Shown here piece by piece: positions 1 through 64,000 of a stretch of DNA of 64,000 bases. Positions within the stretch are counted from its first letter, which is position 1, and each line of letters opens with the position of its first letter. The stretch is taken from positions 4,822-68,821 of the forward strand of contig PLYT01000016.1 of assembly GCA_003153475.1 (NCBI GenBank). The letters are read 5' to 3'. The notes beneath the pieces are model-generated. The model was given only the letters and a program-made list of their open reading frames with translations. It was not told the origin of the DNA and did no database searches. The stretch is from Betaproteobacteria bacterium. Its GTDB lineage: Bacteria > Pseudomonadota > Gammaproteobacteria > Burkholderiales > Casimicrobiaceae. The position numbers were made by a program, and so were the translations under genes.

Positions 1-435
1 CGCACCTGCTACTACCGCACGTTCAACGTCGGACGGGCGACGTCGGCGCAGCGCACCGCATACCGGAAGGCGCGAGAGTGGATGGACAAGGCGATCGCGG
101 CGTTGAAGCCTGGCGTGACGACCGACAAGATCGCGCGCGCGCTGCCCAAGGCGGGCGACATCGGATTTCCCAGCGAAATGGAAGCCTTCGGCCTCAACTT
201 TTGTCACGGCCTCGGCCTGGGCCTGCACGAGCGGCCGCTGATCTCGCGCCTTAATTCGCTGAAGGAGCCAATCGAGCTCAAGGTCGGCATGGTGTTCGCC
301 GTCGAGACCTATTGCCCGGCCAGCGACGGCATTTCGGCGGCGCGCATCGAGGAGGAAGTGATCCTGACGCCCGACGGGCCGAAGATCATTTCGCTCTATC
401 CGGCCGAAGAGCTGCCGATCGCCAATCCCTACTGA
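1..435 (+). CDS. M24 family metallopeptidase, C-terminal part (5' end outside window)
   Basis: The reading frame is open from the first base, so only the last 144 residues are seen. The fragment starts in the CYYRTF strand of the creatinase/prolidase (pita-bread) fold and contains the metal-ligand His in HGLGLGLHERP, the ligand Glu in FAVETY and the last Glu in RIEEEVILT. These are the usual M24 positions, so the enzyme is probably an active Xaa-Pro-type peptidase or a creatinase-like amidinohydrolase; substrate cannot be told. It lies on the same strand as the downstream dehydrogenase and near a RidA/ABC transporter set, which suggests catabolism of an amino compound. Confidence 0.85.
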   Translation, partial: RTCYYRTFNVGRATSAQRTAYRKAREWMDKAIAALKPGVTTDKIARALPKAGDIGFPSEMEAFGLNFCHGLGLGLHERPLISRLNSLKEPIELKVGMVFAVETYCPASDGISAARIEEEVILTPDGPKIISLYPAEELPIANPY

Positions 436-445
436 GGGGAAGACA

Positions 446-538
446 ATGACCGTTACGCGCAATCCGGTCGAGCCCGACCGCATGTCCGATCGACATGTCG
501 TCGGGCATCGCTGCCGGCAACGCATGAGCGACGACTGA
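446..538 (+). CDS. small ORF of 30 codons between peptidase and dehydrogenase
   Basis: An ATG preceded by a purine-rich GAGGGGAAGA stretch opens a 30-codon frame whose TGA overlaps the ATG of the next gene (TGATG), the arrangement of translational coupling. The peptide is Arg/Asp/His rich, with no signal or membrane segment, and I do not recognise it. It may be a leader ORF, a remnant of a longer gene whose start survives, or chance. The good ribosome-binding site and the coupled stop are the only support. Confidence 0.3.
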   Translation: MTVTRNPVEPDRMSDRHVVGHRCRQRMSDD

Positions 539-1464
539 TGTCGGCCAATGCACGCATCGGCTGGATCGGCGCCGGGCGCATGGGCTATGCGATGGCGACG
601 CGGCTTGCCCAGCAGGGTGCCGATCTGACCGTATGGAATCGCACCCGTGCGAAGGCCGAGCCGCTGGCCAAGCACGGCGCGAAAATCGCGTCGGCGCTTT
701 CGGACCTCGCGGCCTGCGACATCGTGTTCGTGATGGTGTCGACCTGGGACGACGTGCGGCAGGTGATCGGCGGCCCCGACGGCCTGCTGAGCGCGGACGC
801 GCCGCGCACGCGTCTGGTCGTCGAATGTTCGTCGATCTCGCTCGAAGGCTCGGCCGAGCTCCGCTCGTTGCTCGCCGCCCGCGGCATCGAGCTCCTCGCG
901 GCGCCGGTCTCGGGCAACGCCAAGGTGATCGAGGCGGGACGACTGTCGTTCGTCTGCTCGGGTCCGCGCGCGGCCTTCGACCAGGCATTGCCGTACCTGC
1001 GCATGATCGCGCCGGCTGCGAGCTACGTCGGCGAGGGCGAGCTCGCTCGCATCGTCAAGATCTGCCACAACGTTTTCCTGGGCGTCGTCATTCAGTCGCT
1101 CGCAGAGATCACGATACTTGCCCAGAAGGCCGGCGTGCCGCGCCATGCCTTCCTCGAGTTCATCAACCAGAGCGTCATGGGTTCGACGTTCAGCCGCTAC
1201 AAGACGCCGGCGCTGGTCAACCTGGATTTCAAGGTGACGTTCACGCCGGCGCTGCTGCGCAAGGACCTCGACCTCGGCTTGCATGCGGCACGCGAGCTCG
1301 ACGTGCCGATGCCGCTCGCCTCGATCACCAGAGACCAGGTGCAGGCGCTGATCGGTTTGGGGCTCGGCGACGAGGACTTCGCGAAGCTGATCGTTCTGCA
1401 GGCGCGCGCCTCCGGCATCGATCTCGAGCCGGAGAACGTGCCTGTGGGCGACGGGCTCGCCTGA
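538..1464 (+). CDS. NAD(P)-dependent 3-hydroxyisobutyrate dehydrogenase-like oxidoreductase
   Basis: A 308-residue beta-hydroxyacid dehydrogenase. The Rossmann loop GAGRMG is at residues 11-16, the substrate loop APVSGN follows near residue 121, and the catalytic Lys and following Asn sit in GEGELARIVKICHN (about residues 163-176). Length and motif order fit the 3-hydroxyisobutyrate/tartronate semialdehyde/6-phosphogluconate family, which reversibly oxidises short beta-hydroxyacids. The ATG overlaps the stop of the small upstream ORF. The gene ends 27 bases from the convergent permease gene. Exact substrate unknown; context is uptake and catabolism. Confidence 0.85.
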   Translation: MSANARIGWIGAGRMGYAMATRLAQQGADLTVWNRTRAKAEPLAKHGAKIASALSDLAACDIVFVMVSTWDDVRQVIGGPDGLLSADAPRTRLVVECSSISLEGSAELRSLLAARGIELLAAPVSGNAKVIEAGRLSFVCSGPRAAFDQALPYLRMIAPAASYVGEGELARIVKICHNVFLGVVIQSLAEITILAQKAGVPRHAFLEFINQSVMGSTFSRYKTPALVNLDFKVTFTPALLRKDLDLGLHAARELDVPMPLASITRDQVQALIGLGLGDEDFAKLIVLQARASGIDLEPENVPVGDGLA

Positions 1465-1491
1465 GGTACCAAGCTTCGGCCGTCGGTTTCG

Positions 1492-2496
1492 CTAGCCGAT
1501 GCGCTCGCGTCGACCGCGAGCGACCAGGTCGACCATCACCGCGACGAGCAGCACGACGCCGACGACCAGCGGCTGCCATTGCGCGCGGATATCGAGGAGG
1601 TTCATCCCGTTGATGACCAGCGCGAGGATGATCGCGCCCAGCACGGTCCCGAGCACGCTTCCGACGCCGCCGAACAGCGACGTGCCGCCGATCAGCACGG
1701 CGGCGATCGCCGGCAGCAGCAGCGGCTCGCCCATACCCGAGTCGGCAGCATTGACCCGCGCCAGAAAAACGACGGCGGCGATGCCCGACATCAGTCCGCT
1801 CAGCATGTACACCAGCATCTGCCGGCGCCGCATCGGGATGCCCGACAGTCGTGCGGCCTCGGGATTGGCGCCGATCGCATAGATTTCCTGTCCGACATTG
1901 GTCGAGCGCACGAATACCGTCGCGACGAACAGCACCACCGCCATCAGGTAGACCGGCACCGGCACGCCGAAGGCGAAACCGGTGCCCAGCGCACGAAACG
2001 CCGGCGGAAAACCGAAGATCTCCTGTCCGCCCATGTAATGGAACGCCAGCCCCTGCAGGATCCACAGCATCGCGTAGGTCGCGAGGAACGGCGGCAGGCG
2101 CAACAGCGTCACCGCAAGACCGTTGAGCGCGCCGGCCGCCGTGCCGCACGCCAGCGCGGTGGCTATACCTAGCCAGGGCGAGAGACCCGACTTGATCACA
2201 CCGGCGGCGAGGCAGGCCGACAGCGTCAGGTTTGCCGCGACCGACAGATCGAAGCCGCCGCACAGGATCACCAGCGTCAGTCCCGCCGCGAGCAAAAAGA
2301 TCAGGCTCGCCTGGCGCAGGACATTGAGCACGTTGGCTGTCGACAGGAAGGCATCGCTGGCCAGCGCGAGCGCCGATCCGATCAGCACGATCAGCGCTAC
2401 CCGCAGTGCGAGCTCCGCGCCGTCGCCGGCGAAAAGATGCCTCCAATGCTGCGGTGAACGCACCGCCGTTGCCGATACCGGATTGTTCGGCATCAT
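1492..2496 (-). CDS. sugar-type ABC transporter permease (RbsC family), second permease
   Basis: A 334-residue inner-membrane protein with about nine hydrophobic helices and the family segments FGGVGSVLGTVLGA and LVINGMNLL near the C-terminus, typical of RbsC/XylH-type permeases (BPD_transp_2). Its start overlaps the stop of the neighbouring permease by four bases, so the pair is translationally coupled and probably forms a heterodimer. Last gene of the substrate-binding protein / RidA / ATPase / permease / permease operon. Substrate probably a sugar or other polar small molecule. Confidence 0.88.
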   Translation of the reverse strand: MMPNNPVSATAVRSPQHWRHLFAGDGAELALRVALIVLIGSALALASDAFLSTANVLNVLRQASLIFLLAAGLTLVILCGGFDLSVAANLTLSACLAAGVIKSGLSPWLGIATALACGTAAGALNGLAVTLLRLPPFLATYAMLWILQGLAFHYMGGQEIFGFPPAFRALGTGFAFGVPVPVYLMAVVLFVATVFVRSTNVGQEIYAIGANPEAARLSGIPMRRRQMLVYMLSGLMSGIAAVVFLARVNAADSGMGEPLLLPAIAAVLIGGTSLFGGVGSVLGTVLGAIILALVINGMNLLDIRAQWQPLVVGVVLLVAVMVDLVARGRRERIG

Positions 2497-3461
2497 GCGA
2501 CCTGCTCGCGACGGCTGCGGCGCAATCTGTCGATGACGATCACCAGCAGGATCAACCCGCCGATCGACACCACCTGCAGCGACGACTCGATGCCGAGAAG
2601 GTCGAGCGCGTTACGCAACACGGTGATCGTGGCCACGCCCAGCACCGTGCCGAGCAGGCGGCCGTCGCCGCGCTCGAACGAGGTGCCGCCGAGCACGACC
2701 GCGGCGATGGCGTCGAACTCCATGCCGATCGCCACCGTAGGATGCGCGGCGTTCATGCGGCCGGTCAACAAAAGCGCCGCCACGCCCGACACCAGTCCAC
2801 CGAACGCGTAGATCGCGATGTGGTACGCCCAGGCAGGCGCGCCGGCGAGCACGAGCGCGTCGCGATTGCCGCCGATGGCGAACACATAGGTGCCGAAGCG
2901 CGTGTAGTGCAGGAGCACGTAGGTGAGCAGCCACGTCGCGAGCGCGACCAGCACCGGGAACGGCAGGCCGAAGACATCGAGCGCGTAGAGGCTCGCAATG
3001 CCCGATCCCAGGCCGGATACGGCGTTGCCTTCGGTCACGACAAGCGCCGCGCCTTCGGCGATGCCGAGCGTCCCCAGGGTGACGACGAACGGAGGCAATG
3101 CCAGCAGCGAGACCATCGCACCGTTGGCGAGTCCGAAACCCAGTCCGACGGCGACCGAGGCTGCCAGCGCGCTTGCAAGGCCGTGTCCTCCCGCCAGCGC
3201 TTCGGCCATGACGACGCTGCACAGGCTTAAGACCGCGCCGGCGGAGAGGTCGAGTCCCTCGCTCATGATGATCAAGGTCATCGGCATCGCCAGCATCAGC
3301 AGGATCGACGCCTGCAGACCGAGATTAGCGACGTTGCGCGTCGAGGCGAAACCGTGCACGGCGACCAGTGCGCCTGCCACCAGCAAGAGGCCGATCGGCA
3401 GTATTGCCGGCAACGGCCGTCCATGCCGCTCGACCGACCGGAAGGAGGCGGAAACAGGCAT
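2493..3461 (-). CDS. sugar-type ABC transporter permease (RbsC family), first permease
   Basis: A 322-residue polytopic membrane protein of the RbsC family, with an N-terminal helix, repeated Gly/Ala/Leu-rich helices, and the conserved late segments VLGGTSFERG and LRNALDLLGI. It starts three bases after the stop of the ATPase gene and overlaps the next permease by four bases. Two different permeases in one operon imply a heterodimeric channel, as in several autoinducer-2 and pentose transporters. Confidence 0.88.
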   Translation of the reverse strand: MPVSASFRSVERHGRPLPAILPIGLLLVAGALVAVHGFASTRNVANLGLQASILLMLAMPMTLIIMSEGLDLSAGAVLSLCSVVMAEALAGGHGLASALAASVAVGLGFGLANGAMVSLLALPPFVVTLGTLGIAEGAALVVTEGNAVSGLGSGIASLYALDVFGLPFPVLVALATWLLTYVLLHYTRFGTYVFAIGGNRDALVLAGAPAWAYHIAIYAFGGLVSGVAALLLTGRMNAAHPTVAIGMEFDAIAAVVLGGTSFERGDGRLLGTVLGVATITVLRNALDLLGIESSLQVVSIGGLILLVIVIDRLRRSRREQVA

Positions 3462-3464
3462 CGG

Positions 3465-4997
3465 CTAGGCCCCGTGCATCGCAAGGCGGAGGATGTTCTC
3501 CTCCGACAGCTCTGTCCGGGCAAGCTCGCCGCCGATCCTGCCGGCGCGCATGACGTAGGCGCGATCGCAAACATGGACGATCTCGGCGAGCTCGGCGCTG
3601 ATCAACAGCACGGCGGCGCCGCGCTCCACGAGGTCCTCGATCAGCGCAAAAATCTCGCTCTTGGCGCCGACATCGATACCGCGCGTTGGCTCATCGAACA
3701 GGAACAGCTTGCAACCCGCGGCCAGCCATTTGCCGACGACGATCTTCTGCTGGTTGCCGCCCGAGAGCACGCGCACCATCCGCCGCGGCGCGGGCGGGGT
3801 GACCCGTAACCGGTCGATCAGCGCCCGCGCACACGCGCGAGCCACGCCTGCCCGATACCAGCCGCGCGGAAAGAGCTTCCACAGGCTCGCGACCAGCAGA
3901 TTGTCCTGAACCGAACGCTTGAGCGCGAGGCCTTCGAGCTTGCGATTCTCGGGGATCAGCGCGACGCCGCGTGCGGCGATACGCTCGGGTCCGCCTTTGG
4001 CGATCGCGCCAAAAATGCGGACTTCGCCGGCGACGATGGCGTCGGCGCCGAACACCGCGCGCGCGACCTCGGTGCGTCCGGCGCCAACCAGGCCGGACAA
4101 ACCGACGATCTCGCCTTCGCGCACGTTGAGGTCGACATCGCGCACGCCGGTCGCGGTCGTCAAGCCGCGCACCTCCAGTACGATCTCGCCCGCTTTTCCG
4201 TATTGCCGCCGCTTGTAGACGGCACCTACCGCGCGTCCGACCATCATGCCTATCAGCTGGTCGGGTGTCGCTTCGCGCGCAGGCAGCGTCGCCACGCGCC
4301 GCCCGTCGCGAAGCACCGTCACCCGGTCGCCCAGTTCGAACACCTCCTGCATCCGGTGCGAGATGCAGGCGATGGCGACGCCGGAAGCGCGAAGCTGCCG
4401 GATCAGCGTGAACAGGGTCTTGCTCTCGCGCTCGGACAGCGCCGCTGTAGGCTCGTCCATCACCAGGATGCGCGCACGTTGCGACAGTGCCTTGGCGATC
4501 TCGACCATCTGCTGCTGCGCGACCCCGAGATCGACCGCCAGGGCGCGCGTGTCGTAGTCGAGTCCCAGCGAGTCGAGCACGGCGCGCGCTTCGCGATGCA
4601 TGCGCCCGTGGTCGATCAGCCGCGTCAGCGGCCGGCGCGGCTCGCGTCCGAGAAAGATGTTCTGCGCGAGATCGAGGAAGGGAACGAGCGAGAATTCCTG
4701 GAAGATCACCGCGATGCCGAGCCGGCGCGCATCGGCCGGTCGCGTGATCTCGACCAGCCTGCCGTCGCAGAGGATCGTTCCGGCGTCGGCGCGATACGCA
4801 CCGTAGAGGACCTTGATCAGCGAGGACTTGCCCGCGCCGTTCTCTCCGAGCAGCATGTGGACCTCACCGGCATGAAGATCGAGGCTCACGTCGTCGAGCG
4901 CACGCACGCCGGGAAAAGTCTTGCTGACGTTGCGCAACGCCAGCAGCGGAACCGCCGAAGCGGGTTGCCCGGATCCGTCGGTATCGTCGCGGTTCAC
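3465..4997 (-). CDS. sugar ABC transporter ATP-binding protein (RbsA/MglA type, two ATPase domains)
   Basis: Two fused ABC ATPase domains. The first has Walker A GENGAGKSS and Walker B ILVMDEPTAAL; the second has a degenerate A-loop (GLVGAGRTEV), the signature LSGGNQQK and Walker B LFLFDEPTRGID, exactly the RbsA/MglA pattern. I chose the GTG at 4997, about 20 residues before the first domain and 29 bases after the RidA stop. An in-frame ATG at 5099 would overlap the RidA gene by 73 bases and add 34 unremarkable residues. It energises import through the two adjacent permeases. Confidence 0.88.
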   Translation of the reverse strand: MNRDDTDGSGQPASAVPLLALRNVSKTFPGVRALDDVSLDLHAGEVHMLLGENGAGKSSLIKVLYGAYRADAGTILCDGRLVEITRPADARRLGIAVIFQEFSLVPFLDLAQNIFLGREPRRPLTRLIDHGRMHREARAVLDSLGLDYDTRALAVDLGVAQQQMVEIAKALSQRARILVMDEPTAALSERESKTLFTLIRQLRASGVAIACISHRMQEVFELGDRVTVLRDGRRVATLPAREATPDQLIGMMVGRAVGAVYKRRQYGKAGEIVLEVRGLTTATGVRDVDLNVREGEIVGLSGLVGAGRTEVARAVFGADAIVAGEVRIFGAIAKGGPERIAARGVALIPENRKLEGLALKRSVQDNLLVASLWKLFPRGWYRAGVARACARALIDRLRVTPPAPRRMVRVLSGGNQQKIVVGKWLAAGCKLFLFDEPTRGIDVGAKSEIFALIEDLVERGAAVLLISAELAEIVHVCDRAYVMRAGRIGGELARTELSEENILRLAMHGA

Positions 4998-5026
4998 GGG
5001 CGGCGGGTCACCGGCGATTGACGCGA

Positions 5027-5479
5027 TCAGCCCAGAGGGCGCACGGCGATCATGTCGAGCTCCACCCGCGCACCGGGCGTCGAGAGCGAGTTGATGCAAA
5101 TCGTCGTGCTCGCCGGCTTCCAGTCGCCGAAATACTCACTGAGCACTTCGACCATGCCGTCCATATCGCGCATATCGGTCAAATATTTGGTGACCTTCAC
5201 CACGTGACGCCAGGTGAGTCCCTGGTCATCGAGCACCAGCTTGATGCCTTCCATCGCCCGCCGGGTCTGCGATCCGATGTCGATCGGATGCCGATGCTCG
5301 TCGGCGACGTGCGGATGCTGGTGATAAAGCGGCGACGAGGTCGAGCCCGAGATGAACAGGATGTCGGCCGGTCCGCCGACACGAACCGCCGGCGCGTACG
5401 GCATGTAGCGCTCCTGATCCGGCCGCGGGTGCACTGCTGCGATGCGCTGCGCGACGCCGGTGCTGTCATTGGCCGCCAT
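5027..5479 (-). CDS. RidA family (YjgF/YER057c/UK114) protein
   Basis: A 150-residue Rid-family protein: the segments ILFISGSTS, EGIKLVLDDQGLTW, VVKVTKYLTDM and VELDMIAV follow the family order. RidA proteins hydrolyse reactive enamine/imine intermediates or act as substrate-specific deaminases; the N-terminal extension and HQHPHV loop point to a divergent subfamily rather than canonical RidA. It lies between the substrate-binding protein and ATPase genes of the transporter operon, suggesting that the imported compound or a product is an amino/imino acid. Confidence 0.85.
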   Translation of the reverse strand: MAANDSTGVAQRIAAVHPRPDQERYMPYAPAVRVGGPADILFISGSTSSPLYHQHPHVADEHRHPIDIGSQTRRAMEGIKLVLDDQGLTWRHVVKVTKYLTDMRDMDGMVEVLSEYFGDWKPASTTICINSLSTPGARVELDMIAVRPLG

Positions 5480-5537
5480 CAGCTATCTCCTTTATGAAAC
5501 GGCAGCGCCGCCATGCGGCCATCGCGCAACACGATCG

Positions 5538-6524
5538 CTATTTCGCGTAATCCTCCCATTTCGGGCATGTGCGCTTTTCCGCGGGAACCTCGAACGGGCC
5601 GGTCGTGGTCTTGTCGATCACGATACCCTTGATCACGATCGTGTCGGGCACCGTTTCCTTGCGCAGGCTCCGCAGCGCAGCCATTGTCGCCAGGCAGCCC
5701 ATCTTGTAGCCATTGAACTCGGCAGTGGCGAGAAGGCGTCCCGCCTTGATCGCTTCGATCGATTCGGGCACGCCGCCGATCCCGACGACCATGGTCGCCT
5801 TTTTCCCCGCCGCCTCGAGCGCCTCGATCGCGCCGAACGCCATCACGTCGGCGGCGGCCATCACGCCGTCTATCGATGAATTCGACTGGATCAGGTTTTC
5901 CATCACCTGCAACGCCTGTAGCCGCTGGTAATTGGCCGGCTGGGACGCGAGCAATTTGACGCCCGGGTTTTCTTCGAGCGCCTTGTGGAAACCGCGCACG
6001 CGATCGTCGCTGGTGGTCGAGCCCTTGACGCCTTCGAGGATCACCACATTGCCTTTCCCGCCGAGTGCCTTGAGCAGATAGCGGCCGGCGTCCAGACCGA
6101 GGTTGAAATCGTCGGCGGCGACGTAGCTCACGAACTTGCCGCCGCGAACACGATCGTTGTAATTGACCAGCGGGATGCCCGCGGCGTTGACCTTTTCGAT
6201 GGCAGGCACGACACCGCGCGGATCGACCGCCATGAAAAGGATCGCGTCAGGCTTCTTGACGGTGACGTCCTCGATCTCGGAAAGCTGCTCGGCAAGATTG
6301 TTCGGCCGCGTCGGCGCGTAATGCGTCACGGGCCCGGCGCCCATCTCCTTTGCCGCCGCCTCCACGCCGGCGCGGACCAGCGCGAAATGCGGATCGACCT
6401 GGTTCTTGTAGAACGCGGCCAGACGTTCGCCCGCCGCGCTCGCCGGGTCGGCAGCCAGCGCCGCGCCGCTCGCGGCCACGACCAGCGCAAGACCATGCAG
6501 AGCCATCCGATGCCTGCTGTTCAT
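5538..6524 (-). CDS. sugar ABC transporter periplasmic substrate-binding protein
   Basis: A periplasmic binding protein of the RbsB type (Peripla_BP_4), about 328 residues. The ATG at 6524 follows a strong AGGAGG at the right distance, so the in-frame start 13 codons upstream was rejected. An N-terminal signal peptide ends near ADPASA. Later segments such as DAILFMAVDPRGV, IPLVNYNDR and GVMAAADVMAFGAIEAL match the two-lobed binding fold. First gene of the five-gene transporter operon; ligand unknown. Confidence 0.9.
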   Translation of the reverse strand: MNSRHRMALHGLALVVAASGAALAADPASAAGERLAAFYKNQVDPHFALVRAGVEAAAKEMGAGPVTHYAPTRPNNLAEQLSEIEDVTVKKPDAILFMAVDPRGVVPAIEKVNAAGIPLVNYNDRVRGGKFVSYVAADDFNLGLDAGRYLLKALGGKGNVVILEGVKGSTTSDDRVRGFHKALEENPGVKLLASQPANYQRLQALQVMENLIQSNSSIDGVMAAADVMAFGAIEALEAAGKKATMVVGIGGVPESIEAIKAGRLLATAEFNGYKMGCLATMAALRSLRKETVPDTIVIKGIVIDKTTTGPFEVPAEKRTCPKWEDYAK

Positions 6525-6600
6525 CGCTTCCTCCTGTTCCGATCCGGTGATGCGTCGACGCACAAGGTCGCCGGCGCCGCTTGAAGTTTACCGCATGCGA

Positions 6601-7548
6601 TCACGAAACCAGGCAAAACGGCCCGCGCGCCAACGCGCCCGGGTCGTACAGCACGCGCCAGATGCCGGAGAGGCCGAATGCGATCAGCACGGCAGCGACC
6701 GCGTAGCGCAGCGCCTTGCCGTCGAACGCTCGTCTGGCGCGGCCGAGCAGGACGTTTGCCGCCATCAGATTGGGCAAGGTTCCGAGTCCGAAGGCAAGCA
6801 TCACTGCCCCGCCTTGCCAGGCACCTCCGGCAAACAGCGCCAGCGGAAGCACGCTGTAGACCAGCCCGCAGGGCAGCAGGCCCCAGAGCAGCCCCAGCGC
6901 AATCCGTCCTGCCGCGCCCGGACGCTGCAGCAGCGGCTTGACGACCGGCAGCACCGCGCCGAATGCTTTGGCGCCGGTCCGCTGCAGCCATCCGCCGCCC
7001 GGCGCGGCAAACGCAAGGCTCATGCCCAGGCGGCCGAGGCGCAGATCGCGCAGCGCGCCGGTAAAGAATGGCGCGGCACAGTAGAGCAAGGCAGGAAGCG
7101 TCAGCACCAGGCTCGCCCATTCGAGCAGCGCCTGCTGCTCCGGGGCAATGGCGTCGATGCTGATGTACGCGGGTACGGCGAACATCATCACCTGCATCAT
7201 GATGAGTGCGGCGATCGCGGTGCGCTTGAGCAAGGTCCGCGCTTCGCGCCTGGCCAGGGCCTCCCGCCGCGCCATATCGTACGGATAGGCGCGGTAGCCG
7301 ATCGCGGCGACCGCGCGCAACAGATCCGAAAGTTTCGATTGCCGCGGATCCCAGCGCACACGCGCCCGGCGCGACACGAAATTGATGCTGACGTCCAGCA
7401 CCCCCGGCCGGCGTTGCAGATAGGTTTCGTTGAGCCATATGCAAGCCGCGCAGTGGATGCCCTCGAGCAGCAGCGATGCCTGACACGAGCCATCCTTGTT
7501 GGTCGTAACCAGGCCCCCGCCTCGACGGCAGCGTCGTAGCCGTCCCAT
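6601..7548 (-). CDS. chimeric ORF: CcoI-type metal-ATPase N-terminus fused to TauE/SafE-type C-terminus
   Basis: The open frame joins two unrelated pieces. Residues ~14-175 match the start of a cbb3-oxidase copper ATPase (CcoI/FixI): heavy-metal domain with GIHCAACIW and the first two membrane helices ending near LRDLRLGRLGM. From about residue 180 it becomes the C-terminal half of a TauE/SafE-like (COG2836) membrane protein: WGLLPCGLVYS, FGLGTLPNL. The ATPase CPC, DKTGT and TGES motifs are absent. In many betaproteobacteria these two genes are the ends of the cco cluster, so the join looks like deletion of everything between. Unlikely to be functional as an ATPase. Confidence 0.6.
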   Translation of the reverse strand: MGRLRRCRRGGGLVTTNKDGSCQASLLLEGIHCAACIWLNETYLQRRPGVLDVSINFVSRRARVRWDPRQSKLSDLLRAVAAIGYRAYPYDMARREALARREARTLLKRTAIAALIMMQVMMFAVPAYISIDAIAPEQQALLEWASLVLTLPALLYCAAPFFTGALRDLRLGRLGMSLAFAAPGGGWLQRTGAKAFGAVLPVVKPLLQRPGAAGRIALGLLWGLLPCGLVYSVLPLALFAGGAWQGGAVMLAFGLGTLPNLMAANVLLGRARRAFDGKALRYAVAAVLIAFGLSGIWRVLYDPGALARGPFCLVS

Positions 7549-7827
7549 CGATCGTCATCCGGAGCGGGGAGCTCGGCGGCAACGGTCCGGCGCGAGTAGA
7601 AGCCTTCGAGGCCGGCGGCGCGGATCGTCTGCGCGACACCCATGCAGCCGGCGCAACAAAGAGCGTTCCGCGCCATCGAGCGCGAGTCGCCACATGGATC
7701 CCCGCGGGTTCAGCGCGCCGCAATGGAAACAGACGGCGCCAGCGACCTCCGGGCTTTCTGACGCGACCGACGCGCCACGGGCGAGGCCGACGGCAGATCC
7801 GCCGGCAACCGCTGCTAGCGGGTGCAC
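7027..7827 (-). pseudogene. ccoI/fixI (cbb3 oxidase copper-exporting ATPase) remnant, two frameshifts and 3' loss
   Basis: Reading minus strand in three frames recovers one CcoI N-terminus: CFHCGALNP (near 7731) in the first frame, then CCAGCMGVAQTI (near 7658) in the second, then the heavy-metal domain GIHCAACIW in the third. The first frame change lies near 7655-7676; the second at a run of five G (GCGGGGGCC, near 7515). Beyond ~7027 the ATPase body is missing and TauE/SafE sequence begins. Either genuine decay or a mis-assembly; the two independent indels favour decay. Confidence 0.7.
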
Positions 7828-8042
7828 GACACTGCGTTCGCCCGGTCCGAGCTATCAGGCGCAACCGAATCGCCGGAACAGCCAAGCTGCCGGAAGTGGC
7901 TTGGATCGACCGCTCCTGTACCAGCCGATGCCGCTGTGCCTGCGGGATCCATCAGCGCAACAAGCAGAAGCACCGCAAACGCCGTCGCGAGCAACACGTC
8001 GGCCACCGATCCCGCTGCCGTTGCAGTTCCCGTACCGTTCAT
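7815..8042 (-). CDS. small putative membrane protein, hypothetical
   Basis: A 75-codon frame with an ATG, a possible AGAGG ribosome site and one clear hydrophobic helix (VADVLLATAFAVLLLVAL, about residues 13-30), followed by an Ala/Gly/Ser-rich tail. It ends inside the 5' end of the decayed ccoI remnant. I do not recognise it. It may be another remnant of the same locus or a chance frame in GC-rich DNA. Confidence 0.3.
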   Translation of the reverse strand: MNGTGTATAAGSVADVLLATAFAVLLLVALMDPAGTAASAGTGAVDPSHFRQLGCSGDSVAPDSSDRANAVSCTR

Positions 8043-8393
8043 AAGTCAGCCTCTCTCGAATTCAGGCACCGGCTCGCTCGATTGCGCAAGAGCAAGCTCG
8101 ACATCGGGTAGGAGCTTATGCCGGACGTCCAGTGGCACCATGATCTGCGTCAAGCCGGGACCAATCTCGAGGATGGGCGGCCCCTCCGCCAATCGACCGA
8201 TACTTCCGCGCGCGACGAATCGACACTTTCATGACTTACGTCACACTTTCGGGCGCTGCGCCGCGCTATGTTGGCTATCGTTCCAACATCCGGAAACGAA
8301 GTCGTGATGGCGAAGGTCGGCGACATCGATCGTGGACTGCGACTCGTCGCAAGCTTCCCGATTGCCGGTCTGCCGTAAAACTACGAGGGACCA
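8043..8393. other. gene-free stretch with a weak FNR-like palindrome
   Basis: No convincing coding frame. The only structure seen is ATGACTTACGTCAC at 8231-8244, whose TGAC-N4-GTCA core resembles ANR/FNR/Dnr half sites with one mismatch at each end. It lies about 150 bases before the AhpD-like gene and could regulate it, possibly through the Crp/Fnr protein encoded next. Confidence 0.35.
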
Positions 8394-8741
8394 ATGACCA
8401 AGTCTTACCGTGAAATCACCCGCTCGGTATCCTCTTCCCTGGCAAAGCTGCGGGTGGATACCCCTGATGTCCTCAAGGCGTTCGGCGCTCTGGCAGAGGC
8501 GGCCACCCGCGAAGGCGCCCTAACGCACAAGACCAAGGAGCTGATCGCGCTCGCTCTGGGCGTGGCCGGCCATTGCGACGCCTGCCTCGGATTTCATCTC
8601 AAGGCACTGACCAAGCTCGGGGCGACGCGAGCCGAGGTCGAAGAAGCGCTCGGCGTAGCCATCTACATGGGTGGCGGCCCATCGCTGATGGTCGCCGCGG
8701 ATGCGCTTGCAGCGTTCGAAGAGCTGCAAGCGCCCGCTTGA
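8394..8741 (+). CDS. carboxymuconolactone decarboxylase/AhpD-family protein
   Basis: A 115-residue all-helical protein with the family core KELIALALGVAGHCDACLGFH (about residues 45-65), whose CDAC is the CxxC redox pair and whose following His is conserved in AhpD-like alkylhydroperoxidases. YMGGGPSLM matches the family's C-terminal helix. Probably a small cytosolic peroxidase or thiol reductase. It sits 28 bases before a Crp/Fnr regulator on the same strand and is probably co-transcribed with it. Confidence 0.88.
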   Translation: MTKSYREITRSVSSSLAKLRVDTPDVLKAFGALAEAATREGALTHKTKELIALALGVAGHCDACLGFHLKALTKLGATRAEVEEALGVAIYMGGGPSLMVAADALAAFEELQAPA

Positions 8742-8769
8742 GGCGGCGAATCGGCGCCGGTCAGTCGCG

Positions 8770-9381
8770 ATGACCAGCCCGACCCTCGACTGGATACCCG
8801 CGCGCGTCAGGGAACGCTCGACCGTGCGCAAGCTCGAGGCGGGGCAGACGCTTTTTCGCCAGGGCGACAAAGCCTCCGCTATATTCGAGGTCGAGCAGGG
8901 GCGGGTCCAGTTGATCCGCCACACGGTCGACGACCATCCGGTCGTAATGCATACAGCACGGCAGGGCCACCTGTTCGCCGAAGCAGCGTTATTCGCCAGC
9001 GCTTATCACTGTGACGCGGTAGCCCCGGTCGCCGCACTCGTCCGCGCTTACCCGAAGCGCGAGTTGCTCGCCGCGCTGCGAGCCGATCCTACGATGGCCG
9101 AACGCTTTATGGCGGCGCTTGCGCATCAGGTACACGCTCTTAGGGCAAGGCTCGAGGAGCGAAATATCCGGTCGGCGCGACAGCGGGTGCTGCACCATCT
9201 GTCGCTCAAGGCCGACGACGACGGGCGCACGATGCGGCTGGACGGGACCCTGGTGGAATTGGCAGCCGAGATCGGCCTCACCCACGAGGCGCTTTACCGA
9301 ACCCTCGCCGCACTCGAAAAGGGCGGAATCGTCCGACGCACCAAGTCGGCGATCGTCTTGCGCAAGCCGGCCGCACTATGA
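8770..9381 (+). CDS. Crp/Fnr family transcriptional regulator
   Basis: A 203-residue regulator with an N-terminal cyclic-nucleotide-like beta-roll (FRQGDKASAIFEVEQGRVQL), a long dimer helix (about residues 110-135) and a C-terminal winged helix (LVELAAEIGLTHEALYRTLAALEKGG). It has no cysteines in the Fnr cluster positions, so it is a Dnr/Crp-like rather than oxygen-sensing Fnr-type sensor. I prefer the ATG at 8770; earlier in-frame starts would overlap the AhpD-like gene. Its last codons contain a palindrome that may be its own operator for the next gene. Confidence 0.88.
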   Translation: MTSPTLDWIPARVRERSTVRKLEAGQTLFRQGDKASAIFEVEQGRVQLIRHTVDDHPVVMHTARQGHLFAEAALFASAYHCDAVAPVAALVRAYPKRELLAALRADPTMAERFMAALAHQVHALRARLEERNIRSARQRVLHHLSLKADDDGRTMRLDGTLVELAAEIGLTHEALYRTLAALEKGGIVRRTKSAIVLRKPAAL

Positions 9382-9393
9382 TCACGATCATAG
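9376..9393. promoter_or_regulatory. perfect FNR/Dnr-like palindrome
   Basis: CTATGATC-AC-GATCATAG: two 8-base arms around two bases, containing TGAT-N4-ATCA, the core of Crp/Fnr-family boxes. It overlaps the stop codon of the regulator gene and lies 55 bases before the ATG of the Met/His-rich protein, the natural place for an activator of that gene. Confidence 0.6.
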
Positions 9394-9448
9394 GGAATCA
9401 CAGGCGATGGGATTACAGTCATCGGCATCAATGTCCAAGGAACTATCG

Positions 9449-10201
9449 ATGAACGGATTTGCGCGCAGCTTCGCCACGATCGCGGCAGTCACGGCGCTGG
9501 CCGCCACCACTGTCATTACGAGCATCGAGCCTCTTCGCGCGGCATCGCCCGAGGAGCCCGGTGCGACGGTACCGTCGGCGACCGTTCATACGGCCGGCGA
9601 CGATGGTCAGGCCGGGCCCGGCGCCGCGACGGGCGGCCACGACCAGTCGGGTACCGGCGGGGCAATGCCATCCATGATGCAGCCGCACGGGTCGATGACG
9701 ATGGATATGCATGCGATGCACGCCATGCATGCCTGGCAGATGGAAAGTGCGATTCCTGTCTCGTCCGGTCAGGATGCCTTCGGCGCGATCCAGGAAATCG
9801 TCGCCAGGCTCGAAGCCGATCCGGCCACCGACTGGTCCAAGGTAAACCTCGAGGCGTTGCGGCAGCATCTTGTCGACATGAACGAGGTGACGCTCAGAGC
9901 AGACGCCGCAGCGACTCCGGTTGCAGGCGGAGTGGCGATTGCGATCACAGGGACCGGCCGGACGCTCGCGGCGATCCAGCGAATGGTGCCCGCGCATGCG
10001 CAGGAGATCGACGGGCTGAATCACTGGCGCGCTACCACGGCCGCGCTGGCCAACGGCATATCGTTGACCGTGACATCCGACGATCCGAAGGAAGTTCAGA
10101 AGATTCGCGGCCTGGGATTCATCGGCATCCTGGTGACCGGTTCGCACCATAAGCCGCATCATCTGGCCATAGCCAGAGGAGAGTTCCCCCACGCCCATTA
10201 G
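9449..10201 (+). CDS. secreted Met/His-rich protein of unknown function
   Basis: A 250-residue protein with a signal peptide (cleavage likely after SIEPLRA). A low-complexity region follows, then a striking Met/His cluster (MHAMHAMHAWQM, about residues 86-97) and His-rich ends (HHKPHHL near the C-terminus), consistent with copper or other soft-metal binding in the periplasm. The middle part (EALRQHLVDMNEVTLRAD, VAIAITGTGRTL) looks like a folded domain I cannot name. The ATG at 9449 has AAGGA upstream; in-frame ATGs at 9407 and 9431 lack one. The adjacent palindrome suggests control by the preceding Crp/Fnr protein. Confidence 0.75.
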   Translation: MNGFARSFATIAAVTALAATTVITSIEPLRAASPEEPGATVPSATVHTAGDDGQAGPGAATGGHDQSGTGGAMPSMMQPHGSMTMDMHAMHAMHAWQMESAIPVSSGQDAFGAIQEIVARLEADPATDWSKVNLEALRQHLVDMNEVTLRADAAATPVAGGVAIAITGTGRTLAAIQRMVPAHAQEIDGLNHWRATTAALANGISLTVTSDDPKEVQKIRGLGFIGILVTGSHHKPHHLAIARGEFPHAH

Positions 10202-10286
10202 GACTCGCGCCGACGCCGCGGCGCGAGCAAGCTTCGCCGCTGCAACCGCGAGCGCCAGATGCCGCAGCGCTGCCGACCGGCCGGCC

Positions 10287-11132
10287 TTAGGTGCGGCTAG
10301 CGGACCGCCGGGTCACGCGGGGCGCGCGTGCCTTGGCGCGCCTCGTGGTCCTGGCGCGTTTCGCGGTCTTCGGCGCAGATTTCTTGGCCCGGCGGGTCGT
10401 CCTGCGCTTTGCGCGGAGAGCCGGGGGCGTTGCGCGCTTGGCCACGCTCTTGCGTGGCTTGGCCACGCTCGTCCTTCGCTTCGAGACCGCGCCTTTCGCC
10501 TCCAGTGCCTCGGACATTCCGATCAGAATGCCGCTAGCGAGCGTCGCAAAATTCTGGGTAAGCAGGTGCGCCGCCTTGAACCCCGTCTCGCGCTGCTTGC
10601 GCAAGGCCGTTTGGGCCCGCTTTGCGAAGTCCCGGGCGGTGGCTGCCGCCGTGGCTCCGGTGCCCGTACCGGTCAGCTTCGTCTTCCGCAGCACCCGCGC
10701 CCACTGCGCGGCGATCTTTTCGCCGGCGCTATCGGCCGACTTCGCCACGCTTTGCAGCAACGCGTCTTCGAACCGCCCGAGATCGCGCGAAGCCTGCTTG
10801 AGATAGGAGTCCTCGTAATCCTGCCCTGCGCTTCCCAACCGGTCGAGCGCGACCTTGGTCGCCTCGACGACTTTGAGCAGCGCGTCGTCCATGCCTGCCA
10901 GCGCATCGGCCAGCGCTTTTTCGACGTTCATCTCGCGGTCGACCACGCCGAGAGTCACGCCCACGGTAACATTTTCCAGCACGCCTCTTATCTGTTCCAG
11001 CGTGAGCTCGCGGCGCTCGAGCGCCTTGAGGGTGAGCGCGCGCACCGTCGTGCGCAGATTCGCGCCCTGCCTGGCTGACTCGCTTGCCAGTCTCTTCAGG
11101 GCATCATCGGTATCGATTGCGACGTTCTTCAT
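10287..11132 (-). CDS. DUF6781-like protein with histone-H1-like basic tail
   Basis: A 281-residue protein. Residues 1-200 are helical and resemble the DUF6781 family (LKRLASESARQG, LRTTVRALTLKALERREL, LAGMDDALLKVVEATKVAL), often seen with stress or granule proteins. From about residue 220 the chain is almost pure Lys/Arg/Ala with KRARTTRRAKAR-type repeats, like bacterial histone-H1/AlgP-like DNA-binding tails. AGGAGG precedes the ATG at 11132, which fixes the start. It is divergent from hemN across a promoter with two FNR-type boxes. Role unknown; nucleoid or granule binding is an inference. Confidence 0.7.
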   Translation of the reverse strand: MKNVAIDTDDALKRLASESARQGANLRTTVRALTLKALERRELTLEQIRGVLENVTVGVTLGVVDREMNVEKALADALAGMDDALLKVVEATKVALDRLGSAGQDYEDSYLKQASRDLGRFEDALLQSVAKSADSAGEKIAAQWARVLRKTKLTGTGTGATAAATARDFAKRAQTALRKQRETGFKAAHLLTQNFATLASGILIGMSEALEAKGAVSKRRTSVAKPRKSVAKRATPPALRAKRRTTRRAKKSAPKTAKRARTTRRAKARAPRVTRRSASRT

Positions 11133-11229
11133 GGTTTCCTCCTGGCTTGGTCTATGGGCGGACCGGGAATGGCCCGAAAGGCTAAAACTCGACATGAATG
11201 CATGCTGCGCCCGAATGAGCAATCGCCCC

Positions 11230-11243
11230 TTGACCTGGGTCAA
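11230..11243. promoter_or_regulatory. FNR/ANR-type box, distal site of the hemN divergent promoter
   Basis: TTGACCTGGGTCAA is a perfect TTGAC-N4-GTCAA palindrome, 98 bases before the DUF6781-like gene's ATG and 115 before hemN's ATG. It could serve either gene. Confidence 0.65.
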
Positions 11244-11308
11244 CGAGCCTGATGCGCAAGCGGGCGCCCGACGAGAGCACCCCCTCCTCGCCCGACAACG
11301 CCGGAATT

Positions 11309-11322
11309 TTGATCTGTCTCAA
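11309..11322. promoter_or_regulatory. FNR/ANR-type box, proximal hemN site
   Basis: TTGATCTGTCTCAA has a perfect left half (TTGAT) and a right half with one mismatch. It ends 36 bases before the chosen hemN ATG. Anaerobic activation of hemN by ANR/FNR is well known in proteobacteria. Confidence 0.65.
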
Positions 11323-11357
11323 GGTCCGGCGTCCAATCGGCTGTTAGGATGCCGGCT

Positions 11358-12767
11358 ATGGTTGACACGATACTGATCGCGCCGTCGCCGCGCCTCTCGT
11401 TCGATCCGGAGCTGATCCGCAAGTATGACGGCCTGGGTCCTCGTTACACCTCCTATCCGACGGCGGACCGCTTCACCGAGGAGTTCACCGCCGAGCATCT
11501 GGCCAACGCGCTGCTCGGCCGATTCGCGGAGCAGCCACCACAGCCGCTATCGCTGTACGTCCACGTACCGTTCTGCAACACGATCTGCTACTACTGCGCG
11601 TGCAACAAGGTCGTCACCAAGAATCACAAGAGATCGGCAAAGTACATCGACTATGTCGGCAAGGAAGTCGGCATCATGTCGGGCATGGTCAGTGCCGCGT
11701 CGCCGGTCAAGCAACTGCATTGGGGCGGCGGCACGCCGACATTCCTCTCGGCCGAGGAAATGACGCTCTTGATGCGCATGCTTCGCGACAACTTTGCCTT
11801 CGCCGACGACGCGGAATGCTCGATCGAAATCGACCCGCGCAAAGTGACCGCGAGCACCATCGGGTTGCTGGCCGAGCTCGGCTTCAACCGCATGAGCCTT
11901 GGCGTGCAGGATTTCGATACCGAGGTGCAACGAGCGGTCAATCGTATCCAGAGCGAGGCGGAAACGCGAGCAGTGATCGATGCGGCGCGCGAGAACGGCT
12001 TTCGCTCGCTCAACGTCGACCTGATCTACGGTTTACCCAGGCAGACGGTCGCAGGATTTGCCGTGACGCTCGAAAAAGTGATCGCCGCAGCGCCGGACCG
12101 GATCGCGCTGTACAGCTACGCCCACGTGCCGCATCTGTTCAAACCGCAGCGGCAGATCAGCGAGGCCGAGCTGCCGTCGCCCGACCAGAAGCTCGCGATC
12201 CTGGCGCTGGCGATCGACAAGCTGACCACCAGCGGCTACATCTACATCGGCATGGACCACTTCGCTAAGCGCGATGACGAGCTAGCGCGCGCGCAACGCG
12301 CGGGCAAGCTGCACCGCAATTTCCAGGGCTATTCGACGCACGCCGATTGCGACCTGCTGGCTTTCGGCATTTCCGCGATCGGCAAGCTCGGACCGACGTA
12401 CAGTCAGAATGTACGGACGCTGGACAACTACTACGATCGCCTCGATGCCGATGCCTTGCCCTGTTTCCGCGGCTGGCAGCTCAGCGCCGACGACCTGTTG
12501 CGACGCGACGTGATCCAGGCGCTGATGTGCCAGTTCATAGTCGATTTCGCCCAGATCGAATCCGCACACTCCATTTCGTTTGGTGATTACTTCGGCGCGG
12601 AGCTCGAGGCGCTCGAGGCGCTGGCGTCCGACGGGCTGGTCGAGATCGCGCCGGAGCGCATTACCGTAACGTCTCGAGGCCGGCTGCTCGTCCGGACGGT
12701 AGCGATGGTTTTTGATCGTTATCTGCGTGCCCAGCGGGCGCCGGCACGCTACTCGCGCGTCATCTGA
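11358..12767 (+). CDS. hemN: oxygen-independent coproporphyrinogen III oxidase
   Basis: A 469-residue radical SAM enzyme that decarboxylates coproporphyrinogen III without oxygen in haem synthesis. Visible marks are the N-terminal RYTSYPTADRF, the cluster motif CNTICYYCAC (CxxxCxxC), LHWGGGTPTFL, and the HemN-specific GMDHFAKRDDELA. AGGA lies at the right distance before the ATG at 11358; an ATG nine bases earlier is also possible. Two FNR-type boxes upstream fit anaerobic induction, and haem supply suits the many cytochromes encoded in this window. Confidence 0.95.
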   Translation: MVDTILIAPSPRLSFDPELIRKYDGLGPRYTSYPTADRFTEEFTAEHLANALLGRFAEQPPQPLSLYVHVPFCNTICYYCACNKVVTKNHKRSAKYIDYVGKEVGIMSGMVSAASPVKQLHWGGGTPTFLSAEEMTLLMRMLRDNFAFADDAECSIEIDPRKVTASTIGLLAELGFNRMSLGVQDFDTEVQRAVNRIQSEAETRAVIDAARENGFRSLNVDLIYGLPRQTVAGFAVTLEKVIAAAPDRIALYSYAHVPHLFKPQRQISEAELPSPDQKLAILALAIDKLTTSGYIYIGMDHFAKRDDELARAQRAGKLHRNFQGYSTHADCDLLAFGISAIGKLGPTYSQNVRTLDNYYDRLDADALPCFRGWQLSADDLLRRDVIQALMCQFIVDFAQIESAHSISFGDYFGAELEALEALASDGLVEIAPERITVTSRGRLLVRTVAMVFDRYLRAQRAPARYSRVI

Positions 12768-12837
12768 ACGTCGGCTGCAGCAACTTTCGCGGACACCGAT
12801 CGGAGAAGCAACCCTGGGGATGCTGCGCCGCGCCGGG

Positions 12838-14262
12838 TCAGTCGGGACGCGATTCGACAGGGCCCTCCGGCACCCGGACTACGTAGACGCTGCACGGTGC
12901 GTTCGCGGTGACGCTGGAGGCAACCGAACGCCACCATGCGAGGGCCCGCTCGGTTGGCCCCGGTGCCCCCAGGACGATCAGGTCGACGTGATTGGCTCGT
13001 GCCAGGTCGAGCAGCGTCGCCGTCGCATTGGCTGCCTCCACGACAAGGAGCGAAAGGCGCGACGAGGGCAGCTTCAGCGGTTCCACCCAGTGCCGCAGCC
13101 GGGTCTTGTGCTCGAGGTGCTTGCCGGAAGCGGTGTCGGCGTCGGCGGGTCCCTCGCCCAGCGGCGCCGCCCTGACCACCGATACGCACATCAGCCGAAA
13201 TTCGGGATTGAGCGCGACCAGCTGCCGCGTCGCCAACTGCAGTGACGGATGGCGCTCGTCGTCCGGATGCTCGGTATCCACTGCCACCATGATCACCGGT
13301 GCGCGTATTGCGATGTTTTGGCGCCGGCCGAGCGCATGGCGATCGCGACGCGACTGCCACCAGCGGGCGAACTGCGGGAAAAAACCAGCCCCCTCGGTCC
13401 GACCAGCACGCTCCGACAGCGTAACCTGCTCCGGATGGCGCAAGTCGAATGCGATCTGGGCTGCCGATTGGTAGCGCGCTGCAGCCACCGGTTCAAGGCA
13501 ACGCAGAATGATCTCCTGCAGCCAGGGAGGCACCCGTTCGTTCAGCGCACACGGCGGAAGGGGCTCGCGCCAGAGACGATCGCGCATGCCGGCGTAGGTC
13601 TGAGGTTCACCGAATGGCTGCGTGCCGGTGGCCAGCTCGAAGAGCAGCACGCCCAGGGCGAAGAGGTCGCTGCGCGGGTCGCTCCGATCGTTCTGCAACT
13701 GCTCGGGGGATACGTAGGCGGCCGAACCCGCCGCGAAATCCTTCGACTCGGCGAGCAGGTCGGGATAGCGCGCGTGCCTGGCGAAGCCGAAGTCGAGCAG
13801 CACGGCATCGCCGTTCGGACGCAACATGACATTCTCGGGCTTGAGATCCAGATGGATGACCTGTTGCGTGTGCACACTATGCACCGCGTCGGCAAGCGCC
13901 GAACCGACGCGCGCGACCTCCCCGGGCGGCAACGGGGCCTGCGCGATGATCTTCTCGAGACCTTCTCCGTCGATCCGTTCCATTACGATATAGGGCGTCG
14001 CGGTCAAATCTCCCGCTGCCACGAAGCGCGGCACCGACGGGCCGGTCAAGATCGGCACGATCATCTGCTCGATCTCGAAACTGTCGATGCCGATCGTGGG
14101 CTCACCAGGCCCCAGCGCCGGAGCCTTCATCACCATCGGAAAGCCCGGATCCCTTTCCGGCGGCGCAGTGACGCTGAAAATGTAGCCGGTCCCTCCCTTG
14201 TGCAGGCATTCACCGAGGCGGAAGCCGTCGATGGTCGCGCCGGGTTGCAGACGTTCCCGCAT
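12838..14262 (-). CDS. serine/threonine protein kinase fused to a universal-stress-protein domain
   Basis: N-terminal Hanks-type kinase: Gly loop HKGGTGYIF, catalytic Lys in VMKAPAL, catalytic loop HLDLKPENVM, DFGFA and an SPEQL P+1 segment, over about 290 residues. A UspA-like domain follows (about residues 315-470) with PVIMVAVD, LLVVEAANATATLLDLARANHVDLIVLGAPG and an SVTANAPCSVYVVR end. The chosen ATG removes a 27-residue extension that would overlap the phosphoesterase gene. Probably a cytosolic stress-signalling kinase; the fusion suggests nucleotide or stress sensing by the Usp domain. Confidence 0.85.
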   Translation of the reverse strand: MRERLQPGATIDGFRLGECLHKGGTGYIFSVTAPPERDPGFPMVMKAPALGPGEPTIGIDSFEIEQMIVPILTGPSVPRFVAAGDLTATPYIVMERIDGEGLEKIIAQAPLPPGEVARVGSALADAVHSVHTQQVIHLDLKPENVMLRPNGDAVLLDFGFARHARYPDLLAESKDFAAGSAAYVSPEQLQNDRSDPRSDLFALGVLLFELATGTQPFGEPQTYAGMRDRLWREPLPPCALNERVPPWLQEIILRCLEPVAAARYQSAAQIAFDLRHPEQVTLSERAGRTEGAGFFPQFARWWQSRRDRHALGRRQNIAIRAPVIMVAVDTEHPDDERHPSLQLATRQLVALNPEFRLMCVSVVRAAPLGEGPADADTASGKHLEHKTRLRHWVEPLKLPSSRLSLLVVEAANATATLLDLARANHVDLIVLGAPGPTERALAWWRSVASSVTANAPCSVYVVRVPEGPVESRPD

Positions 14263-14294
14263 GGATTCGAAAGGGGCGCCGCGAAAGGAGACAG

Positions 14295-15035
14295 TCAGAT
14301 GCCGAGTTCCACGCGACAGGCGAGCGACTCGGGCAAGCCGCATTTTCGGATGCGATCCGCCGCGACCATCGCATCATAGGGAACACGATAGAACGTCAGC
14401 TGCTCGCGTCCGCGGTCGAACAGCGTATAGGCTGCTGCCGGATTGCGATCGCGCGGCTGCCCGACCGATCCCACGATCGCTACCCAGCGTCGACGGCTGC
14501 GCACCGGGATCGGCGTCCCGGGAGTCGGGCGGAACTCGCACATTCGGCCGTTCGCGTCCTCGAAGTAGAGCAATTGATCGTGCACATGTCCACAGAACGT
14601 ATAGAGCGATTTGGCCGCCTCGGCGCAGCGTTTCGCCGCCGACGGACTGTCGATGTAGTCCCATCGTTCGGGAGACGCCGCCGACGCGTGGACATAACAC
14701 ACGGTTCCGTCGCGCGCCACGAGGGGCAGCGACGCCAGAAAGCGCTTCTGCTCGTCGCTGAGCGTCTGGCGCGCCCATTCGATGGCGGCGAGCGCAGCTT
14801 CGTTGAAGTACCCGGCGCTCTTTTCGACAGCCTGATCGTGGTTGCCCTTGAGCGCCACGGCGCCTTCCGCCGCGTACCGGATGACGATGTCGACGACGCC
14901 CCCTGGATCGGCCCCATAACCGACAAAATCCCCCAGGAAGGCGAAGCGCTGCGCACCATGCTCACCCGCGTGCCGCAGGCAAGCCGTCAGCGCCTCGGTG
15001 TTGGCGTGGATGTCGGACAACAGCGCAATGCGCAA
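14295..15035 (-). CDS. metallophosphoesterase (calcineurin-like)
   Basis: A 246-residue enzyme with all metallophosphoesterase motifs in order: DIHAN (8-12), GDFVGYG (35-41), GNHD (64-67), VHAS near 115 and GHVHDQ near 149. It belongs to the YfcE/diadenosine-tetraphosphatase-like group acting on phosphodiesters or phosphoprotein. It lies 32 bases upstream of the kinase-Usp gene on the same strand, so kinase and phosphatase may be one operon, possibly antagonists. Confidence 0.88.
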   Translation of the reverse strand: MRIALLSDIHANTEALTACLRHAGEHGAQRFAFLGDFVGYGADPGGVVDIVIRYAAEGAVALKGNHDQAVEKSAGYFNEAALAAIEWARQTLSDEQKRFLASLPLVARDGTVCYVHASAASPERWDYIDSPSAAKRCAEAAKSLYTFCGHVHDQLLYFEDANGRMCEFRPTPGTPIPVRSRRRWVAIVGSVGQPRDRNPAAAYTLFDRGREQLTFYRVPYDAMVAADRIRKCGLPESLACRVELGI

Positions 15036-15275
15036 CGCACGTGCTCCGGTGGGCCGTTACGGTGCAACGATATTAGCAGGGAGCAGCCGCCGGCGTGCGG
15101 TCGAGCTACATCTTCGAGCCCTGCCACTTTTAGCAATGCTCGCCTGACCGTCGACTTACCTGCCAGCGTGTGAGCCGCGCCTTTCGGCACGTGAGTCGAA
15201 CAAGCGCGCAACAACATGTTGCTGCGGGTCGCTTGCCGACGCGCTGTCATTCTGACCGTCAGGATTCCCGTCGGT

Positions 15276-15289
15276 TTGACCGAAGTCAA
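15276..15289. promoter_or_regulatory. FNR/ANR-type box upstream of frd
   Basis: TTGACCGAAGTCAA is a perfect TTGAC-N4-GTCAA palindrome, 223 bases before the frdA start codon. Confidence 0.6.
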
Positions 15290-15391
15290 GGTCCGTTGCA
15301 ATGCCGGTCCAAGATTCGCCAAACCGCTTCCACAAACTGGCGTGAGTCGGTTGGACGACCGCTGCAATACGCGGCGGACCAGGATGCTCTA

Positions 15392-15405
15392 ATGATTCAG
15401 GTCAA
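15392..15405. promoter_or_regulatory. second FNR-like box upstream of frd
   Basis: ATGATTCAGGTCAA matches TTGAT-N4-GTCAA with one mismatch and lies 107 bases before frdA. Weaker than the distal box but better placed for class II activation. Confidence 0.5.
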
Positions 15406-15512
15406 AGCGCGTCACAGGGAGCGGGCAGAAAATCGCGCTGACATCGGGGACAAAGCGCGGCGCCGTGGGCGCGGCGTGCAACAATACCGGTCGCGGCTAG
15501 GGGAGTCGAGCT

Positions 15513-17309
15513 GTGGATGTATTCAAGGCGGACGTTGCCATTGTCGGCGCCGGGGGTGCGGGGCTGCGCGCAGCCATCGCCGTGGCCGAGGCCGATCCAT
15601 CGCTGACCGTGGCGCTGATCTCCAAGGTCTACCCGATGCGAAGCCATACCGTCGCCGCCGAAGGCGGATCCGCCGGCGTGGTGCAGGCGAACGACAGCCT
15701 GCAACATCATTTCGACGACACCGTTACCGGCGGCGATTGGCTGTGCGAGCAAGACACCGTCGATTATTTCGTCGCCCATTGCGCCGAGGAGATGGTGCAG
15801 CTCGAGCATTGGGGATGCCCGTGGAGCCGCAAGGACGACGGCCATGTCGACATTCGCGCGTTCGGCGGGATGAAGATAGAGCGAACCTGGTTTGCTGCCG
15901 ACAAGACCGGGTTTCACATGCTGCATACGTTGTTCCAGACGTCGATCAAATACCCATCGATCAAGCGGTTCGACGAGCACTTTTGCTGCGATCTGATCGT
16001 CGACGACGGCCGCTGCCACGGCGTGTTGGCTATCGAGATCGGCACCGGCGAGTTCAGACTTATCCAGGCGAAGGCGGTCATCATCGCAACCGGTGGTGCA
16101 GGAAGGGTCTTCCGGCAAAACACCAACGGAGGCATCGTCACCGGCGACGGCATGGCGCTGGCGTACCGCTACGGCGTCCCGCTACGCGATATGGAGTTCA
16201 TCCAGTACCACCCGACCTGCCTGCCTGGAAGCGGACTGCTGATCACCGAGGCATGTCGCGGCGAAGGCGGCATCATGGTCAACAAGGACGGGCATCGCTA
16301 CCTGCAGGACTACGGCCTCGGCCCTGCCGATCCATGGCCGCGCAAGAAGGCGATGGAACTCGGCCCGCGTGATCGCCTGTGCCAGGCGTTCTGGCACGAA
16401 GAGCAGAACGGCCGCACCATCGCTACTGCGCAAGGGCAAGCGGTTCATCTCGACTTGCGCCATCTCGGGAAAGAGAAGCTGCACCAGCGTCTGCCGCAAA
16501 TCTGCGAGATGGCGGAGGCGTTCCTCGGCGTCGATCCTGTCTATGCGCCGATTCCGGTGCGTCCGGCAGTTCATTACACGATGGGTGGAATCCTGGTCGA
16601 CACCAAAACCGCTTCACCGCTGCCTGGCCTGTATGCAGCCGGCGAATGCTCGAGCATCGGCATCCACGGCGCCAACCGGCTCGGTTCGAACTCGCTCGCC
16701 GAACTATGCGTGTTCGGGAAGGTCGCGGGAAGCGAGGCGGCGCGATTTGCCAGGTCGATCGCTGCGGCCAATTCCACGACGATCGAAAGACAAGCCGACG
16801 CAGCGCGCCAGCGCGCGATGAACGTTGTGAGCCGGTCCAAGGGAAGTGAACGTATTTCTGTATTACGCAACGAAATGGCTCTCAGCATGGAGCGCGGTTG
16901 CGGCATCTATCGCACCGGACGCGACATGCAGGATACCTGCGATAAGATCGACGAGCTGAAGCTGCGCTACAGGGACGTCGAGGTCGGCGACAAGTCGAGC
17001 GTCTGGAATACAGAGTGGTTGCTCGCGATCGAGCTGGGCTATCTGCTCGATGTCGCACAGGCGATCGTCTATTCGGCGCTGAACCGCAAAGAGTCGCGTG
17101 GCGCGCACCAGCGTCTCGACGGCTTCGACCAGCGCGACGATGCGAACTACCTCAAGCACAGCCTGGCCCACTACGTTGACGCCGGCCCGCCGCGCATCGA
17201 CTACGGGCCGGTAGCAATCACCCGATCCCAACCCGGGACGCGTGCCTATGGCGCCGCCGGCGAGCAGGCAGAGCGGGACCGCAAGCGTGCCGGAGCGGCC
17301 CATGAATGA
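15513..17309 (+). CDS. frdA: fumarate reductase flavoprotein subunit
   Basis: A 598-residue flavoprotein catalysing fumarate reduction on the cytoplasmic side. FAD loop VGAGGAG (11-17); RSHTVAAEGGSAG supplies the His (45) that binds FAD covalently; His233 and Arg248 in HPTCLPGSG and CRGEGG are the catalytic positions; HGANRLGSNSL is the C-terminal signature. GTG start with GGGGAG upstream. Its stop overlaps frdB by eight bases. The small FrdC/FrdD anchors downstream identify fumarate reductase rather than Sdh. FNR-type boxes and the later rquA imply rhodoquinol as donor. Confidence 0.95.
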   Translation: MDVFKADVAIVGAGGAGLRAAIAVAEADPSLTVALISKVYPMRSHTVAAEGGSAGVVQANDSLQHHFDDTVTGGDWLCEQDTVDYFVAHCAEEMVQLEHWGCPWSRKDDGHVDIRAFGGMKIERTWFAADKTGFHMLHTLFQTSIKYPSIKRFDEHFCCDLIVDDGRCHGVLAIEIGTGEFRLIQAKAVIIATGGAGRVFRQNTNGGIVTGDGMALAYRYGVPLRDMEFIQYHPTCLPGSGLLITEACRGEGGIMVNKDGHRYLQDYGLGPADPWPRKKAMELGPRDRLCQAFWHEEQNGRTIATAQGQAVHLDLRHLGKEKLHQRLPQICEMAEAFLGVDPVYAPIPVRPAVHYTMGGILVDTKTASPLPGLYAAGECSSIGIHGANRLGSNSLAELCVFGKVAGSEAARFARSIAAANSTTIERQADAARQRAMNVVSRSKGSERISVLRNEMALSMERGCGIYRTGRDMQDTCDKIDELKLRYRDVEVGDKSSVWNTEWLLAIELGYLLDVAQAIVYSALNRKESRGAHQRLDGFDQRDDANYLKHSLAHYVDAGPPRIDYGPVAITRSQPGTRAYGAAGEQAERDRKRAGAAHE

Positions 17310-18054
17310 GACCCACAAAGTAATTGCGATCGAGGTTCTGCGCTACCGGCCGGAGCTGGACGAGAAGCCTTTTTTCCAGACCTATCAGGTTCCGTTCACG
17401 GAAGAGATGTCGGTGCTGCAGGGGCTGCTCTACATCAAGGACGAGCTCGACGGCACGCTCAGCTTCCGTTGGTCGTGCCGGATGGCGATTTGCGGCAGCT
17501 GCGGCGCAATGATTGACGGCGTCCCGATGCTCGGTTGCCATACCTTCCTGCGCGACTATTATCCGAACAAGGTACGCGTCGAACCGCTCGCCCATTTTCC
17601 GATCGAACGCGACCTGGTCGTAGGCGCGGATGACTTCATCGGCAAGCTTGAACGCATCAAGCCTTACATCGTCCCGAAGGAGCCCCGCACGCTTGCTGAA
17701 GGCGAATACTTGCAGACCCCGGCGCAACTCGAGCGGATCCTGCAATTCAGTTCGTGCATCAACTGCATGCTCTGTTACGCCGCTTGCCCCCAGTACGGCC
17801 TCGATCCGGCCTTCATCGGCCCGGGGGTGCTGGCGCTGCTGCATCGGTACAACGCCGACTCCAGAGACGCCGCCCGCGCCGACAGAATGCAGCTGGTCAA
17901 TGCCGAGGAAGGCGTCTGGAGCTGCACTGCCGTCGGCTATTGCTCCGAGGTCTGTCCGAAGGGAGTCGATCCGGCGAACGCCGTCAACCAGAACAAGACG
18001 GCAAGCGCGGCCGATTACTTCCTCCATTGGCTGCCCAAGGGAAGCGGGAAGTGA
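17302..18054 (+). CDS. frdB: fumarate reductase iron-sulfur subunit
   Basis: A 250-residue subunit with the [2Fe-2S] motif CRMAICGSCGAM plus the later Cys in LGCH, and the [4Fe-4S]/[3Fe-4S] motifs CINCMLCYAACP and CTAVGYCSEVCPKGVDP. Cluster order and length fit FrdB. The ATG lies within the end of frdA. It carries electrons from quinol to FrdA. Confidence 0.95.
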   Translation: MNETHKVIAIEVLRYRPELDEKPFFQTYQVPFTEEMSVLQGLLYIKDELDGTLSFRWSCRMAICGSCGAMIDGVPMLGCHTFLRDYYPNKVRVEPLAHFPIERDLVVGADDFIGKLERIKPYIVPKEPRTLAEGEYLQTPAQLERILQFSSCINCMLCYAACPQYGLDPAFIGPGVLALLHRYNADSRDAARADRMQLVNAEEGVWSCTAVGYCSEVCPKGVDPANAVNQNKTASAADYFLHWLPKGSGK

Positions 18055-18449
18055 GCGCGCGCCGCCCCTATATCCGCTCGATGGACGGGTGGTGGCGCCG
18101 AGACCCGTTCTTCATCCGCTACATGATCCGCGAAGCGACCGCACTGCTGGTCGTCGCCTATGCGGCGGTGTTGCTGCTGGGTGCGATTCGCCTCGCCCAG
18201 GGCGAGTCCGCGTACGAGCGATGGCTGGCGGCGCTGCGTAGCCCATGGTCGCTCGCATTTCATCTCGTGCTTTTCGCCGGCCTCGTCTATCACACGTGGA
18301 GCTGGTTCCAGATCGTGCCGAAAACGATGCCGTCGATTTCGGTCGGTGGCAAAAAGCTTCAGCCGGCGGTAATCACCGGGACCGGGCTTGTCGCCGCCGC
18401 CTTTGTGAGCCTCGTCCTCCTTCTCCTGCTGTTGTTCATCGGATCATGA
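18051..18449 (+). CDS. frdC: fumarate reductase membrane anchor subunit C
   Basis: A 132-residue protein starting with GTG that overlaps the frdB stop by four bases. RRPYIRSMDGWWRRDPFFIRYMIRE matches the FrdC N-terminus in type, including the Glu of the quinol site in YMIRE, and three membrane helices follow. No haem ligand pattern like that of SdhC is seen, as in E. coli Frd. With FrdD it forms the rhodoquinol/menaquinol site. Confidence 0.92.
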   Translation: MSARRPYIRSMDGWWRRDPFFIRYMIREATALLVVAYAAVLLLGAIRLAQGESAYERWLAALRSPWSLAFHLVLFAGLVYHTWSWFQIVPKTMPSISVGGKKLQPAVITGTGLVAAAFVSLVLLLLLLFIGS

Positions 18450-18802
18450 AGCGCTCGAATGCTCCGATCTTCTGGACCTTGTTCGGTGCCGGAGGAATGC
18501 TGTCGGCGTTGATCGGGCCGATGCTGGTGCTGATCACCGGCATCGCCGTTCCGCTCGGCTTCCTTCTGCCGGCCGATCTGATGAGTTACCCGCACATGCT
18601 CAAGTTCGCCCAGCATTGGGCGGGCAAGGCATTCACATTCGCCGTCGTGTCGCTGTTCTTGTGGCACGGAGTACATCGCATCTTCCACAGCCTGCACGAC
18701 TTGGGGCTGAAAACGGCGACCGGCGCGAAGCTTACTTGCTATGGCGTGGCCCTTCTGGGCACAGCGCTTGCGGCGTACTCGCTGCTTGTGATCGGGTTCT
18801 GA
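18446..18802 (+). CDS. frdD: fumarate reductase membrane anchor subunit D
   Basis: A 118-residue protein with three membrane helices; ATG overlaps the frdC stop (ATGA). The segment LWHGVHRIFHSLHDLGL is the FrdD signature. Length matches E. coli FrdD (119). Completes a four-gene frdABCD operon with all junctions overlapping. Confidence 0.92.
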   Translation: MKRSNAPIFWTLFGAGGMLSALIGPMLVLITGIAVPLGFLLPADLMSYPHMLKFAQHWAGKAFTFAVVSLFLWHGVHRIFHSLHDLGLKTATGAKLTCYGVALLGTALAAYSLLVIGF

Positions 18803-18838
18803 CCCGATGTCGTAAGGCCACCGAGGTCGCGGCTCTTA

Positions 18839-18852
18839 TTGATTTGCGTCAA
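18839..18852. promoter_or_regulatory. FNR/ANR-type box upstream of the 2-oxoacid oxidoreductase operon
   Basis: TTGATTTGCGTCAA, a TTGAT-N4-GTCAA site in the gap after frdD, 112 bases before the gamma-subunit ATG. It indicates a separate anaerobic promoter for the oxidoreductase-rquA operon. Confidence 0.62.
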
Positions 18853-18964
18853 GAGAGCCTCTTGCAATGCTTGCGACTTTTTCCAGAGGGCGGAAACTGA
18901 CCATCAGACGCCTTTGGCCGCGCCGAGCGGCAAGCGTCGACGGATGGTCGAGGGAAGGGAAGCA

Positions 18965-19543
18965 ATGTTTCAGGTTCGTATTCACGGTCGTGGCGGCCAG
19001 GGCGTCGTCTCAGGTGCCGAGATGTTGTCGGTCGCCGCCTTCGTTGAAGGCCGTTACGCGCAGGCGTTTCCGAGCTTCGGCTCCGAGCGCATGGGCGCGC
19101 CGGTCATGGCGTTCTGCCGCATCGACGCGAAGGAGATACGGCTGCGCGAGCCGGTGCTGGAGCCCGACGCAGTGATCATTCAGGACCCGACATTGTTGCA
19201 CCAGGTCGATCTGTTCAAGGGCTTGCAAGAGCAAGGGTACATCCTGATCAACTCGACGCGGAGCTTCGGCGAATTGGGCTTGCGCGATTTCACGCGCGGT
19301 TTTAGCGAGTTTCGCCTATGCCACGTGCCGGCGACCGAGATCGCGATGAAGCACGTCGGGCGCGCGGTACCGAACGTGCCTCTGCTCGGCGCTTTCGCCG
19401 CGGTCAGCGGGCAAATCAGAATCGAGTCGATCGTGGCCGCGATCCATGAGAAGTTCGCCCCGGCGCTCGCGCGAGCGAATGTCGCCGCGGCGGCCGAGGC
19501 CTATGCGATCGTCAAGGCAACGAGGGAAACCGCCAATGCTTAA
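18965..19543 (+). CDS. 2-oxoacid:acceptor oxidoreductase gamma subunit (pyruvate type)
   Basis: A 192-residue gamma domain: FQVRIHGRGGQGVVSGAEML, QAFPSFGSERMGAPV and later NVPLLGAFA are the family marks. It binds the CoA/structural interface of pyruvate-type ferredoxin oxidoreductases. AGGGAAGGGA before the ATG at 18965 fixes the start over a longer frame. Its stop lies eight bases inside the alpha gene. Confidence 0.9.
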   Translation: MFQVRIHGRGGQGVVSGAEMLSVAAFVEGRYAQAFPSFGSERMGAPVMAFCRIDAKEIRLREPVLEPDAVIIQDPTLLHQVDLFKGLQEQGYILINSTRSFGELGLRDFTRGFSEFRLCHVPATEIAMKHVGRAVPNVPLLGAFAAVSGQIRIESIVAAIHEKFAPALARANVAAAAEAYAIVKATRETANA

Positions 19544-20789
19544 GCAGATCGAAGGCTCCCGCGCCGTAGCCGAAGCCATTGCGCGCTGCCGGCCGGAGGT
19601 GATTTGCGCTTATCCGATCACTCCACAGACTCACATCGTCGAGGGACTCGGCGAAATGGTGAAATCGGGCGAGCTCGCCAATTGCGAGTTCATCAACGTC
19701 GAATCCGAATTCGCCGCACTGTCGGTCGCGATCGGTGCGTCCGCTGCTGGTGCGCGCGCCTACACCGCCACGGCGAGCCAGGGGTTGTTGTTCATGGCGG
19801 AGGCCGTCTACAACGCCGCCGGCCTCGGGCTTCCGATAGTCATGACCATCGGCAATCGCGCGATCGGGGCGCCGATCAATATCTGGAACGACCATTCCGA
19901 CAGCATGTCGATGCGGGACGCGGGGTGGATCCAGCTCTACGCGGCGACGAACCAGGAAGCCCTCGACCTTCACATCCAGGCGTTCCGGCTGGCGGAGGAA
20001 CTCTCGTGTCCGGTCATGGTGTGCATGGACGGCTTCATACTGACCCATGCCTACGAGCGCGTCGACGTACCAGCGCAAGACGATGTCGATGCGTTCCTGC
20101 CGTCATTCGAGCCCCGTCAGGTACTCGACCCCGCCGAACCGGTAAGCATGGGGGCGATGGTCGGGCCGGAAGCATTCACCGAAGTTCGCTACCTCGCCCA
20201 TCACAAGCAGCTGCGCGCGCTCGAACTGATACCCAAACTCTCGGCGGCATTTCAGGCGCGATTCGGGCGTTCATCGGGCAGCTTGGTCAAGCCTTATCGG
20301 ACAGAGGATGCCGAGACCATCGTCGTCGCGCTGGGCTCGGTCAACGGCACGATCCAGGAAGTCGTCGACGAAATGCGCGATGCCGGCGTAAAGATCGGCT
20401 CGCTGGCCATCTGCTCGTTCCGGCCGTTCCCGCTGGAGCAGGTCCGCGACGCATTGCGGCACGCCAAGCGCGTCGTGGTGATCGAGAAATGCCTTGCGGT
20501 CGGCTTGGGCGGCATCGTCTCCGACGGCGTTCGCAACGCCCTGTCGGGCATCGTGCTTAGGGGCTACACCGTCATCGCGGGACTGGGCGGTCGCGCGATC
20601 ACGCGCGCGGCGCTAAGGCAATTGTTCCGGGATGCCGGCAACGATGTACTCGAGCAGCTCACGTTCCTGGACCTCGACGAGGGGCTGATCCAGTACGAGC
20701 TCGAGCGCGAGGCGCAGGCGCGCCGCTCCGGACCGACCGCCGAAGCCATCCTGCGCCGGGTCGGCACCGTGGCTTCGCAGGTTGCCTAA
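19536..20789 (+). CDS. 2-oxoacid:acceptor oxidoreductase alpha subunit (pyruvate type)
   Basis: A 417-residue alpha subunit. CAYPITPQTHIVE near the start, SAAGARAYTATASQGLL, NRAIGAPINIWNDHSDSM and GWIQLYAA are close to the PorA pattern; a C-terminal domain with VVIEKCLAVGLGG follows. It binds part of the thiamine pyrophosphate site and the oxoacid. The NIWNDHSD motif and separate gamma subunit favour pyruvate over 2-oxoglutarate, but substrate is inferred. Overlaps the gamma gene. Confidence 0.9.
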   Translation: MLKQIEGSRAVAEAIARCRPEVICAYPITPQTHIVEGLGEMVKSGELANCEFINVESEFAALSVAIGASAAGARAYTATASQGLLFMAEAVYNAAGLGLPIVMTIGNRAIGAPINIWNDHSDSMSMRDAGWIQLYAATNQEALDLHIQAFRLAEELSCPVMVCMDGFILTHAYERVDVPAQDDVDAFLPSFEPRQVLDPAEPVSMGAMVGPEAFTEVRYLAHHKQLRALELIPKLSAAFQARFGRSSGSLVKPYRTEDAETIVVALGSVNGTIQEVVDEMRDAGVKIGSLAICSFRPFPLEQVRDALRHAKRVVVIEKCLAVGLGGIVSDGVRNALSGIVLRGYTVIAGLGGRAITRAALRQLFRDAGNDVLEQLTFLDLDEGLIQYELEREAQARRSGPTAEAILRRVGTVASQVA

Positions 20790-20808
20790 GGCCGCCGGGA
20801 GTACCGAC

Positions 20809-21810
20809 ATGGAAATGCAGACCGTCAAGTTCTACCAGACCGGCACCTTCACCGTCGGCAACCGGCTGCTCGCCGAAGACGAGCGCAGCGTCCAGGCGAA
20901 CATGCATCGCACCAACTCGCTCAACTCGGGGCACCGCGCCTGCCAGGGCTGCGGCGAGGCACTAGGCGCGCGTTATGCGATCGATGCGGCGATGCGCTCG
21001 ACATCCGGCGAGCTTATCGCGGTCAACGCCACCGGATGTCTGGAGGTGTTTTCGACGCCCTACCCCGAGACGTCGTGGAAGATCCCATGGATTCATTCAC
21101 TTTTCGGCAACGCAGCGGCAGTCGCCTCCGGCGTCGCAGCCGCAATGCGCGTCAGGGGAAGATCCGCCGTACGTGTCGTCGCCCAAGGGGGCGATGGCGG
21201 CACGACCGACATTGGATTCGGCTGCCTGTCGGGAATGTTCGAGCGCAATGACGATGTTCTCTACATCTGCTACGACAACGAAGCCTATATGAACACCGGA
21301 GTCCAGCGCAGCAGTGCGACCCCGCCCGCGGCACGCACGGCTACCACCCCGGCTCTGGGCCGGGAACCCGGCAATGTCTTCGGCACCGGCAAGAACGTGC
21401 CGCTGATCGCGATGGCGCACTCGATCCCCTACGTCGCGACGGCGAGCGTGGCCAATTTGCGCGATCTCGAACGCAAGGTCGCCAAGGCCATGACAATCAG
21501 CGGCGCGCGCTATGTTCACATCCATGTCCCCTGCCCCCTCGGCTGGGGATCGCTTCCCGCCGACACGATCAAGGTCGCGCGACTGGCCGTCGAATCGGGA
21601 CTCTTCCCTCTGTTCGAAGCCGAGCACGGTGAAATCACGGGACGCACACCGATCCGACGCAAGGTGCCCGTGACCGATTATTTGCGGCTGCAGAAGCGCT
21701 TCGCGCATCTGTTCAACGTCGCGGATGAACCGCGCATTGCGCGGATCCAGGCGATTGCCGACCGCAACATCGCGAAATTCGGTCTGCTGGAGACCCCAGC
21801 CCATGGATAA
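20809..21810 (+). CDS. 2-oxoacid:acceptor oxidoreductase beta subunit (TPP-binding, pyruvate type)
   Basis: A 333-residue beta subunit with CQGCGEALGARYA (cluster Cys), NATGCLEVFSTPYP, the TPP/Mg loop GDGGTTDIGFG and CYDNEAYMNTGVQRSSATP, all close to PorB. I chose the ATG at 20809 with GGGAG upstream; a TTG at 20782 would overlap the alpha gene. Its stop lies eight bases inside the next gene, so all four genes are one translational unit. Confidence 0.9.
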   Translation: MEMQTVKFYQTGTFTVGNRLLAEDERSVQANMHRTNSLNSGHRACQGCGEALGARYAIDAAMRSTSGELIAVNATGCLEVFSTPYPETSWKIPWIHSLFGNAAAVASGVAAAMRVRGRSAVRVVAQGGDGGTTDIGFGCLSGMFERNDDVLYICYDNEAYMNTGVQRSSATPPAARTATTPALGREPGNVFGTGKNVPLIAMAHSIPYVATASVANLRDLERKVAKAMTISGARYVHIHVPCPLGWGSLPADTIKVARLAVESGLFPLFEAEHGEITGRTPIRRKVPVTDYLRLQKRFAHLFNVADEPRIARIQAIADRNIAKFGLLETPAHG

Positions 21811-23431
21811 GCCATTCGCCATCACGCTGGACGTCGGGTCATCGCTCGCCAACAAGACAGGCTCCTGGCGAACCAGCCGGCCGGTATACGTGGATCGTCT
21901 TCCGCCCTGCAATCACGCCTGTCCTGCCGGCGAAAACATCCAGAGCTGGCTCTACCATGCGGAAGCCGGCGACTACGAAGCGGCCTGGCGGGTACTCACG
22001 CTCGACAATCCACTGCCCGCTATCATGGGCCGTGTCTGCTATCACCCGTGCGAGACCGCGTGTAACCGGGGCAAGCTCGACGAGTCCGTCGGTATCAACT
22101 CGGTGGAACGTTTTCTCGGCGACGAAGCGCTCAAGCTCGCCTGGCGCTTCGAACCCCCGGTACGCGACTCGGGCAAGCGGGTGCTGGTCGTCGGTGCGGG
22201 ACCGTCGGGACTGGCCGCGGCGTACCACCTGCGCCTGCTCGGTCATGCGGTCACGATCATCGAGGCCGGGCCCTTGGCCGGCGGCATGATGCGCTTCGGC
22301 ATTCCGAAGTATCGGCTGCCCCGAGACGTGCTCGATGCCGAGATACAGCGCATCCTGGATCTGGGTATCGAGCTGCAGCTCAACCGAAAAGTCTCGAACA
22401 TCCTCGACACGATGCACAGCGGCGCGTTCGACGCCGCGTTTCTCGCTGTCGGCGCGCACATCGCCAAGCGCGCGTACATCCCCGCCGGCAGCACCGCGCG
22501 CATGCTGGATGCAATCTCGGTACTGCGCGGCATGGAAGGCGAAGACAAACCTTTGCTAGGCCGCCGTGTCGTCGTTTACGGTGGAGGCAACACGGCGCTC
22601 GACGTTGCGCGAACCGCCAAGCGCCTTGGCGCGTCCGACGCGATCATCGTCTATCGGCGAACGCGCGAAAAAATGCCAGCCCACGATTTCGAGGTCGAAG
22701 AGGCGCTGCAGGAAGGCGTGCTGATCAAATGGCTGTCCACGATCAGGAATATGGCCGACGAGGGCACGCTGACGGTTGAAAAGATGCGTCTTGACGACCA
22801 GGGGTTCCCCCAACCGACGGGTGAATTCGAGACGCTCGAGACCGACTCACTGGTATTGGCGCTCGGCCAGGACGTCGATCTGTCGTTGCTCGATGACGTG
22901 CCGGATCTCGTGATCGAGCATGGCGTCGTACAGGTCGCGTCGAACATGATGACCGGTCACGCTGGCATTTTTGCAGGCGGCGACATGGTGCCGTCGGAGC
23001 GCACCGTTACCGTCGCAGTCGGCCACGGCAAGAAGGCGGCGCGGCACATCGACGCCTGGTTGCGCGGCGGGCGCTACGCGCCGCCCCCCGCGCACAAGCT
23101 CGCGGCGTTCGAATCGCTCAATGCCTGGTACTACGCCGACGCGCCGAAGACCACCCAGCCGGTACTCGACCTCGCGCGACGCGCGTCAACCTTCGACGAG
23201 GTCGTGCGCGGGCTGGACGAAAGCACCGCCCTTTTTGAGGCTCGACGCTGCCTTTCCTGCGGCAATTGCTTCGAATGCGATAACTGCTACGGGGTTTGCC
23301 CGGACAATGCAGTGATCAAGCTCGGGCCTGGAAAGCGTTTCGAATTCAATTACGATTATTGCAAGGGCTGCGGCATCTGCGTCGCGGAGTGCCCGTGCGG
23401 CGCAATCGAAATGATCCCGGAAACGATTTGA
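21803..23431 (+). CDS. GltD-like FAD/NAD(P)H oxidoreductase with C-terminal two-cluster ferredoxin
   Basis: A 542-residue fusion. N-terminal Fe-S adapter (CNHACPAGENI, CYHPCETACNRG), FAD loop VVGAGPSGLAAA, NAD(P) loop VVYGGGNTALDVARTA, and the FAD end IFAGGDMV, as in the glutamate synthase small subunit. A ferredoxin domain with CGNCFECDNCYGVCP and CKGCGICVAECP follows after residue 480. Coupled to the beta gene, it replaces the usual delta-ferredoxin subunit and should pass electrons between the oxidoreductase clusters and NAD(P)H or the ferredoxin pool. Confidence 0.88.
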   Translation: MDKPFAITLDVGSSLANKTGSWRTSRPVYVDRLPPCNHACPAGENIQSWLYHAEAGDYEAAWRVLTLDNPLPAIMGRVCYHPCETACNRGKLDESVGINSVERFLGDEALKLAWRFEPPVRDSGKRVLVVGAGPSGLAAAYHLRLLGHAVTIIEAGPLAGGMMRFGIPKYRLPRDVLDAEIQRILDLGIELQLNRKVSNILDTMHSGAFDAAFLAVGAHIAKRAYIPAGSTARMLDAISVLRGMEGEDKPLLGRRVVVYGGGNTALDVARTAKRLGASDAIIVYRRTREKMPAHDFEVEEALQEGVLIKWLSTIRNMADEGTLTVEKMRLDDQGFPQPTGEFETLETDSLVLALGQDVDLSLLDDVPDLVIEHGVVQVASNMMTGHAGIFAGGDMVPSERTVTVAVGHGKKAARHIDAWLRGGRYAPPPAHKLAAFESLNAWYYADAPKTTQPVLDLARRASTFDEVVRGLDESTALFEARRCLSCGNCFECDNCYGVCPDNAVIKLGPGKRFEFNYDYCKGCGICVAECPCGAIEMIPETI

Positions 23432-23451
23432 TCCTGCGTCGTCCGCGATCG

Positions 23452-24156
23452 ATGAGCAGCGCTCTCGCCTATGCGGCGGACCCGGCGGCCACGGTGCCCG
23501 TGCCCTCCTACCTGCAGGAATTCTACTGGTGGGCCTACGTCCATCCTTGGGCAGTGCGCACGTTCGAGCGCGGCTGGCTGGTCGATCTGATTCTCTTCGG
23601 CAACTATGAGCGGCTCCGCGACTCGGCGCTGGCCGAGATCCCGGCCTCGGGACGCACATTGCAGATCGCGTGCGTCTACGGAGACCTGACCGTGCGTCTG
23701 AGCGAACATCTCGCAGAAAACGGCGCTCTGGACGTCGTCGACGTCATGCCTATCCAGCTGCAGAATCTTGCGCGCAAGCTGCCTCGGGACTCCAAGACGC
23801 GCCTCATTCATCGCGACTCGACGGCGCTTGGCATTGCGGACGCAACCTATGACCAGGCACTGATCTTCTTTTTGCTGCACGAGCAGCCGTTGCCGGTCCG
23901 CCGCCGCACGCTGGCGGAAGCGATCCGTGTCGTGAAACCCGGCGGCAAGATCATTGTGCTCGATTACCACCGCCCGAATCGTCGGCACCCGTTACGGCGA
24001 CCGATGCGTGCGCTTTTGCGTCGACTCGAGCCATTCGCGCTGGACTTGTGGCAAAGCGAGCTCACCGAGTTTTTGCCGGCGGGCATCCCGCTGGCGGCGA
24101 TGCGAAAGCACACCTATTTCGGCGGCCTCTACCAGAAGGTCGTTCTCATCCGCTAA
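23452..24156 (+). CDS. rquA: RquA-type methyltransferase, rhodoquinone biosynthesis
   Basis: A 234-residue class I methyltransferase-fold protein. The RquA-characteristic segments are all present: VPSYLQEFYWWAYVHPWAVR, LVDLILFGNYERLRD, LQIACVYGDLTVRL, ALIFFLLHEQPLPVRRRTLAEA and TYFGGLYQKVV. RquA converts ubiquinone to rhodoquinone (amino for methoxy). It starts 20 bases after the oxidoreductase operon and so probably shares its FNR-controlled promoter. Together with frdABCD it supplies the low-potential quinone for fumarate respiration. Confidence 0.88.
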   Translation: MSSALAYAADPAATVPVPSYLQEFYWWAYVHPWAVRTFERGWLVDLILFGNYERLRDSALAEIPASGRTLQIACVYGDLTVRLSEHLAENGALDVVDVMPIQLQNLARKLPRDSKTRLIHRDSTALGIADATYDQALIFFLLHEQPLPVRRRTLAEAIRVVKPGGKIIVLDYHRPNRRHPLRRPMRALLRRLEPFALDLWQSELTEFLPAGIPLAAMRKHTYFGGLYQKVVLIR

Positions 24157-24236
24157 GCAGCCAGGGCGTGCCGATTGCCGATGCCCGGAAGGCCCCCCCG
24201 AGTGTCTCGTTTGCTCCACAGCCACGCATCCGGAAT

Positions 24237-24250
24237 TTGATCTACATCAA
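24237..24250. promoter_or_regulatory. FNR/ANR-type box, distal, decaheme operon
   Basis: TTGATCTACATCAA: perfect TTGAT and ATCAA halves with a four-base spacer, the ideal FNR/ANR consensus. Confidence 0.7.
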
Positions 24251-24275
24251 GCAATCCGTTCGCCCCCAGGGCTCC

Positions 24276-24289
24276 TTGACCTTTGTCAA
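24276..24289. promoter_or_regulatory. FNR/ANR-type box, proximal, decaheme operon
   Basis: TTGACCTTTGTCAA: perfect TTGAC-N4-GTCAA palindrome, 39 bases from the first box. Confidence 0.65.
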
Positions 24290-24651
24290 TTATCAATTTC
24301 TACGACCATGCCAGATTGCTGCCATGAACCGCAAAGAGACACTCGCCTTAGCTGGAAGCAGTCGGATTGCCGCGTCCGGATCGCTGACGACCGAAAGGAA
24401 CGCAAAAGCCTCCCAAGGGCAGTTTGTTGCGCTACAGCAACAAGAATCTGCTTATTCGCATCGCTCCCTTGCGCACCGATCCGGTAGCGTGCAGCATCTG
24501 TTCGCAACCGTACATTTCCAGGCAGTCGGCCGGAAACGAGGGTTTGCCGAATATTTCCATTGCCGCATCGCGCCCGTACCAAGGTATGAACTGACAGCGC
24601 CCGCAGGAAAGAGCGCCATTCATTAGCAGTAGCTGGTTGAGGGAGAAGAAT

Positions 24652-25623
24652 ATGCTGCCCGTCCAAAAATTCGCCGCCTTGGGTGCGTTCATCGGCCTTT
24701 TCCTCGCAGGCTCGGTCGCGGCGGCGGATAACCCGCCAGCGGATACCGCGGCGCAAAAAGCGCTGGCCAAGGACGCCGTTTGCACCACCTGCCACAACGA
24801 AAGCTGGCGCGTACCGATTCTGTCGCTCTACCAGACGAAGCACGGCAACCGAGCGGATCCCAAGGCTCCAAACTGCCAGTCGTGCCACGGCCAAAGCACC
24901 GGCCACCAGCAAGATCCTGCGGGCGTGCATCCGGAAGTTGTTTTCGGCGTTAAATCCAAGAACGTATCGTCGGCCGAGGACCGGAATGGAACCTGCCTGG
25001 GCTGTCACAAGACCGGCCTTCGCATGCACTGGTCCGGCAGCGAGCACGAGAGTCGGGATGTGTCCTGCAGCAATTGCCATACGGTGCACATTGCGAACGA
25101 CCCGGTTCTGTCCAAGGCGACCCAACCCGAGGTCTGTTACGCCTGCCACAAGACACAGCGCGCGCAAACGCACCGGATCTCGACCCACCCGATCTTGGCC
25201 GGCAAGATGGCGTGCTCGGACTGCCACAACCCACACGGCTCGACGGGGCCGAAGTTGCTGGTCAAGAACTCGGTCAACGAGACCTGCTACACCTGTCACG
25301 CGGAAAAGCGCGGCCCCTTCCTGTGGGAACACAGCCCGGTCGTCGACGACTGCACGAACTGCCATACGCCGCACGGCTCGACCAACGCGCCACTGCTCAA
25401 GGCGCGCGTGCCGTGGCTATGCCAGGAATGCCACAGCGGCGACCATGGTGCGGCGATAAACAGCGGAGCGAATCTGCTGAACGGCAACGCGACGACGATC
25501 AACGGCATGCTGCCGCCGGCGAATCAGAGCCCGCGCACGCAGACGAACGCGCGTGCCTGCCTCAACTGTCACGTGCTGATCCACGGGTCGAACCATCCGG
25601 CGGGCGCGAAATTCCAGCGGTAG
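24652..25623 (+). CDS. decaheme c-type cytochrome, MtrA/DmsE/PioA-like
   Basis: A 323-residue periplasmic protein with a signal peptide ending near AGSVAAA and exactly ten CxxCH motifs (CTTCH, CQSCH, CLGCH, CSNCH, CYACH, CSDCH, CYTCH, CTNCH, CQECH, CLNCH). Length and heme number match MtrA/DmsE (about 330 residues), which thread through an outer-membrane barrel to carry electrons between periplasm and cell surface. GGGAG precedes the ATG. The next gene, 24 bases away, encodes the matching barrel. Regulated, by sequence, through two FNR-type boxes. Confidence 0.92.
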   Translation: MLPVQKFAALGAFIGLFLAGSVAAADNPPADTAAQKALAKDAVCTTCHNESWRVPILSLYQTKHGNRADPKAPNCQSCHGQSTGHQQDPAGVHPEVVFGVKSKNVSSAEDRNGTCLGCHKTGLRMHWSGSEHESRDVSCSNCHTVHIANDPVLSKATQPEVCYACHKTQRAQTHRISTHPILAGKMACSDCHNPHGSTGPKLLVKNSVNETCYTCHAEKRGPFLWEHSPVVDDCTNCHTPHGSTNAPLLKARVPWLCQECHSGDHGAAINSGANLLNGNATTINGMLPPANQSPRTQTNARACLNCHVLIHGSNHPAGAKFQR

Positions 25624-25647
25624 CGATAGCGAATCGGGGAGCATGAC

Positions 25648-28320
25648 ATGAAGACCAAGAACGACAGTTTTGCGGTCCGGGCGTTGGTCGTCGCGGTGCG
25701 AGCAGGGCTGATCGCCCTGGCGGCGATGTCGGCAGCCCAGGCAGCCGAGAGCGACGATGCCGCGCGTCAGCTGACGCAGCCGACCAGCGTCGTCGAAGTG
25801 GGCGCCGGGTATGTCAGCCAGGATTCGTTCAAGTTCGGCGAGTACAACGGCCTGTTCAAACAAGGTTTGTACGGCATCTTCAACTTCGATGTGCGCGGCG
25901 GTGGAAGCTACGATAGCGGCGACGCGACGCGGTGGCGTGCGACCGGCACCGATCTCGGGCTGGACACGCGTGACGTATCCGCCGAGTACGAACAGCAAGG
26001 CAAATTCCGGGTCAACTTCGACTACGACGAGTTGCGGCGAAACCGCTCCGACACCTATCAGACGCCTTATCTGGGGGCGGGCTCCGATACGCTGACGCTG
26101 CCTTCCAATTGGCTCAAGCCTATCGTCCCGCAGGTCAGCGGCACGGCCATCAATTTCCGCGCGCTGTCGCCGACGACCGGCCTCGCCTCGGCGATCGTCG
26201 GGGGCGTCGTAACGCGGCCGACCGCCGCCCAGCAGACGACGGTCAACAACATCATTGCCGCCGACCTTCCGGACTTCAACAACGTCGATCTCGATACCAT
26301 CCGCAAGACCATCAAGGGTGGATTCAGCTACAGCATCGATTCGCGCTGGGAGTTCAAGGCCAGCGCACAGCACGAGAAAAAGGAAGGGCTGAAACCGATG
26401 GGCGCGGTGAGCTCGCAGGTCAGCGAATACGCCACCATCCTCGTCGACCCGATCGATCAGACCACCGATCAATACAACGCAAGCCTGACCTACACCGGAG
26501 AGAATTCCTTCATGCAGGTCGCGTACTACGGGTCGGTATTCAAGAACGATATTTCCTCGCTGACGTGGCAGGATGCAAACGACCCGACCAAGACGGCGAC
26601 GTTGAGCAGCGCGCCGAGCAATAGTTTCCACCAGATCCTTCTGACGGGCGGCTACAATTTTTCGCCAACCACCAAGCTGGTCGTGAACGGATCCTACGGG
26701 CGCAACACCCAGAACGAAGCTTTTGTCACCAACGGACAGAACAACCAGTTCCCGCTGGGTCTGCCCGCGTCATCGCTCGACGGGCTGGTCGTAACGACGG
26801 CGTTCAACGCCAAGCTCACCGCCAAGCCGATCAAGGATCTCAGCCTGGTCGCCGGCTACAAGTACGACGACCGCGACAACCGCACCCCGGTGAACACGTA
26901 TTTCTTCCAGGATGCGAACGAAACGAAGGCCGCATCGGCTTCCGCCTTCAACGCTGCGCTCGGCCTGCCGGCTAACACCCTGGGCAGCAACATCGACATC
27001 TATGCCAATCGGCCTTACAGCAAGAAGGTCAACCAGTTCGACGTCGACGCCGATTACGCCGTGGCCAAGGGGCAGAGGCTCCAGGGCGGCTACGAATACC
27101 AGCAGATCGATCGCGAATGCAACGGTTCGTGGATCAATTGCGCCGATGCGCCGAGGACCCGCGAAAGCACGCTCAGGGCCGAATGGCGCGCCAACGTGGT
27201 CGAGAACCTCAGCGGAAGGGTTGCGTATGCGTATTCCGAGCGGCGGGTCAACTACGACGAGAATGCGTTCCTGTCGCTGGTTCCGATGGCCAACGTCGTG
27301 CCCGCGGGCGGGGCGACAGTCAGTGCCTACCAGTATCTGCTGCAGACTGGATTGACCGGCTTCGGGCCCGTCGCCGGCTTTCCCTCCTCACCACTCAGCG
27401 GCAACGCGGCGATCTTCTCTCCCAGCAATAACATGCTGCCGCAGGCGCTCTACGCCAGCCGCAACAACATCAACGAAGAGGTCGGCATGAGGCGGTTCAA
27501 CATGGCCGACCGAAATCGCAACAAGGTGCGCGGGTCGGTCAACTGGGATGCGAGCGACAACGTCTCGTTGCAGGGCAGTTTGGACTATAACAAGGACGAT
27601 TACAACAATTCGATCTACGGCCTGAAGAATGCAGAGAGCTTAGCCTTGAACCTCGAGGGCAATTACTCCATCACCAGCGACTTTGCCGCCCAGGCGTTTT
27701 ACTCGCACGAAGACTTTCAGTCGCAGGGTGCGGGCATTTCGTACGGGTCCAACAGCAACACCGCTTTTGTCGGTCAGGCCGGCAACACGATCGTGTCCGG
27801 CGGTTGCTTTTCGAGCGTGCTGGACAAGAACTCCAACGCCAAGATCGATCCGTGTCTGAACTGGTCGACCGACATGCGCGACAAGGTCGATACCTTGGGA
27901 GCCGGCTTCAAGTACAAGAACCTGATGGGAGGCAGACTGGATGTGACGGGTGATCTGGTCTACACCTACGCGCGCACCGATGTCGGCGTCGCGGGCGGGT
28001 CCTATGCCAACAACCCATTCGCCCTGGCGTCGCCGGCGCCGGCGCTGGCGCCCGGAGTACCGGCGGTGTTCTTCATCCCCGCCGCCAATATGCCCACGGC
28101 GACAACCAAGACGATCGATTTGCGACTCGGTGGCCAGTATGCGATCGACAGAGTGTCGTCGGTTCGGGTGCTCTACTGGTATCAGCACCTGCGGTCCAAT
28201 GATTACGTCTACGACGGCATGCAATTCGGAACGCTGACCAACGTGATCCCCACCAATGAACAGCCGTTCAACTACAACGTGCACGTCATCGGGGTCAGCT
28301 ACATCTATAGCTGGCGGTAA
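25648..28320 (+). CDS. MtrB/PioB-family outer-membrane beta-barrel protein
   Basis: An 890-residue protein with signal peptide (cut near SAAQAAE) and alternating strands throughout (repeated Y/F-x-Y with N/D turns), ending in aromatic strand YIYSWR. Length exceeds MtrB (about 700) and is nearer PioB/MtoB forms. No N-terminal CxxC as in Shewanella MtrB is present; the only close Cys pair (CNGSWINC, about residues 491-498) is in a loop. It should form the sheath for the preceding decaheme cytochrome. A strong terminator follows. Confidence 0.88.
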   Translation: MKTKNDSFAVRALVVAVRAGLIALAAMSAAQAAESDDAARQLTQPTSVVEVGAGYVSQDSFKFGEYNGLFKQGLYGIFNFDVRGGGSYDSGDATRWRATGTDLGLDTRDVSAEYEQQGKFRVNFDYDELRRNRSDTYQTPYLGAGSDTLTLPSNWLKPIVPQVSGTAINFRALSPTTGLASAIVGGVVTRPTAAQQTTVNNIIAADLPDFNNVDLDTIRKTIKGGFSYSIDSRWEFKASAQHEKKEGLKPMGAVSSQVSEYATILVDPIDQTTDQYNASLTYTGENSFMQVAYYGSVFKNDISSLTWQDANDPTKTATLSSAPSNSFHQILLTGGYNFSPTTKLVVNGSYGRNTQNEAFVTNGQNNQFPLGLPASSLDGLVVTTAFNAKLTAKPIKDLSLVAGYKYDDRDNRTPVNTYFFQDANETKAASASAFNAALGLPANTLGSNIDIYANRPYSKKVNQFDVDADYAVAKGQRLQGGYEYQQIDRECNGSWINCADAPRTRESTLRAEWRANVVENLSGRVAYAYSERRVNYDENAFLSLVPMANVVPAGGATVSAYQYLLQTGLTGFGPVAGFPSSPLSGNAAIFSPSNNMLPQALYASRNNINEEVGMRRFNMADRNRNKVRGSVNWDASDNVSLQGSLDYNKDDYNNSIYGLKNAESLALNLEGNYSITSDFAAQAFYSHEDFQSQGAGISYGSNSNTAFVGQAGNTIVSGGCFSSVLDKNSNAKIDPCLNWSTDMRDKVDTLGAGFKYKNLMGGRLDVTGDLVYTYARTDVGVAGGSYANNPFALASPAPALAPGVPAVFFIPAANMPTATTKTIDLRLGGQYAIDRVSSVRVLYWYQHLRSNDYVYDGMQFGTLTNVIPTNEQPFNYNVHVIGVSYIYSWR

Positions 28321-28345
28321 GACAGCATCCAGGGTCAGGGGGGGC

Positions 28346-28377
28346 GCGGGGGCGAGAGTTCGCCCCCGCTTCTTTTT
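28346..28377 (+). terminator. rho-independent terminator after the MtrB-like gene
   Basis: A perfect 10-base GC-rich stem (GCGGGGGCGA ... TCGCCCCCGC) around a GAGT loop, followed by TTCTTTTT. It separates the decaheme-barrel operon from the hexaheme operon. Confidence 0.85.
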
Positions 28378-28417
28378 GTCGAAGACTCGTGCAACGACCG
28401 CTTCCCGACTCTCGCAG

Positions 28418-28431
28418 TTGATCTGCGTCAA
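28418..28431. promoter_or_regulatory. FNR/ANR-type box upstream of the hexaheme operon
   Basis: TTGATCTGCGTCAA, TTGAT-N4-GTCAA, 122 bases before the hexaheme start and directly after the terminator, so it marks a new promoter. Confidence 0.65.
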
Positions 28432-28553
28432 CGCGTCGCACGTTCAATCCGGGCAAAGTATGCCCAACGATGCAACGGAGTCGAAGCATCATGCGAATGC
28501 TTCCCTGAAGGCAGTCGGCGAGAGCGCGCCCGGGCCACTGGCAAGACCAACTC

Positions 28554-29588
28554 ATGCCCAAGCATATCAGCCGGCTCATCATCCTCCTGGTGACCTTCGG
28601 CGCAGCGGCATATGCAGCCAAGGTTTTTTTCACTGCAGATTCGTTCTACGCCTACGGTCACTACCGGGGTAAATCCGTTGCGGAAATCGCCTCCGACAAG
28701 CCGAAGTACAAGGGCTCGGAATATTGTCAGTCGTGTCACGCCGAGCGCTACGCAGAGTGGTCCAAAGGCGTGCATCACAGCGTCGAGATCGGCAAGGTCG
28801 TCCAATGCGAAGTCTGTCATCAAGCCGCCGGAGGCAGGGACGCAGGTGGCATGTTCCAGCATGTAGCTACCGGTATTGACCATCCCGCCAGCGGCAAGCT
28901 ACCGGTGCCGACCGACAGCCTGAAACTGTGCCCGCTTTGCCATGAAAAGATGCCGGGCCGGCCCGCGGAGCAGCGTCAGATCGTTATCGCGACACATGCG
29001 GGAACGCAGCAGTGCACTGCCTGCCATAACCCGCACTCGCCCAGGATGATCGTCGTCGCCGGTGCGGCCGCGGGGCAAGCGGAAACCGGCGCAATGGGAA
29101 AAGCGGCAATCTGCGCTGGTTGTCACGGTGGCGAGGGCGTCAGCGTCAACCCGGTGTGGCCGAACCTTGCCGGACAGCACAGCGCGTATCTGGTCGACGC
29201 CCTCAAAGCGTACCGGACCGGCGCGCGACAGAGCGCCATGATGTCCGCAACCGCCGCGGGCTTGAGCGACGCCGACATCCAGAGCCTGTCCGATCATTAC
29301 GCCGCCATGAAGCTCAAGGTCGCCGCCTCCGCTGCCGGGTCAGCGAGCGCGGCTGCCGGCAAGGCGAAGGCCGACACTTGCGCAACTTGCCATGGCGCGG
29401 AAGGCGTCAGCGGCAATCCGGCATGGCCGAGTCTCGCCGGACAGCAAAAGGACTACCTGGTCGGCGCGCTGAAGGCCTATCAGGAAGGCGTCCGGAAAAA
29501 CGAGATCATGGCCGGGATGGCAAAAGGCTTGAGTGACGCCGACATCGATGCGCTGGCGACGTATTACTCGAGCGCGACCGTCCATTGA
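28554..29588 (+). CDS. membrane-anchored hexaheme c-type cytochrome
   Basis: A 344-residue protein with an N-terminal uncleaved-looking helix (LIILLVTFGAAAYAAKVFF) and six CxxCH motifs: CQSCH, CEVCH, CPLCH and CTACH in a multiheme domain (to about residue 165), then CAGCH and CATCH in two tandem class I cytochrome c domains with WPNLAGQH/WPSLAGQQ repeats. The first part resembles cytochrome subunits of Qrc/ACIII-type complexes. With the following ferredoxin and NrfD genes it likely exchanges electrons between quinones and periplasmic cytochromes. Confidence 0.85.
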   Translation: MPKHISRLIILLVTFGAAAYAAKVFFTADSFYAYGHYRGKSVAEIASDKPKYKGSEYCQSCHAERYAEWSKGVHHSVEIGKVVQCEVCHQAAGGRDAGGMFQHVATGIDHPASGKLPVPTDSLKLCPLCHEKMPGRPAEQRQIVIATHAGTQQCTACHNPHSPRMIVVAGAAAGQAETGAMGKAAICAGCHGGEGVSVNPVWPNLAGQHSAYLVDALKAYRTGARQSAMMSATAAGLSDADIQSLSDHYAAMKLKVAASAAGSASAAAGKAKADTCATCHGAEGVSGNPAWPSLAGQQKDYLVGALKAYQEGVRKNEIMAGMAKGLSDADIDALATYYSSATVH

Positions 29589-29626
29589 GGCCGAGCCTGT
29601 AGCAACCGGCCGGGAGCTCGCCACAA

Positions 29627-30460
29627 ATGAAAAAACGAACTTATCAGCGTAAGGAAACACGCCGCGAGTTTCTGCGCTTCTTCGGGAGCGCCGTCGCGTG
29701 CGCAGGAGCCGCCATGGCGGTCAAGGCAGTGGTGCCCGAGGCTCACGCGGCGACGGGCCCGACCCCGCCTCCCGCCATACCGGGTTACGACTGGACGCAA
29801 CACCGGTGGGGATTCGGCGTCGACGCCACCAAGTGCATCGGATGCCTTCGTTGCGTCGAAGCGTGCAAGCGCGAGAACGATGTCGCCGCGGACGCGCATC
29901 ATTTCAGGACGTGGGTGGAGCGGTACGTCTACCTCGAGGGTGAAGACAAGCCGCGCATCGACAGCCATCACGACCCGGTGAACATCGAAGCCTCGGGATC
30001 GGAAGGAGAATACCGCTTCGCCAATCGGTACAAGGATGCGAAGGTGGAAAAGGCCTTCTTCGTGCCCAAGCTGTGCAACCACTGCACCCATCCAGCCTGT
30101 GTCCAGGTGTGTCCCACCGGTGCAACCTACAAGACCGAAGATGGCGTAGTGCTCATCGATCACAACTACTGCATAGGTTGCCAGTATTGCGTGCAGGCTT
30201 GTCCTTACGGCGCGCGTTTCTTCAACGAGCGCAAGCAAGTTACCGATAAATGCACCTGGTGCTATCACCGGATCACCAAAGGCCTGCAGCCCGCCTGCGT
30301 CGAGGTTTGTCCGGTCGGCGCGCGCATTTTCGGAGATCTCAAAGACAAGCAGAGTCCGATCAGCCAATTCATCCGCAACAACCGGACCTACGTCCTCAGA
30401 CCCGAATCCGGCAATGCTCCGAACGTCTACTACGTCGGCATCGACAAAGACGTCGTCTGA
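29627..30460 (+). CDS. Tat-exported ferredoxin subunit with four [4Fe-4S] clusters (NrfC/DmsB/QrcC-like)
   Basis: A 277-residue protein. A twin-arginine signal (ETRREFLRFFG, residues 11-21) implies folded export to the periplasm. Four cluster motifs follow: CIGCLRCVEAC, CNHCTHPACVQVCPTG, CIGCQYCVQACPYG and CTWCYH with CVEVCPVG. This is the usual electron-wire subunit beside NrfD-type membrane proteins. Its TGA overlaps the next ATG. No catalytic molybdopterin subunit is encoded nearby, so it probably links the NrfD-like protein to the hexaheme cytochrome. Confidence 0.9.
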   Translation: MKKRTYQRKETRREFLRFFGSAVACAGAAMAVKAVVPEAHAATGPTPPPAIPGYDWTQHRWGFGVDATKCIGCLRCVEACKRENDVAADAHHFRTWVERYVYLEGEDKPRIDSHHDPVNIEASGSEGEYRFANRYKDAKVEKAFFVPKLCNHCTHPACVQVCPTGATYKTEDGVVLIDHNYCIGCQYCVQACPYGARFFNERKQVTDKCTWCYHRITKGLQPACVEVCPVGARIFGDLKDKQSPISQFIRNNRTYVLRPESGNAPNVYYVGIDKDVV

Positions 30461-31638
30461 TGAATACACTTTTTGAAGCGATGCCGTTCACTGGCTACGT
30501 CTATCCCAACGAGACGGTCCTTGCCTGGACGGTGCTGATCGTCGTCTACCCTTACCTTACCGGGCTGGTCGCCGGCGCATTCACGGTATCGAGCCTCTAC
30601 CAGGTGTTCGGCATGCAGCGATTCAAGCCGGTCGCGCACCTGGCCTTGCTCACCTCGCTTTGCTGCATGCTGGTCGTCCCGACGCCGCTGCTGCTGCATC
30701 TCGGGCATCCGGAGCGCGCGTTGAACGCGGTCATCACGCCCCACACGACGTCCGCATTTGCGATTTTCGGCTATGCGGCGGGGTTTTACGCCATCCTCCT
30801 GATACTGGAAAACTGGTTCGTCTTCCGACCGCACATCGTGCAGCAGGCGCAACGAAAGAAGGGGCCGCTCGGGTGGTTCTATCGGGTATTGTCGCTCGGA
30901 TCCTACGATCTGTCCGAAAAGGCGATGCGGTACGACCGGAAGTGGATCTTTGCGCTGGCCGTCATCGGCATACCTGCGGCGCACGGGCTGCACGGCTATG
31001 TGGGATTTGTCTTCGGTTCGCTCAAGTCGCGTGAATGGTGGTCGTCCGATCTCATGCCTGCGGTCTTTCTTTTCTCGGCGATAATTTCCGGCACCGCGCT
31101 GTTGATCGTGCTCTACGTCGTCTCATGCCGGCTGCGCAAGGTCCCCGTGGATCTACCCTGCCTGAAGGGCATGGCGTACACGCTCTGGGGCTTCATGATG
31201 TTCACCCTGCTGCTGGAAGGCGTCGAATTCGCGAGTCTCGTCTATAGGGGACGAGAGGGGATCGAAATGATCATGGAATACGTGAAGGGTCCGCTCATCG
31301 TGCCATTCGCCGTATTGCAATTCGGGGTGGGATCGCTGCTGCCGTTGCTGGTGCTTTCGTTCATGATCTGGCGCGGCATCACCGGCAAGGTGCTGGTCGC
31401 AGGCGTTGCGGCGAGCGCCTTTCTGGTATTGTTCGCGGTCCTGATGATGCGCTGGAACGTGGTCATTGGCGGACAGGAGATCGCGAAGACGGGTAAGGGC
31501 CTGCTGGAGTATCATCCGCTTGTTTTCGGCCGCGAGGGTATTTTGGCGGCGGTTGCGGTGGTGACGGCGCCATTTGTGCTTTTGTCGCTGATGGTCCGGC
31601 TTTTCCCTCCATGGGCCCACGACGCGAAAACCGCGTGA
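30460..31638 (+). CDS. NrfD/PsrC/QrcD-like integral membrane quinone-interacting subunit
   Basis: A 392-residue polytopic protein with about ten hydrophobic helices. HLGHPERALNAV near residue 80 is the conserved NrfD-family quinone-site segment, and GIPAAHGLHGYVG and LLEGVEFASLVYRG are later family marks. It binds quinol/quinone in the inner membrane and partners the four-cluster ferredoxin encoded one base upstream. The third member, the hexaheme cytochrome, precedes both. Confidence 0.9.
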   Translation: MNTLFEAMPFTGYVYPNETVLAWTVLIVVYPYLTGLVAGAFTVSSLYQVFGMQRFKPVAHLALLTSLCCMLVVPTPLLLHLGHPERALNAVITPHTTSAFAIFGYAAGFYAILLILENWFVFRPHIVQQAQRKKGPLGWFYRVLSLGSYDLSEKAMRYDRKWIFALAVIGIPAAHGLHGYVGFVFGSLKSREWWSSDLMPAVFLFSAIISGTALLIVLYVVSCRLRKVPVDLPCLKGMAYTLWGFMMFTLLLEGVEFASLVYRGREGIEMIMEYVKGPLIVPFAVLQFGVGSLLPLLVLSFMIWRGITGKVLVAGVAASAFLVLFAVLMMRWNVVIGGQEIAKTGKGLLEYHPLVFGREGILAAVAVVTAPFVLLSLMVRLFPPWAHDAKTA

Positions 31639-31753
31639 AGGACGCACCCTTGGTTGAATTGATCGACGGTGCCCGCAATAATCGCGGGTGTCGGCGCGGC
31701 CGATCATCGGGTGTGCATGGTGGATGCCCATGGCGACACGGGAGGGAAAGTCG

Positions 31754-32989
31754 ATGAAGCGAAGTACCCGCGCTTTTTCTGTTGTTGCGTTCACCCTTGC
31801 CGCAGCAATTGCGGCGAGCGCGGGATACACCCCATCCGCGGGAGCCCAAGGCGTCAAGGGCAACGCCGGCGCTGACGACGATCTGCGAGCCGTTTACGCG
31901 AACGCCGGCGATGTTGTGGATGGCAAACGCATCGCCGAAGGGACGTGCGCAGGCTGCCACGGCGTGCTCGGCATCAGCAAGCTCCCGGGCGTGCCTCATC
32001 TGGCTGGTCAGCGGCCCGCTTATCTCTATCTCGAGCTCAGGGCCTACCAATCCGGCGCTCGTGCCGACAGTGCGATGGGCAACACCGTCAAGCCTCTCAA
32101 CGACAGCGCGCTGGTCAAGGTGGCCGCATACTATGCGAGCCTCGACCCGCCGCAACCGTCGGCGGCAAGTGGCAAACAGGCTTCCGCCAAGCCTGACCCG
32201 GTTCAGGCCGGAAAGACTGCCGCTTCGGCGTGTGCCGGCTGTCATGGCGACGCCGGCATCAGCAAGATCCCCGGCACGCCCAGCCTGGTTGGACTCGATC
32301 CGAAATATCTCGTCGCCGCGATGAAGGCGTACAAGAGCGGCCAGCGCAAGAACGACACGATGAAATCGATGCTGGCCGCGGTCGCCGATGTGGATCTCAG
32401 CAACATCGCCCTCTACTACGCGCTCCAAAAACCAGCAAGGGCGCCAACGCCGGCGGCGGGCGACCAGGCGGCCGGAAAGACTGCCGCTGCGGCTTGTGCG
32501 GGTTGCCATGGGGATAAAGGCGTCAGCACGAATCCGTCGATTCCCAGCGTGGCCGGACAGGATGCCGAGTACCTTGCGTCCGCGCTGCGTGGATATAAAG
32601 ACGGCTCGCGCGCCGATGAAACGATGACGGGCCTGGCAGCGTCGCTCGACGAATCGTCTGCCAAGAACCTTGCAGCCTTTTACGCGAATCTGCCACCTCA
32701 GCCCACGAACGTGCGGAAACCTCTGACCACGGCCGAATGGGCGCAGCGGTGCGACCGCTGCCATGGCGTTTCCGGCAACAGTACCGATCCGCGTTTGCCG
32801 ACGTTGGCATCCCAGCGCGTCGACTATCTGGACAAAGTCCTGCACGCATACCGGACAGGCGAGCGCAAGAGCCCGCAGATGGCGGCAATGTCGGAGGGAC
32901 TCACGGAAGGAGACGTCGAAAATCTCGCGGACTACTACGCCCACCAGAAGGCCCGCGCCGTCGTATTCATCCCGCTGCCCGCCAAGTAG
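31754..32989 (+). CDS. tetraheme cytochrome c with four tandem class I domains
   Basis: A 411-residue exported protein (signal peptide to about SAGAQG) built from four c553/c4-like domains, each of about 90-100 residues with CxxCH, a P-x-LAGQ-like loop, a GxRxxxxM methionine ligand region and an L/I-A-x-Y-Y end. Heme motifs are CAGCH three times and CDRCH in the last, most divergent domain (which has LASQ in place of LAGQ). GGAGGGAAAG precedes the ATG. Probably a periplasmic wire spanning from the membrane complex to other acceptors. Confidence 0.9.
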   Translation: MKRSTRAFSVVAFTLAAAIAASAGYTPSAGAQGVKGNAGADDDLRAVYANAGDVVDGKRIAEGTCAGCHGVLGISKLPGVPHLAGQRPAYLYLELRAYQSGARADSAMGNTVKPLNDSALVKVAAYYASLDPPQPSAASGKQASAKPDPVQAGKTAASACAGCHGDAGISKIPGTPSLVGLDPKYLVAAMKAYKSGQRKNDTMKSMLAAVADVDLSNIALYYALQKPARAPTPAAGDQAAGKTAAAACAGCHGDKGVSTNPSIPSVAGQDAEYLASALRGYKDGSRADETMTGLAASLDESSAKNLAAFYANLPPQPTNVRKPLTTAEWAQRCDRCHGVSGNSTDPRLPTLASQRVDYLDKVLHAYRTGERKSPQMAAMSEGLTEGDVENLADYYAHQKARAVVFIPLPAK

Positions 32990-33035
32990 GCAGGCACTGC
33001 CGGGACCGATAACCTGACTTTTAAGGAGTAACGAC

Positions 33036-33347
33036 ATGAAACGCTTGCTGTTGACTGCGACACTTTGCGGACTGTTCGGCGTATTCGGCGCCGCTCACGC
33101 GGCGGGAGACGCACAGGCGGGCAAGGCCAAGGCCGCCACGTGCGCAGGCTGCCATGGAGCCAATGGCGAGGGTAAGAAGCCCTACCCCGCGCTGGCAGGC
33201 AAGAGCGAAAGCGAGATCGTGCAGGCACTGCAGGACTACAAGTCCGGCAAGCGCGCGAATCCGATCATGAAGTCGTTCGCGACGTCGCTGAGCGATCAGG
33301 ACATGGCCAACGTGGCTGCGTACTACGCGTCGCTCAAGGCGAAGTGA
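33036..33347 (+). CDS. monoheme class I cytochrome c (c553-like)
   Basis: A 103-residue periplasmic cytochrome with signal peptide (to AHA), heme motif [14 protein letters not shown] loop, Met ligand in NPIMKSFA and the VAAYYAS terminal helix. Strong TAAGGAGT ribosome site. Homologous in pattern to each repeat of the preceding tetraheme protein; likely a diffusible electron carrier. Confidence 0.92.
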
Positions 33348-33444
33348 CCGCCGCGCGGGTCCACGTGCGGAGCCGCACCCACCCTAAACGCGTGAGCTGC
33401 GGCTTCGAGCCGCGCGCCAGCGCCCGCGACCAGAGGAACCGACC

Positions 33445-34236
33445 ATGAGCGATGCCCCGCTGCACAGGCTTTATCGTCATTATTCCGAGCTGCCGTACAG
33501 CCAGCGCGTGCTGTATACGATGACGCTGCTCGTGCTCGGGCTCGGTTATCTGTTCGCCCTGATCTATCTGTTTCATACGTACGCGGGCCGGGCCGGCGGC
33601 AACCCGATGATGCTGTCGTACAACGATATCCTCACCGCTTACACCGGCAGCGGCAAGGGATCGCGGCTCGAATCGGCGCTGCGTGGGCCGATGTCGACGA
33701 TGCTGCCACGCGACGAGGCGAGCATGCTGATCACGTGGGTGCACGACGGCGCCGACCGCGCCAAATACGACACCGATATCAAGCCCCTGCTCGACCAGCG
33801 CTGCATGGCCTGCCATGACGGCAGCAACCCGCATATTCCGAACCTGAACGGATACGACAACCTCAAGAAAGTGACGGAACAGGACACGGGTGAAGATGTG
33901 TTCACGCTGGTGCGCGTCTCGCATATCCACCTGTTCGGACTGACGTTCATCTTCTTCATCATGGGCCTGATGTACAGCCATGCCTACGTGCGGCCCGTCT
34001 GGTTCAAGTGCACGGTGGTGGCAGTGCCGTTCGTCGCGGTGATCATGGACATCAGTTCGTGGTATCTCACCAAGCTGTACCATCCTTTTGCCTGGGTCGT
34101 GATGATCGCTGGAGGATTGATGGGAATGTCCTTCGCCTTCATGTGGCTCGTGACGATGTACCAGCTTTGGTTCTCTCCACCACCCCCAGCCGTCATGCAG
34201 AGAGTGGACGGCGAGAATATTCCAAACGTCGGCTGA
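33445..34236 (+). CDS. integral membrane protein with one c-type heme motif
   Basis: A 263-residue protein: an N-terminal helix (about 22-45), a periplasmic loop with CMACH (about residues 117-121), then three or four helices. The helices carry His residues in positions that could bind haem b (SHIHLFG, MYSHAYV, YHPFAWV). I do not recognise a named family. Its place inside the cytochrome operon suggests a membrane-bound electron-transfer or quinone-linked subunit. Confidence 0.75.
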   Translation: MSDAPLHRLYRHYSELPYSQRVLYTMTLLVLGLGYLFALIYLFHTYAGRAGGNPMMLSYNDILTAYTGSGKGSRLESALRGPMSTMLPRDEASMLITWVHDGADRAKYDTDIKPLLDQRCMACHDGSNPHIPNLNGYDNLKKVTEQDTGEDVFTLVRVSHIHLFGLTFIFFIMGLMYSHAYVRPVWFKCTVVAVPFVAVIMDISSWYLTKLYHPFAWVVMIAGGLMGMSFAFMWLVTMYQLWFSPPPPAVMQRVDGENIPNVG

Positions 34237-34318
34237 TGGCAGAACGACTCGACATCCGCAAACCGTGCGACTTCGACACGCGAAACCGGAAGGCACTGCC
34301 GCGCGCGACCCGGAAAAC

Positions 34319-34993
34319 ATGAAAGTACTTATGAGGATTCGCGCAAAGATGCGTTGCCCCCTTGCGGCCGCACGCACATACACTGCGTTGCCGCTCATTC
34401 TCGCGATGGCAGCATGCATCGCCTCGCAACAGGCCGCAGCGCAGAATACCGAAAGAAGCGGCAAGGAGGTCGTCGACAGCGTGTGCGTCGCCTGTCATGG
34501 TACCGGAGCTCACGGTGCGCCGAAGATAGGCAACAAGAAAGCCTGGGCCAAGCTCGCATCGCGGGGCCTCACCGGTCTTTCCAAGAATGCGCTCAACGGC
34601 ATTCGGCAAATGCCTCCGCATGGCGGCAACCCCACGCTCACCGATACCGAGATCGAGCGCGCAATCACCTACATGGTCAACCAGTCGGGCGGCCACTGGA
34701 ACGAGCCCGTCAGCCGCACGGTCAAGGCACCCGAGCGCAGCGGCGAGCAGATCGTTCAGATGCAGTGCTCCAAATGCCACAGGGATGGCGTCGGCGGCGC
34801 GCCCCGGATAGGCGATCGCAGCGCATGGATACCACGGCTCAAGCAGGGGCTCGATGTCGTCGTCCGCTCGGCCATCAATGGCCACGGCGGCATGCCGGCC
34901 CGAGGCGGCATGGCGAATCTCACCGACGCCGAGCTGCGCAGCGCGATCATCTACATGTTCAACAGGGATACCGTTCCCCCGAAAGCCCCTTAG
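34319..34993 (+). CDS. diheme cytochrome c (c5/c555-like, two domains)
   Basis: A 224-residue exported protein with two c5-type domains. The first has CVACHGTGAHGAPKIG and Met in IRQMPPHGG; the second has CSKCHRDGVGGAPRIG and Met in GGMPARGGM. Domain spacing and the GAPxIG loops fit cytochrome c5. Starts at 34319, 34331 or 34349 are all possible; the ribosome site is weak. Last cytochrome of the main block. Confidence 0.85.
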   Translation: MKVLMRIRAKMRCPLAAARTYTALPLILAMAACIASQQAAAQNTERSGKEVVDSVCVACHGTGAHGAPKIGNKKAWAKLASRGLTGLSKNALNGIRQMPPHGGNPTLTDTEIERAITYMVNQSGGHWNEPVSRTVKAPERSGEQIVQMQCSKCHRDGVGGAPRIGDRSAWIPRLKQGLDVVVRSAINGHGGMPARGGMANLTDAELRSAIIYMFNRDTVPPKAP

Positions 34994-35117
34994 CCTGTCG
35001 AATCGTCGTCTCGCAAAGACCGAGCGGACAGGTATCCGCAAGTCCCTCGAGCGGACCAACTCCTGGACTCGCTATTTTCGCCGACCGGAAGTCGCCGGCG
35101 ACGGGGGATGCCGATGT

Positions 35118-35131
35118 TTGACCCGCATCAA
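35118..35131. promoter_or_regulatory. FNR/ANR-type box upstream of the USP operon
   Basis: TTGACCCGCATCAA, TTGAC-N4-ATCAA, 83 bases before the small membrane protein ATG. Anaerobic induction of Usp genes by ANR is known in Pseudomonas. Confidence 0.6.
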
Positions 35132-35214
35132 TTCGCTCGCCCCGCCGGCCGCGTAGGATTCGTCATGCGATCCCTTCATTAGATCGCATGGCCGACTAGT
35201 TTGGGCCTGCTACG

Positions 35215-35475
35215 ATGAAAAGACCATCACCCGCGCTGACGATGCTGATATTTTTCTGGACGGTCTACGGCGTAGTTGCTGCGATCGCGCTATACCGAGC
35301 CTTGCCGCCGCTGCAATGGGAGCTGCTGCTGCTCCTCGGAGGTATCGGCGCCGCGTTGGTTGTGGCCAGCCTTGTACTTCTCTGGCGTGGCCACTCCGGC
35401 GCATTGGCCGACGAACGGGTTCGACGAACGTTGCGAGCGGACGCGCAGCGTCCGGAGCCGAACTCGCATCATTGA
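35215..35475 (+). CDS. small two-helix membrane protein, hypothetical
   Basis: An 86-residue protein with two hydrophobic helices (about 8-28 and 34-57) and a hydrophilic Arg/His-rich tail. No family recognised. It precedes the universal stress protein by 21 bases and probably shares its promoter with the FNR-type box. Confidence 0.65.
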   Translation: MKRPSPALTMLIFFWTVYGVVAAIALYRALPPLQWELLLLLGGIGAALVVASLVLLWRGHSGALADERVRRTLRADAQRPEPNSHH

Positions 35476-35496
35476 CACCGAAGGAAGAAACCGGCC

Positions 35497-35991
35497 ATGT
35501 TCAAGAGAATTCTCGTGCCGATCGACGGCAGCCCACCCTCCAATCTGGGCCTGCGCGAAGCCATCAAGATCGCAAAGGATCAGAAGGCGACGCTGTGCCT
35601 TCTGCATGTATTGGACCAGAGGATCGCGACGCAGGCCCTCGACGGCATGACCTATGTAACAGCCGCGTACGTCGATGAATTCCTCGCAGCGCTTCGGAAG
35701 GAGGGCAAGGCAATCCTTGCCAAGGCGCAAGCCCAGGCCAAAAAGCAGGCAGTCAAGTGCCAGGCCGTGCTTATCGAGACGATCGGCCACGCCGTTGCCG
35801 ACGTCATCATCGACCAGGCCAAAAAATGCCGCGCCGACCTGATCGTGCTGGGTACGCATGGCCGTCGCGGCCTCACGCGAGTCGTGCTGGGAAGCGACGC
35901 CGAAGGTGTCGTGCGAGCGACGCGTATTCCCGTACTGCTGATGCGTTCGCCGGCGACTAAGCGCAAGACCAGTCGGCCACGCAAGTCGTAG
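35497..35991 (+). CDS. universal stress protein (UspA family)
   Basis: A 164-residue cytosolic protein beginning FKRILVPIDGSPPSNLGLREA and ending with the ATP-binding glycine pattern GTHGRRGLTRVVLGSDAEGVVR, which marks the ATP-binding Usp class. Likely supports survival under energy or oxygen limitation, given the FNR-type box ahead of its operon. Confidence 0.92.
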   Translation: MFKRILVPIDGSPPSNLGLREAIKIAKDQKATLCLLHVLDQRIATQALDGMTYVTAAYVDEFLAALRKEGKAILAKAQAQAKKQAVKCQAVLIETIGHAVADVIIDQAKKCRADLIVLGTHGRRGLTRVVLGSDAEGVVRATRIPVLLMRSPATKRKTSRPRKS

Positions 35992-36024
35992 GCGCCCGCC
36001 TTCGCGCTCAGCGGTGGAAAGACG

Positions 36025-36045
36025 GGTCGGCATCGAGGGCCGACC
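36025..36045. terminator. possible bidirectional hairpin between convergent genes
   Basis: GGTCGGC and GCCGACC form a perfect 7-base stem around a 7-base loop, midway between the usp stop and the convergent cytochrome stop. No T tract follows, so termination is only possible. Confidence 0.35.
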
Positions 36046-36086
36046 ACGGCTACGTCCAGTATGCGCGCCCTGCGCGCGTCCGCGCG

Positions 36087-36431
36087 CTATCTCCTGAGGC
36101 TCAGGATGTACCGCGCCATCGTCATCGCGTCGGCGCGCGAGAGCTCCGGATGCGGCGGCATGTGCCAGGGGCCGCCACCGTGCGCGCCTTTGCGCACCGT
36201 CGCGGCGACGGCCTCGATGGCGTCCGGCTTGCCGCGATACTTCGCTGCCACGTCGACGTAGGCCGGGCCCGTCTTCGTCTCACGATCCGCGTGGCACAAG
36301 TAGCAATTGTTCTGCTGCAACAGCGATTCCGGCGCCTGAGCATGCGCGAATCCGGCGGCGCATAGCGCAGCGATGAAGGCCGCGGCGCGGCGTTTAGCTT
36401 GGCGCCGACTCGAGAGAGTCACCGCTGCCAC
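36087..36431 (-). CDS. monoheme class I cytochrome c (c551-like)
   Basis: A 114-residue exported protein: signal peptide ending AHA, heme motif CYLCHA, an AAKYRGKPDAIEAV segment, Met ligand in HMPPHPELS and a terminal helix MARYILSLRR. This is the c551/c552 pattern used by denitrification and cbb3 systems. Overlaps the upstream BCAM0308-like gene by 13 bases. Confidence 0.9.
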   Translation of the reverse strand: MAAVTLSSRRQAKRRAAAFIAALCAAGFAHAQAPESLLQQNNCYLCHADRETKTGPAYVDVAAKYRGKPDAIEAVAATVRKGAHGGGPWHMPPHPELSRADAMTMARYILSLRR

Positions 36432-36886
36432 TTGGCGTGAGCCGTGTATTCGTCGTGGCCGTACTTGAGCTCGAATTGCCCGTGGTACGCATGATGGAGC
36501 GCTTCGGCAATCCTTTGCGGCAGATGGACGTCGGTGCTGGTCACGACGGTCTGGTCGGCGCCTTGCTCAAGCTGCATGACGCGGTGCAGCGAGTGTTCCT
36601 GCCGTTCGCGCGCCGCGGCGTGAGCAACGAGCGCCAGCACTTCCTCGCGATGAGCGTCGAAAAACGCGCCGGCGAGTGTAAACGAGCCGGCAGGCAATTT
36701 GTCCCGCGTGCGCAGACACGCTGGGCACACAACGCGACTGGCGCCATCGGAGACAGAGCCCCACTGCCAACGCCCGCGATGGAAAATCGCGCCACAGTCG
36801 CCGCAGACGCTGGGCTCGGTATATTTTCCTCTGGTCTGGTACGGATCGTGCCGCTTGTCTTCGAAGATGCGGTCACGATAACGCAT
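36419..36886 (-). CDS. BCAM0308-like zinc-ribbon protein of unknown function
   Basis: A 155-residue protein beginning RYRDRIFEDKRHDPYQ, with a four-Cys zinc ribbon (CGDCG and CPACL, about residues 28-57) around HRGRWQWG, then a helical part. It resembles the BCAM0308 family, of unknown role. GGGAGGAATC before the ATG at 36886 is the best ribosome site; an earlier in-frame ATG at 36937 also has AGGGG upstream. Its stop overlaps the cytochrome gene. Confidence 0.75.
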   Translation of the reverse strand: MRYRDRIFEDKRHDPYQTRGKYTEPSVCGDCGAIFHRGRWQWGSVSDGASRVVCPACLRTRDKLPAGSFTLAGAFFDAHREEVLALVAHAAARERQEHSLHRVMQLEQGADQTVVTSTDVHLPQRIAEALHHAYHGQFELKYGHDEYTAHAKWQR

Positions 36887-37247
36887 GATTCCTCCCGGCG
36901 GCGTGGCCGGCGTCGGCACGGATCTGGTTCTGGCCATGACGATACCCCTAAAACGTAGACACGGCGGCCTTTCCCTAGTTCCTCGAACCGGGAGCCGGGC
37001 GCGTCCATGCCAAACGCGATGATAGTCTCAGAGGGCCGATCGGTGTTGATCCCGGTCAAGCCGGTGACGATGGCGCCGCTCTAGACTCAAATCCATTGTT
37101 CCGCAAACGGTGTCGCCAAGGCGCAGCAATGCGAAACGATGTTTGCTACGCCGATACCAGGCTGCCGACTGGTGCCGAATTGACGAAGTAGGCCACATCT
37201 GCTGCGACCCATCATGAGCCATGAAATGGCCGCGCCGGCCGCCACGA
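36887..37247. other. gene-free gap
   Basis: No supported coding frame, RNA gene or recognisable operator; low-level codon-like frames on both strands lack starts with ribosome sites. Confidence 0.5.
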
Positions 37248-37982
37248 CTACGCGCGGCGAACCGTGAACGAGGTGAACCTCGGCGCGATCGCCGCACACC
37301 ACGACTCGGTCAGGAAAGATATCGGCAGATTTTTGACCAGCGTAGTATCGGCGCAGCCGTCGGCGCGAAATTCCTGCAGAACGTAATTGCGGACTCCCAG
37401 CTCGCTGAGATCCTTGGCCAGGCGCTCGAGCCCGGGCGAATCATGCTGGTGCGGATGGACGGTGGTTCGAAATTCGTGATCCACGCCACTGCCAAGCAAT
37501 AGCATCGCGCTCGCCAGAGCCCGGTCGCCGCTGCCTCGAACGGCCGTGATCCGTCGATACTCGGCGAACCGCGCCTTGATGTCGAAACCCACCCAGTCGA
37601 CCAGTGGGAGCACTTCCGCGAACCGCCTGGGGTAGGCGCCTCCGGTATGCAGCCCGATCTTGAAGCCCATGCTCCTCCCTGCGTGCATCGCCTCCACGAG
37701 GCCATTCTGGGCAAGCGGCTCGCCGCCCGAAAACACGACGGCATCCAGTAATCCGCACCGTCGGTCCAGAAATGACAAGACGTCGTTCCACGAGAGCTGT
37801 CCTGATCCCTCAGCCGGCAAAAGATGCGGATTGTGGCAATACCCGCAGCGCCACGGGCAACCCTGGCAGAACACGACCGCCGAAAGATGATTCGGGTAGT
37901 CGGTCGTCGATAGCGGCGTCAGTCCGCCGACCACCAACGACCGCACCGCGTGGTGCACCGGCGGTGCGCTAATCGCGATCAT
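37248..37982 (-). CDS. nrdG: anaerobic ribonucleotide reductase activating protein (radical SAM)
   Basis: A 244-residue radical SAM enzyme that installs the glycyl radical on the class III reductase. The motif CQGCPWRCGYCHNPHL contains CxxxCxxC; FSGGEPLAQNGL and GLHTGGAYP follow. The start at 37982 overlaps the upstream glycyl-radical ORF by 14 bases; a longer frame begins inside that ORF and was rejected. Confidence 0.92.
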   Translation of the reverse strand: MIAISAPPVHHAVRSLVVGGLTPLSTTDYPNHLSAVVFCQGCPWRCGYCHNPHLLPAEGSGQLSWNDVLSFLDRRCGLLDAVVFSGGEPLAQNGLVEAMHAGRSMGFKIGLHTGGAYPRRFAEVLPLVDWVGFDIKARFAEYRRITAVRGSGDRALASAMLLLGSGVDHEFRTTVHPHQHDSPGLERLAKDLSELGVRNYVLQEFRADGCADTTLVKNLPISFLTESWCAAIAPRFTSFTVRRA

Positions 37983-38160
37983 CGAGACGCGCTCGCGCCT
38001 CGCGGAAGAACCGGCGCTCGCAGTGCTCGCCCTTCTTGCCGATGTTGAACGATGCGACGGGGCGATGGTAGCCCATGACGCGCGTCCACACTTCACACGG
38101 CTGGCGCTCGTCGTCGGTCAGGACAATGCTGAGGTGCGCGGTCTCGGTCACAGAGTTCAT
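37969..38160 (-). CDS. separate glycyl-radical segment of class III ribonucleotide reductase
   Basis: A 63-residue protein whose core EVWTRVMGYHRPVASFNIGKK equals, in type, the C-terminal glycyl-radical loop of NrdD (R-V-x-G-Y). The large nrdD ORF upstream lacks this loop. It has its own start and GGAG site and lies 64 bases after the nrdD stop in a different frame, so it is a distinct gene and not a simple one-base frameshift. Probably docks with the large subunit and carries the radical Gly. Confidence 0.75.
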   Translation of the reverse strand: MNSVTETAHLSIVLTDDERQPCEVWTRVMGYHRPVASFNIGKKGEHCERRFFREARARLDDRD

Positions 38161-38224
38161 TGCTATCTCCGGTCAGAAATACAGATGACGATTCACGCTC
38201 GGGAGTGGATGTGACTTGAGCGGT

Positions 38225-40255
38225 TCATGCAGGCTCCAGCTCGTTTCGCTTTTTTGCGAGCAGCTCGACGTCGCACTTCGGACAGAAGTGGTGCTCGCCT
38301 TCGACATAGCCGTGTTTCGGGCAGACCGAAAAGGTCGGCGTGATCGTGATGTAGGGAAGGGCGAACCGTTCGAGTGCTCGTCGGACCAGTTTCTTGCAGG
38401 CGTCGGGACTGGAGATCCGCTCGTTCATGTAGAGGTGCAGCACCGTTCCACCGGTGTATTTCTTCTGCAAAGTCTCTTGCCGCTCGAGCGCCTCGAACGG
38501 ATCGTCGGTGAAACCGACCGGCAATTGTGACGAGTTGGTGTAGTAAGGCATTGTCTCGGTCCCGGCCTGCAGGATAGCCGGGTAGCGCCTGCGGTCCTCC
38601 TTGGCGAAACGGTAGGTCGTTCCTTCGGCCGGCGTCGCCTCCAGGTTGTACATGTGGCCGGTTTCCTCCTGAAAAGCGACGATGCGCACGCGGATATGAT
38701 CCAGCAGCCGCAACGCGAATGCGTTGCCCGCTGTCGTAGTGATGTCGTCGCGATCGCGGCTGAAGTTGCGGATCATTTCATTGATCCCATTGACACCGAT
38801 TGTCGAGAAATGATTTCGCAGCGTCCCCAGATAGCGCTTGGTGTAGGGAAAGAGGCCTCCGTCGATGTGACGCTGGATCACTTTCCGCTTCACTTCCAGG
38901 CTCTGCTTGGCGAGCTCGAGCAGTTCGTCTACGCGGCCGAGCAGGCCTGACTCGTCCTCGCGATACAGGTAGCCGAGACGGGCGCAGTTCAGGGTCACTA
39001 CGCCGACTGAACCGGTCTGCTCGGCCGAACCGAACAGGCCGTTGCCGCGCTTGAGGAGCTCGCGCAAATCGAGCTGCAACCGGCAGCACATCGAACGGAT
39101 CATGTTCGGCTTCAGCTCCGAATTGATGAAGTTCTGGAAATACGGCAGCCCGTACTTCGCCGTCATCGCAAACAAGGCCGTCGTGTTCGGATGATCCCAG
39201 TCGAAGTCAAGTGTGATGTTGTAGGTCGGGATCGGAAACGTGAAGACCCGACCCTTAGCATCCCCGGCAGTCATCACCTCGATGTAGGCACGATTGATCA
39301 TGTCCATCTCGGCTTGCAAGTCGCCGTAGGCAAACGGCATCTCCGCGCCGGCGACTACAGGGATCTGAGCACGCAGGTCCTCCGGACAGATCCAATCGAA
39401 GGTCAGATTGGTGAACGGCGTCTGCGTGCCCCAGCGCGACGGAACGTTGAGGTTGTAGATCAGCTCCTGGATACACTGCCTGACCTCTGCGTAGCTCATC
39501 CGATCCTTGCGGATGTACGGCGCCATGTAGGTGTCGAACGAGGAAAACGCCTGCGCACCGGCCCACTCGTTCTGCAACGTGCCCAGGAAGTTGACGATCT
39601 GGCCTACCGCGCTGGACATGTGCTTCGGCGGGCCCGCCTCGACCTTGCCCGGCACGCCGTTGAGGCCCTCGTGCAGCAGTTGACGCAGCGACCAGCCGGC
39701 GCAATAACCCGCCAGCATATCGAGGTCGTGAATGTGCACATCGCCGTCGCGGTGCGCGCGGCCGATCTCGGGCGAGTACACGTGCGACAGCCAGTAATTG
39801 GCGACCACCTTGCCGGAAACGTTAAGGATCAGGCCGCCCAGCGAATAGCCCTGGTTGGCATTGGCGTTCACCCTCCAGTCCTGCTGCTCGAGATACTCGT
39901 TGACCGACGTCGCGACATCGACCATCGTTTGCTGGTCACTACGAAGTTTGGCGTGTTGCTCGCGGTAGACGATGTACGCGCGCGCGGTCCTGAGGTAACC
40001 GGCGTGGAGGAGTGCGAACTCGACCGCATCCTGGATCTCTTCAATCTCTATCGCGTCGGCTCCGGCGCGTGTCATCAGCATGCTTGATAGCCGCTGCGCG
40101 ATGCGTGAGCCCTCCTCGGCAGCAAAATCGCCGGTGGCGTTGCCGGCGCGCCTTATCGCGGATGCGATCTTGGCCGGATCGAAGCCGACAACTTTCCCAT
40201 CCCGCTTGATGACGGTCTTCGACAGCTCGCCGCCCGCCTTCTCATCATCGTTCAT
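38225..40255 (-). CDS. nrdD: anaerobic ribonucleoside-triphosphate reductase, large part without glycyl-radical loop
   Basis: A 676-residue class III reductase that makes deoxynucleotides without oxygen. An ATP-cone (VIKRDGKVVGFDPAKIASAI) starts it; the barrel has PSRWGTQTPFTNLTFDW and FTFPIPTYNITLDFDW. It ends just after the zinc motif CPKHGYVEGEHHFCPKCD, where full-length NrdD continues into R-V-x-G-Y. GGAGG precedes the ATG at 40255. NrdR-like and FNR-type boxes lie upstream. Confidence 0.92.
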   Translation of the reverse strand: MNDDEKAGGELSKTVIKRDGKVVGFDPAKIASAIRRAGNATGDFAAEEGSRIAQRLSSMLMTRAGADAIEIEEIQDAVEFALLHAGYLRTARAYIVYREQHAKLRSDQQTMVDVATSVNEYLEQQDWRVNANANQGYSLGGLILNVSGKVVANYWLSHVYSPEIGRAHRDGDVHIHDLDMLAGYCAGWSLRQLLHEGLNGVPGKVEAGPPKHMSSAVGQIVNFLGTLQNEWAGAQAFSSFDTYMAPYIRKDRMSYAEVRQCIQELIYNLNVPSRWGTQTPFTNLTFDWICPEDLRAQIPVVAGAEMPFAYGDLQAEMDMINRAYIEVMTAGDAKGRVFTFPIPTYNITLDFDWDHPNTTALFAMTAKYGLPYFQNFINSELKPNMIRSMCCRLQLDLRELLKRGNGLFGSAEQTGSVGVVTLNCARLGYLYREDESGLLGRVDELLELAKQSLEVKRKVIQRHIDGGLFPYTKRYLGTLRNHFSTIGVNGINEMIRNFSRDRDDITTTAGNAFALRLLDHIRVRIVAFQEETGHMYNLEATPAEGTTYRFAKEDRRRYPAILQAGTETMPYYTNSSQLPVGFTDDPFEALERQETLQKKYTGGTVLHLYMNERISSPDACKKLVRRALERFALPYITITPTFSVCPKHGYVEGEHHFCPKCDVELLAKKRNELEPA

Positions 40256-40268
40256 TGCCGCCTCCGGG

Positions 40269-40315
40269 CACAAGATCTAGGTACACAGTGCTACACTAAC
40301 CACAAGATGTAGCTA
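40269..40315 (-). promoter_or_regulatory. tandem NrdR-like boxes upstream of nrdD
   Basis: CACAAGATCTAGGTA (40269-40283) and CACAAGATGTAGCTA (40301-40315) are near-identical and 32 bases apart, three helical turns, the arrangement of paired NrdR boxes upstream of ribonucleotide reductase genes. Match to the consensus is partial. Confidence 0.55.
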
Positions 40316-40360
40316 TTCCTAGAGACGGCGACGGCAATCGGCAGGTTTTCGCCGCTTTCC

Positions 40361-40374
40361 TTGATCTAGATCAA
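40361..40374. promoter_or_regulatory. perfect FNR/ANR box in the nrdD-radical SAM divergent promoter
   Basis: TTGATCTAGATCAA is an exact palindrome and exact TTGAT-N4-ATCAA consensus. It is 106 bases from the nrdD ATG and 66 from the radical SAM ATG, so may serve both. Confidence 0.8.
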
Positions 40375-40439
40375 AGTTCGGCATCCAGTGTCGCCACACT
40401 GTCGCGAATTCGCGTGCAATCGAAACTACCCCATCCCAA

Positions 40440-41912
40440 ATGAACCTGCTTCTCGTTTACCCGCGCAACCCGGACACCTTCTGGAGCTTCAGGCATGTAC
40501 TGAAGTTCGTCTCCAAGAAGGCCGCGTTCCCGCCACTCGGCTTGCTCACCGTTGCAGCGATGCTGCCGCGGAGTTGGGCGCTGCGCCTGGTCGACCTCAA
40601 CGTATCCGTTCTCACCGACGCCCAGATTCGGCATGCGGACTACGTTTTGATCAGCGGGATGATCGTGCACAAGCAGTCGGCGCGGGAGATCGCCATCCGC
40701 TGCGCCAGATTCGGCAAGACCGTCGTCGCCGGCGGCCCGCTATTTACCACTGGCTATAAGGACTTTCCGGAGATTCCACATTTCGTGGTTGGTGAGGCTG
40801 AAGATGTGATCGCGCAGCTGGTGAGGGACATGCGACGAGGCGTACTCCAGCCGATCTACCGCGCTCCGGGTCGTCCCGATGTGCGCCATACGCCGGTCCC
40901 GCGCTGGGACCTGATCAAGCTCGGTGACTACGTGACGATGCCGGTGCAGTTCTCCCGGGGCTGCCCGTTCGACTGCGAATTCTGTGACATCGTCGTAATG
41001 AATGGTCGCGTTCCCCGCACCAAGGACCCGGAACAGCTTGTGCGCGAGCTGGAGGCGCTAAGGCTCGCCGGTTGGAAAGACATGGTTTTCATCGTCGATG
41101 ACAATTTCATCGGCAAACGCAAGCAGGCCAAGGAACTGCTGCGGGCCCTGATCGAGTGGCGCCATAGTGTAAAGCCTACGATGGGCTTTCTTACCGAGGC
41201 GTCAGTCAATCTCGCCGACTATACCGATCTGTCGGCGTTGATGGTGGAGGCCGGCTTCAGGAAGGTTTTCCTCGGGATCGAAACCCCGTCGGCCGAAGGC
41301 TTGGAGGAGTGTGGAAAGACACAGAACAGAAAGCGTGATTTGGCGGAGTCAGTAAAGACGCTCCAGCGGGCCGGCCTGGAAGTGATGGGCGGCTTCATCG
41401 TCGGATTCGACTCCGACCCGGAGGACATCTTCGCGCGGCAATTCGAGTTCATCCAGCGCACGGGCGTCGTTACCGCGATGGTCGGTCTGCTAACGGCATT
41501 ACCCGAGACCGCACTGTATCGGCGGCTCGTAGGCGAGGGCCGTATTGTTGCCGAGACTCACGGCAACAACACGGACGCGGTGCTCAACTTCGTGACACGC
41601 ATGGACCGCGACTTCATGATCTCGGGATACAAAGACCTGATGCGCAGGCTGTATGCGCCCCGCAACTATTACCGGCGCATCCATGCATTTCTGCATTGTT
41701 TCGAGCCGCGGGGACCGGCACGGCGGCTTTCTCCGTCGGACGTGAAAGCATTCATGAAGTCACTGTGGTTGCTCGGGATGTGGCAGCCCGGCCGGCGACA
41801 CTACTGGCTTCTCTTCTGGTCGACGCTCGTCACGTGCCCGAGGAAATTGCATGCTGCTGTCGAGCTTTCGATCCTTGGCTACCACTTCCGCAAAGTCGCA
41901 AGCACCCTTTGA
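40440..41912 (+). CDS. B12-binding-domain radical SAM protein (DUF4070-type C-terminus)
   Basis: A 490-residue protein: an N-terminal cobalamin-binding-like Rossmann region (about 1-140; VDLNVSVL, VVAGGPLFTTG), a radical SAM core with CPFDCEFCDI (about 180-190) and FIVDDNFIG, IETPSAEGL, then a C-terminal DUF4070-like part. Family members carry out methylations or unknown radical reactions on lipids, hopanoids or secondary products. The perfect FNR-type box upstream implies anaerobic expression; substrate unknown. Confidence 0.82.
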   Translation: MNLLLVYPRNPDTFWSFRHVLKFVSKKAAFPPLGLLTVAAMLPRSWALRLVDLNVSVLTDAQIRHADYVLISGMIVHKQSAREIAIRCARFGKTVVAGGPLFTTGYKDFPEIPHFVVGEAEDVIAQLVRDMRRGVLQPIYRAPGRPDVRHTPVPRWDLIKLGDYVTMPVQFSRGCPFDCEFCDIVVMNGRVPRTKDPEQLVRELEALRLAGWKDMVFIVDDNFIGKRKQAKELLRALIEWRHSVKPTMGFLTEASVNLADYTDLSALMVEAGFRKVFLGIETPSAEGLEECGKTQNRKRDLAESVKTLQRAGLEVMGGFIVGFDSDPEDIFARQFEFIQRTGVVTAMVGLLTALPETALYRRLVGEGRIVAETHGNNTDAVLNFVTRMDRDFMISGYKDLMRRLYAPRNYYRRIHAFLHCFEPRGPARRLSPSDVKAFMKSLWLLGMWQPGRRHYWLLFWSTLVTCPRKLHAAVELSILGYHFRKVASTL

Positions 41913-41940
41913 CTGCCCCGGTCGTCGGAGGAGAACGGAA

Positions 41941-42387
41941 ATGCAATTTCCATTAAGGCAACTCATTTCCGTTGCGGCGGCAGGCGTCATGGCCATGGGC
42001 GTACAGGCGGCGCAGACCACGCCGTCGACGTCGGCTACCGGCACGCAAAACACGCCCTCGTCGTCCACCGGCATGCCGCTCAACAGCGATAATCCCAACG
42101 CCCAGGCGCAGGCCGACTATCAGACGGCCGTCAAGGCGTGCAGCGGAATGACCGGCACCGAAAGGGCCAGCTGCCTGCGCGACGCGCGCGACGCACGGAA
42201 CCGCACGATGGGTACCGGCAAGGCCGGCGGCGATAGCACCTCGAGCTCGGGCCCCGCCGGTGCAGCAGGCAACGGCGCCTCGGGCGGGCAGGGCGCCGGC
42301 ACAGGCAGTAGCTCCGGCTCGACCAGCGCGTCCGGCGGAAGCAGCTCGGGCAGTTCCTCCGGCAGCAGCGGATCGACCGGAAAGTAA
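41941..42387 (+). CDS. secreted Ser/Gly-rich low-complexity protein
   Basis: A 148-residue protein: signal peptide ending VQA, a short globular part with a Cys pair (CSGMTGTERASCLRDARDARNR, about residues 66-87), then a Gly/Ser/Ala-rich tail to the end. GGAGGAG fixes the ATG. The Cys part resembles small DUF-type secreted proteins of Burkholderiales, which I cannot name. The tail may be a flexible linker or surface-exposed region. Confidence 0.65.
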   Translation: MQFPLRQLISVAAAGVMAMGVQAAQTTPSTSATGTQNTPSSSTGMPLNSDNPNAQAQADYQTAVKACSGMTGTERASCLRDARDARNRTMGTGKAGGDSTSSSGPAGAAGNGASGGQGAGTGSSSGSTSASGGSSSGSSSGSSGSTGK

Positions 42388-42536
42388 TTACGACGTACAG
42401 CCCGGCCGCGGATCGGCTGGTTCCGAACGGACGCCGGTCCCGGCCGTGGAAGCACATTGCTGCCGGACTTCCCGCCGCGGGTCTCCCGGAAAACGCCAGA
42501 CAAGCGGACCGTTGCCTCTCGTCACGCCAAGACGAG

Positions 42537-43526
42537 TCAGCTCACCTTGATCTTTGCGGTTCGGATCACCCCTGCCCACATGCTGAACTCGGCGCGCAAT
42601 TCGGCTGCAAACTCGGCCGGCGTGCTTCCTGCGACCTCGGCTCCCAGCCCCTCCATTCGATTCCTGACTTCATCGCTCAGTAACGCCGTTTTCATCGCCT
42701 GATGCACGCGGTCCAGTACTGCGGTCGGCGTTCCGGTCGGGGCCATCAGTCCGTACCACGATACGACGTCGAAATCCGGAACGCCACTTTCCTGCACGGT
42801 AGGAACTTGCGGCAAAGCGCTGATGCGGCGAGCTCCGGTAACCGCGATCGGCTTCATCTTTCCCGATGCGACAAGCCCTTGCACGCCGGTGACCAGAGTG
42901 AATACCAATGGAATCCGGCCGGCCATGAGGTCGGCGTAAGATTGCGGGCTGGTCTTGTACGGAATGTGCAGCAGCTTGATCCCCGTACGGGCGCACAGCA
43001 GTTCCGCGATCAGGTGGGCAGACGTCCCTACACCCGGTGTGCCGTACGCCAGCGGCTCCGGGGAGGCTCTCGCCAACGCGATGAGCTCGGAGAGGTTCTG
43101 GACGGGCAGTCCCGGCATCGCAAGGATGATTCCCGGCACATCGATGAGCTTGGTTATCGGCGCCAGATCGCGCAGCGTGTCGAAACCAGCGTCCGCTACC
43201 AGCAACGGTACCAGCACTTGGGTGCCCATCGACGCCACGAGCAGCGTGTAGCCATCGGGCGGGCTGCGCACCACCTCTCTGGTACCGATGACGCCACCTG
43301 CTCCGGCCCTGTTGTCTATCACCAGCGGCTGTCCAAGCTCCTGTTGCACGGGGAATTGGATGATTCTTGCGACGACATCGGTCGAGGCACCGGCCCCGCT
43401 GGGCACGACTAGTTGAATCGCCCGCGCCGGATATTGGGCTTTGGCGAGCATCGGGTAGAAGGCGGCACCGAGCAACGAAGCCGCCCTCAAAACCGTCCGC
43501 CGGCGGACACAGATCGTTTCAGCCAC
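42537..43526 (-). CDS. Bug-family tripartite tricarboxylate transporter solute-binding receptor
   Basis: A 329-residue periplasmic receptor of the TctC/Bug family: signal peptide with RRRTVLRAASLLG, then YPARAIQLVVPSGAGASTDVVAR, NRAGAGGVIGTREV and SPPDGYTLL, all family signatures. Ligand unknown; family members bind carboxylates and related compounds. Overlaps the ATP-grasp gene by eight bases, an unusual pairing. No membrane TctAB genes are adjacent. Confidence 0.92.
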   Translation of the reverse strand: MAETICVRRRTVLRAASLLGAAFYPMLAKAQYPARAIQLVVPSGAGASTDVVARIIQFPVQQELGQPLVIDNRAGAGGVIGTREVVRSPPDGYTLLVASMGTQVLVPLLVADAGFDTLRDLAPITKLIDVPGIILAMPGLPVQNLSELIALARASPEPLAYGTPGVGTSAHLIAELLCARTGIKLLHIPYKTSPQSYADLMAGRIPLVFTLVTGVQGLVASGKMKPIAVTGARRISALPQVPTVQESGVPDFDVVSWYGLMAPTGTPTAVLDRVHQAMKTALLSDEVRNRMEGLGAEVAGSTPAEFAAELRAEFSMWAGVIRTAKIKVS

Positions 43527-44679
43527 GAGCCTCGTACCTCCACATCAGCAATTCTCGCCACAGGGGCGGGTCGTCCCACGGCACATCGCTGGGATACTGG
43601 CGCAATGCAGCACTCTTCGGATCGCGCCAGAATTCCTGCGGGAACAGAGTCATCATGCGGGAAGAGTTTTCCGGGAGATCGAGCGGCTCCACTTCCTCGC
43701 CCTGCAGCGCGGCCGCGAGCGCGGCACAAAGATCGACGCCGACCAGGTTACCGGTATGCGTCGGGGGCGCCATGCGCCGAGTCAGGTCGATCAGATAAGC
43801 CTGACCCGTCGTTCGCTCGACACAATATTCGATCGTGAAAAAGCCGGTGATTCCGAGCGCGCGCGCCGCCGCACGTGAGAACGTCGCAAGCTCCGGCGCG
43901 TGAACATAACGTACGACCGTCGAGCCACGATGCGGCGCGATCGTTTGCAGGCGTTCCCGCGCGAATCCGGCAAGTTCCTTGCCACGAAAGGCGACCGATG
44001 TGCGCGGCACCATGAGGCCGTCGATTCGTCGCTGAATCAGGATGCTCGGCTCCCGGCCCATCGTCCGGTCCTTTCCGGTCGCCTCGAGCACGTATCGAAA
44101 AGCCGCCGACGCTTCTTGCGGCGTGTCGCAATCGATCACATCGCGACCGCCAGTGCCACCGCCTGGCTTGACGACCACCTCCGGGCCGAGCGCACGCGCC
44201 GCTTCCGCCGCCTCTTCGGGACTTCGCACGACACGGTATCCAGGCACACGAACCCCTGCCTGTTCCATCAGCGGCTGAAGCAGCGTCTTGTCCACTCCGG
44301 CCCGGTAGAACTTTGGCGATCCCAGCGAATCGACAATCAGAGCGGCGAGGTCCTTGATGGCCGCCGGCTGCGGCCCGGGCGGGGGCTCGCAAACGAGGGC
44401 TTGCATCAGGCGGAGGGACATTTCGTCTCCCGGCAAAAGGATCGCCGGCGCAACGGCCTCGACCGCCGCGATCAGCGCGAAAAGCCACTCTTGCGCGCTC
44501 GCGTTCTCGGGGAGGAGCCTGGATCGCGTGACATGGCGCGAATGAGCGGCCAGCGCGCCGGACGGCACAAGCAGCGTGACGTCGAAGCCGCCGCGGTGAA
44601 GCGCCGCCGGCATGCGGATGGGTGCCAGCCATTCCGACTCGCAGGTTACGAGAAGCGCAGGAATTCGCACAAAGGACAT
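43519..44679 (-). CDS. ATP-grasp domain protein (carboxylate-amine/thiol ligase)
   Basis: A 386-residue protein with the ATP-grasp arrangement: PALLVTCESEWLAPIRM at the N-terminus, the ATP-lid GPEVVVKPGGGTGGRDV (about residues 175-190), and TGFFTIEYCVE followed by YLIDLTRRM, where the Mg ligands fall. It likely ligates a carboxylate with an amine or other nucleophile; substrate unknown. Co-transcribed with the Bug receptor. Confidence 0.82.
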   Translation of the reverse strand: MSFVRIPALLVTCESEWLAPIRMPAALHRGGFDVTLLVPSGALAAHSRHVTRSRLLPENASAQEWLFALIAAVEAVAPAILLPGDEMSLRLMQALVCEPPPGPQPAAIKDLAALIVDSLGSPKFYRAGVDKTLLQPLMEQAGVRVPGYRVVRSPEEAAEAARALGPEVVVKPGGGTGGRDVIDCDTPQEASAAFRYVLEATGKDRTMGREPSILIQRRIDGLMVPRTSVAFRGKELAGFARERLQTIAPHRGSTVVRYVHAPELATFSRAAARALGITGFFTIEYCVERTTGQAYLIDLTRRMAPPTHTGNLVGVDLCAALAAALQGEEVEPLDLPENSSRMMTLFPQEFWRDPKSAALRQYPSDVPWDDPPLWRELLMWRYEARG

Positions 44680-44784
44680 GCTACGCGGCTACGCGGCTGC
44701 CATCGGCAAACCTCGGTCGTCTGGTCCGGACTTCCAGTCTCTTGCCGAAACGGCCGCGCCAAACGCAAGCAGCGACACCCACCT

Positions 44785-47022
44785 TCAGAGGCCGATCGCG
44801 GCTTTGACCCGCTTTCGATCGAACGGCAGCTCACGGATTCTCGCGCCGCTCGCATTCGCAATCGCGTTGCCGATCGCGGCAGCCGTGGGACCTTGCGCCG
44901 CTTCACCGGTGCCGAGGAACGCGGTGCCGGGGCGATCGATGACGTGGACTTCGACGCTCTCCGGGATTTCTGAAAAGCGCAATATCGGATACCGGCTCCA
45001 GTCCGCGCTCTTGATGGCGGTTCGGTCGAACTCCACCGCCTCGTACAGCGTCCAGCTCGTCGACTGGATGATGCCGCCTTCGATCTGGTTGCGAATGCCG
45101 TCGGGGTTGACGGCCTGACCGCTGTCGACGGCAGCAACGGCGCGCACCACGCGCACGACGCCGGACTCGCGATCGAGGTCGACTTCGATCGCGACCGCAA
45201 GATATGCCCCGAGGTTCTTGTATCGAGCGAACGCGAAGCCGCGTCCCCGCCCGGGAACCTTCGCGTAGGCAGCCCAGCCGAAGCGTGCGGCCGCGAGCGA
45301 GACGATGTCGCGTGCACGCGGGTCGTCGAGGTGGTGCAGGCGGAATTCGATCGGATCGATACCCGCACTCGTCGCGAGCTCGTCGATGAAGCTTTCGATC
45401 GAAAAGATGTTCATGTAGGCGCCCAGCGCGCGCAGCGCCGACACGCGGATCGGCATCGCCGGAACAAAGCGGTGCACGACGCGTGCGTTGGCCAGCCGGT
45501 AGAGCGGAATCGCGTTGCGATCGCCGCCCCCTTCCGGCAGCGGAATCGGTTTCGGGGTCGCCGGCGCGAACGGCGTTTCCAGATGCCACGCGGGCAGCAG
45601 ATTTCCTGCCCCGCCCGGACGCATGCTGTGCGTGTTGCTCATCACCTCGTAGTCCCAGGCGACGATATTGCCGCCGTCATCGAGCGCCGCCTTGACCGTC
45701 GTGAGCATCGCCGGGCCGTAGGGCTCCCACAGGTGCTCCTGCTCGCGCATCCATTGCACGCGAACCGGTCGATCGGGAAACGCTCGCGCGACCAGCGCCG
45801 CATCAGCGCCGGCGTCGTCTGCCGCGTTGTGACCATAGCAGCCCGAGCCCTCGACGTGGATGCACTGCACGCGATCCTCGGGCAGGTTCAGCATTTCGGC
45901 GATCGACTTGCGCAACGGATAGACACCCTGGCTGTGCGTCCATACGGTCAGCGCACCGTCCTTGAACAGGCCGAGCGCGCACGAGGGCCCGATCGCGCCG
46001 TGCATCTGGTACGGGCGTCGATAGCTCGCCTGGAGGGTTCGGGCGCTGGGGCTCGAATCGCCTCGCTGGTCGAGGTCGACGATAACGTCGGCGGGCAAAC
46101 TTTGCAGGTACGAAAAAAGATCCGCCTCATCGGGAAGCGTCGCCCGCTCATCCCAGTGCGCCGCCGCAGCGAGCGCGCGCATCGCCAGCACCGCCTCGAA
46201 CTCGTGCTCGGCGACGACGGCGACAAAGCTGCCGTCGCGCACGACCTTGAGCACGCCCGGCATTCTTTCGACCTCGACGGTAAAGAGCTCGCGCAGGCGC
46301 GCGCCGTAGCTCGGCGGCCGCACGACGCGCGCGTGCACCATGCCGGGCAACCGCAGGTCCTGCACATACGCTGCGCCGCCCGTCACCTTGGCGGGAATGT
46401 CGATGCGCGCCATCGCCTTGCCGACGATCGAGTAAGTCGCCGGATCCTTGAGCTTCGCTTGCCCGTCGGCGCGTGCGCTGGTCACATTGGTGCCGACGAG
46501 CTCGCCGAAGTCGAGTCGCCGTCCGTCGTCGGCGACGACCGCGCCGTCCTGAGCCTTGAGTCGATCGGGCGTGATACCGAGGCGCTCCGACGCCGTCGCG
46601 ATCAGGATCTCGCGCACTTGCGCGGCCGCGTTCATGATCGCCGTGCCGCTGTCCTTCATCGAATTGCTGCCCGCCGTATAGCCCTCGTCCGGCGTGCGGC
46701 GCGTATCGGCCGTAATCAGGTGGATCCGCTGCGGCTGCACATACAATTGTTCGGCGGCGATCTGAATCAGCGCGGTCTTGACCCCCTGCCCCAGCTCGGC
46801 CTTGCCGGTGAACACCGTGATGTTGCCGTCGGCATCGATGCGGATCCAGGAATCCAGCATCGGATGGGCATCGAGGCTCCCTGGAAGCTTCGGACCCACG
46901 GCGGCCTTTTGGGCGAACAGCGCCGATGACGGCGCCAGCGAGAAGCCGACGATCAGCGCACCGCTCGCGGTGAGAAAGCCTCGCCGCGACAGCCCGTGGC
47001 CCGCAGCTGCGAACGGCTTCAT
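44785..47022 (-). CDS. molybdopterin-binding subunit of a periplasmic aldehyde/isoquinoline-type hydroxylase
   Basis: A 745-residue large subunit of the xanthine-oxidase family (IorB-like). A Tat signal (LSRRGFLTASG, about residues 9-19) indicates export; GAELGQGVKTAL-like GKAELGQGVKTAL, CYGHNAADDAGADAAL and the active-site Glu in GTGEAAQGPTAAAIGNA are present. ATG at 47022 overlaps the small subunit gene by four bases. The FAD subunit is absent, so electrons should pass to the c-type cytochrome encoded in the same operon. Confidence 0.88.
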   Translation of the reverse strand: MKPFAAAGHGLSRRGFLTASGALIVGFSLAPSSALFAQKAAVGPKLPGSLDAHPMLDSWIRIDADGNITVFTGKAELGQGVKTALIQIAAEQLYVQPQRIHLITADTRRTPDEGYTAGSNSMKDSGTAIMNAAAQVREILIATASERLGITPDRLKAQDGAVVADDGRRLDFGELVGTNVTSARADGQAKLKDPATYSIVGKAMARIDIPAKVTGGAAYVQDLRLPGMVHARVVRPPSYGARLRELFTVEVERMPGVLKVVRDGSFVAVVAEHEFEAVLAMRALAAAAHWDERATLPDEADLFSYLQSLPADVIVDLDQRGDSSPSARTLQASYRRPYQMHGAIGPSCALGLFKDGALTVWTHSQGVYPLRKSIAEMLNLPEDRVQCIHVEGSGCYGHNAADDAGADAALVARAFPDRPVRVQWMREQEHLWEPYGPAMLTTVKAALDDGGNIVAWDYEVMSNTHSMRPGGAGNLLPAWHLETPFAPATPKPIPLPEGGGDRNAIPLYRLANARVVHRFVPAMPIRVSALRALGAYMNIFSIESFIDELATSAGIDPIEFRLHHLDDPRARDIVSLAAARFGWAAYAKVPGRGRGFAFARYKNLGAYLAVAIEVDLDRESGVVRVVRAVAAVDSGQAVNPDGIRNQIEGGIIQSTSWTLYEAVEFDRTAIKSADWSRYPILRFSEIPESVEVHVIDRPGTAFLGTGEAAQGPTAAAIGNAIANASGARIRELPFDRKRVKAAIGL

Positions 47023-47513
47023 GCGCGGCTCCGGTCCGGCGTCGGGCCGGCACCGGCCTGCATCGCCTGCGCAGCGCGGCGAACCGCGCGAAAAATGCGC
47101 ATCTGCGTCCCACAGCGGCAAAGATTGGGCATCATGTGCCGGCGTATTTCATCGTCGGATGGCGAAGGATTCCGCTCCAGCAGCGCCTGGGCGCGCATGA
47201 TCATCCCGGCGATGCAGTACCCGCACTGCGCCGCCTGCTCGTCGATGAAGGCGCGCTGCAGCGGACCCGGATCAGCCATCGTGCCCAGTCCTTCGACGGT
47301 CTTGACCTTGCGCCCGGCCAGCAGCGAAATCGGCGTCAGGCAGGAAAAAACCGCGTTGCCATCGACCATCACCGTGCATGCGCCGCACTGGCCGAGACCG
47401 CAGCCGAATTTGGCGCCGTTCATCGCCAGATGGTCGCGCAGCACGTAAAGCAGCGGCGTATTCGGCGCGGCATCGACGGTTTGCGCCTTGCCGTTGACAT
47501 TGAGCTCCATCAT
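47019..47513 (-). CDS. (2Fe-2S) small subunit of the molybdenum hydroxylase
   Basis: A 164-residue subunit with the plant-type [2Fe-2S] motif CGLGQCGACTVMVDGNAVFSC (about 38-58) and the second cluster motif CGYCIAGM with LCRCGTQ. It shuttles electrons from the molybdenum cofactor to the downstream triheme cytochrome. Overlaps both neighbours by four bases. Confidence 0.93.
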   Translation of the reverse strand: MMELNVNGKAQTVDAAPNTPLLYVLRDHLAMNGAKFGCGLGQCGACTVMVDGNAVFSCLTPISLLAGRKVKTVEGLGTMADPGPLQRAFIDEQAAQCGYCIAGMIMRAQALLERNPSPSDDEIRRHMMPNLCRCGTQMRIFRAVRRAAQAMQAGAGPTPDRSRA

Positions 47514-48784
47514 CGCTCGTTCCCATGCTTGTGCTGAATGATGTCCCGCGCGTGGCGGGAAATGTCGGGCCAGGGCGCGCCCTTGGCGAAGTGCACGCGC
47601 AGGTAAGCGAGCAGCGAGGCGAGCTGCTCATCGGTCAGCGCGCCTTCGAAGCCCGGCATCAGCGCGCCCTTCTCGCCCGGCTCCGGCCAGATGCCCTCGA
47701 GCACGATATGCAGCACATTGCGCGGATCGGGCGCGTGGATCGACGTCGCCAGCTTGAGCGGCACCGTATGAACGGACGAACCCGCGCTTGCGCTTTCGTC
47801 GTGGCAGGTCGCGCAGGTGCCGCCGAAGATCGCCGCACCGCTCAATATCCGGGAGTCGTCCAGGCTCGTCGGCGAAGTGCGAGCGAACGCCGGCGTCGCG
47901 CCCGCCATGAGCGTCACCAGGTAGGTCGCCATCGCGCGAACGTCTTCCTCCGGCACCTCCGAGAGCTCGTGGACCACCGGCGACATCGGGCCGGCGGCAG
48001 TCCCATGCGAGTCGTCATGGCCGCGGCGAAGGTAGCGGGTCAGCTGATCGACCGTCCACGCGTTCGGCGCGGGTGACGACGCGTCAAGCGCGGTAGCGTG
48101 CCAGCCTTCGGCGTCGCCGCCGCCTAGAGCATCGTTCTTCCGTTCGGCGCCGAAGGCGTTACGCGGCGTGTGGCACGCGCCGCAGTGACCGAGTCCCTCG
48201 ACCAAATAGGCGCCACGATTCCATTCCGCGCTGCGAGTCGGATCGCGCCGGTAGACGCCGCGGTCGAAGTACAGCGTTTTCCACCCCGACAGCAGCGGCC
48301 GGAAATTCATCGGGAAGACTAGCCGGTTGGCCGGTACCGTCGAATGCGCAGGATCGCGCGTCATGATGAAGGCATAGATCGCCTTGACGTCGTCGTCGGT
48401 GACGCGCGTGAAATGGTCGAACGGAAACGCCGGATAGAGATTGCGCCCGGCGCGATCGATGCCATCGTGCATGACGCGCAGGAAATCGCTTTCGGCCCAC
48501 GCGCCGATGCCGGTCTCGAGATCGGGCGTGATGTTGGTGGAATAAATGACGCCGAACGGTGTTTTCAGCGGCAAGCCGCCGGCAAAGGACTTGCCGCCCC
48601 GCTGCGTATGACACCCGGCGCACCCGCCGATCGCCGATAGCTCGGCACCGCGGGCGATCAGCGCGCCGTCGAATGAGCGCTTGGCGGCCGGGGCGGCGGG
48701 TGCCTGCCCCGATACCGATTCGATCGAGACCGCAGCCGTTACCGCCGACATCGCCAAGCCAACGAGCAGGCTGCGGGTCCTCAT
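47510..48784 (-). CDS. triheme c-type cytochrome, alcohol/aldehyde-dehydrogenase type
   Basis: A 424-residue exported cytochrome (signal peptide to about SVSG) with three heme motifs: CAGCH (residue 55), CGACH in GHCGACHTPRNAFG (about 200) and CATCH in GGTCATCHDES (about 325). This is the pattern of the cytochrome subunit of membrane alcohol dehydrogenase and of NicAB/IorAB-type hydroxylases. First gene of the three-gene operon; passes electrons to the respiratory chain. Confidence 0.9.
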   Translation of the reverse strand: MRTRSLLVGLAMSAVTAAVSIESVSGQAPAAPAAKRSFDGALIARGAELSAIGGCAGCHTQRGGKSFAGGLPLKTPFGVIYSTNITPDLETGIGAWAESDFLRVMHDGIDRAGRNLYPAFPFDHFTRVTDDDVKAIYAFIMTRDPAHSTVPANRLVFPMNFRPLLSGWKTLYFDRGVYRRDPTRSAEWNRGAYLVEGLGHCGACHTPRNAFGAERKNDALGGGDAEGWHATALDASSPAPNAWTVDQLTRYLRRGHDDSHGTAAGPMSPVVHELSEVPEEDVRAMATYLVTLMAGATPAFARTSPTSLDDSRILSGAAIFGGTCATCHDESASAGSSVHTVPLKLATSIHAPDPRNVLHIVLEGIWPEPGEKGALMPGFEGALTDEQLASLLAYLRVHFAKGAPWPDISRHARDIIQHKHGNER

Positions 48785-48850
48785 GCCGACATAGAGCGCA
48801 GAAAAACGATTCCGTTCCGTTCGGCCGGGCGTCTCCCCGAAACGACGGCA

Positions 48851-49783
48851 CTAACGGTCGGACGTGGCCATTTCCCGACGCTCCGGCCTCGCAGGCGCCG
48901 TCGAACGTTGCGTTGTCGGGTCGCCGTCGGAGGATAACGCATCGACGCAGGCGAATGGCAGCACAATCCCGTTGTGAGCGTCCTCGATGCCTTCGATGGT
49001 GATCAGCGGCGGACCCGCTTTGACCGCGCCGAAAATGGTCGCGAATGAAACATCGGCGGCGTCGCGCCCGGTGCCGAGCCGTATCAGACCCATCGGCAAT
49101 GCCATGCCTGAGGGGTCGAACAGATACCAGCGGCCGCCGAGGAAAGCCTCGACATAGGCGTGGAAATCCGTCGGGCCGAAGGCCGGGTCCGAGCCATAGT
49201 CGATACCGGTCACAAAGCGGGCCGGAATATTGATCGCTCGGCAAAGGGCGATCATCAGGTGAGCGAAGTCGCGGCAGACGCCGACCTGCTCGATCAGCGT
49301 ATCGACGGCGGAGGTCGTGGCGTTGGAACTGCCCGATACGAATCGGGTACGTCGATGGACCCAGTCCTGAATCGCGCGGACTCGCCAGTAGCCCGAGCGC
49401 AGACCGCCGAACTCGGTGACTGCCAACCGGTGCAGACGATCCGACTCGCAATAGCGGCTAGGATAGATGTACGCCAGCGCCTCGGCAGGAAGTTGCGCGA
49501 TCGGCACCTCTTCGACGCTATTAGGTGATGCGATATGGTGCGTAATACTGACGGTCGCGTCATAACGCACCGTCAGCTTGCCGGGGTCGGCACGCAGGCG
49601 CGCGTAGCGGTTGCCGTGGGCCGGATCGGTAAACAAGGAAACGGCGACCGGCTGGCTGACCAGAAAATCCTCTGTAACCAGCGACTGGCGTCGCGTTTCC
49701 GCGGCGTGGACGTTGAATATGAAGTCGCTGGGGTGATCGGCGACCTCGTAGTTCAGTTCGATCCGGAACTTGAGCTTTACCAT
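48851..49783 (-). CDS. transglutaminase-like domain protein
   Basis: A 310-residue protein with an N-terminal beta-rich half and a transglutaminase/protease core. The catalytic triad is seen in GVCRDFAHL (Cys), GPTDFHAY (His) and YLFDPSG (Asp). No signal peptide. Members of this group (SCP1.201-like, often with an alpha-E partner) cleave or crosslink amides; partner and substrate unknown. Confidence 0.88.
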   Translation of the reverse strand: MVKLKFRIELNYEVADHPSDFIFNVHAAETRRQSLVTEDFLVSQPVAVSLFTDPAHGNRYARLRADPGKLTVRYDATVSITHHIASPNSVEEVPIAQLPAEALAYIYPSRYCESDRLHRLAVTEFGGLRSGYWRVRAIQDWVHRRTRFVSGSSNATTSAVDTLIEQVGVCRDFAHLMIALCRAINIPARFVTGIDYGSDPAFGPTDFHAYVEAFLGGRWYLFDPSGMALPMGLIRLGTGRDAADVSFATIFGAVKAGPPLITIEGIEDAHNGIVLPFACVDALSSDGDPTTQRSTAPARPERREMATSDR

Positions 49784-49817
49784 CCGGCGCCTCGTGATAA
49801 TTGTCGCAAGTCGAATC

Positions 49818-50243
49818 TCACCGGACCGACGGGTGCTCGCCGCCGATCAGCGTGATCCGGTCGCGGGGACGCCAGTTCCCATGATTCGCAACGCTGACGA
49901 TCCGGGTCGCTCCATCGCGCATGCGTATGGTGATTTCGTAGACGGCCGGCGCGTTCTCCGCGAGCGGCGCCCGTCGCACCGAAGCGACGACGCCGCACTC
50001 GCAACTCGTTTTCACGCGCGCCTGGCCGGCGCCTGTGGAACCACCCGAGGGAAACGCCGAGGGCATCCCGGATAAGTCGTCCTGGTCGGATATCGGGGCC
50101 AGGGTCTCGAGCGGGCGATGCATCCAGCGCAGCGGAACATGGGTCATTGCCAGGGTGCTAAATGAGATAGCGACGATACCGGCGAGGATCAGCGGCAGGT
50201 GCAGGGACTTCGGAATTCGCATATTCGTGCCGGCTCTATTCAT
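49818..50243 (-). CDS. exported protein with C-terminal beta domain, hypothetical
   Basis: I place the start at the ATG at 50243 (alternatives 50282 and 50222), giving about 141 residues: a membrane/signal helix (LHLPLILAGIVAISFSTLAM), a short linker with CECG, and a beta-rich C-terminus (VYEITIRMRDGATRIVSV, ITLIGG). Similar beta domains occur in small envelope proteins of the SlyB type, which I cannot confirm. A long extension upstream is an artefact of the regulator gene. The motif at 50293 is 50 bases before the start. Confidence 0.55.
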   Translation of the reverse strand: MNRAGTNMRIPKSLHLPLILAGIVAISFSTLAMTHVPLRWMHRPLETLAPISDQDDLSGMPSAFPSGGSTGAGQARVKTSCECGVVASVRRAPLAENAPAVYEITIRMRDGATRIVSVANHGNWRPRDRITLIGGEHPSVR

Positions 50244-50282
50244 GATCGCGAGTCTTACGCGTCCATGAATACCGGAGTTCAT

Positions 50283-50304
50283 CGATGGCGTATGTACGCC
50301 ATCG
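50283..50304. promoter_or_regulatory. perfect inverted repeat, candidate operator
   Basis: Two perfect 10-base arms, CGATGGCGTA and TACGCCATCG, around TG. It lies between the Crp/Fnr stop and the envelope gene start. Its right arm also contains TGTACGCCATCGC (50293-50305), the third copy of a motif found beside the sister regulators. Confidence 0.5.
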
Positions 50305-50317
50305 CGCACAGGATCGA

Positions 50318-51025
50318 TTAGCCGAGGACCCGGTCGTACGTCTCGCGATCTGCCGCGTAGCACAGGCAGGAGGCGGCCCTGAGGCCGGGACGGTCCAGCA
50401 CGGTGATATTCCCGCGGCTGTAGTGGATGAGCTTGCGCTTCTGCAGCGCACTTGCTGCCTTGGTGACGCCGACCCGACGCACGCCGAGCATCAGGGCCAG
50501 GAACTGCTGCGTGATGTGGAAGGCGTCCGCCTCGGCGCGGTCCTGCGTCATCAGCAACCAGCGCGCGAGCCGCGCCTCGACCACGTGGAAGCGCGTGCAC
50601 CCCGCCGTCTGCGCAAGCTGGCCAAGGTGAACGAAGACATAGCGGTCGATCTGGCGTTGCAGCGCCAGACTTTGCTTCAGCTCGCGGCAGAAGCGCGCGG
50701 CATCCATGCGCCAGGCGGAGCCGGCACCCTGCACCACCGCGCGCAACGGCGAGACATGCACGCCGAGCGCAAGCGGAATGCCGAACATGCCCTCGTTGCC
50801 GATCAGACCGACTTCGAGGGACGCGGCACCGCCGACCGGCATGACCAGCGAGATGAAGCTTCGGACGGGAAAGTAGACGTGAGTCAGCCGTTCGGCCGGT
50901 GTGTACAGCACGTCGGCAAATGCGAGTTCGACCGGTTCGCAGCCGGCCAGTATCCGGCGGCGGATGCTGGTGGACAGTCTGTCGAGCAGGCGGTTGCCTG
51001 CGGGGGCGATGTGGGGCAGTGGCAC
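50318..51025 (-). CDS. Crp/Fnr family transcriptional regulator
   Basis: A 235-residue regulator: N-terminal effector domain (YFPVRSFISLVM, EGMFGIPLAL), helical linker, and winged helix ITQQFLALMLGVRRVGVTKAASALQKRKLIHYSRG. No FNR cysteines. It is clearly related in the DNA-binding half to the next regulator (LMLGVRRVGVT against NMLGVRREGVT), so the two are probably tandem paralogues. Effector unknown. Confidence 0.88.
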   Translation of the reverse strand: MPLPHIAPAGNRLLDRLSTSIRRRILAGCEPVELAFADVLYTPAERLTHVYFPVRSFISLVMPVGGAASLEVGLIGNEGMFGIPLALGVHVSPLRAVVQGAGSAWRMDAARFCRELKQSLALQRQIDRYVFVHLGQLAQTAGCTRFHVVEARLARWLLMTQDRAEADAFHITQQFLALMLGVRRVGVTKAASALQKRKLIHYSRGNITVLDRPGLRAASCLCYAADRETYDRVLG

Positions 51026-51221
51026 CGATGATTTCCTCGCGGAGTGGGTGAGAACCCCGTCAGCACCCGGGAAATTGAGACGTCATTCCGATGCCGAGCT
51101 TGCCAATGCGAGCATGGATCACCCACTACGATGGACGCGAGCATACGTCGCAGCCGTTTGGCGGTCTGCTCGGTAGCGCACATAAGACCCCGTGACGCGC
51201 CGCGAAGGCGCAAATTGCTTC

Positions 51222-51234
51222 CGTACGCTACCGC
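51222..51234. promoter_or_regulatory. repeated motif copy upstream of the Crp/Fnr gene at 51025
   Basis: CGTACGCTACCGC overlaps the stop codon of the second regulator, 197 bases before the first regulator's ATG. One base differs from the copy at 52073-52085. Confidence 0.4.
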
Positions 51235-52019
51235 GCGACGTATGGCCGCAGGCGGTCGAGCTCCGTCTTGACCACCTGGTAGCACTCGCACGACCGCGCC
51301 TCAAGGCCCGGGCGATCCAGCACGGTGATCCTGCCCCGGCGGTAGCGAATCAAGCCGGCATCCTGAAGCTTGCCGGCCGCCTCGGTGACGCCTTCGCGGC
51401 GCACGCCCAGCATGTTGGCGATCAATTCCTGCGTCATCGAAAGCTCGTTGGACGCGAGGCGGTCGAGGCTCAGCAGCAGCCAACGGCACAATTGCTGATC
51501 GACCGAGTGGTGCCGATTGCACACCGCCGTCTGAGCCATCTGCGTGATCAGCGCCTGGGTGTAGCGGAGCAAAAGATGCAGCATCGGGCCGAAGCGATGG
51601 AACTCGTCCTTCAGCAACTGGGCCTTCAACCGCAGACCGTATCCCGCGCTCTGCACGACGGCGCGGCTAGGCGTCGTTTCGCCGCCCATGAACAGCGATA
51701 TGCCGAGGATACCCTCGTTGCCTACGATGGCGATCTCCGCGGACGCGCCGTCCTCCATGACGTAGAGCAGCGAAACGATCGATGTCGTGGGGAAATAGAC
51801 ATAGCGCAGCGGGATCCCGGGCTCATGGAGGACCTCGCCCAGTTTCATCGGTATCAGTTCCAGATGAGGCGCCAGCCGTTCGTAGTCGCCTGCCGGCAGC
51901 GCCTCGAGCAGGTGATTCTGCTGCGGGCCGTGCGTTGCGGACGCAGCCGAGGACGATCGGGCCCGAATGGGCACTGACGACGGCTTGCCGGCGCGGCGTC
52001 CGGAGGTCTCGACTGGCAT
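51228..52019 (-). CDS. Crp/Fnr family transcriptional regulator (sister of the adjacent one)
   Basis: A 263-residue regulator with an extra disordered N-terminal stretch (about 30 residues), the cyclic-nucleotide-like fold (VYFPTTSIVSLLYVM, EGILGISLFMGGE) and the winged helix MTQELIANMLGVRREGVTEAA. No FNR cysteine set. The ATG at 52019 is the first; a shorter start cannot be excluded. Copies of the GTACGC motif flank it. Confidence 0.88.
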   Translation of the reverse strand: MPVETSGRRAGKPSSVPIRARSSSAASATHGPQQNHLLEALPAGDYERLAPHLELIPMKLGEVLHEPGIPLRYVYFPTTSIVSLLYVMEDGASAEIAIVGNEGILGISLFMGGETTPSRAVVQSAGYGLRLKAQLLKDEFHRFGPMLHLLLRYTQALITQMAQTAVCNRHHSVDQQLCRWLLLSLDRLASNELSMTQELIANMLGVRREGVTEAAGKLQDAGLIRYRRGRITVLDRPGLEARSCECYQVVKTELDRLRPYVAR

Positions 52020-52072
52020 GGCGGCAGTCTATACCTTTGGGCGCTAGCTAAGTTCGGTACAGCACACCAATT

Positions 52073-52085
52073 CGTACGCTATCGC
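52073..52085. promoter_or_regulatory. repeated motif copy upstream of the sister regulator and PLD gene
   Basis: CGTACGCTATCGC lies 53 bases before the regulator ATG and 57 bases before the PLD gene ATG on the other strand, in the shared divergent gap. Confidence 0.45.
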
Positions 52086-52142
52086 ACGGACGCAGAACCG
52101 GCATCGCCGGTATATTTGCCCCCTGCCCGCCATGTCCGCCAC

Positions 52143-53741
52143 ATGATCAATTGCACCCTATCGGCCCGTCTCGGGATCGGCCTGTTGTCGCTGCTGGCCG
52201 GATGTGCCGCGCTGCCGCCGGGCTCGGACTTTCCGAAAATGAGCTCGAGCGCGCTGACTCGACCGGACGAAACCCGGATGGGGCGGCAATTGGCGGCGGC
52301 GAAAGCGGAGCATCCGGGAAACTCCGGCTTCAAACTGCTCCCGGTCGGCACCGACAGCTTCCTGCTGCGCATGGAAATGGCGCAAGCCGCCGAGCGAACG
52401 CTGGACGTGCAGTATTTCCTCATCCAGAGCGACGACACCGGCCAGTTGCTGATCGAAGCGCTGCTCAAGGCCGCCGACCGGGGCGTGCGGGTCCGCGTAC
52501 TGCTCGACGACGCCGGCTCGTTCGGCCGTGACGCGCAGATCAGGACGCTCGCGGGGTATCCGAACACCGAGCTTCGGCTTTTCAATCCGTTTGCCTATCG
52601 CGGCACCGTCAACTTCGTTCACGTCGCCGAGTTTCTTGCCGATGCGTCCCGGCTCAACTACCGGATGCATAACAAGCTCTTCGTCGTCGACAACGAAATC
52701 GGCATCGTCGGGGGGCGCAACATCGGAGACGAATATTTCCAGGGCGGGCGCGACTTCGAGTTCGGCGATTACGACATCATCGCGGCCGGTCCGATCATCA
52801 ACGAGGTCTCGAAGAGCTTCGATGCGTTCTGGAACAGCCCGATGGCAATTCCGATCGAAGCGCTCGCAGGAGGCAAGCCTTCGGCGCAAGACCTGGAAAC
52901 CTATCGCGGCGTGCTCGCCGCGCATCATCTGCAGATGATCGACGCCAACGCCGCATACATGCGCAAGCTGGCAGCCAACGAACCGCTGACGGCAATGCTC
53001 GACGGCAAGTCGTCGCTCGCCTGGGCCAAGGGCGAAGTGGTCTACGACAGCCCGGAAAAGGCCAAGGTGCAGGACGGTGAGCAAGGCGGTCGGCTGCTGC
53101 GACATCGGCTCGGCGAGGTGGCGAAAGAGGTCCAATCGGAGCTGATCATCGTATCGCCGTACCTGGTGCCGGGCACCGCCGGGATGAAATTCCTGGAGGG
53201 CTTGCGCGAGCGCGACGTCAGCGTGCGGATACTCACCAATTCGCTTGCATCGACCGACATGCCGATCGTTCATTCGGGCTACCAGGCGTTCCGGGCGCCG
53301 CTGCTTGGAACCGGCGTCGCCCTGTACGAAGTGAGGCCGGTGCTGGGCGAGCCGATCGTTCGGGGCAGGCGATTGCGATCGCTGAGCTCCGGGCAGTACG
53401 CATTGCACGCCAAGGTGTTCGTGTTCGATCGCCAGCGCGTGTTCGTCGGGTCGATGAACCTCGACCAGAGGTCGTTGCACCTCAATACGGAAATCGGACT
53501 GATCATCGACAGTCCGGAGCTGGCGCGCCAGATTGCCGTGCGGTTCGCGGATATCGCACAGCCGGCGAACAGCTACGTTTTGATGCTGAGCCAGGTCGAC
53601 GGGCTGGGTCAACGTCATCTGGTCTGGCGCACGCTGGAGAACGAGAAATCGGTGGACTTCGATCAGGAGCCGGATGTTACCTTCTGGCAGCGTCTGCAGG
53701 TCGACATGCTTTCGCTGCTGCCGCTCGACGACTTGCTCTAA
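52143..53741 (+). CDS. phospholipase D-family lipoprotein (ClsC-like)
   Basis: A 532-residue protein with a lipoprotein signal (LLSLLAGCAAL, lipidated Cys near residue 20) and two PLD HKD motifs: HNKLFVVD with GGRNIGDEYF, and HAKVFVFD with GSMNLDQRS. The pair gives one catalytic site. Related to ClsC-type cardiolipin synthases and periplasmic phosphodiesterases; a cell-envelope phospholipid role is likely. ATG chosen over an earlier TTG. Confidence 0.88.
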   Translation: MINCTLSARLGIGLLSLLAGCAALPPGSDFPKMSSSALTRPDETRMGRQLAAAKAEHPGNSGFKLLPVGTDSFLLRMEMAQAAERTLDVQYFLIQSDDTGQLLIEALLKAADRGVRVRVLLDDAGSFGRDAQIRTLAGYPNTELRLFNPFAYRGTVNFVHVAEFLADASRLNYRMHNKLFVVDNEIGIVGGRNIGDEYFQGGRDFEFGDYDIIAAGPIINEVSKSFDAFWNSPMAIPIEALAGGKPSAQDLETYRGVLAAHHLQMIDANAAYMRKLAANEPLTAMLDGKSSLAWAKGEVVYDSPEKAKVQDGEQGGRLLRHRLGEVAKEVQSELIIVSPYLVPGTAGMKFLEGLRERDVSVRILTNSLASTDMPIVHSGYQAFRAPLLGTGVALYEVRPVLGEPIVRGRRLRSLSSGQYALHAKVFVFDRQRVFVGSMNLDQRSLHLNTEIGLIIDSPELARQIAVRFADIAQPANSYVLMLSQVDGLGQRHLVWRTLENEKSVDFDQEPDVTFWQRLQVDMLSLLPLDDLL

Positions 53742-53831
53742 CGTGCGCCACCGCACCGACGAGCGCACGGTATGAGATCTATACTAAAGGCTTGAATTTC
53801 TCCGCTGTGATCAAAAACAAAGGAGCAGGCC

Positions 53832-53990
53832 ATGAGTCTTGGCACCATTCTGCTGATTGTCCTGATACTGATCCTCGTCGGCGTCCTGCCCACGTGGCCA
53901 CACGCCCGCAGCTGGGGCTACGGCCCCAGCGGCATCATCGGCGTCATCCTGGTAATCGTCATCGTCCTGTTCTTGCTGGGGCGCCTGTAA
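53832..53990 (+). CDS. DUF3309 small membrane protein
   Basis: A 52-residue protein with two helices around LPTWPHARSWGYGPSG, the DUF3309 signature. An AAAGGAG site (53818-53824) precedes the ATG. Function unknown; these proteins are commonly stress-induced and clustered with BON-domain and AI-2E-type genes, as here. Confidence 0.88.
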   Translation: MSLGTILLIVLILILVGVLPTWPHARSWGYGPSGIIGVILVIVIVLFLLGRL

Positions 53991-54030
53991 TCCCGTGCGG
54001 TGAAGGCGGAGAACTCTCAAGGAGTCAATA

Positions 54031-54360
54031 ATGAAATACAAACTTGCTACAACATGCTTCGTGATCGGTTCCGTGCTGGCGCCGGTTGCGGCCTATGCGG
54101 CGGATGGGGACACCGACCGTTCCAAACCCGTCCATTTCGTCAAGGACTCGGTCATTACGACCAAGATCAAGACGAAGTTGGCTGCGGAACATCTGGCCAG
54201 TGCCAAGCATATCAAGGTCGATACCGACCGGAACGGCGTCGTCTGGCTGAGCGGCACGACCGACACCCAGGCGGAGGCGGACAAAGCGGTTGAGATTGCG
54301 CGTAATACCGAGGGCGTCAAGTCGGTCAACACGAAGCTCACAGTCCAGAAAGACCGCTAA
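54031..54360 (+). CDS. BON-domain periplasmic protein (OsmY-like)
   Basis: A 109-residue exported protein with one BON domain: signal peptide ending AYA, then VITTKIKTKLAAEH, VWLSGTTDTQAEADKAVEIA and VKSVNTKLTVQKD. BON proteins bind membranes or help envelope stability under osmotic or phosphate stress. Follows the DUF3309 gene by 40 bases. Confidence 0.92.
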   Translation: MKYKLATTCFVIGSVLAPVAAYAADGDTDRSKPVHFVKDSVITTKIKTKLAAEHLASAKHIKVDTDRNGVVWLSGTTDTQAEADKAVEIARNTEGVKSVNTKLTVQKDR

Positions 54361-54479
54361 CGGAATGGTTCAAAGACTGGTCCTGGACGCCGGGTCGTCT
54401 CGACACGACCTGCGCGTCCGGGTTGTCCGACATTTCGCAGCGGACATCTATCAATAGACCTCGCTAGCCTCCATGCGTG

Positions 54480-55676
54480 ATGAGCTCCGCCGCCATTCCA
54501 GCCTCCCTCGGCACCGCTGAGCCAGTAACGGCGCAGGCTGCTTCCGCCATCGACGCATCGCTCATCACCCTTCCTGAAACTCGACTGCCGGTGGATGCGC
54601 GAGGGCTCTCGCTCGGTATCCTGGCGGCGCTCGCGTCGGTCCTCGCGCTCTGGTGGGCGGAGGGGTTTGTGGTGCCGCTTCTGCTCGGCATCATTATTTC
54701 CTATACGCTGAATCCGCTCGTCGCATGGCTTGAACGGATCAGGATCCCGCGCGTCGTCGGAACGTTGATGGTGATGGCAAGCGTCTTGGGCGCGCTCGTA
54801 CTCGGCACCTACTCGCTGCGCGGCCAGATGCAGACGATGATCGAACAGTTGCCCGAGGCGGCAACCAAGGTCGCCGCCGGATTTGCGCGGATGCAGGGCA
54901 GCCGGAGCGGCAACATGCAGAAGATGCAAACCGCAGCGGCCGCGGTCGAAAAGGCGACAACTCAGGCAATCGGCGGGGCCTCGACTCCACGTGAGCCCGC
55001 TACCCATGTGGTGGTGGACCAGCCGACGTTCAAGCTCGGCAATCTTGTCTGGGCGAATTCGATGGGCGCCCTTGGAGGAATGGGTCAGGCGGCGATGGTC
55101 GTCTTCCTGGTTTTCTTTCTGCTAATCGGCGGCGATACATTCAAGCGAAAGCTGGTGCGGCTGACCGGGCCCTCGCTGTCGAAAAGAAAAATTACGGTCC
55201 ATATTCTCGACGACATCAACGGTTCAATCCAGAAATACATGCTGATGCTGCTGACGACCAACCTGCTGGTCGCGCTGCTGAGCTGGACGGCGTTTCGCTG
55301 GATCGGCCTCGACAATCCGGCAGCCTGGGGTGCCACCGCAGGAATACTGCATATCGTTCCCTACCTGGGTCCGGGGGTCACGGCGGTCGCAACGGGGATC
55401 GCTGCCTTCGTGCAGTTCGAGTCGCTTGCGATGGCCCTGCTGGTTGCCGGCGCGTCGCTGGCAATCGCTACCGTAGTCGGAACGTTCGTCACCACCTGGA
55501 TGACGGGAAGGATCGCCCACATGAATTCCGCGGCCGTGTTCATTTCGCTGCTATTCTGGGGCTGGCTCTGGGGCGTCTGGGGGATGCTGCTCAGCATTCC
55601 GATCATCGTCATCGTCAAGGTCGTGTCGCAGCACGTGGAGCAGTTGCACCCGATGGCCGAATTGCTCGGCGACTGA
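54480..55676 (+). CDS. AI-2E family transporter
   Basis: A 398-residue polytopic protein of the AI-2E/PerM family: VLALWWAEGFVVPLLLGIIISY near the start, a soluble loop with LPEAATKVA, then conserved VHILDDINGSIQKYMLMLLTTN and GILHIVPYLGPGVTAV, and WGWLWGVWGMLLSIPIIVIVK at the C-terminus. GTG at 54477 is an equal alternative. Lies 21 bases before ndvB; the pair may act in envelope glucan export, which is inferred. Confidence 0.9.
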   Translation: MSSAAIPASLGTAEPVTAQAASAIDASLITLPETRLPVDARGLSLGILAALASVLALWWAEGFVVPLLLGIIISYTLNPLVAWLERIRIPRVVGTLMVMASVLGALVLGTYSLRGQMQTMIEQLPEAATKVAAGFARMQGSRSGNMQKMQTAAAAVEKATTQAIGGASTPREPATHVVVDQPTFKLGNLVWANSMGALGGMGQAAMVVFLVFFLLIGGDTFKRKLVRLTGPSLSKRKITVHILDDINGSIQKYMLMLLTTNLLVALLSWTAFRWIGLDNPAAWGATAGILHIVPYLGPGVTAVATGIAAFVQFESLAMALLVAGASLAIATVVGTFVTTWMTGRIAHMNSAAVFISLLFWGWLWGVWGMLLSIPIIVIVKVVSQHVEQLHPMAELLGD

Positions 55677-55697
55677 CCCGGCGGCAACGCGATATTG

Positions 55698-58600
55698 ATG
55701 ACGAGCGGTACGTCTATTCTCGGGCATCTGACCCAGTTCCGCGGACGTCTGCGCAGCAGCGCTTTGTCGCACAAGCCGTCTCTCGAAGAGCTGCCGCTCC
55801 GATCGGAATTGTTCAGCGCCGATCAGATGGAGCGTCACGGCAAGACGCTCGCGACCGCGCATCGGATTACGCCCGGTCGAGCGAGAGACCAACTCCTCCC
55901 GAGATTGGCATCGAACGAGGACGTGTTGATCGCCGCCTGCAAGCGCTTGGCTGCGGCGATAGCGACGAACCGCCGAATTACGCCGGCGGGTGAGTGGCTG
56001 CTCGACAACTTTCATCTGATCGAAGAGCAGGTCGGCACGGCCAAGAGACACTTGCCGCGCGGATACAGTCGGGAGCTGCCTCGCCTGGCGCTCGGTCCGT
56101 CAGCGGGTCTGCCGCGCGTGTACGACATCGCGCTCGAGGCCATCTCGCACGGCGACGGCCGGGTCGATGCGGATAGTCTGAGGCGCTTTGTAACCGCCTA
56201 CCAATCGATTACGACGCTCAAGCTCGGCGAGCTGTGGGCCATTCCGATCATGCTGCGACTCGCCTTGATCGAGAACCTGCGTCGCGTTGCGGTCCGGATT
56301 TCCGCCGGCATTGCCGAGCGCGATCTGGCGAACACCTGGGCCGACCGGATGATGGAGATAGCCGAACGGGATCCAAAGAGCCTGATCCTGGTCATCGCCG
56401 ACATGGCGCGCTCGTCGCCCCCGATGGTGAGCACGTTCGTGGCCGAGCTGGCCAGACGTCTGCAAGGCCAGAGCGCGGCATTGGCCCTCGCCCTGACGTG
56501 GATCGAACAACGGCTCGGCGAAGGCCACCTGACGATCGAACAGTTGGTGCAAATGGCGAACCAGCAGCAGGCATCGGATCAGGTTTCGATCAGCAACAGC
56601 ATCAGCAGTCTTCGCTTGCTGAGCGCGATCGACTGGCGCGACTTCGTTGAAGCAGTCAGCGTCGTCGAAGGAATTCTGCGTCGAGATCCTCCAGGCATCT
56701 ATGCCTCGATGGAGTTTGCGACCCGTGACCGCTATCGTCATGTGACCGAGCGCATCGCGAAGCAGGGTGGCATGGCGGAGGCTGCAGTTGCCGAGAAGGC
56801 GATCGAATTGGCATCTGCGAGCGCCACCCGCACAGGGAGCGATGATCGGGTGGCCCATGTCGGCTTTTATCTGATCGACAAGGGGCTTGCCGAGCTCGAA
56901 CGCGCCGCGAAGGTCCGCGTTTCGGTGCTCGCCGCGTTGAGGCGAATCGGCACACGATATCCGCTGCCCGTGTTCCTTGGTGCCGTCGCGGTGACCACAG
57001 GCATTCTGACCGCAGGCCTCGCCGCCAACGCCGATGCCGCCGGAGTAAGCGGCGAAATTCTGACGCTGACCATCGTCCTTTCGCTGCTGGCCACCAGTCA
57101 GTTTGCGGTGACGATCGTGAACTGGCTCGCTACGTTGCTGGTAACACCTAACTCGCTGCCGCGAATGGATTTCTCCAGGGGTATCGCCGCACATGCGCGG
57201 ACGCTTGTGGTGGTGCCAAGCATGCTCACCAGCGCGCGCAACGTCGAGGATCTGGTCGAAGCGCTCGAAGTACGGTTTCTGGCCAATCGCGACCCGCATC
57301 TGCATTTCGCATTGCTGACCGACTTTCCGGATGCCGATGCGGAGTCGCTTCCCACGGACGCGCATTTGCTTGGACTAGCCGAGGAGCGCATAAACGAGCT
57401 GAATCGAAAGTACGCGCCTGAGGCTCATTCGTCGGAAACCAAGAATGGCAAGGGCAACGATTTCGTGGAAACAAAGGCCCGCCTAGGCGAGGTGGACGCA
57501 GGTCATTCCTCGAATGCCAGTGCGTTCTACCTGTTTCACCGTCCCCGACGCTGGAATGCGACGGCGCGGATCTGGATGGGCCATGAACGCAAGCGCGGCA
57601 AGCTTGGCGATTTGAATTCGCTGTTGCGCGGCGGTCGTTCGGACGGGTTTTCCCGCATCGTCGGCGCAACGGCCATCCTCTCGCAAGTGCGCTACGTCAT
57701 CACCTTGGATACGGATACGCAACTGCCGCGCGACGCGGCGCGCCAGTTCGTCGGCGCCATGGCACATCCGTTGAATGCGGCCCGCTTCGGTGAGCCCGGG
57801 AAAGACACAAGCAGGGAAGTGGTGAGATCGGGTCACGGCATTCTCCAGCCACGCGTGTCCGTCAGCTTGCCTGGGGCGAATCGATCGCGCTATGCGCGCC
57901 TGTACGGCGGTGATGCAGGCACCGACCAGTACACACGCACGGTTTCGGACGTGTATCAGGATCTATTCGATGAAGGCTCGTTTATCGGAAAGGGCATTTA
58001 CGACGTCGACGCGTTCGAGCGTGCGCTCAAGGGACGCTTTCCCGAAAACCGCATCCTGAGCCACGATCTTCTGGAGGGATGTTACGCCCGTGCAGGACTG
58101 CTCAGCGACGCTGAGCTATATGAAGATTTTCCTGCGCGCTACAGTGCCGATGTGGCCCGCCGGCGTCGCTGGATTCGCGGCGACTGGCAGCTTGTGGGAT
58201 GGCTGCGACGCCGCGTACAAGGGCCGGACGGGCGCCGCGAACTCAATCCGCTTTCGATGCTGTCGCAGTGGAAGCTGTTCGACAACTTGCGACGCAGCCT
58301 TGTCCCCATCGCGCTTGCATTGCTGCTGCTGATGGGTTGGAGCGTGTTGGCGGCCGCGGGGTTCTGGACCGGGGTCGTCGTCTCAATTCTCCTGGCGCCG
58401 GCCTTCATTGCCTCGCTCTCCGATCTGGTCGACAAGCCCGCCGAGGTGCCACTCCGGCAGCATCTGGCTGCGGTGGAGCATACGGCGCGGCGACATTTCG
58501 CGCAGGCGGTGCTGGCCCTCGCCTTTCTGCCTTATGAAGCCTTTTTCTGTCTCGATGCGATCGTGCGCACGATCGGACGCTTGCTGATTACTCGTCGACG

Positions 58601-61600
58601 CCTGCTGGAATGGAATACGTCGAGCGAGGTCGATCGCGCGTTGCAGGATGTCGACCGCACAGACCTGCTGGCTTCCTATCGCTCGATGGCGGTCGCTCCG
58701 GCAATCGCCGCCGCTGCGTGGATTGGTCTCTCTTTCGCGAATCCCGCGGGGCTGGCAGCAGCAGGCCCGATCTTGTTGCTCTGGGCGGCATCGCCTGCCA
58801 TTGCCTGGTGGATCAGTCGCCCGCTCACGCGCCGGAGCGCCAAGCTGACGGTTGACCAGACTCATTTCCTGCGCCAGCTGGCGCGCAAGACATGGGCCTA
58901 TTTCGAGACGTACGTCGGTCCGGACGATCACTGGCTCCCACCCGACAACGTGCAGGACCAGCCGGCCGTCAAAGTCGCACACCGCACCTCGCCGACCAAC
59001 ATGGGCCTGGCACTGCTCGCCAACTTGACCGCATGTGACTTCGGTTATCTGTCGGCCGGGCAGCTGGTCGTGCGCACGACGAATGCACTACGCAGCATGG
59101 GAGCGCTGGAACGATATCGCGGGCACTTCTACAACTGGTACGACACGCAGACACGATTGCCTCTCGCTCCCCGGTATGTCTCGACCGTGGACAGCGGCAA
59201 CCTCGCGGGCCATCTGCTGACTTTGCGCCCCGGCCTCATGGCGCTCTGCGATGCGCCCATACTCAATCCACGGTGGCTTGAGGGCATTAGCGACACGCTG
59301 GCCGTTCTGATCGACGCCGTTGGCCAACAGTCAATGCGGGCTATCGCACAATTCGAAAAGGCACGCGCATCGGCAATCGCCGCCAGCCCTGCGACGCTGG
59401 CTGACGCATGGGTCCACGTCGACCTCCTCGCCGCGTACGCTGCCGATGTAGTCGCCCATATGACCGCCACTAGCCCCACAGACTCCGAATCCGAAGCCGG
59501 CATCTGGACGCACGCTCTCGAAAGGCAATGCGCCGATTTGCGCGACGAACTGATTAGTTTCGCGCCGTGGCTGGAGTTGCAATCGGTGTCCGAAAGGCCT
59601 CACGACTTTCCGGGTGCCAACGGTGTTCCAACGCTCCGCGAACTTGCGACGCTCGACGCGGCACGTCTGCCCATCATCGAACACGCGCGCGTCAACGGCT
59701 CGACCGTGGAAGAGCGAACGTCGCTCGACACGCTGCGAGATCTGATAACTCTGGGCGCACAGCGTGCAACGGCAAGAATGGCCGCGATCGACGAACTGGC
59801 CCGTCAGGCTGCCGCGCTCGCCGAGATAGATTACGATTTTCTGTTCGACAAGGTGCGTCGGCAGCTGGTGATCGGATACAACGTCGCGCAGCTCCGAAAC
59901 GACGAGAGCTACTATGACTTGCTGGCATCGGAAGCGCGATTGTGCAATTTCGTCGGCATTGCGCAGGGGAAGCTGCCACAGGAAAGCTGGTTCGCGCTCG
60001 GCCGTCTGCTCACCTCGGCGGGCGGAGAACCGGTCCTGCTGGGATGGAGCGGCTCGATGTTCGAATACCTGATGCCCCTGCTGGTGATGCCGACCTACGA
60101 AAATACCTTGCTCGATCAGACCTACGTTGCGGCGGTGGAGCGACAGATCGAGTATGGAAGGCAACGTGGCGTGCCATGGGGAATGTCGGAGTCTGGCTAC
60201 AACACCGTCGACGTCAATCTTAATTACCAATATCGCGCCTTCGGCGTTCCGGGATTGGGGCTAAAGCGGGGTCTGGCCGAGGATCTGGTCGTGGCGCCGT
60301 ACGCGTCGGCGCTCGCGTTGATGGTCGCTCCCGAGGCCGCGTGCCTTAACTTACAGCGTCTCGCCGCCGAAGGATTGGCCGGAAGGCTGGGTTTGTTCGA
60401 GGCCATCGACTACACACCGTCGCGGCAACGCCGCGGGGAATCGAGCGCTGTGGTCCGGTCGTTCATGGCGCACCACCAGGGCATGAGCCTGTTGTCGTGC
60501 GCCTACGTGCTTCTGGCACGACCGATGCAAAAACGCTTCGAGTCCGATCCTTTGTTTCAAGCGACCTTGCTTCTTCTGCAGGAACGCATTCCGAGGGCCG
60601 CGCTGTTTCATTCCCATGCCACCGACCTTTCCGATCTCCGCGCGGGCGGAGGCGGTCCAGAGCCGCCCGTGCGCGTGCTCACCAGTCCGGACACGACGAT
60701 TCCGGAGGTGCAGTTGCTGTCGAATGGCCGCTACCACGTGATGGTCACGAACACCGGAGGTGGGAGCAGCCGCTGGAAAGATCTGGCCGTGACCCGATGG
60801 CGCGAAGACGGCATCTCCGACAACTGGGGCACGTTCTGCTATCTCCGCGACGAGGCCAGTGGAGAGTTCTGGTCAACCGCTTATCAGCCCACCCTCAAAC
60901 AAGGTGAACATTACGAGGCAATCTTCTCGGAAGGCCGGGCGGAGTTCCGGCGTAGGGATTTCGACTTCGAGACGCATACGGAGATCGTCGTTTCGCCGGA
61001 GGACGACATCGAAGTACGCCGGGTGCACATCACGAACCGGTCCCGGGCTTCCCGCGCGATCGACGTGACGAGCTACGCCGAGATGGTGCTCGCGCCAGCG
61101 GCTGCGGACGTGTTGCATCCGGCGTTCAGCAATCTCTTCGTGCAAACCGAGCTTCTCGAGCAGCGGAACGCTATTCTTTGCACCCGGCGTCCCCGCTCCC
61201 GGGAAGAACAGGTGCCCTGGATGTTCCATCTGATGACTGTGCATGGCGCCGCCCGCACTGAGATCTCTTTCGAGACGGACCGCATGCGCTTCATCGGTCG
61301 CGGTGGTTCGATCGCTGCGCCCCGCGCGATGGCCGATGCAGGCCCGTTGTCGAACACCGCCGGCTCGGTGTTGGATCCGATAGCGGCGATCCGCCATCGA
61401 ATGACCATCACCGCCGGTGCTACCGCGACAATCGACTTGGTTTCTGGCGCCAGCGAGACGCGCGATGGACTACTTCGTCTCGTCGACAAATACCAGGATC
61501 GCCGTCTGGTGGATCGCGTATTCGAGCTGACATGGACGCACAGTCATGTAGTGCTGCAGCAGCTCAACGCCACCGAGGCCGACGCGCAACTCTACGGCCG

Positions 61601-64000
61601 TCTTGCCAGTTCGGTGATCTACGCCAATGCATCGTTACGTGCATCGGCGAGTGTCCTGGTCAAGAACCGCCGCGGACAATCCGGGCTGTGGGGCTATGCA
61701 ATTTCCGGTGACTTGCCGATCGTGCTGCTGCAGATTTCCGCTGCAAGCAACATCGAACTTGTGCGACAGTTGGTGCAGGCGCATGCGTACTGGCGCCTCA
61801 AGGGTCTGTCGGTCGACCTGGTCATCTGGAACGAAGATCACGACGTCTATCGGCAGCGGCTCCAGGAACAGATCCTCGGGTTGATCGCTGCCGGCGTCGA
61901 AGCCCATTTCGTCGATCGGCCCGGAGGCATTTTCGTTCGCCACGCGGAGCAGATCTCCTCCGAGGACCGTATCCTTTTCGAGTCGGTAGCCCGAGCGATC
62001 ATCGTCGACAGCCGTGGAACCCTGGCCGACCAGATCAACCGTCGCGTGCCCCCCGAAGTGCGAATTCCGCGGCTCGCTCCGATTCATGCCCACCGGCCGC
62101 AGACGTTCAGCGAAATCGCCGCGCTGGGAGACGGCCTGACCCTGTTCAACGGAATCGGGGGATTCTCCCGGGATGGACGCGAATACGTCATTGCGCCCGC
62201 TGCGGGAAAGGCAACGCCGACACCGTGGGTGAACGTCATTGCGAACTCCAGCTTCGGCACCGTCGTATCGGAAAGCGGGCTCGGCTACACGTGGAGTGAG
62301 AACGCCCATCTGTTCAGGCTAACTCCCTGGCACAACGATCCGGTGAGCGATCCGAGCGGAGAGACGATCTACTTGCGCGACGAGGAAACCGGACATTTCT
62401 GGTCACCGACTTCCTCCCCACGCCCCGGCTCGAATCCTTACGTCACCCGGCACGGATTCGGCTACAGCGTTTTCGAGCACACTGAGGATGGGATTCGCTC
62501 GGAACTCACCGTGTTCGTGGCGCTCGATGCCGCCGTCAAGTTTTTCAGCTTGAAAGTCCATAACGACTCGGGCCGAATGCGACGAATATCCATCACCGGT
62601 TACGTCGAGTGGGTGTTGGGGGACGTCCGCGCGAAGTCCGCGATGCATGTGTCGACCCAAATCGATGCCAGGAATGGCGCTTTGTATGCGCGCAATTCCT
62701 ACAACAGCGAATTCTCGGACTGCGTGGCGTTCTTCGACGTCGACGAACCTAAGCGGACGGTGACCGGTTCCCGGTTCGAGTTCGTCGGTCGCAATGGCAC
62801 ACTCCGCGACCCCGCGGCCATGCATCGAGTGAGGCTCTCCGGCAAAACCGGCGCGGGACTGGACCCGTGCGCCGCGATGCAAGTCACGTTCGACCTCGCC
62901 AACGGACAGGAGCGCGAGGTGGTATTCCGACTCGGCACGGGAAGCAACGCCGATGCGGCCGGCCAGCTGGTGCAGCGCTTCCGCGGATCCGCGGCAGCCG
63001 CAGATGCGCTCGCGGGCGTGATCGAGCACTGGCGGCACACGCTGACTGCCGTGCAGATCGACACACCCGACGTGGCGCTCAATGTGCTGACCAATGGCTG
63101 GCTGATATATCAAACGATCGCGTGCCGCCTTTGGGCGCGCAGCGGCTTCTATCAGTCGGGCGGAGCCTACGGGTTCCGCGACCAGTTGCAGGACGCAATG
63201 GCGTTGGTGCACGCCAAACCGCGACTGCTGCGCGATCAGATCTCTCTATGTGCGAGTCGACAATTCGTCGAAGGCGACGTCCAGCACTGGTGGCATCCCG
63301 GGTCGGGCCGAGGCGTGCGTACCCATTGCTCGGACGATTATCTTTGGCTACCTCTGGCGACATCCCGCTACATCCTGGCCAGCGGTGACCTGTCGATTCT
63401 CGACGAATCGACGCGCTACCTCGACGGCCGCCCGGTGAATGCGGAAGAGGACTCGTACTACGACCTGCCCGCCCAGTCCGACCGACGCGCGACTATCTAT
63501 GAGCACTGTCTTCAGGCGCTTCTGCATGGCTTGAGATTCGGCGTGCACGGACTGCCGCTGATCGGATCGGGCGACTGGAACGACGGCATGAACCTCGTCG
63601 GCAGGCACGGCAAGGGCGAGAGCGTATGGCTCGGCTTTTTCCTTTGTCACGTCCTGGGGGAATTTGCCAAAGTGGCGCGCCTGCGCAACGACTCGTCGTT
63701 CGCGGATCGTTGCGATGCAGAGGTGATGCAGCTACGACAACGGATCGAGAACAACGGCTGGGACGGCGGATGGTACCGCCGTGCGTACTTCGACGACGGC
63801 TCGCCGCTGGGTTCAGTCGCCAACGCCGAGTGTCAAATCGATTCGGTTGCGCAGAGCTGGGCGGTGCTTTCTGGCGCGGGTGATCCCGCGCACTCGCGAG
63901 TGGCCATGGACGCCGTGGATGCGCGGCTGGTTCGCCGTGACTACGCGTTGATTCAGCTTCTCGATCCACCGTTCGACAGCTCCGATCTGGAGCCGGGATA
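55698..64000 (+). CDS. ndvB: cyclic beta-1,2-glucan synthase, 3' end outside window
   Basis: An uninterrupted frame of more than 2760 codons reaching the window edge, against about 2800-2870 residues for full NdvB, so almost all is present. An N-terminal region is followed by membrane helices (about residues 430-480), a glycosyltransferase core with DTDTQLPRDAARQF and SHDLLEG then RRRRWIRGDWQ, a glucoamylase-like segment with WGMSESGYNTVD, and the GH94 phosphorylase-like C-terminus with GSGDWNDGMN. Makes and sizes cyclic osmoregulated glucans at the inner membrane. Confidence 0.93.
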   Translation, partial: MTSGTSILGHLTQFRGRLRSSALSHKPSLEELPLRSELFSADQMERHGKTLATAHRITPGRARDQLLPRLASNEDVLIAACKRLAAAIATNRRITPAGEWLLDNFHLIEEQVGTAKRHLPRGYSRELPRLALGPSAGLPRVYDIALEAISHGDGRVDADSLRRFVTAYQSITTLKLGELWAIPIMLRLALIENLRRVAVRISAGIAERDLANTWADRMMEIAERDPKSLILVIADMARSSPPMVSTFVAELARRLQGQSAALALALTWIEQRLGEGHLTIEQLVQMANQQQASDQVSISNSISSLRLLSAIDWRDFVEAVSVVEGILRRDPPGIYASMEFATRDRYRHVTERIAKQGGMAEAAVAEKAIELASASATRTGSDDRVAHVGFYLIDKGLAELERAAKVRVSVLAALRRIGTRYPLPVFLGAVAVTTGILTAGLAANADAAGVSGEILTLTIVLSLLATSQFAVTIVNWLATLLVTPNSLPRMDFSRGIAAHARTLVVVPSMLTSARNVEDLVEALEVRFLANRDPHLHFALLTDFPDADAESLPTDAHLLGLAEERINELNRKYAPEAHSSETKNGKGNDFVETKARLGEVDAGHSSNASAFYLFHRPRRWNATARIWMGHERKRGKLGDLNSLLRGGRSDGFSRIVGATAILSQVRYVITLDTDTQLPRDAARQFVGAMAHPLNAARFGEPGKDTSREVVRSGHGILQPRVSVSLPGANRSRYARLYGGDAGTDQYTRTVSDVYQDLFDEGSFIGKGIYDVDAFERALKGRFPENRILSHDLLEGCYARAGLLSDAELYEDFPARYSADVARRRRWIRGDWQLVGWLRRRVQGPDGRRELNPLSMLSQWKLFDNLRRSLVPIALALLLLMGWSVLAAAGFWTGVVVSILLAPAFIASLSDLVDKPAEVPLRQHLAAVEHTARRHFAQAVLALAFLPYEAFFCLDAIVRTIGRLLITRRRLLEWNTSSEVDRALQDVDRTDLLASYRSMAVAPAIAAAAWIGLSFANPAGLAAAGPILLLWAASPAIAWWISRPLTRRSAKLTVDQTHFLRQLARKTWAYFETYVGPDDHWLPPDNVQDQPAVKVAHRTSPTNMGLALLANLTACDFGYLSAGQLVVRTTNALRSMGALERYRGHFYNWYDTQTRLPLAPRYVSTVDSGNLAGHLLTLRPGLMALCDAPILNPRWLEGISDTLAVLIDAVGQQSMRAIAQFEKARASAIAASPATLADAWVHVDLLAAYAADVVAHMTATSPTDSESEAGIWTHALERQCADLRDELISFAPWLELQSVSERPHDFPGANGVPTLRELATLDAARLPIIEHARVNGSTVEERTSLDTLRDLITLGAQRATARMAAIDELARQAAALAEIDYDFLFDKVRRQLVIGYNVAQLRNDESYYDLLASEARLCNFVGIAQGKLPQESWFALGRLLTSAGGEPVLLGWSGSMFEYLMPLLVMPTYENTLLDQTYVAAVERQIEYGRQRGVPWGMSESGYNTVDVNLNYQYRAFGVPGLGLKRGLAEDLVVAPYASALALMVAPEAACLNLQRLAAEGLAGRLGLFEAIDYTPSRQRRGESSAVVRSFMAHHQGMSLLSCAYVLLARPMQKRFESDPLFQATLLLLQERIPRAALFHSHATDLSDLRAGGGGPEPPVRVLTSPDTTIPEVQLLSNGRYHVMVTNTGGGSSRWKDLAVTRWREDGISDNWGTFCYLRDEASGEFWSTAYQPTLKQGEHYEAIFSEGRAEFRRRDFDFETHTEIVVSPEDDIEVRRVHITNRSRASRAIDVTSYAEMVLAPAAADVLHPAFSNLFVQTELLEQRNAILCTRRPRSREEQVPWMFHLMTVHGAARTEISFETDRMRFIGRGGSIAAPRAMADAGPLSNTAGSVLDPIAAIRHRMTITAGATATIDLVSGASETRDGLLRLVDKYQDRRLVDRVFELTWTHSHVVLQQLNATEADAQLYGRLASSVIYANASLRASASVLVKNRRGQSGLWGYAISGDLPIVLLQISAASNIELVRQLVQAHAYWRLKGLSVDLVIWNEDHDVYRQRLQEQILGLIAAGVEAHFVDRPGGIFVRHAEQISSEDRILFESVARAIIVDSRGTLADQINRRVPPEVRIPRLAPIHAHRPQTFSEIAALGDGLTLFNGIGGFSRDGREYVIAPAAGKATPTPWVNVIANSSFGTVVSESGLGYTWSENAHLFRLTPWHNDPVSDPSGETIYLRDEETGHFWSPTSSPRPGSNPYVTRHGFGYSVFEHTEDGIRSELTVFVALDAAVKFFSLKVHNDSGRMRRISITGYVEWVLGDVRAKSAMHVSTQIDARNGALYARNSYNSEFSDCVAFFDVDEPKRTVTGSRFEFVGRNGTLRDPAAMHRVRLSGKTGAGLDPCAAMQVTFDLANGQEREVVFRLGTGSNADAAGQLVQRFRGSAAAADALAGVIEHWRHTLTAVQIDTPDVALNVLTNGWLIYQTIACRLWARSGFYQSGGAYGFRDQLQDAMALVHAKPRLLRDQISLCASRQFVEGDVQHWWHPGSGRGVRTHCSDDYLWLPLATSRYILASGDLSILDESTRYLDGRPVNAEEDSYYDLPAQSDRRATIYEHCLQALLHGLRFGVHGLPLIGSGDWNDGMNLVGRHGKGESVWLGFFLCHVLGEFAKVARLRNDSSFADRCDAEVMQLRQRIENNGWDGGWYRRAYFDDGSPLGSVANAECQIDSVAQSWAVLSGAGDPAHSRVAMDAVDARLVRRDYALIQLLDPPFDSSDLEPG

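Follow-up and report, generated by a model that had tools for sequence, protein, structure and literature searches.

A fused ccoI-TauE/SafE stub is probably the relic of a deleted cbb3 oxidase cluster in a betaproteobacterial MAG

The minus strand at positions 6601-7827 of the window (the whole 64,000-nucleotide stretch of DNA that we analyzed) carries the remnants of two genes joined to each other. Based on tblastn and amino acid identity, the first is a truncated 5' remnant of ccoI (7021-7761, minus strand), which retains the metal-binding N-terminus with its HMA domain and the first transmembrane helices. The second, recognized by the DsbD_2 profile and by identity, is the 3' remnant of a TauE/SafE-like gene (6601-7020, minus strand) with its C-terminus kept. 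The longest open part of this fusion in the ORF list runs from an ATG at 7548 to 6601 (minus strand) and encodes 315 amino acids. Pfam places an HMA domain at residues 28-85 of this product (2e-10) and DsbD_2 at residues 183-293 (1.5e-21). The latter covers profile positions 92-198 of 199, which bears out the first-pass annotation in assigning only the C-terminal half of the domain to the fusion; the copy in the relative G001 covers positions 2-197. An ATPase-cat_bd domain (1.3e-8) lies in a shifted frame, within the ORF at 7676-7197.

Both halves have intact homologues among relatives. The ccoI half is 65-75% identical at the amino acid level to the intact CcoI of five relatives over 164-165 codons (E = 4e-65 to 2e-79; G016, G004, G010, G006, and G001), and the TauE half is 60-63% identical to the intact TauE of four of them over 139 codons (E = 5e-44 to 1e-49; G004, G001, G010, and G006), in both cases beyond chance. 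In tblastn, the CcoI proteins of relatives align from 7761 or 7740 down to ~7006 or beyond, and residues 102-243 of the G001 TauE match 7029-6604. The 315-residue protein is matched in 53 of 60 genomes searched (its own included), and the best matches in genera g1 and g5 cover one half or the other: those to residues 10-192 are CcoI frames of 856-899 amino acids, plus one further CcoI frame (G024) ended by a contig edge, and those to residues 166-314 are frames of 212-374 amino acids. An apparent exception, a natural HMA-TauE fusion in SAR324, was rejected, as by eye the spanning match comprises two neighboring separate genes, TauE-like and then CcoI.

The first-pass annotation had described the locus as a ccoI-TauE/SafE fusion read in one frame. 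The two halves are indeed joined in frame, but 7827-6601 as a whole is not a single frame. A small deletion of 2 bases (7659-7665, minus strand) breaks the ccoI frame and a second, of 1 base (7504-7517, minus strand), restores it, as placed by frameshift-aware alignment to the CcoI of G016, G004, and G006 and by MAFFT alignment with five relatives. The 2-base loss falls near 7659 and the 1-base loss at 7516-7517 relative to the G016 and G004 proteins, and at 7662 and 7504-7505 relative to G006. Between the two, frame translation gives a stop codon in the fusion frame (7555-7557, minus strand), at which the ORF 7555-7827 ends, and the ccoI stretch from ~7660 to ~7510 is readable in another frame only. 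Thus, no intact CcoI N-terminus is possible, and the longest open product begins with the ATG at 7548. In a codon-usage segmentation, the other genes of the window are mostly long and unbroken, so that the indels of the stub stand out and do not reflect a general error rate there. We also rejected assembly-wide indel errors as their cause: the breaks seen in rpoB fall at 2-base N gaps, and the window is free of N.

Measured against a functional CcoI, the fusion has the metal-binding N-terminus but neither a single frame from the native start nor the E1-E2 ATPase and hydrolase (phosphorylation) domains, both of which are present in the G001 CcoI; nor does it hold the whole DsbD_2 domain of a functional TauE/SafE-like protein. 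It does combine the features of a pseudogene formed by deletion, namely truncated genes that are intact in relatives, one join point, and disabling mutations. The stub does not exceed pairs of intact genes in pN/pS, which suggests that its decay is recent or that the open part is still constrained; as a means of dating the stub, pN/pS is uninformative, with synonymous sites near saturation. Scans near the stub for FNR boxes, promoters, terminators, and repeats gave nothing usable.

To locate the junction, window 6601-7827 was compared as DNA with 64 family genomes (its own included). Matches on the ccoI side reach query position 807/808, equivalent to window 7021/7020, and no further in 17 other genomes; other matches on this side stop earlier, for example at query 790 in G084, 786 in G021, and 680 in G024. 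The earliest solid match on the TauE side begins at query 829, equivalent to window 6999. Match ends and a codon-level view together place the junction, which is in frame, at 6999-7026 (minus strand), close to the range of about 7010-7040 proposed earlier, with approximately CTGGG(C) common to both sides. No match spans the join in any of the 63 other family genomes searched. The stretch shared at the join is ~5-9 bases, which is shorter than the overlaps used by assemblers and probably too short to mislead them; such short homology fits illegitimate recombination.

What lies between the two genes in relatives agrees with the earlier proposal that ccoI and TauE bracket the cco genes. In G001, the interval between the two breakpoints encodes FixH, FixG/CcoG, FixP, FixO, and a CcoN of the COX1 family and is bounded by a complete CcoI and a complete DsbD_2 protein; ccoN, ccoO, ccoP, ccoG, and ccoH lie on one strand between the end genes in the relatives. 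Intact clusters are seen in G001, G006, and G010, and in G004, where the cluster is split over two contigs; their end genes are homologous to the halves of the stub and have the same order and strand. In contrast, the stub consists of two fused fragments only, and lacks the 8.0-8.9 kb that separate the breakpoints in G001 (8009 bases), G006 (8633 bases), and G010 (8903 bases). FixO is present in 3 of the 7 genus genomes and 47 of the 64 family genomes (own genome included in both), and in 33 of the 38 family genomes that are ≥90% complete and ≤5% contaminated. The absence of cbb3 is therefore not rare in the family, although incomplete genomes blur the counts.

The genome itself is a MAG of 3.26 Mb in 115 contigs, estimated at 73.63% completeness. 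Within this assembly, the models for FixO (ccoO), CcoG, and CydA have no match, and no cbb3 locus with both ccoN and ccoO was found. A 9 kb query of the G001 cluster matches C18:11842-12143 and C18:11429-11808, which are the halves of the stub lying side by side. Elsewhere it gives two weak matches only: C37:49308-49445, within a gene discussed below (gene X), and C60:3500-3751, which we take to be another P-type ATPase. The search for ccoNO elsewhere in the genome, suggested by the first-pass annotation, returned two heme-copper oxidase (COX1) matches, both aa3-type: a whole CtaD on C5 and a fragment on C9. The latter (C9:46238-48412) is cut by the contig end, is 53% identical to the C5 CtaD, and adjoins what by eye appears to be a heme A synthase gene (CtaA). 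One intact aa3 subunit I and a fragment of another thus remain, so oxygen respiration was not lost. The claim that the high-affinity oxidase had been removed is supported for the cluster itself, whose span is gone with no cco piece elsewhere in this 73.6%-complete assembly, but does not extend to oxygen respiration, which is kept through aa3.

Assembly quality is uneven: the window contains no N, whereas the contig with rpoB and rpoC (C45:1-4493) is interrupted by seven 2-base N gaps and matches rpoB in separate pieces. This broken contig may lower the completeness estimate. A 2-base N gap also lies at C18 4820-4821, immediately preceding position 1 of the window.

The surroundings of the stub resemble those of the intact cluster in G004. 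On G004:C227, intact ccoI (7053-9596) lies next to genes for a metallophosphoesterase and a kinase-Usp protein, with MtrB and MtrA homologues ~6-10 kb further on. Homologues of the first two occupy 12838-15035 (minus strand) of the window: the kinase-Usp gene (12838-14343) is 72% identical to G004:C227 10737-12137, and the metallophosphoesterase gene (14295-15035) is 74% identical to 9948-10685. The window MtrB (25648-28320) and MtrA (24637-25623) are 66% and 83% identical to those of G004, respectively. All four genes lie inverted relative to the stub. The ccoI half itself is 75% identical to G016 and 73% to G004, and 65-67% to the other three relatives. The affinity of the stub to G016 and G004 and the neighborhood it has in common with G004 are thus two independent signs of a G004-type origin.

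The intact cluster of G001 and G006 occupies a different site, between a Usp gene and gene X, which has no Pfam domain. In the present genome, gene X and Usp are directly adjacent on C37, forming an empty cco site (C37:45000-52000, positions 3767-5472). A genus tree was built from CtaD in place of rpoB, which was matched in only 4 of the 7 genomes. This tree of one gene (partial in G002) groups the genome with G001 and G003, and not with G004. Its disagreement with the affinity of the stub suggests that the history of the cluster is not one of simple vertical descent, with apparent relocation or exchange of the cluster among members of the group. Over 165 codons, the CcoI of G016:C275 (genus g5) and the G004 CcoI (genus g1) share 92% identity, a far closer match than in other pairs, which we read as exchange or mis-binning.

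Based on these comparisons, we consider the stub to be the genuine remains of a deleted cbb3 cluster that have since decayed, with a probability of about 83%. This reading draws on the intact homologues, whose order and strand are as expected, and on the sharp common end of the ccoI homology. It also draws on the 9 kb query, which finds the halves side by side, and on the aa3-type COX1 matches that stand alone, with no FixO, CcoG, or CydA in the assembly. An ancestor would have possessed a complete ccoI...ccoN-O-P-G-H-TauE cluster of the G004 type. One illegitimate deletion of ~8-9 kb, ending within ccoI and within the TauE gene at a few bases common to both, would then have removed all intervening genes and fused what was left of the two in frame. 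The resulting stub would be a pseudogene, its ccoI part interrupted by the two small deletions and the stop. The cbb3 oxidase would thereby have been lost, while one or more aa3-type oxidases and a large set of anaerobic genes were kept, and low-oxygen respiration by cbb3 would have become dispensable.

The loss is most simply read as a single deletion, although this is not proven. The empty site of the G001/G006 type, together with a stub in a G004-like neighborhood of rearranged order, indicates that the region has been reshuffled, and the cluster could have been lost in several steps, by transposition or successive deletions. We regard such a course as unlikely yet deserving of some weight: the halves meet at one junction with nothing inserted between them, which needs one event only. 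It is less probable still that the assembler, or a mixing of strains, made the join and that the cell has an intact cluster. A fragmented and incomplete MAG with a frame-broken rpoB/rpoC contig invites this suspicion; however, such a join would have had to bring the ends together with correct order, strand, and frame over so few shared bases in an N-free window, leave no further cco piece in the assembly, and do so in a neighborhood common with G004. We also think it very improbable that the fusion is an expressed and useful membrane protein, to which CcoI contributes its copper-binding HMA domain and first helices and TauE its last helices. That 315 codons stay open after the indels, with pN/pS in the range of intact pairs, would suit such a protein, but its start region is broken by two indels and a stop, the CcoI ATPase domains are missing, the join recurs in none of the 63 other family genomes, and (as weak evidence) a sigma-70 scan of 6400-8500 found no promoter-like site. 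The most doubtful proposal is that the open frame is a newborn chimera kept for binding or moving copper for the remaining aa3 oxidases.

If the stub is such a relic, it provides a snapshot of how a high-affinity oxidase was lost, in which both breakpoints can still be read. As the first-pass annotation had noted, the window is rich in anaerobic genes, and the loss would fall in a lineage with fumarate reductase, pyruvate:ferredoxin oxidoreductase (PFOR), an MtrAB-type cytochrome conduit, and anaerobic ribonucleotide reductase. The window encodes a HemN-like radical SAM protein and anaerobic ribonucleotide reductase (NrdD) with a radical SAM protein. An anaerobic island at 15513-32989 holds frdABCD (flavoprotein, Fe-S subunit, FrdC, and FrdD), parts of PFOR, multiheme cytochromes with an MtrB/PioB porin, and an Fe-S protein with NrfD. 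A very long ORF (55695-64000) extends to the edge of the window and carries GH94 supersandwich and catalytic domains as well as a glucoamylase-like and a glycosyltransferase domain.

The site of the cco cluster differs within one genus-level group, being Usp/gene X in G001 and G006 and the kinase/MtrAB genes in G004, so the presence or absence of cbb3 in this group looks labile. The general view of gene loss is unchanged by the stub, which adds one more case of a known process, ordinary gene loss, and is not a new kind of system. Among the matches listed for literature on ccoI/cbb3 pseudogenes and cbb3 gene loss, as far as the accessible parts of these sources go, none describes a ccoI-TauE fusion. 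A parallel comes from Bordetella pertussis, also a betaproteobacterium. Its cbb3 oxidase (ccoNOQP) is described as non-functional, with ccoN a pseudogene and other oxidases remaining (PMC13038864). Loss of cbb3 function with other oxidases kept would thus be common to both genomes; in B. pertussis, however, the ccoN pseudogene stands within its operon, whereas here the body of the operon is gone and its two end genes are fused as a stub. Rubrivivax sp. A210 has the same type of cluster, with ccoI first, and its ccoISNOQPG, without ccoH, is described as a whole operon (PMC8218464), where the present genome has the fused stub.

Follow-up and report, generated by a model that had tools for sequence, protein, structure and literature searches.

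We describe a gene cluster that probably encodes, taken as a whole, an anaerobically induced route of extracellular electron transfer from the inner-membrane quinone pool to the cell surface, with net flow most likely outward. The cluster comprises nine genes, called as open reading frames on the same (+) strand at positions 24652-34993 of the window, by which we mean the entire 64,000-nt stretch of DNA analyzed. Their products carry 24 CxxCH heme motifs, located in an MtrA-like protein (10), a hexaheme cytochrome (6), and the cytochromes cyt4 (4), cyt1 (1), TMcyt (1), and cyt2 (2). A preliminary description had listed a hexaheme cytochrome, a four-cluster Tat ferredoxin, an NrfD-like protein, and four further cytochromes next to an MtrA/MtrB-like pair, with 24 heme motifs in all, and each of these elements is present. 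It had also proposed a complete quinone-to-cell-surface route of a type not recognized. The route remains the best reading, with MtrB/PioB and the NrfD module co-occurring across genomes, while the claim of an unrecognized type goes too far: the system is most likely of a recognizable kind, a Nrf/Net-type quinone module joined to an MtrAB conduit lacking MtrC.

The cluster encodes an MtrAB conduit without MtrC

The first gene (24652-25623, +) encodes an MtrA/MtoA/PioA-like decaheme periplasmic cytochrome with ten CxxCH motifs, which scores 289 bits against the DmsE-family decaheme model TIGR03508 (cut-off 192) and matches chain A of the S. baltica MtrCAB structure 6r2q (E 3e-74). It is followed by an MtrB/PioB outer-membrane barrel of 890 aa, free of CXXC motifs (25648-28320, +), which exceeds the cut-offs of PF11854 (506 bits) and TIGR03509 (485 bits) and matches chain B of the same structure (E 7e-46). 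By sequence, both are unambiguous members of their families, confirming the pair seen in the preliminary description.

An MtrC-like surface cytochrome had been reported absent, and indeed no OmcA/MtrC-family protein (TIGR03507) was found in the cluster or in the source genome, which is 73.6% complete. In a tree of 45 MtrA sequences, the MtrA of the window falls in a ten-sequence group (support 95/98) in which no MtrC was found beside MtrA; because the flanks are just ~1.5 kb long at several of the loci, an MtrC may lie further out. The tree contains no reference MtoA or PioA, and the clade can thus be named neither Mto nor Pio.

A hexaheme-FeS-NrfD module as candidate quinone site

The hexaheme gene (28554-29588, +) encodes a protein with an N-terminal hydrophobic helix as its anchor and six heme motifs, all invariant among 39 homologous sequences. 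In a fold search with a predicted structure of middling quality (pLDDT 74), its C-terminal half matched diheme cytochrome c4 structures (E 5e-11 to 2e-9), and the protein reached 76 bits, below cut-off, against the PdsA model. Because of the invariant motifs, the c4 fold match, and the sub-cut-off PdsA match, the hexaheme as modeled is a fusion of a quinone-side tetraheme part with a shuttle-like c4/PdsA-like diheme. The cluster has no separate pentaheme NrfB-like subunit, NrfB equivalog models scoring far below cut-off. At 15 of 80 loci (e.g., L026:7295-8104 and L034:6405-7265), the hexaheme gene is preceded by a rhodanese-like double-domain protein.

The next gene (29627-30460, +) encodes a Tat-exported Fe-S protein of the NrfC/PsrB/DsrO type, with a twin-arginine signal (TRREFLRFF) and four cysteine clusters; family models place it with PsrB/NrfC, and it matches chain B of 2vpw (E 2e-44). 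The third is an NrfD-family integral membrane protein (30460-31638, +; PF03916, 128 bits), the proposed quinone site, which had no sequence match among solved structures and whose orthologs in Alpha- and Betaproteobacteria mostly show 59-84% identity. Distant NrfD and Fe-S homologs (38-47% identity) occur in Nitrospirae MAGs (L079, L080, L081), with an MtrA-like protein nearby in L081.

The cluster therefore has the NrfC-like Tat Fe-S protein and NrfD of a Net/Nrf-type module and lacks the catalytic molybdopterin subunit in the operon that would mark a Psr/Ttr/Dms molybdoenzyme complex. As described earlier, neither a molybdopterin subunit nor a terminal reductase was found among the genes of 24652-34993. 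Elsewhere in the window (44785-48784), molybdenum-hydroxylase-like genes, recognized by sequence only (large and 2Fe-2S subunits), accompany a triheme cytochrome and are unrelated to the cluster.

The remaining cytochromes belong with MtrAB

Family models assign three of the four downstream genes to class I cytochromes: the four-domain cyt4, which contains a PdsA-like diheme twice (31757-32989, +), the small monoheme cyt1 (33036-33347, +), and the diheme cyt2 (34319-34993, +). TMcyt (33445-34236, +) is a membrane monoheme protein with four predicted membrane helices and no named family. Pfam and NCBIfam searches gave no match for it, a fold search with its model (pLDDT 85) gave no confident structural match, and a profile search of solved structures returned one weak match spanning the heme-motif stretch. 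It is very highly conserved, with 53-90% identity in 32 relatives, and it was absent from the plasmid collection searched. Three invariant histidines, H160, H162, and H179, lie in or beside the membrane helices and could be b heme ligands.

A natural comparison is offered by a congener (G004, L138:4347-11464) that carries MtrA-MtrB-cyt4-cyt1-TMcyt-cyt2 in the same order as the window without hexaheme-FeS-NrfD. No NrfD ortholog was found in its genome, and the genes flanking the operon are similar to those for a kinase and phosphatase at window positions 12838-15035. Since exactly the three module genes are lacking, the quinone module is exchangeable, having been either gained in the lineage of the window or lost in the congener; the cytochromes that the congener keeps with MtrAB therefore belong with the conduit.

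The NrfD module co-occurs with MtrB across genomes

A search for the gene order across genomes supports the proposed route. The NrfD ortholog set covers 80 loci, all from named genomes and in most cases from MAGs of Beta- and Alphaproteobacteria, and within the retrieved stretches we found the Fe-S protein at 75 of these loci, the hexaheme at 68, cyt4 at 44, TMcyt at 41, an MtoC/CbcL-like protein at 32, and MtrAB at 13. Most loci are incomplete, and the 13 with MtrAB show varied arrangements in both Alpha- and Betaproteobacteria; at one of the 80 loci (L072), two MtrAB pairs flank the module, one on each side, within 19 kb. Many module loci have no MtrAB inside 10 kb, and these may have it elsewhere or may rely on a different partner.

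At the genome level, MtrB/PioB is encoded in 44 of the first 50 genomes with an NrfD ortholog versus 33 of the 243 relatives that lack it (Fisher p 1e-24). This enrichment must be read in light of the different taxonomic makeup of the two sets. Among 249 relatives, 6 carry an NrfD ortholog and 37 MtrB; within this set alone, MtrB is found in 4/6 with the module and 33/243 without (p 0.005). The plasmid collection yielded only distant NrfD proteins and one weak match for MtrB.

FNR-type boxes precede both parts of the cluster

FNR boxes (TTGAYNNNNRTCAA) are abundant in the window, with 13 at no more than one mismatch versus 3.7 expected, 9 of them exact. As noted in the preliminary description, matching boxes precede both parts of the cluster: a motif scan placed two exact boxes (24237-24250 and 24276-24289, +) ~360-400 bases 5' of the mtrA start codon and another upstream of the hexaheme gene (28418-28431, +). 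Further boxes lie before frd (15276) and near hemN and an anaerobic ribonucleotide reductase gene. Across loci, an exact box lies no more than 300 bases 5' of the hexaheme gene in 17/52 and of mtrA in 9/40, against a background of ~3%, while cyt4 (1/44) and TMcyt (3/44), which served as negative controls in the same scan, stay near background.

A rhodoquinone biosynthesis gene adjoins the cluster

Directly left of the cluster, and probably a separate transcription unit, lies a gene for RquA, the rhodoquinone biosynthesis methyltransferase (23440-24156, +; NF038261, 289 bits, cut-off 175). The gene, which the preliminary description had not picked up, is preceded by fumarate reductase genes (15513-18802, +; FrdA, FrdB, and FrdD recognized) and by 2-oxoacid:ferredoxin oxidoreductase genes. 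RquA exceeds the cut-off in 21 of the 50 module genomes versus 14 of the 243 relatives without the module (p 6e-10, for the same taxonomically different sets). In 6/50 genomes (G264, G268, G274, G276, G281, and G285), the gene and MtrB are at most 15 kb apart on one contig, and L040, L046, and L062 each have it on the contig of the NrfD module. In L158 and L046, a single contig holds MtrA-MtrB-MtrC-MtrC, TMcyt, cyt4, hexaheme-FeS-NrfD, MtoC, Frd, and RquA in 28 kb. A Ramlibacter MAG (L152:1014-11479) has mtrC-mtrA-mtrB-small cytochrome-rquA-frdA-frdB-frdD consecutively, which links the frd genes that accompany mtrCAB with rquA.

Menaquinone genes were not found in 40 genomes: MenD was over cut-off in none and MqnA/MqnD (PF02621) in none, control genomes being positive. 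We tentatively propose that in menaquinone-free proteobacteria rhodoquinone is the low-potential quinone from which an NrfD or MtoC module feeds MtrAB, and that the frd passengers of betaproteobacterial mtrCAB may be part of an rquA-frd unit. With rquA in only 21 of the 50 module genomes, rhodoquinone cannot be the general partner. A genome of the same family (G030) carries an rquA-frd-2-oxoacid oxidoreductase cluster with no MtrAB beside it; the rquA-frd unit thus also exists independently, and its adjacency in the window could partly reflect shared anaerobic control.

The position of frdABCD beside betaproteobacterial mtrCAB was reported previously, and its authors suggested heme supply or bidirectional flow (PMC8805035); rquA is not mentioned in the text of that paper. 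A literature search for rhodoquinone with extracellular electron transfer returned unrelated papers only, and the association of rquA with the conduit appears to be previously unnoted. It gives an explanation for frd beside mtrCAB that does not invoke heme supply, and it builds a case, open to testing, for rhodoquinone as a support of extracellular respiration.

Proposed route and direction of electron flow

We infer the assembly of the complex, its location, the quinone used, and the direction of flow as follows. NrfD and the Tat Fe-S protein would exchange electrons with the inner-membrane quinone pool, probably not menaquinone and rather ubiquinone or, likely under anaerobic conditions, RquA-made rhodoquinone. 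The Fe-S protein would pass electrons to the anchored hexaheme, through its tetraheme part and on to the built-in c4/PdsA-like diheme, from which the soluble four-domain, diheme, and monoheme cytochromes would cross the periplasm. The outer membrane would be crossed by MtrA inside MtrB, with no MtrC cap. Net flow would most likely be outward, with Fe(III), humics, or a partner as the respiratory electron acceptor, although the route may also run inward.

Direction is where the closest alternative lies. The chain could instead oxidize Fe(II) or another surface donor and, by way of high-potential c4-like cytochromes, supply an oxidase or enzymes of denitrification, with some electrons driven uphill to quinone by NrfD, as in Mto/Pio-like systems. 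Inward flow is favored by the missing MtrC, found neither in the window and the 73.6% complete source genome nor adjacent to MtrA in its ten-sequence clade, and by the c4-type cytochromes, including the c4 fold in the C-terminal half of the hexaheme. Class I His/Met cytochromes usually have high potentials and would suit inward flow too. MtoAB/PioAB also provide a precedent (PMC5566968). We nevertheless regard electron uptake as unlikely: the cluster shares its FNR boxes with genes for fumarate reductase, HemN, and anaerobic ribonucleotide reductase, rquA and frd adjoin it, several related module-bearing genomes do encode MtrC, and the Net system is a reductive precedent. FNR control is still compatible with Fe(II) oxidation under anaerobic or microaerobic conditions, and it is this control alongside frd, rquA, and anaerobic genes, together with the Net precedent, that favors outward flow.

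A more distant alternative is that hexaheme-FeS-NrfD works with an internal enzyme of the periplasm, a reductase or oxidase, and adjoins MtrAB through shared anaerobic regulation only. The Nrf, Ttr, Psr, and Dsr modules whose family models are matched here serve such enzymes, the module frequently has no MtrAB within reach, and the congener retains MtrAB and its cytochromes without it. Against this, the module and MtrB co-occur strongly at the genome level, its recurrent neighbors are cytochromes of extracellular electron transfer, including MtoC/CbcL-like ones, and the cluster has no catalytic subunit, which makes an internal role improbable. An outward route to the cell surface therefore remains our preferred explanation.

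Comparison with known systems

In Aeromonas hydrophila, the experimentally tested Nrf-family NetBCD and the diheme shuttle PdsA feed MtrCAB (Conley et al., 2018, cited in PMC8805035 and PMC9012536). As far as these citing accounts describe it, this system has in common with the window a Nrf-family quinone module (multiheme, Fe-S, NrfD), a PdsA-like diheme shuttle, MtrA, and MtrB. The window differs in having no MtrC, in a tetraheme-c4 fusion that replaces the separate NrfB-like protein and PdsA, in its extra cytochromes and TMcyt, and in that the carriers searched yielded no menaquinone genes.

MtrC-less MtrAB conduits are known from Sideroxydans, Gallionella, and Rhodopseudomonas as MtoAB/PioAB (PMC5566968). 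The window shares this type of conduit but lacks PioC or a quinone protein of the MtoC/CymA type, the proposed quinone site being the NrfD module; neither the cluster nor the source genome gave an MtoC-like match. In PCC4, an Fe-S protein and a membrane protein accompany another kind of porin-cytochrome set, and PCC4 subgroup II resembles the window in its porin, periplasmic multihemes, pfam13247-type Fe-S protein, conserved inner-membrane protein, and absence of an extracellular cytochrome; its porin type is described as distinct from MtrAB, which sets it apart by description (PMC5566968). These three precedents are why the type could not be called unrecognized. CbcL, MtoC, and MtrH (PMC6295460) are likewise quinone-active cytochromes of extracellular electron transfer, and CbcL/MtoC homologs lie beside the module in 32/80 loci, but they belong to a different protein family and are absent from the window.

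A literature search across 5.4 million papers found none combining MtoA, MtoB, and NrfD. The kind of system is known, and what is added here is the variant, its spread, the modular exchange revealed by the congener, and the link to rquA. Altogether, many uncultured alpha- and betaproteobacteria, with no menaquinone genes in the genomes searched, can now be added to the organisms with Nrf-type feeding of Mtr conduits.
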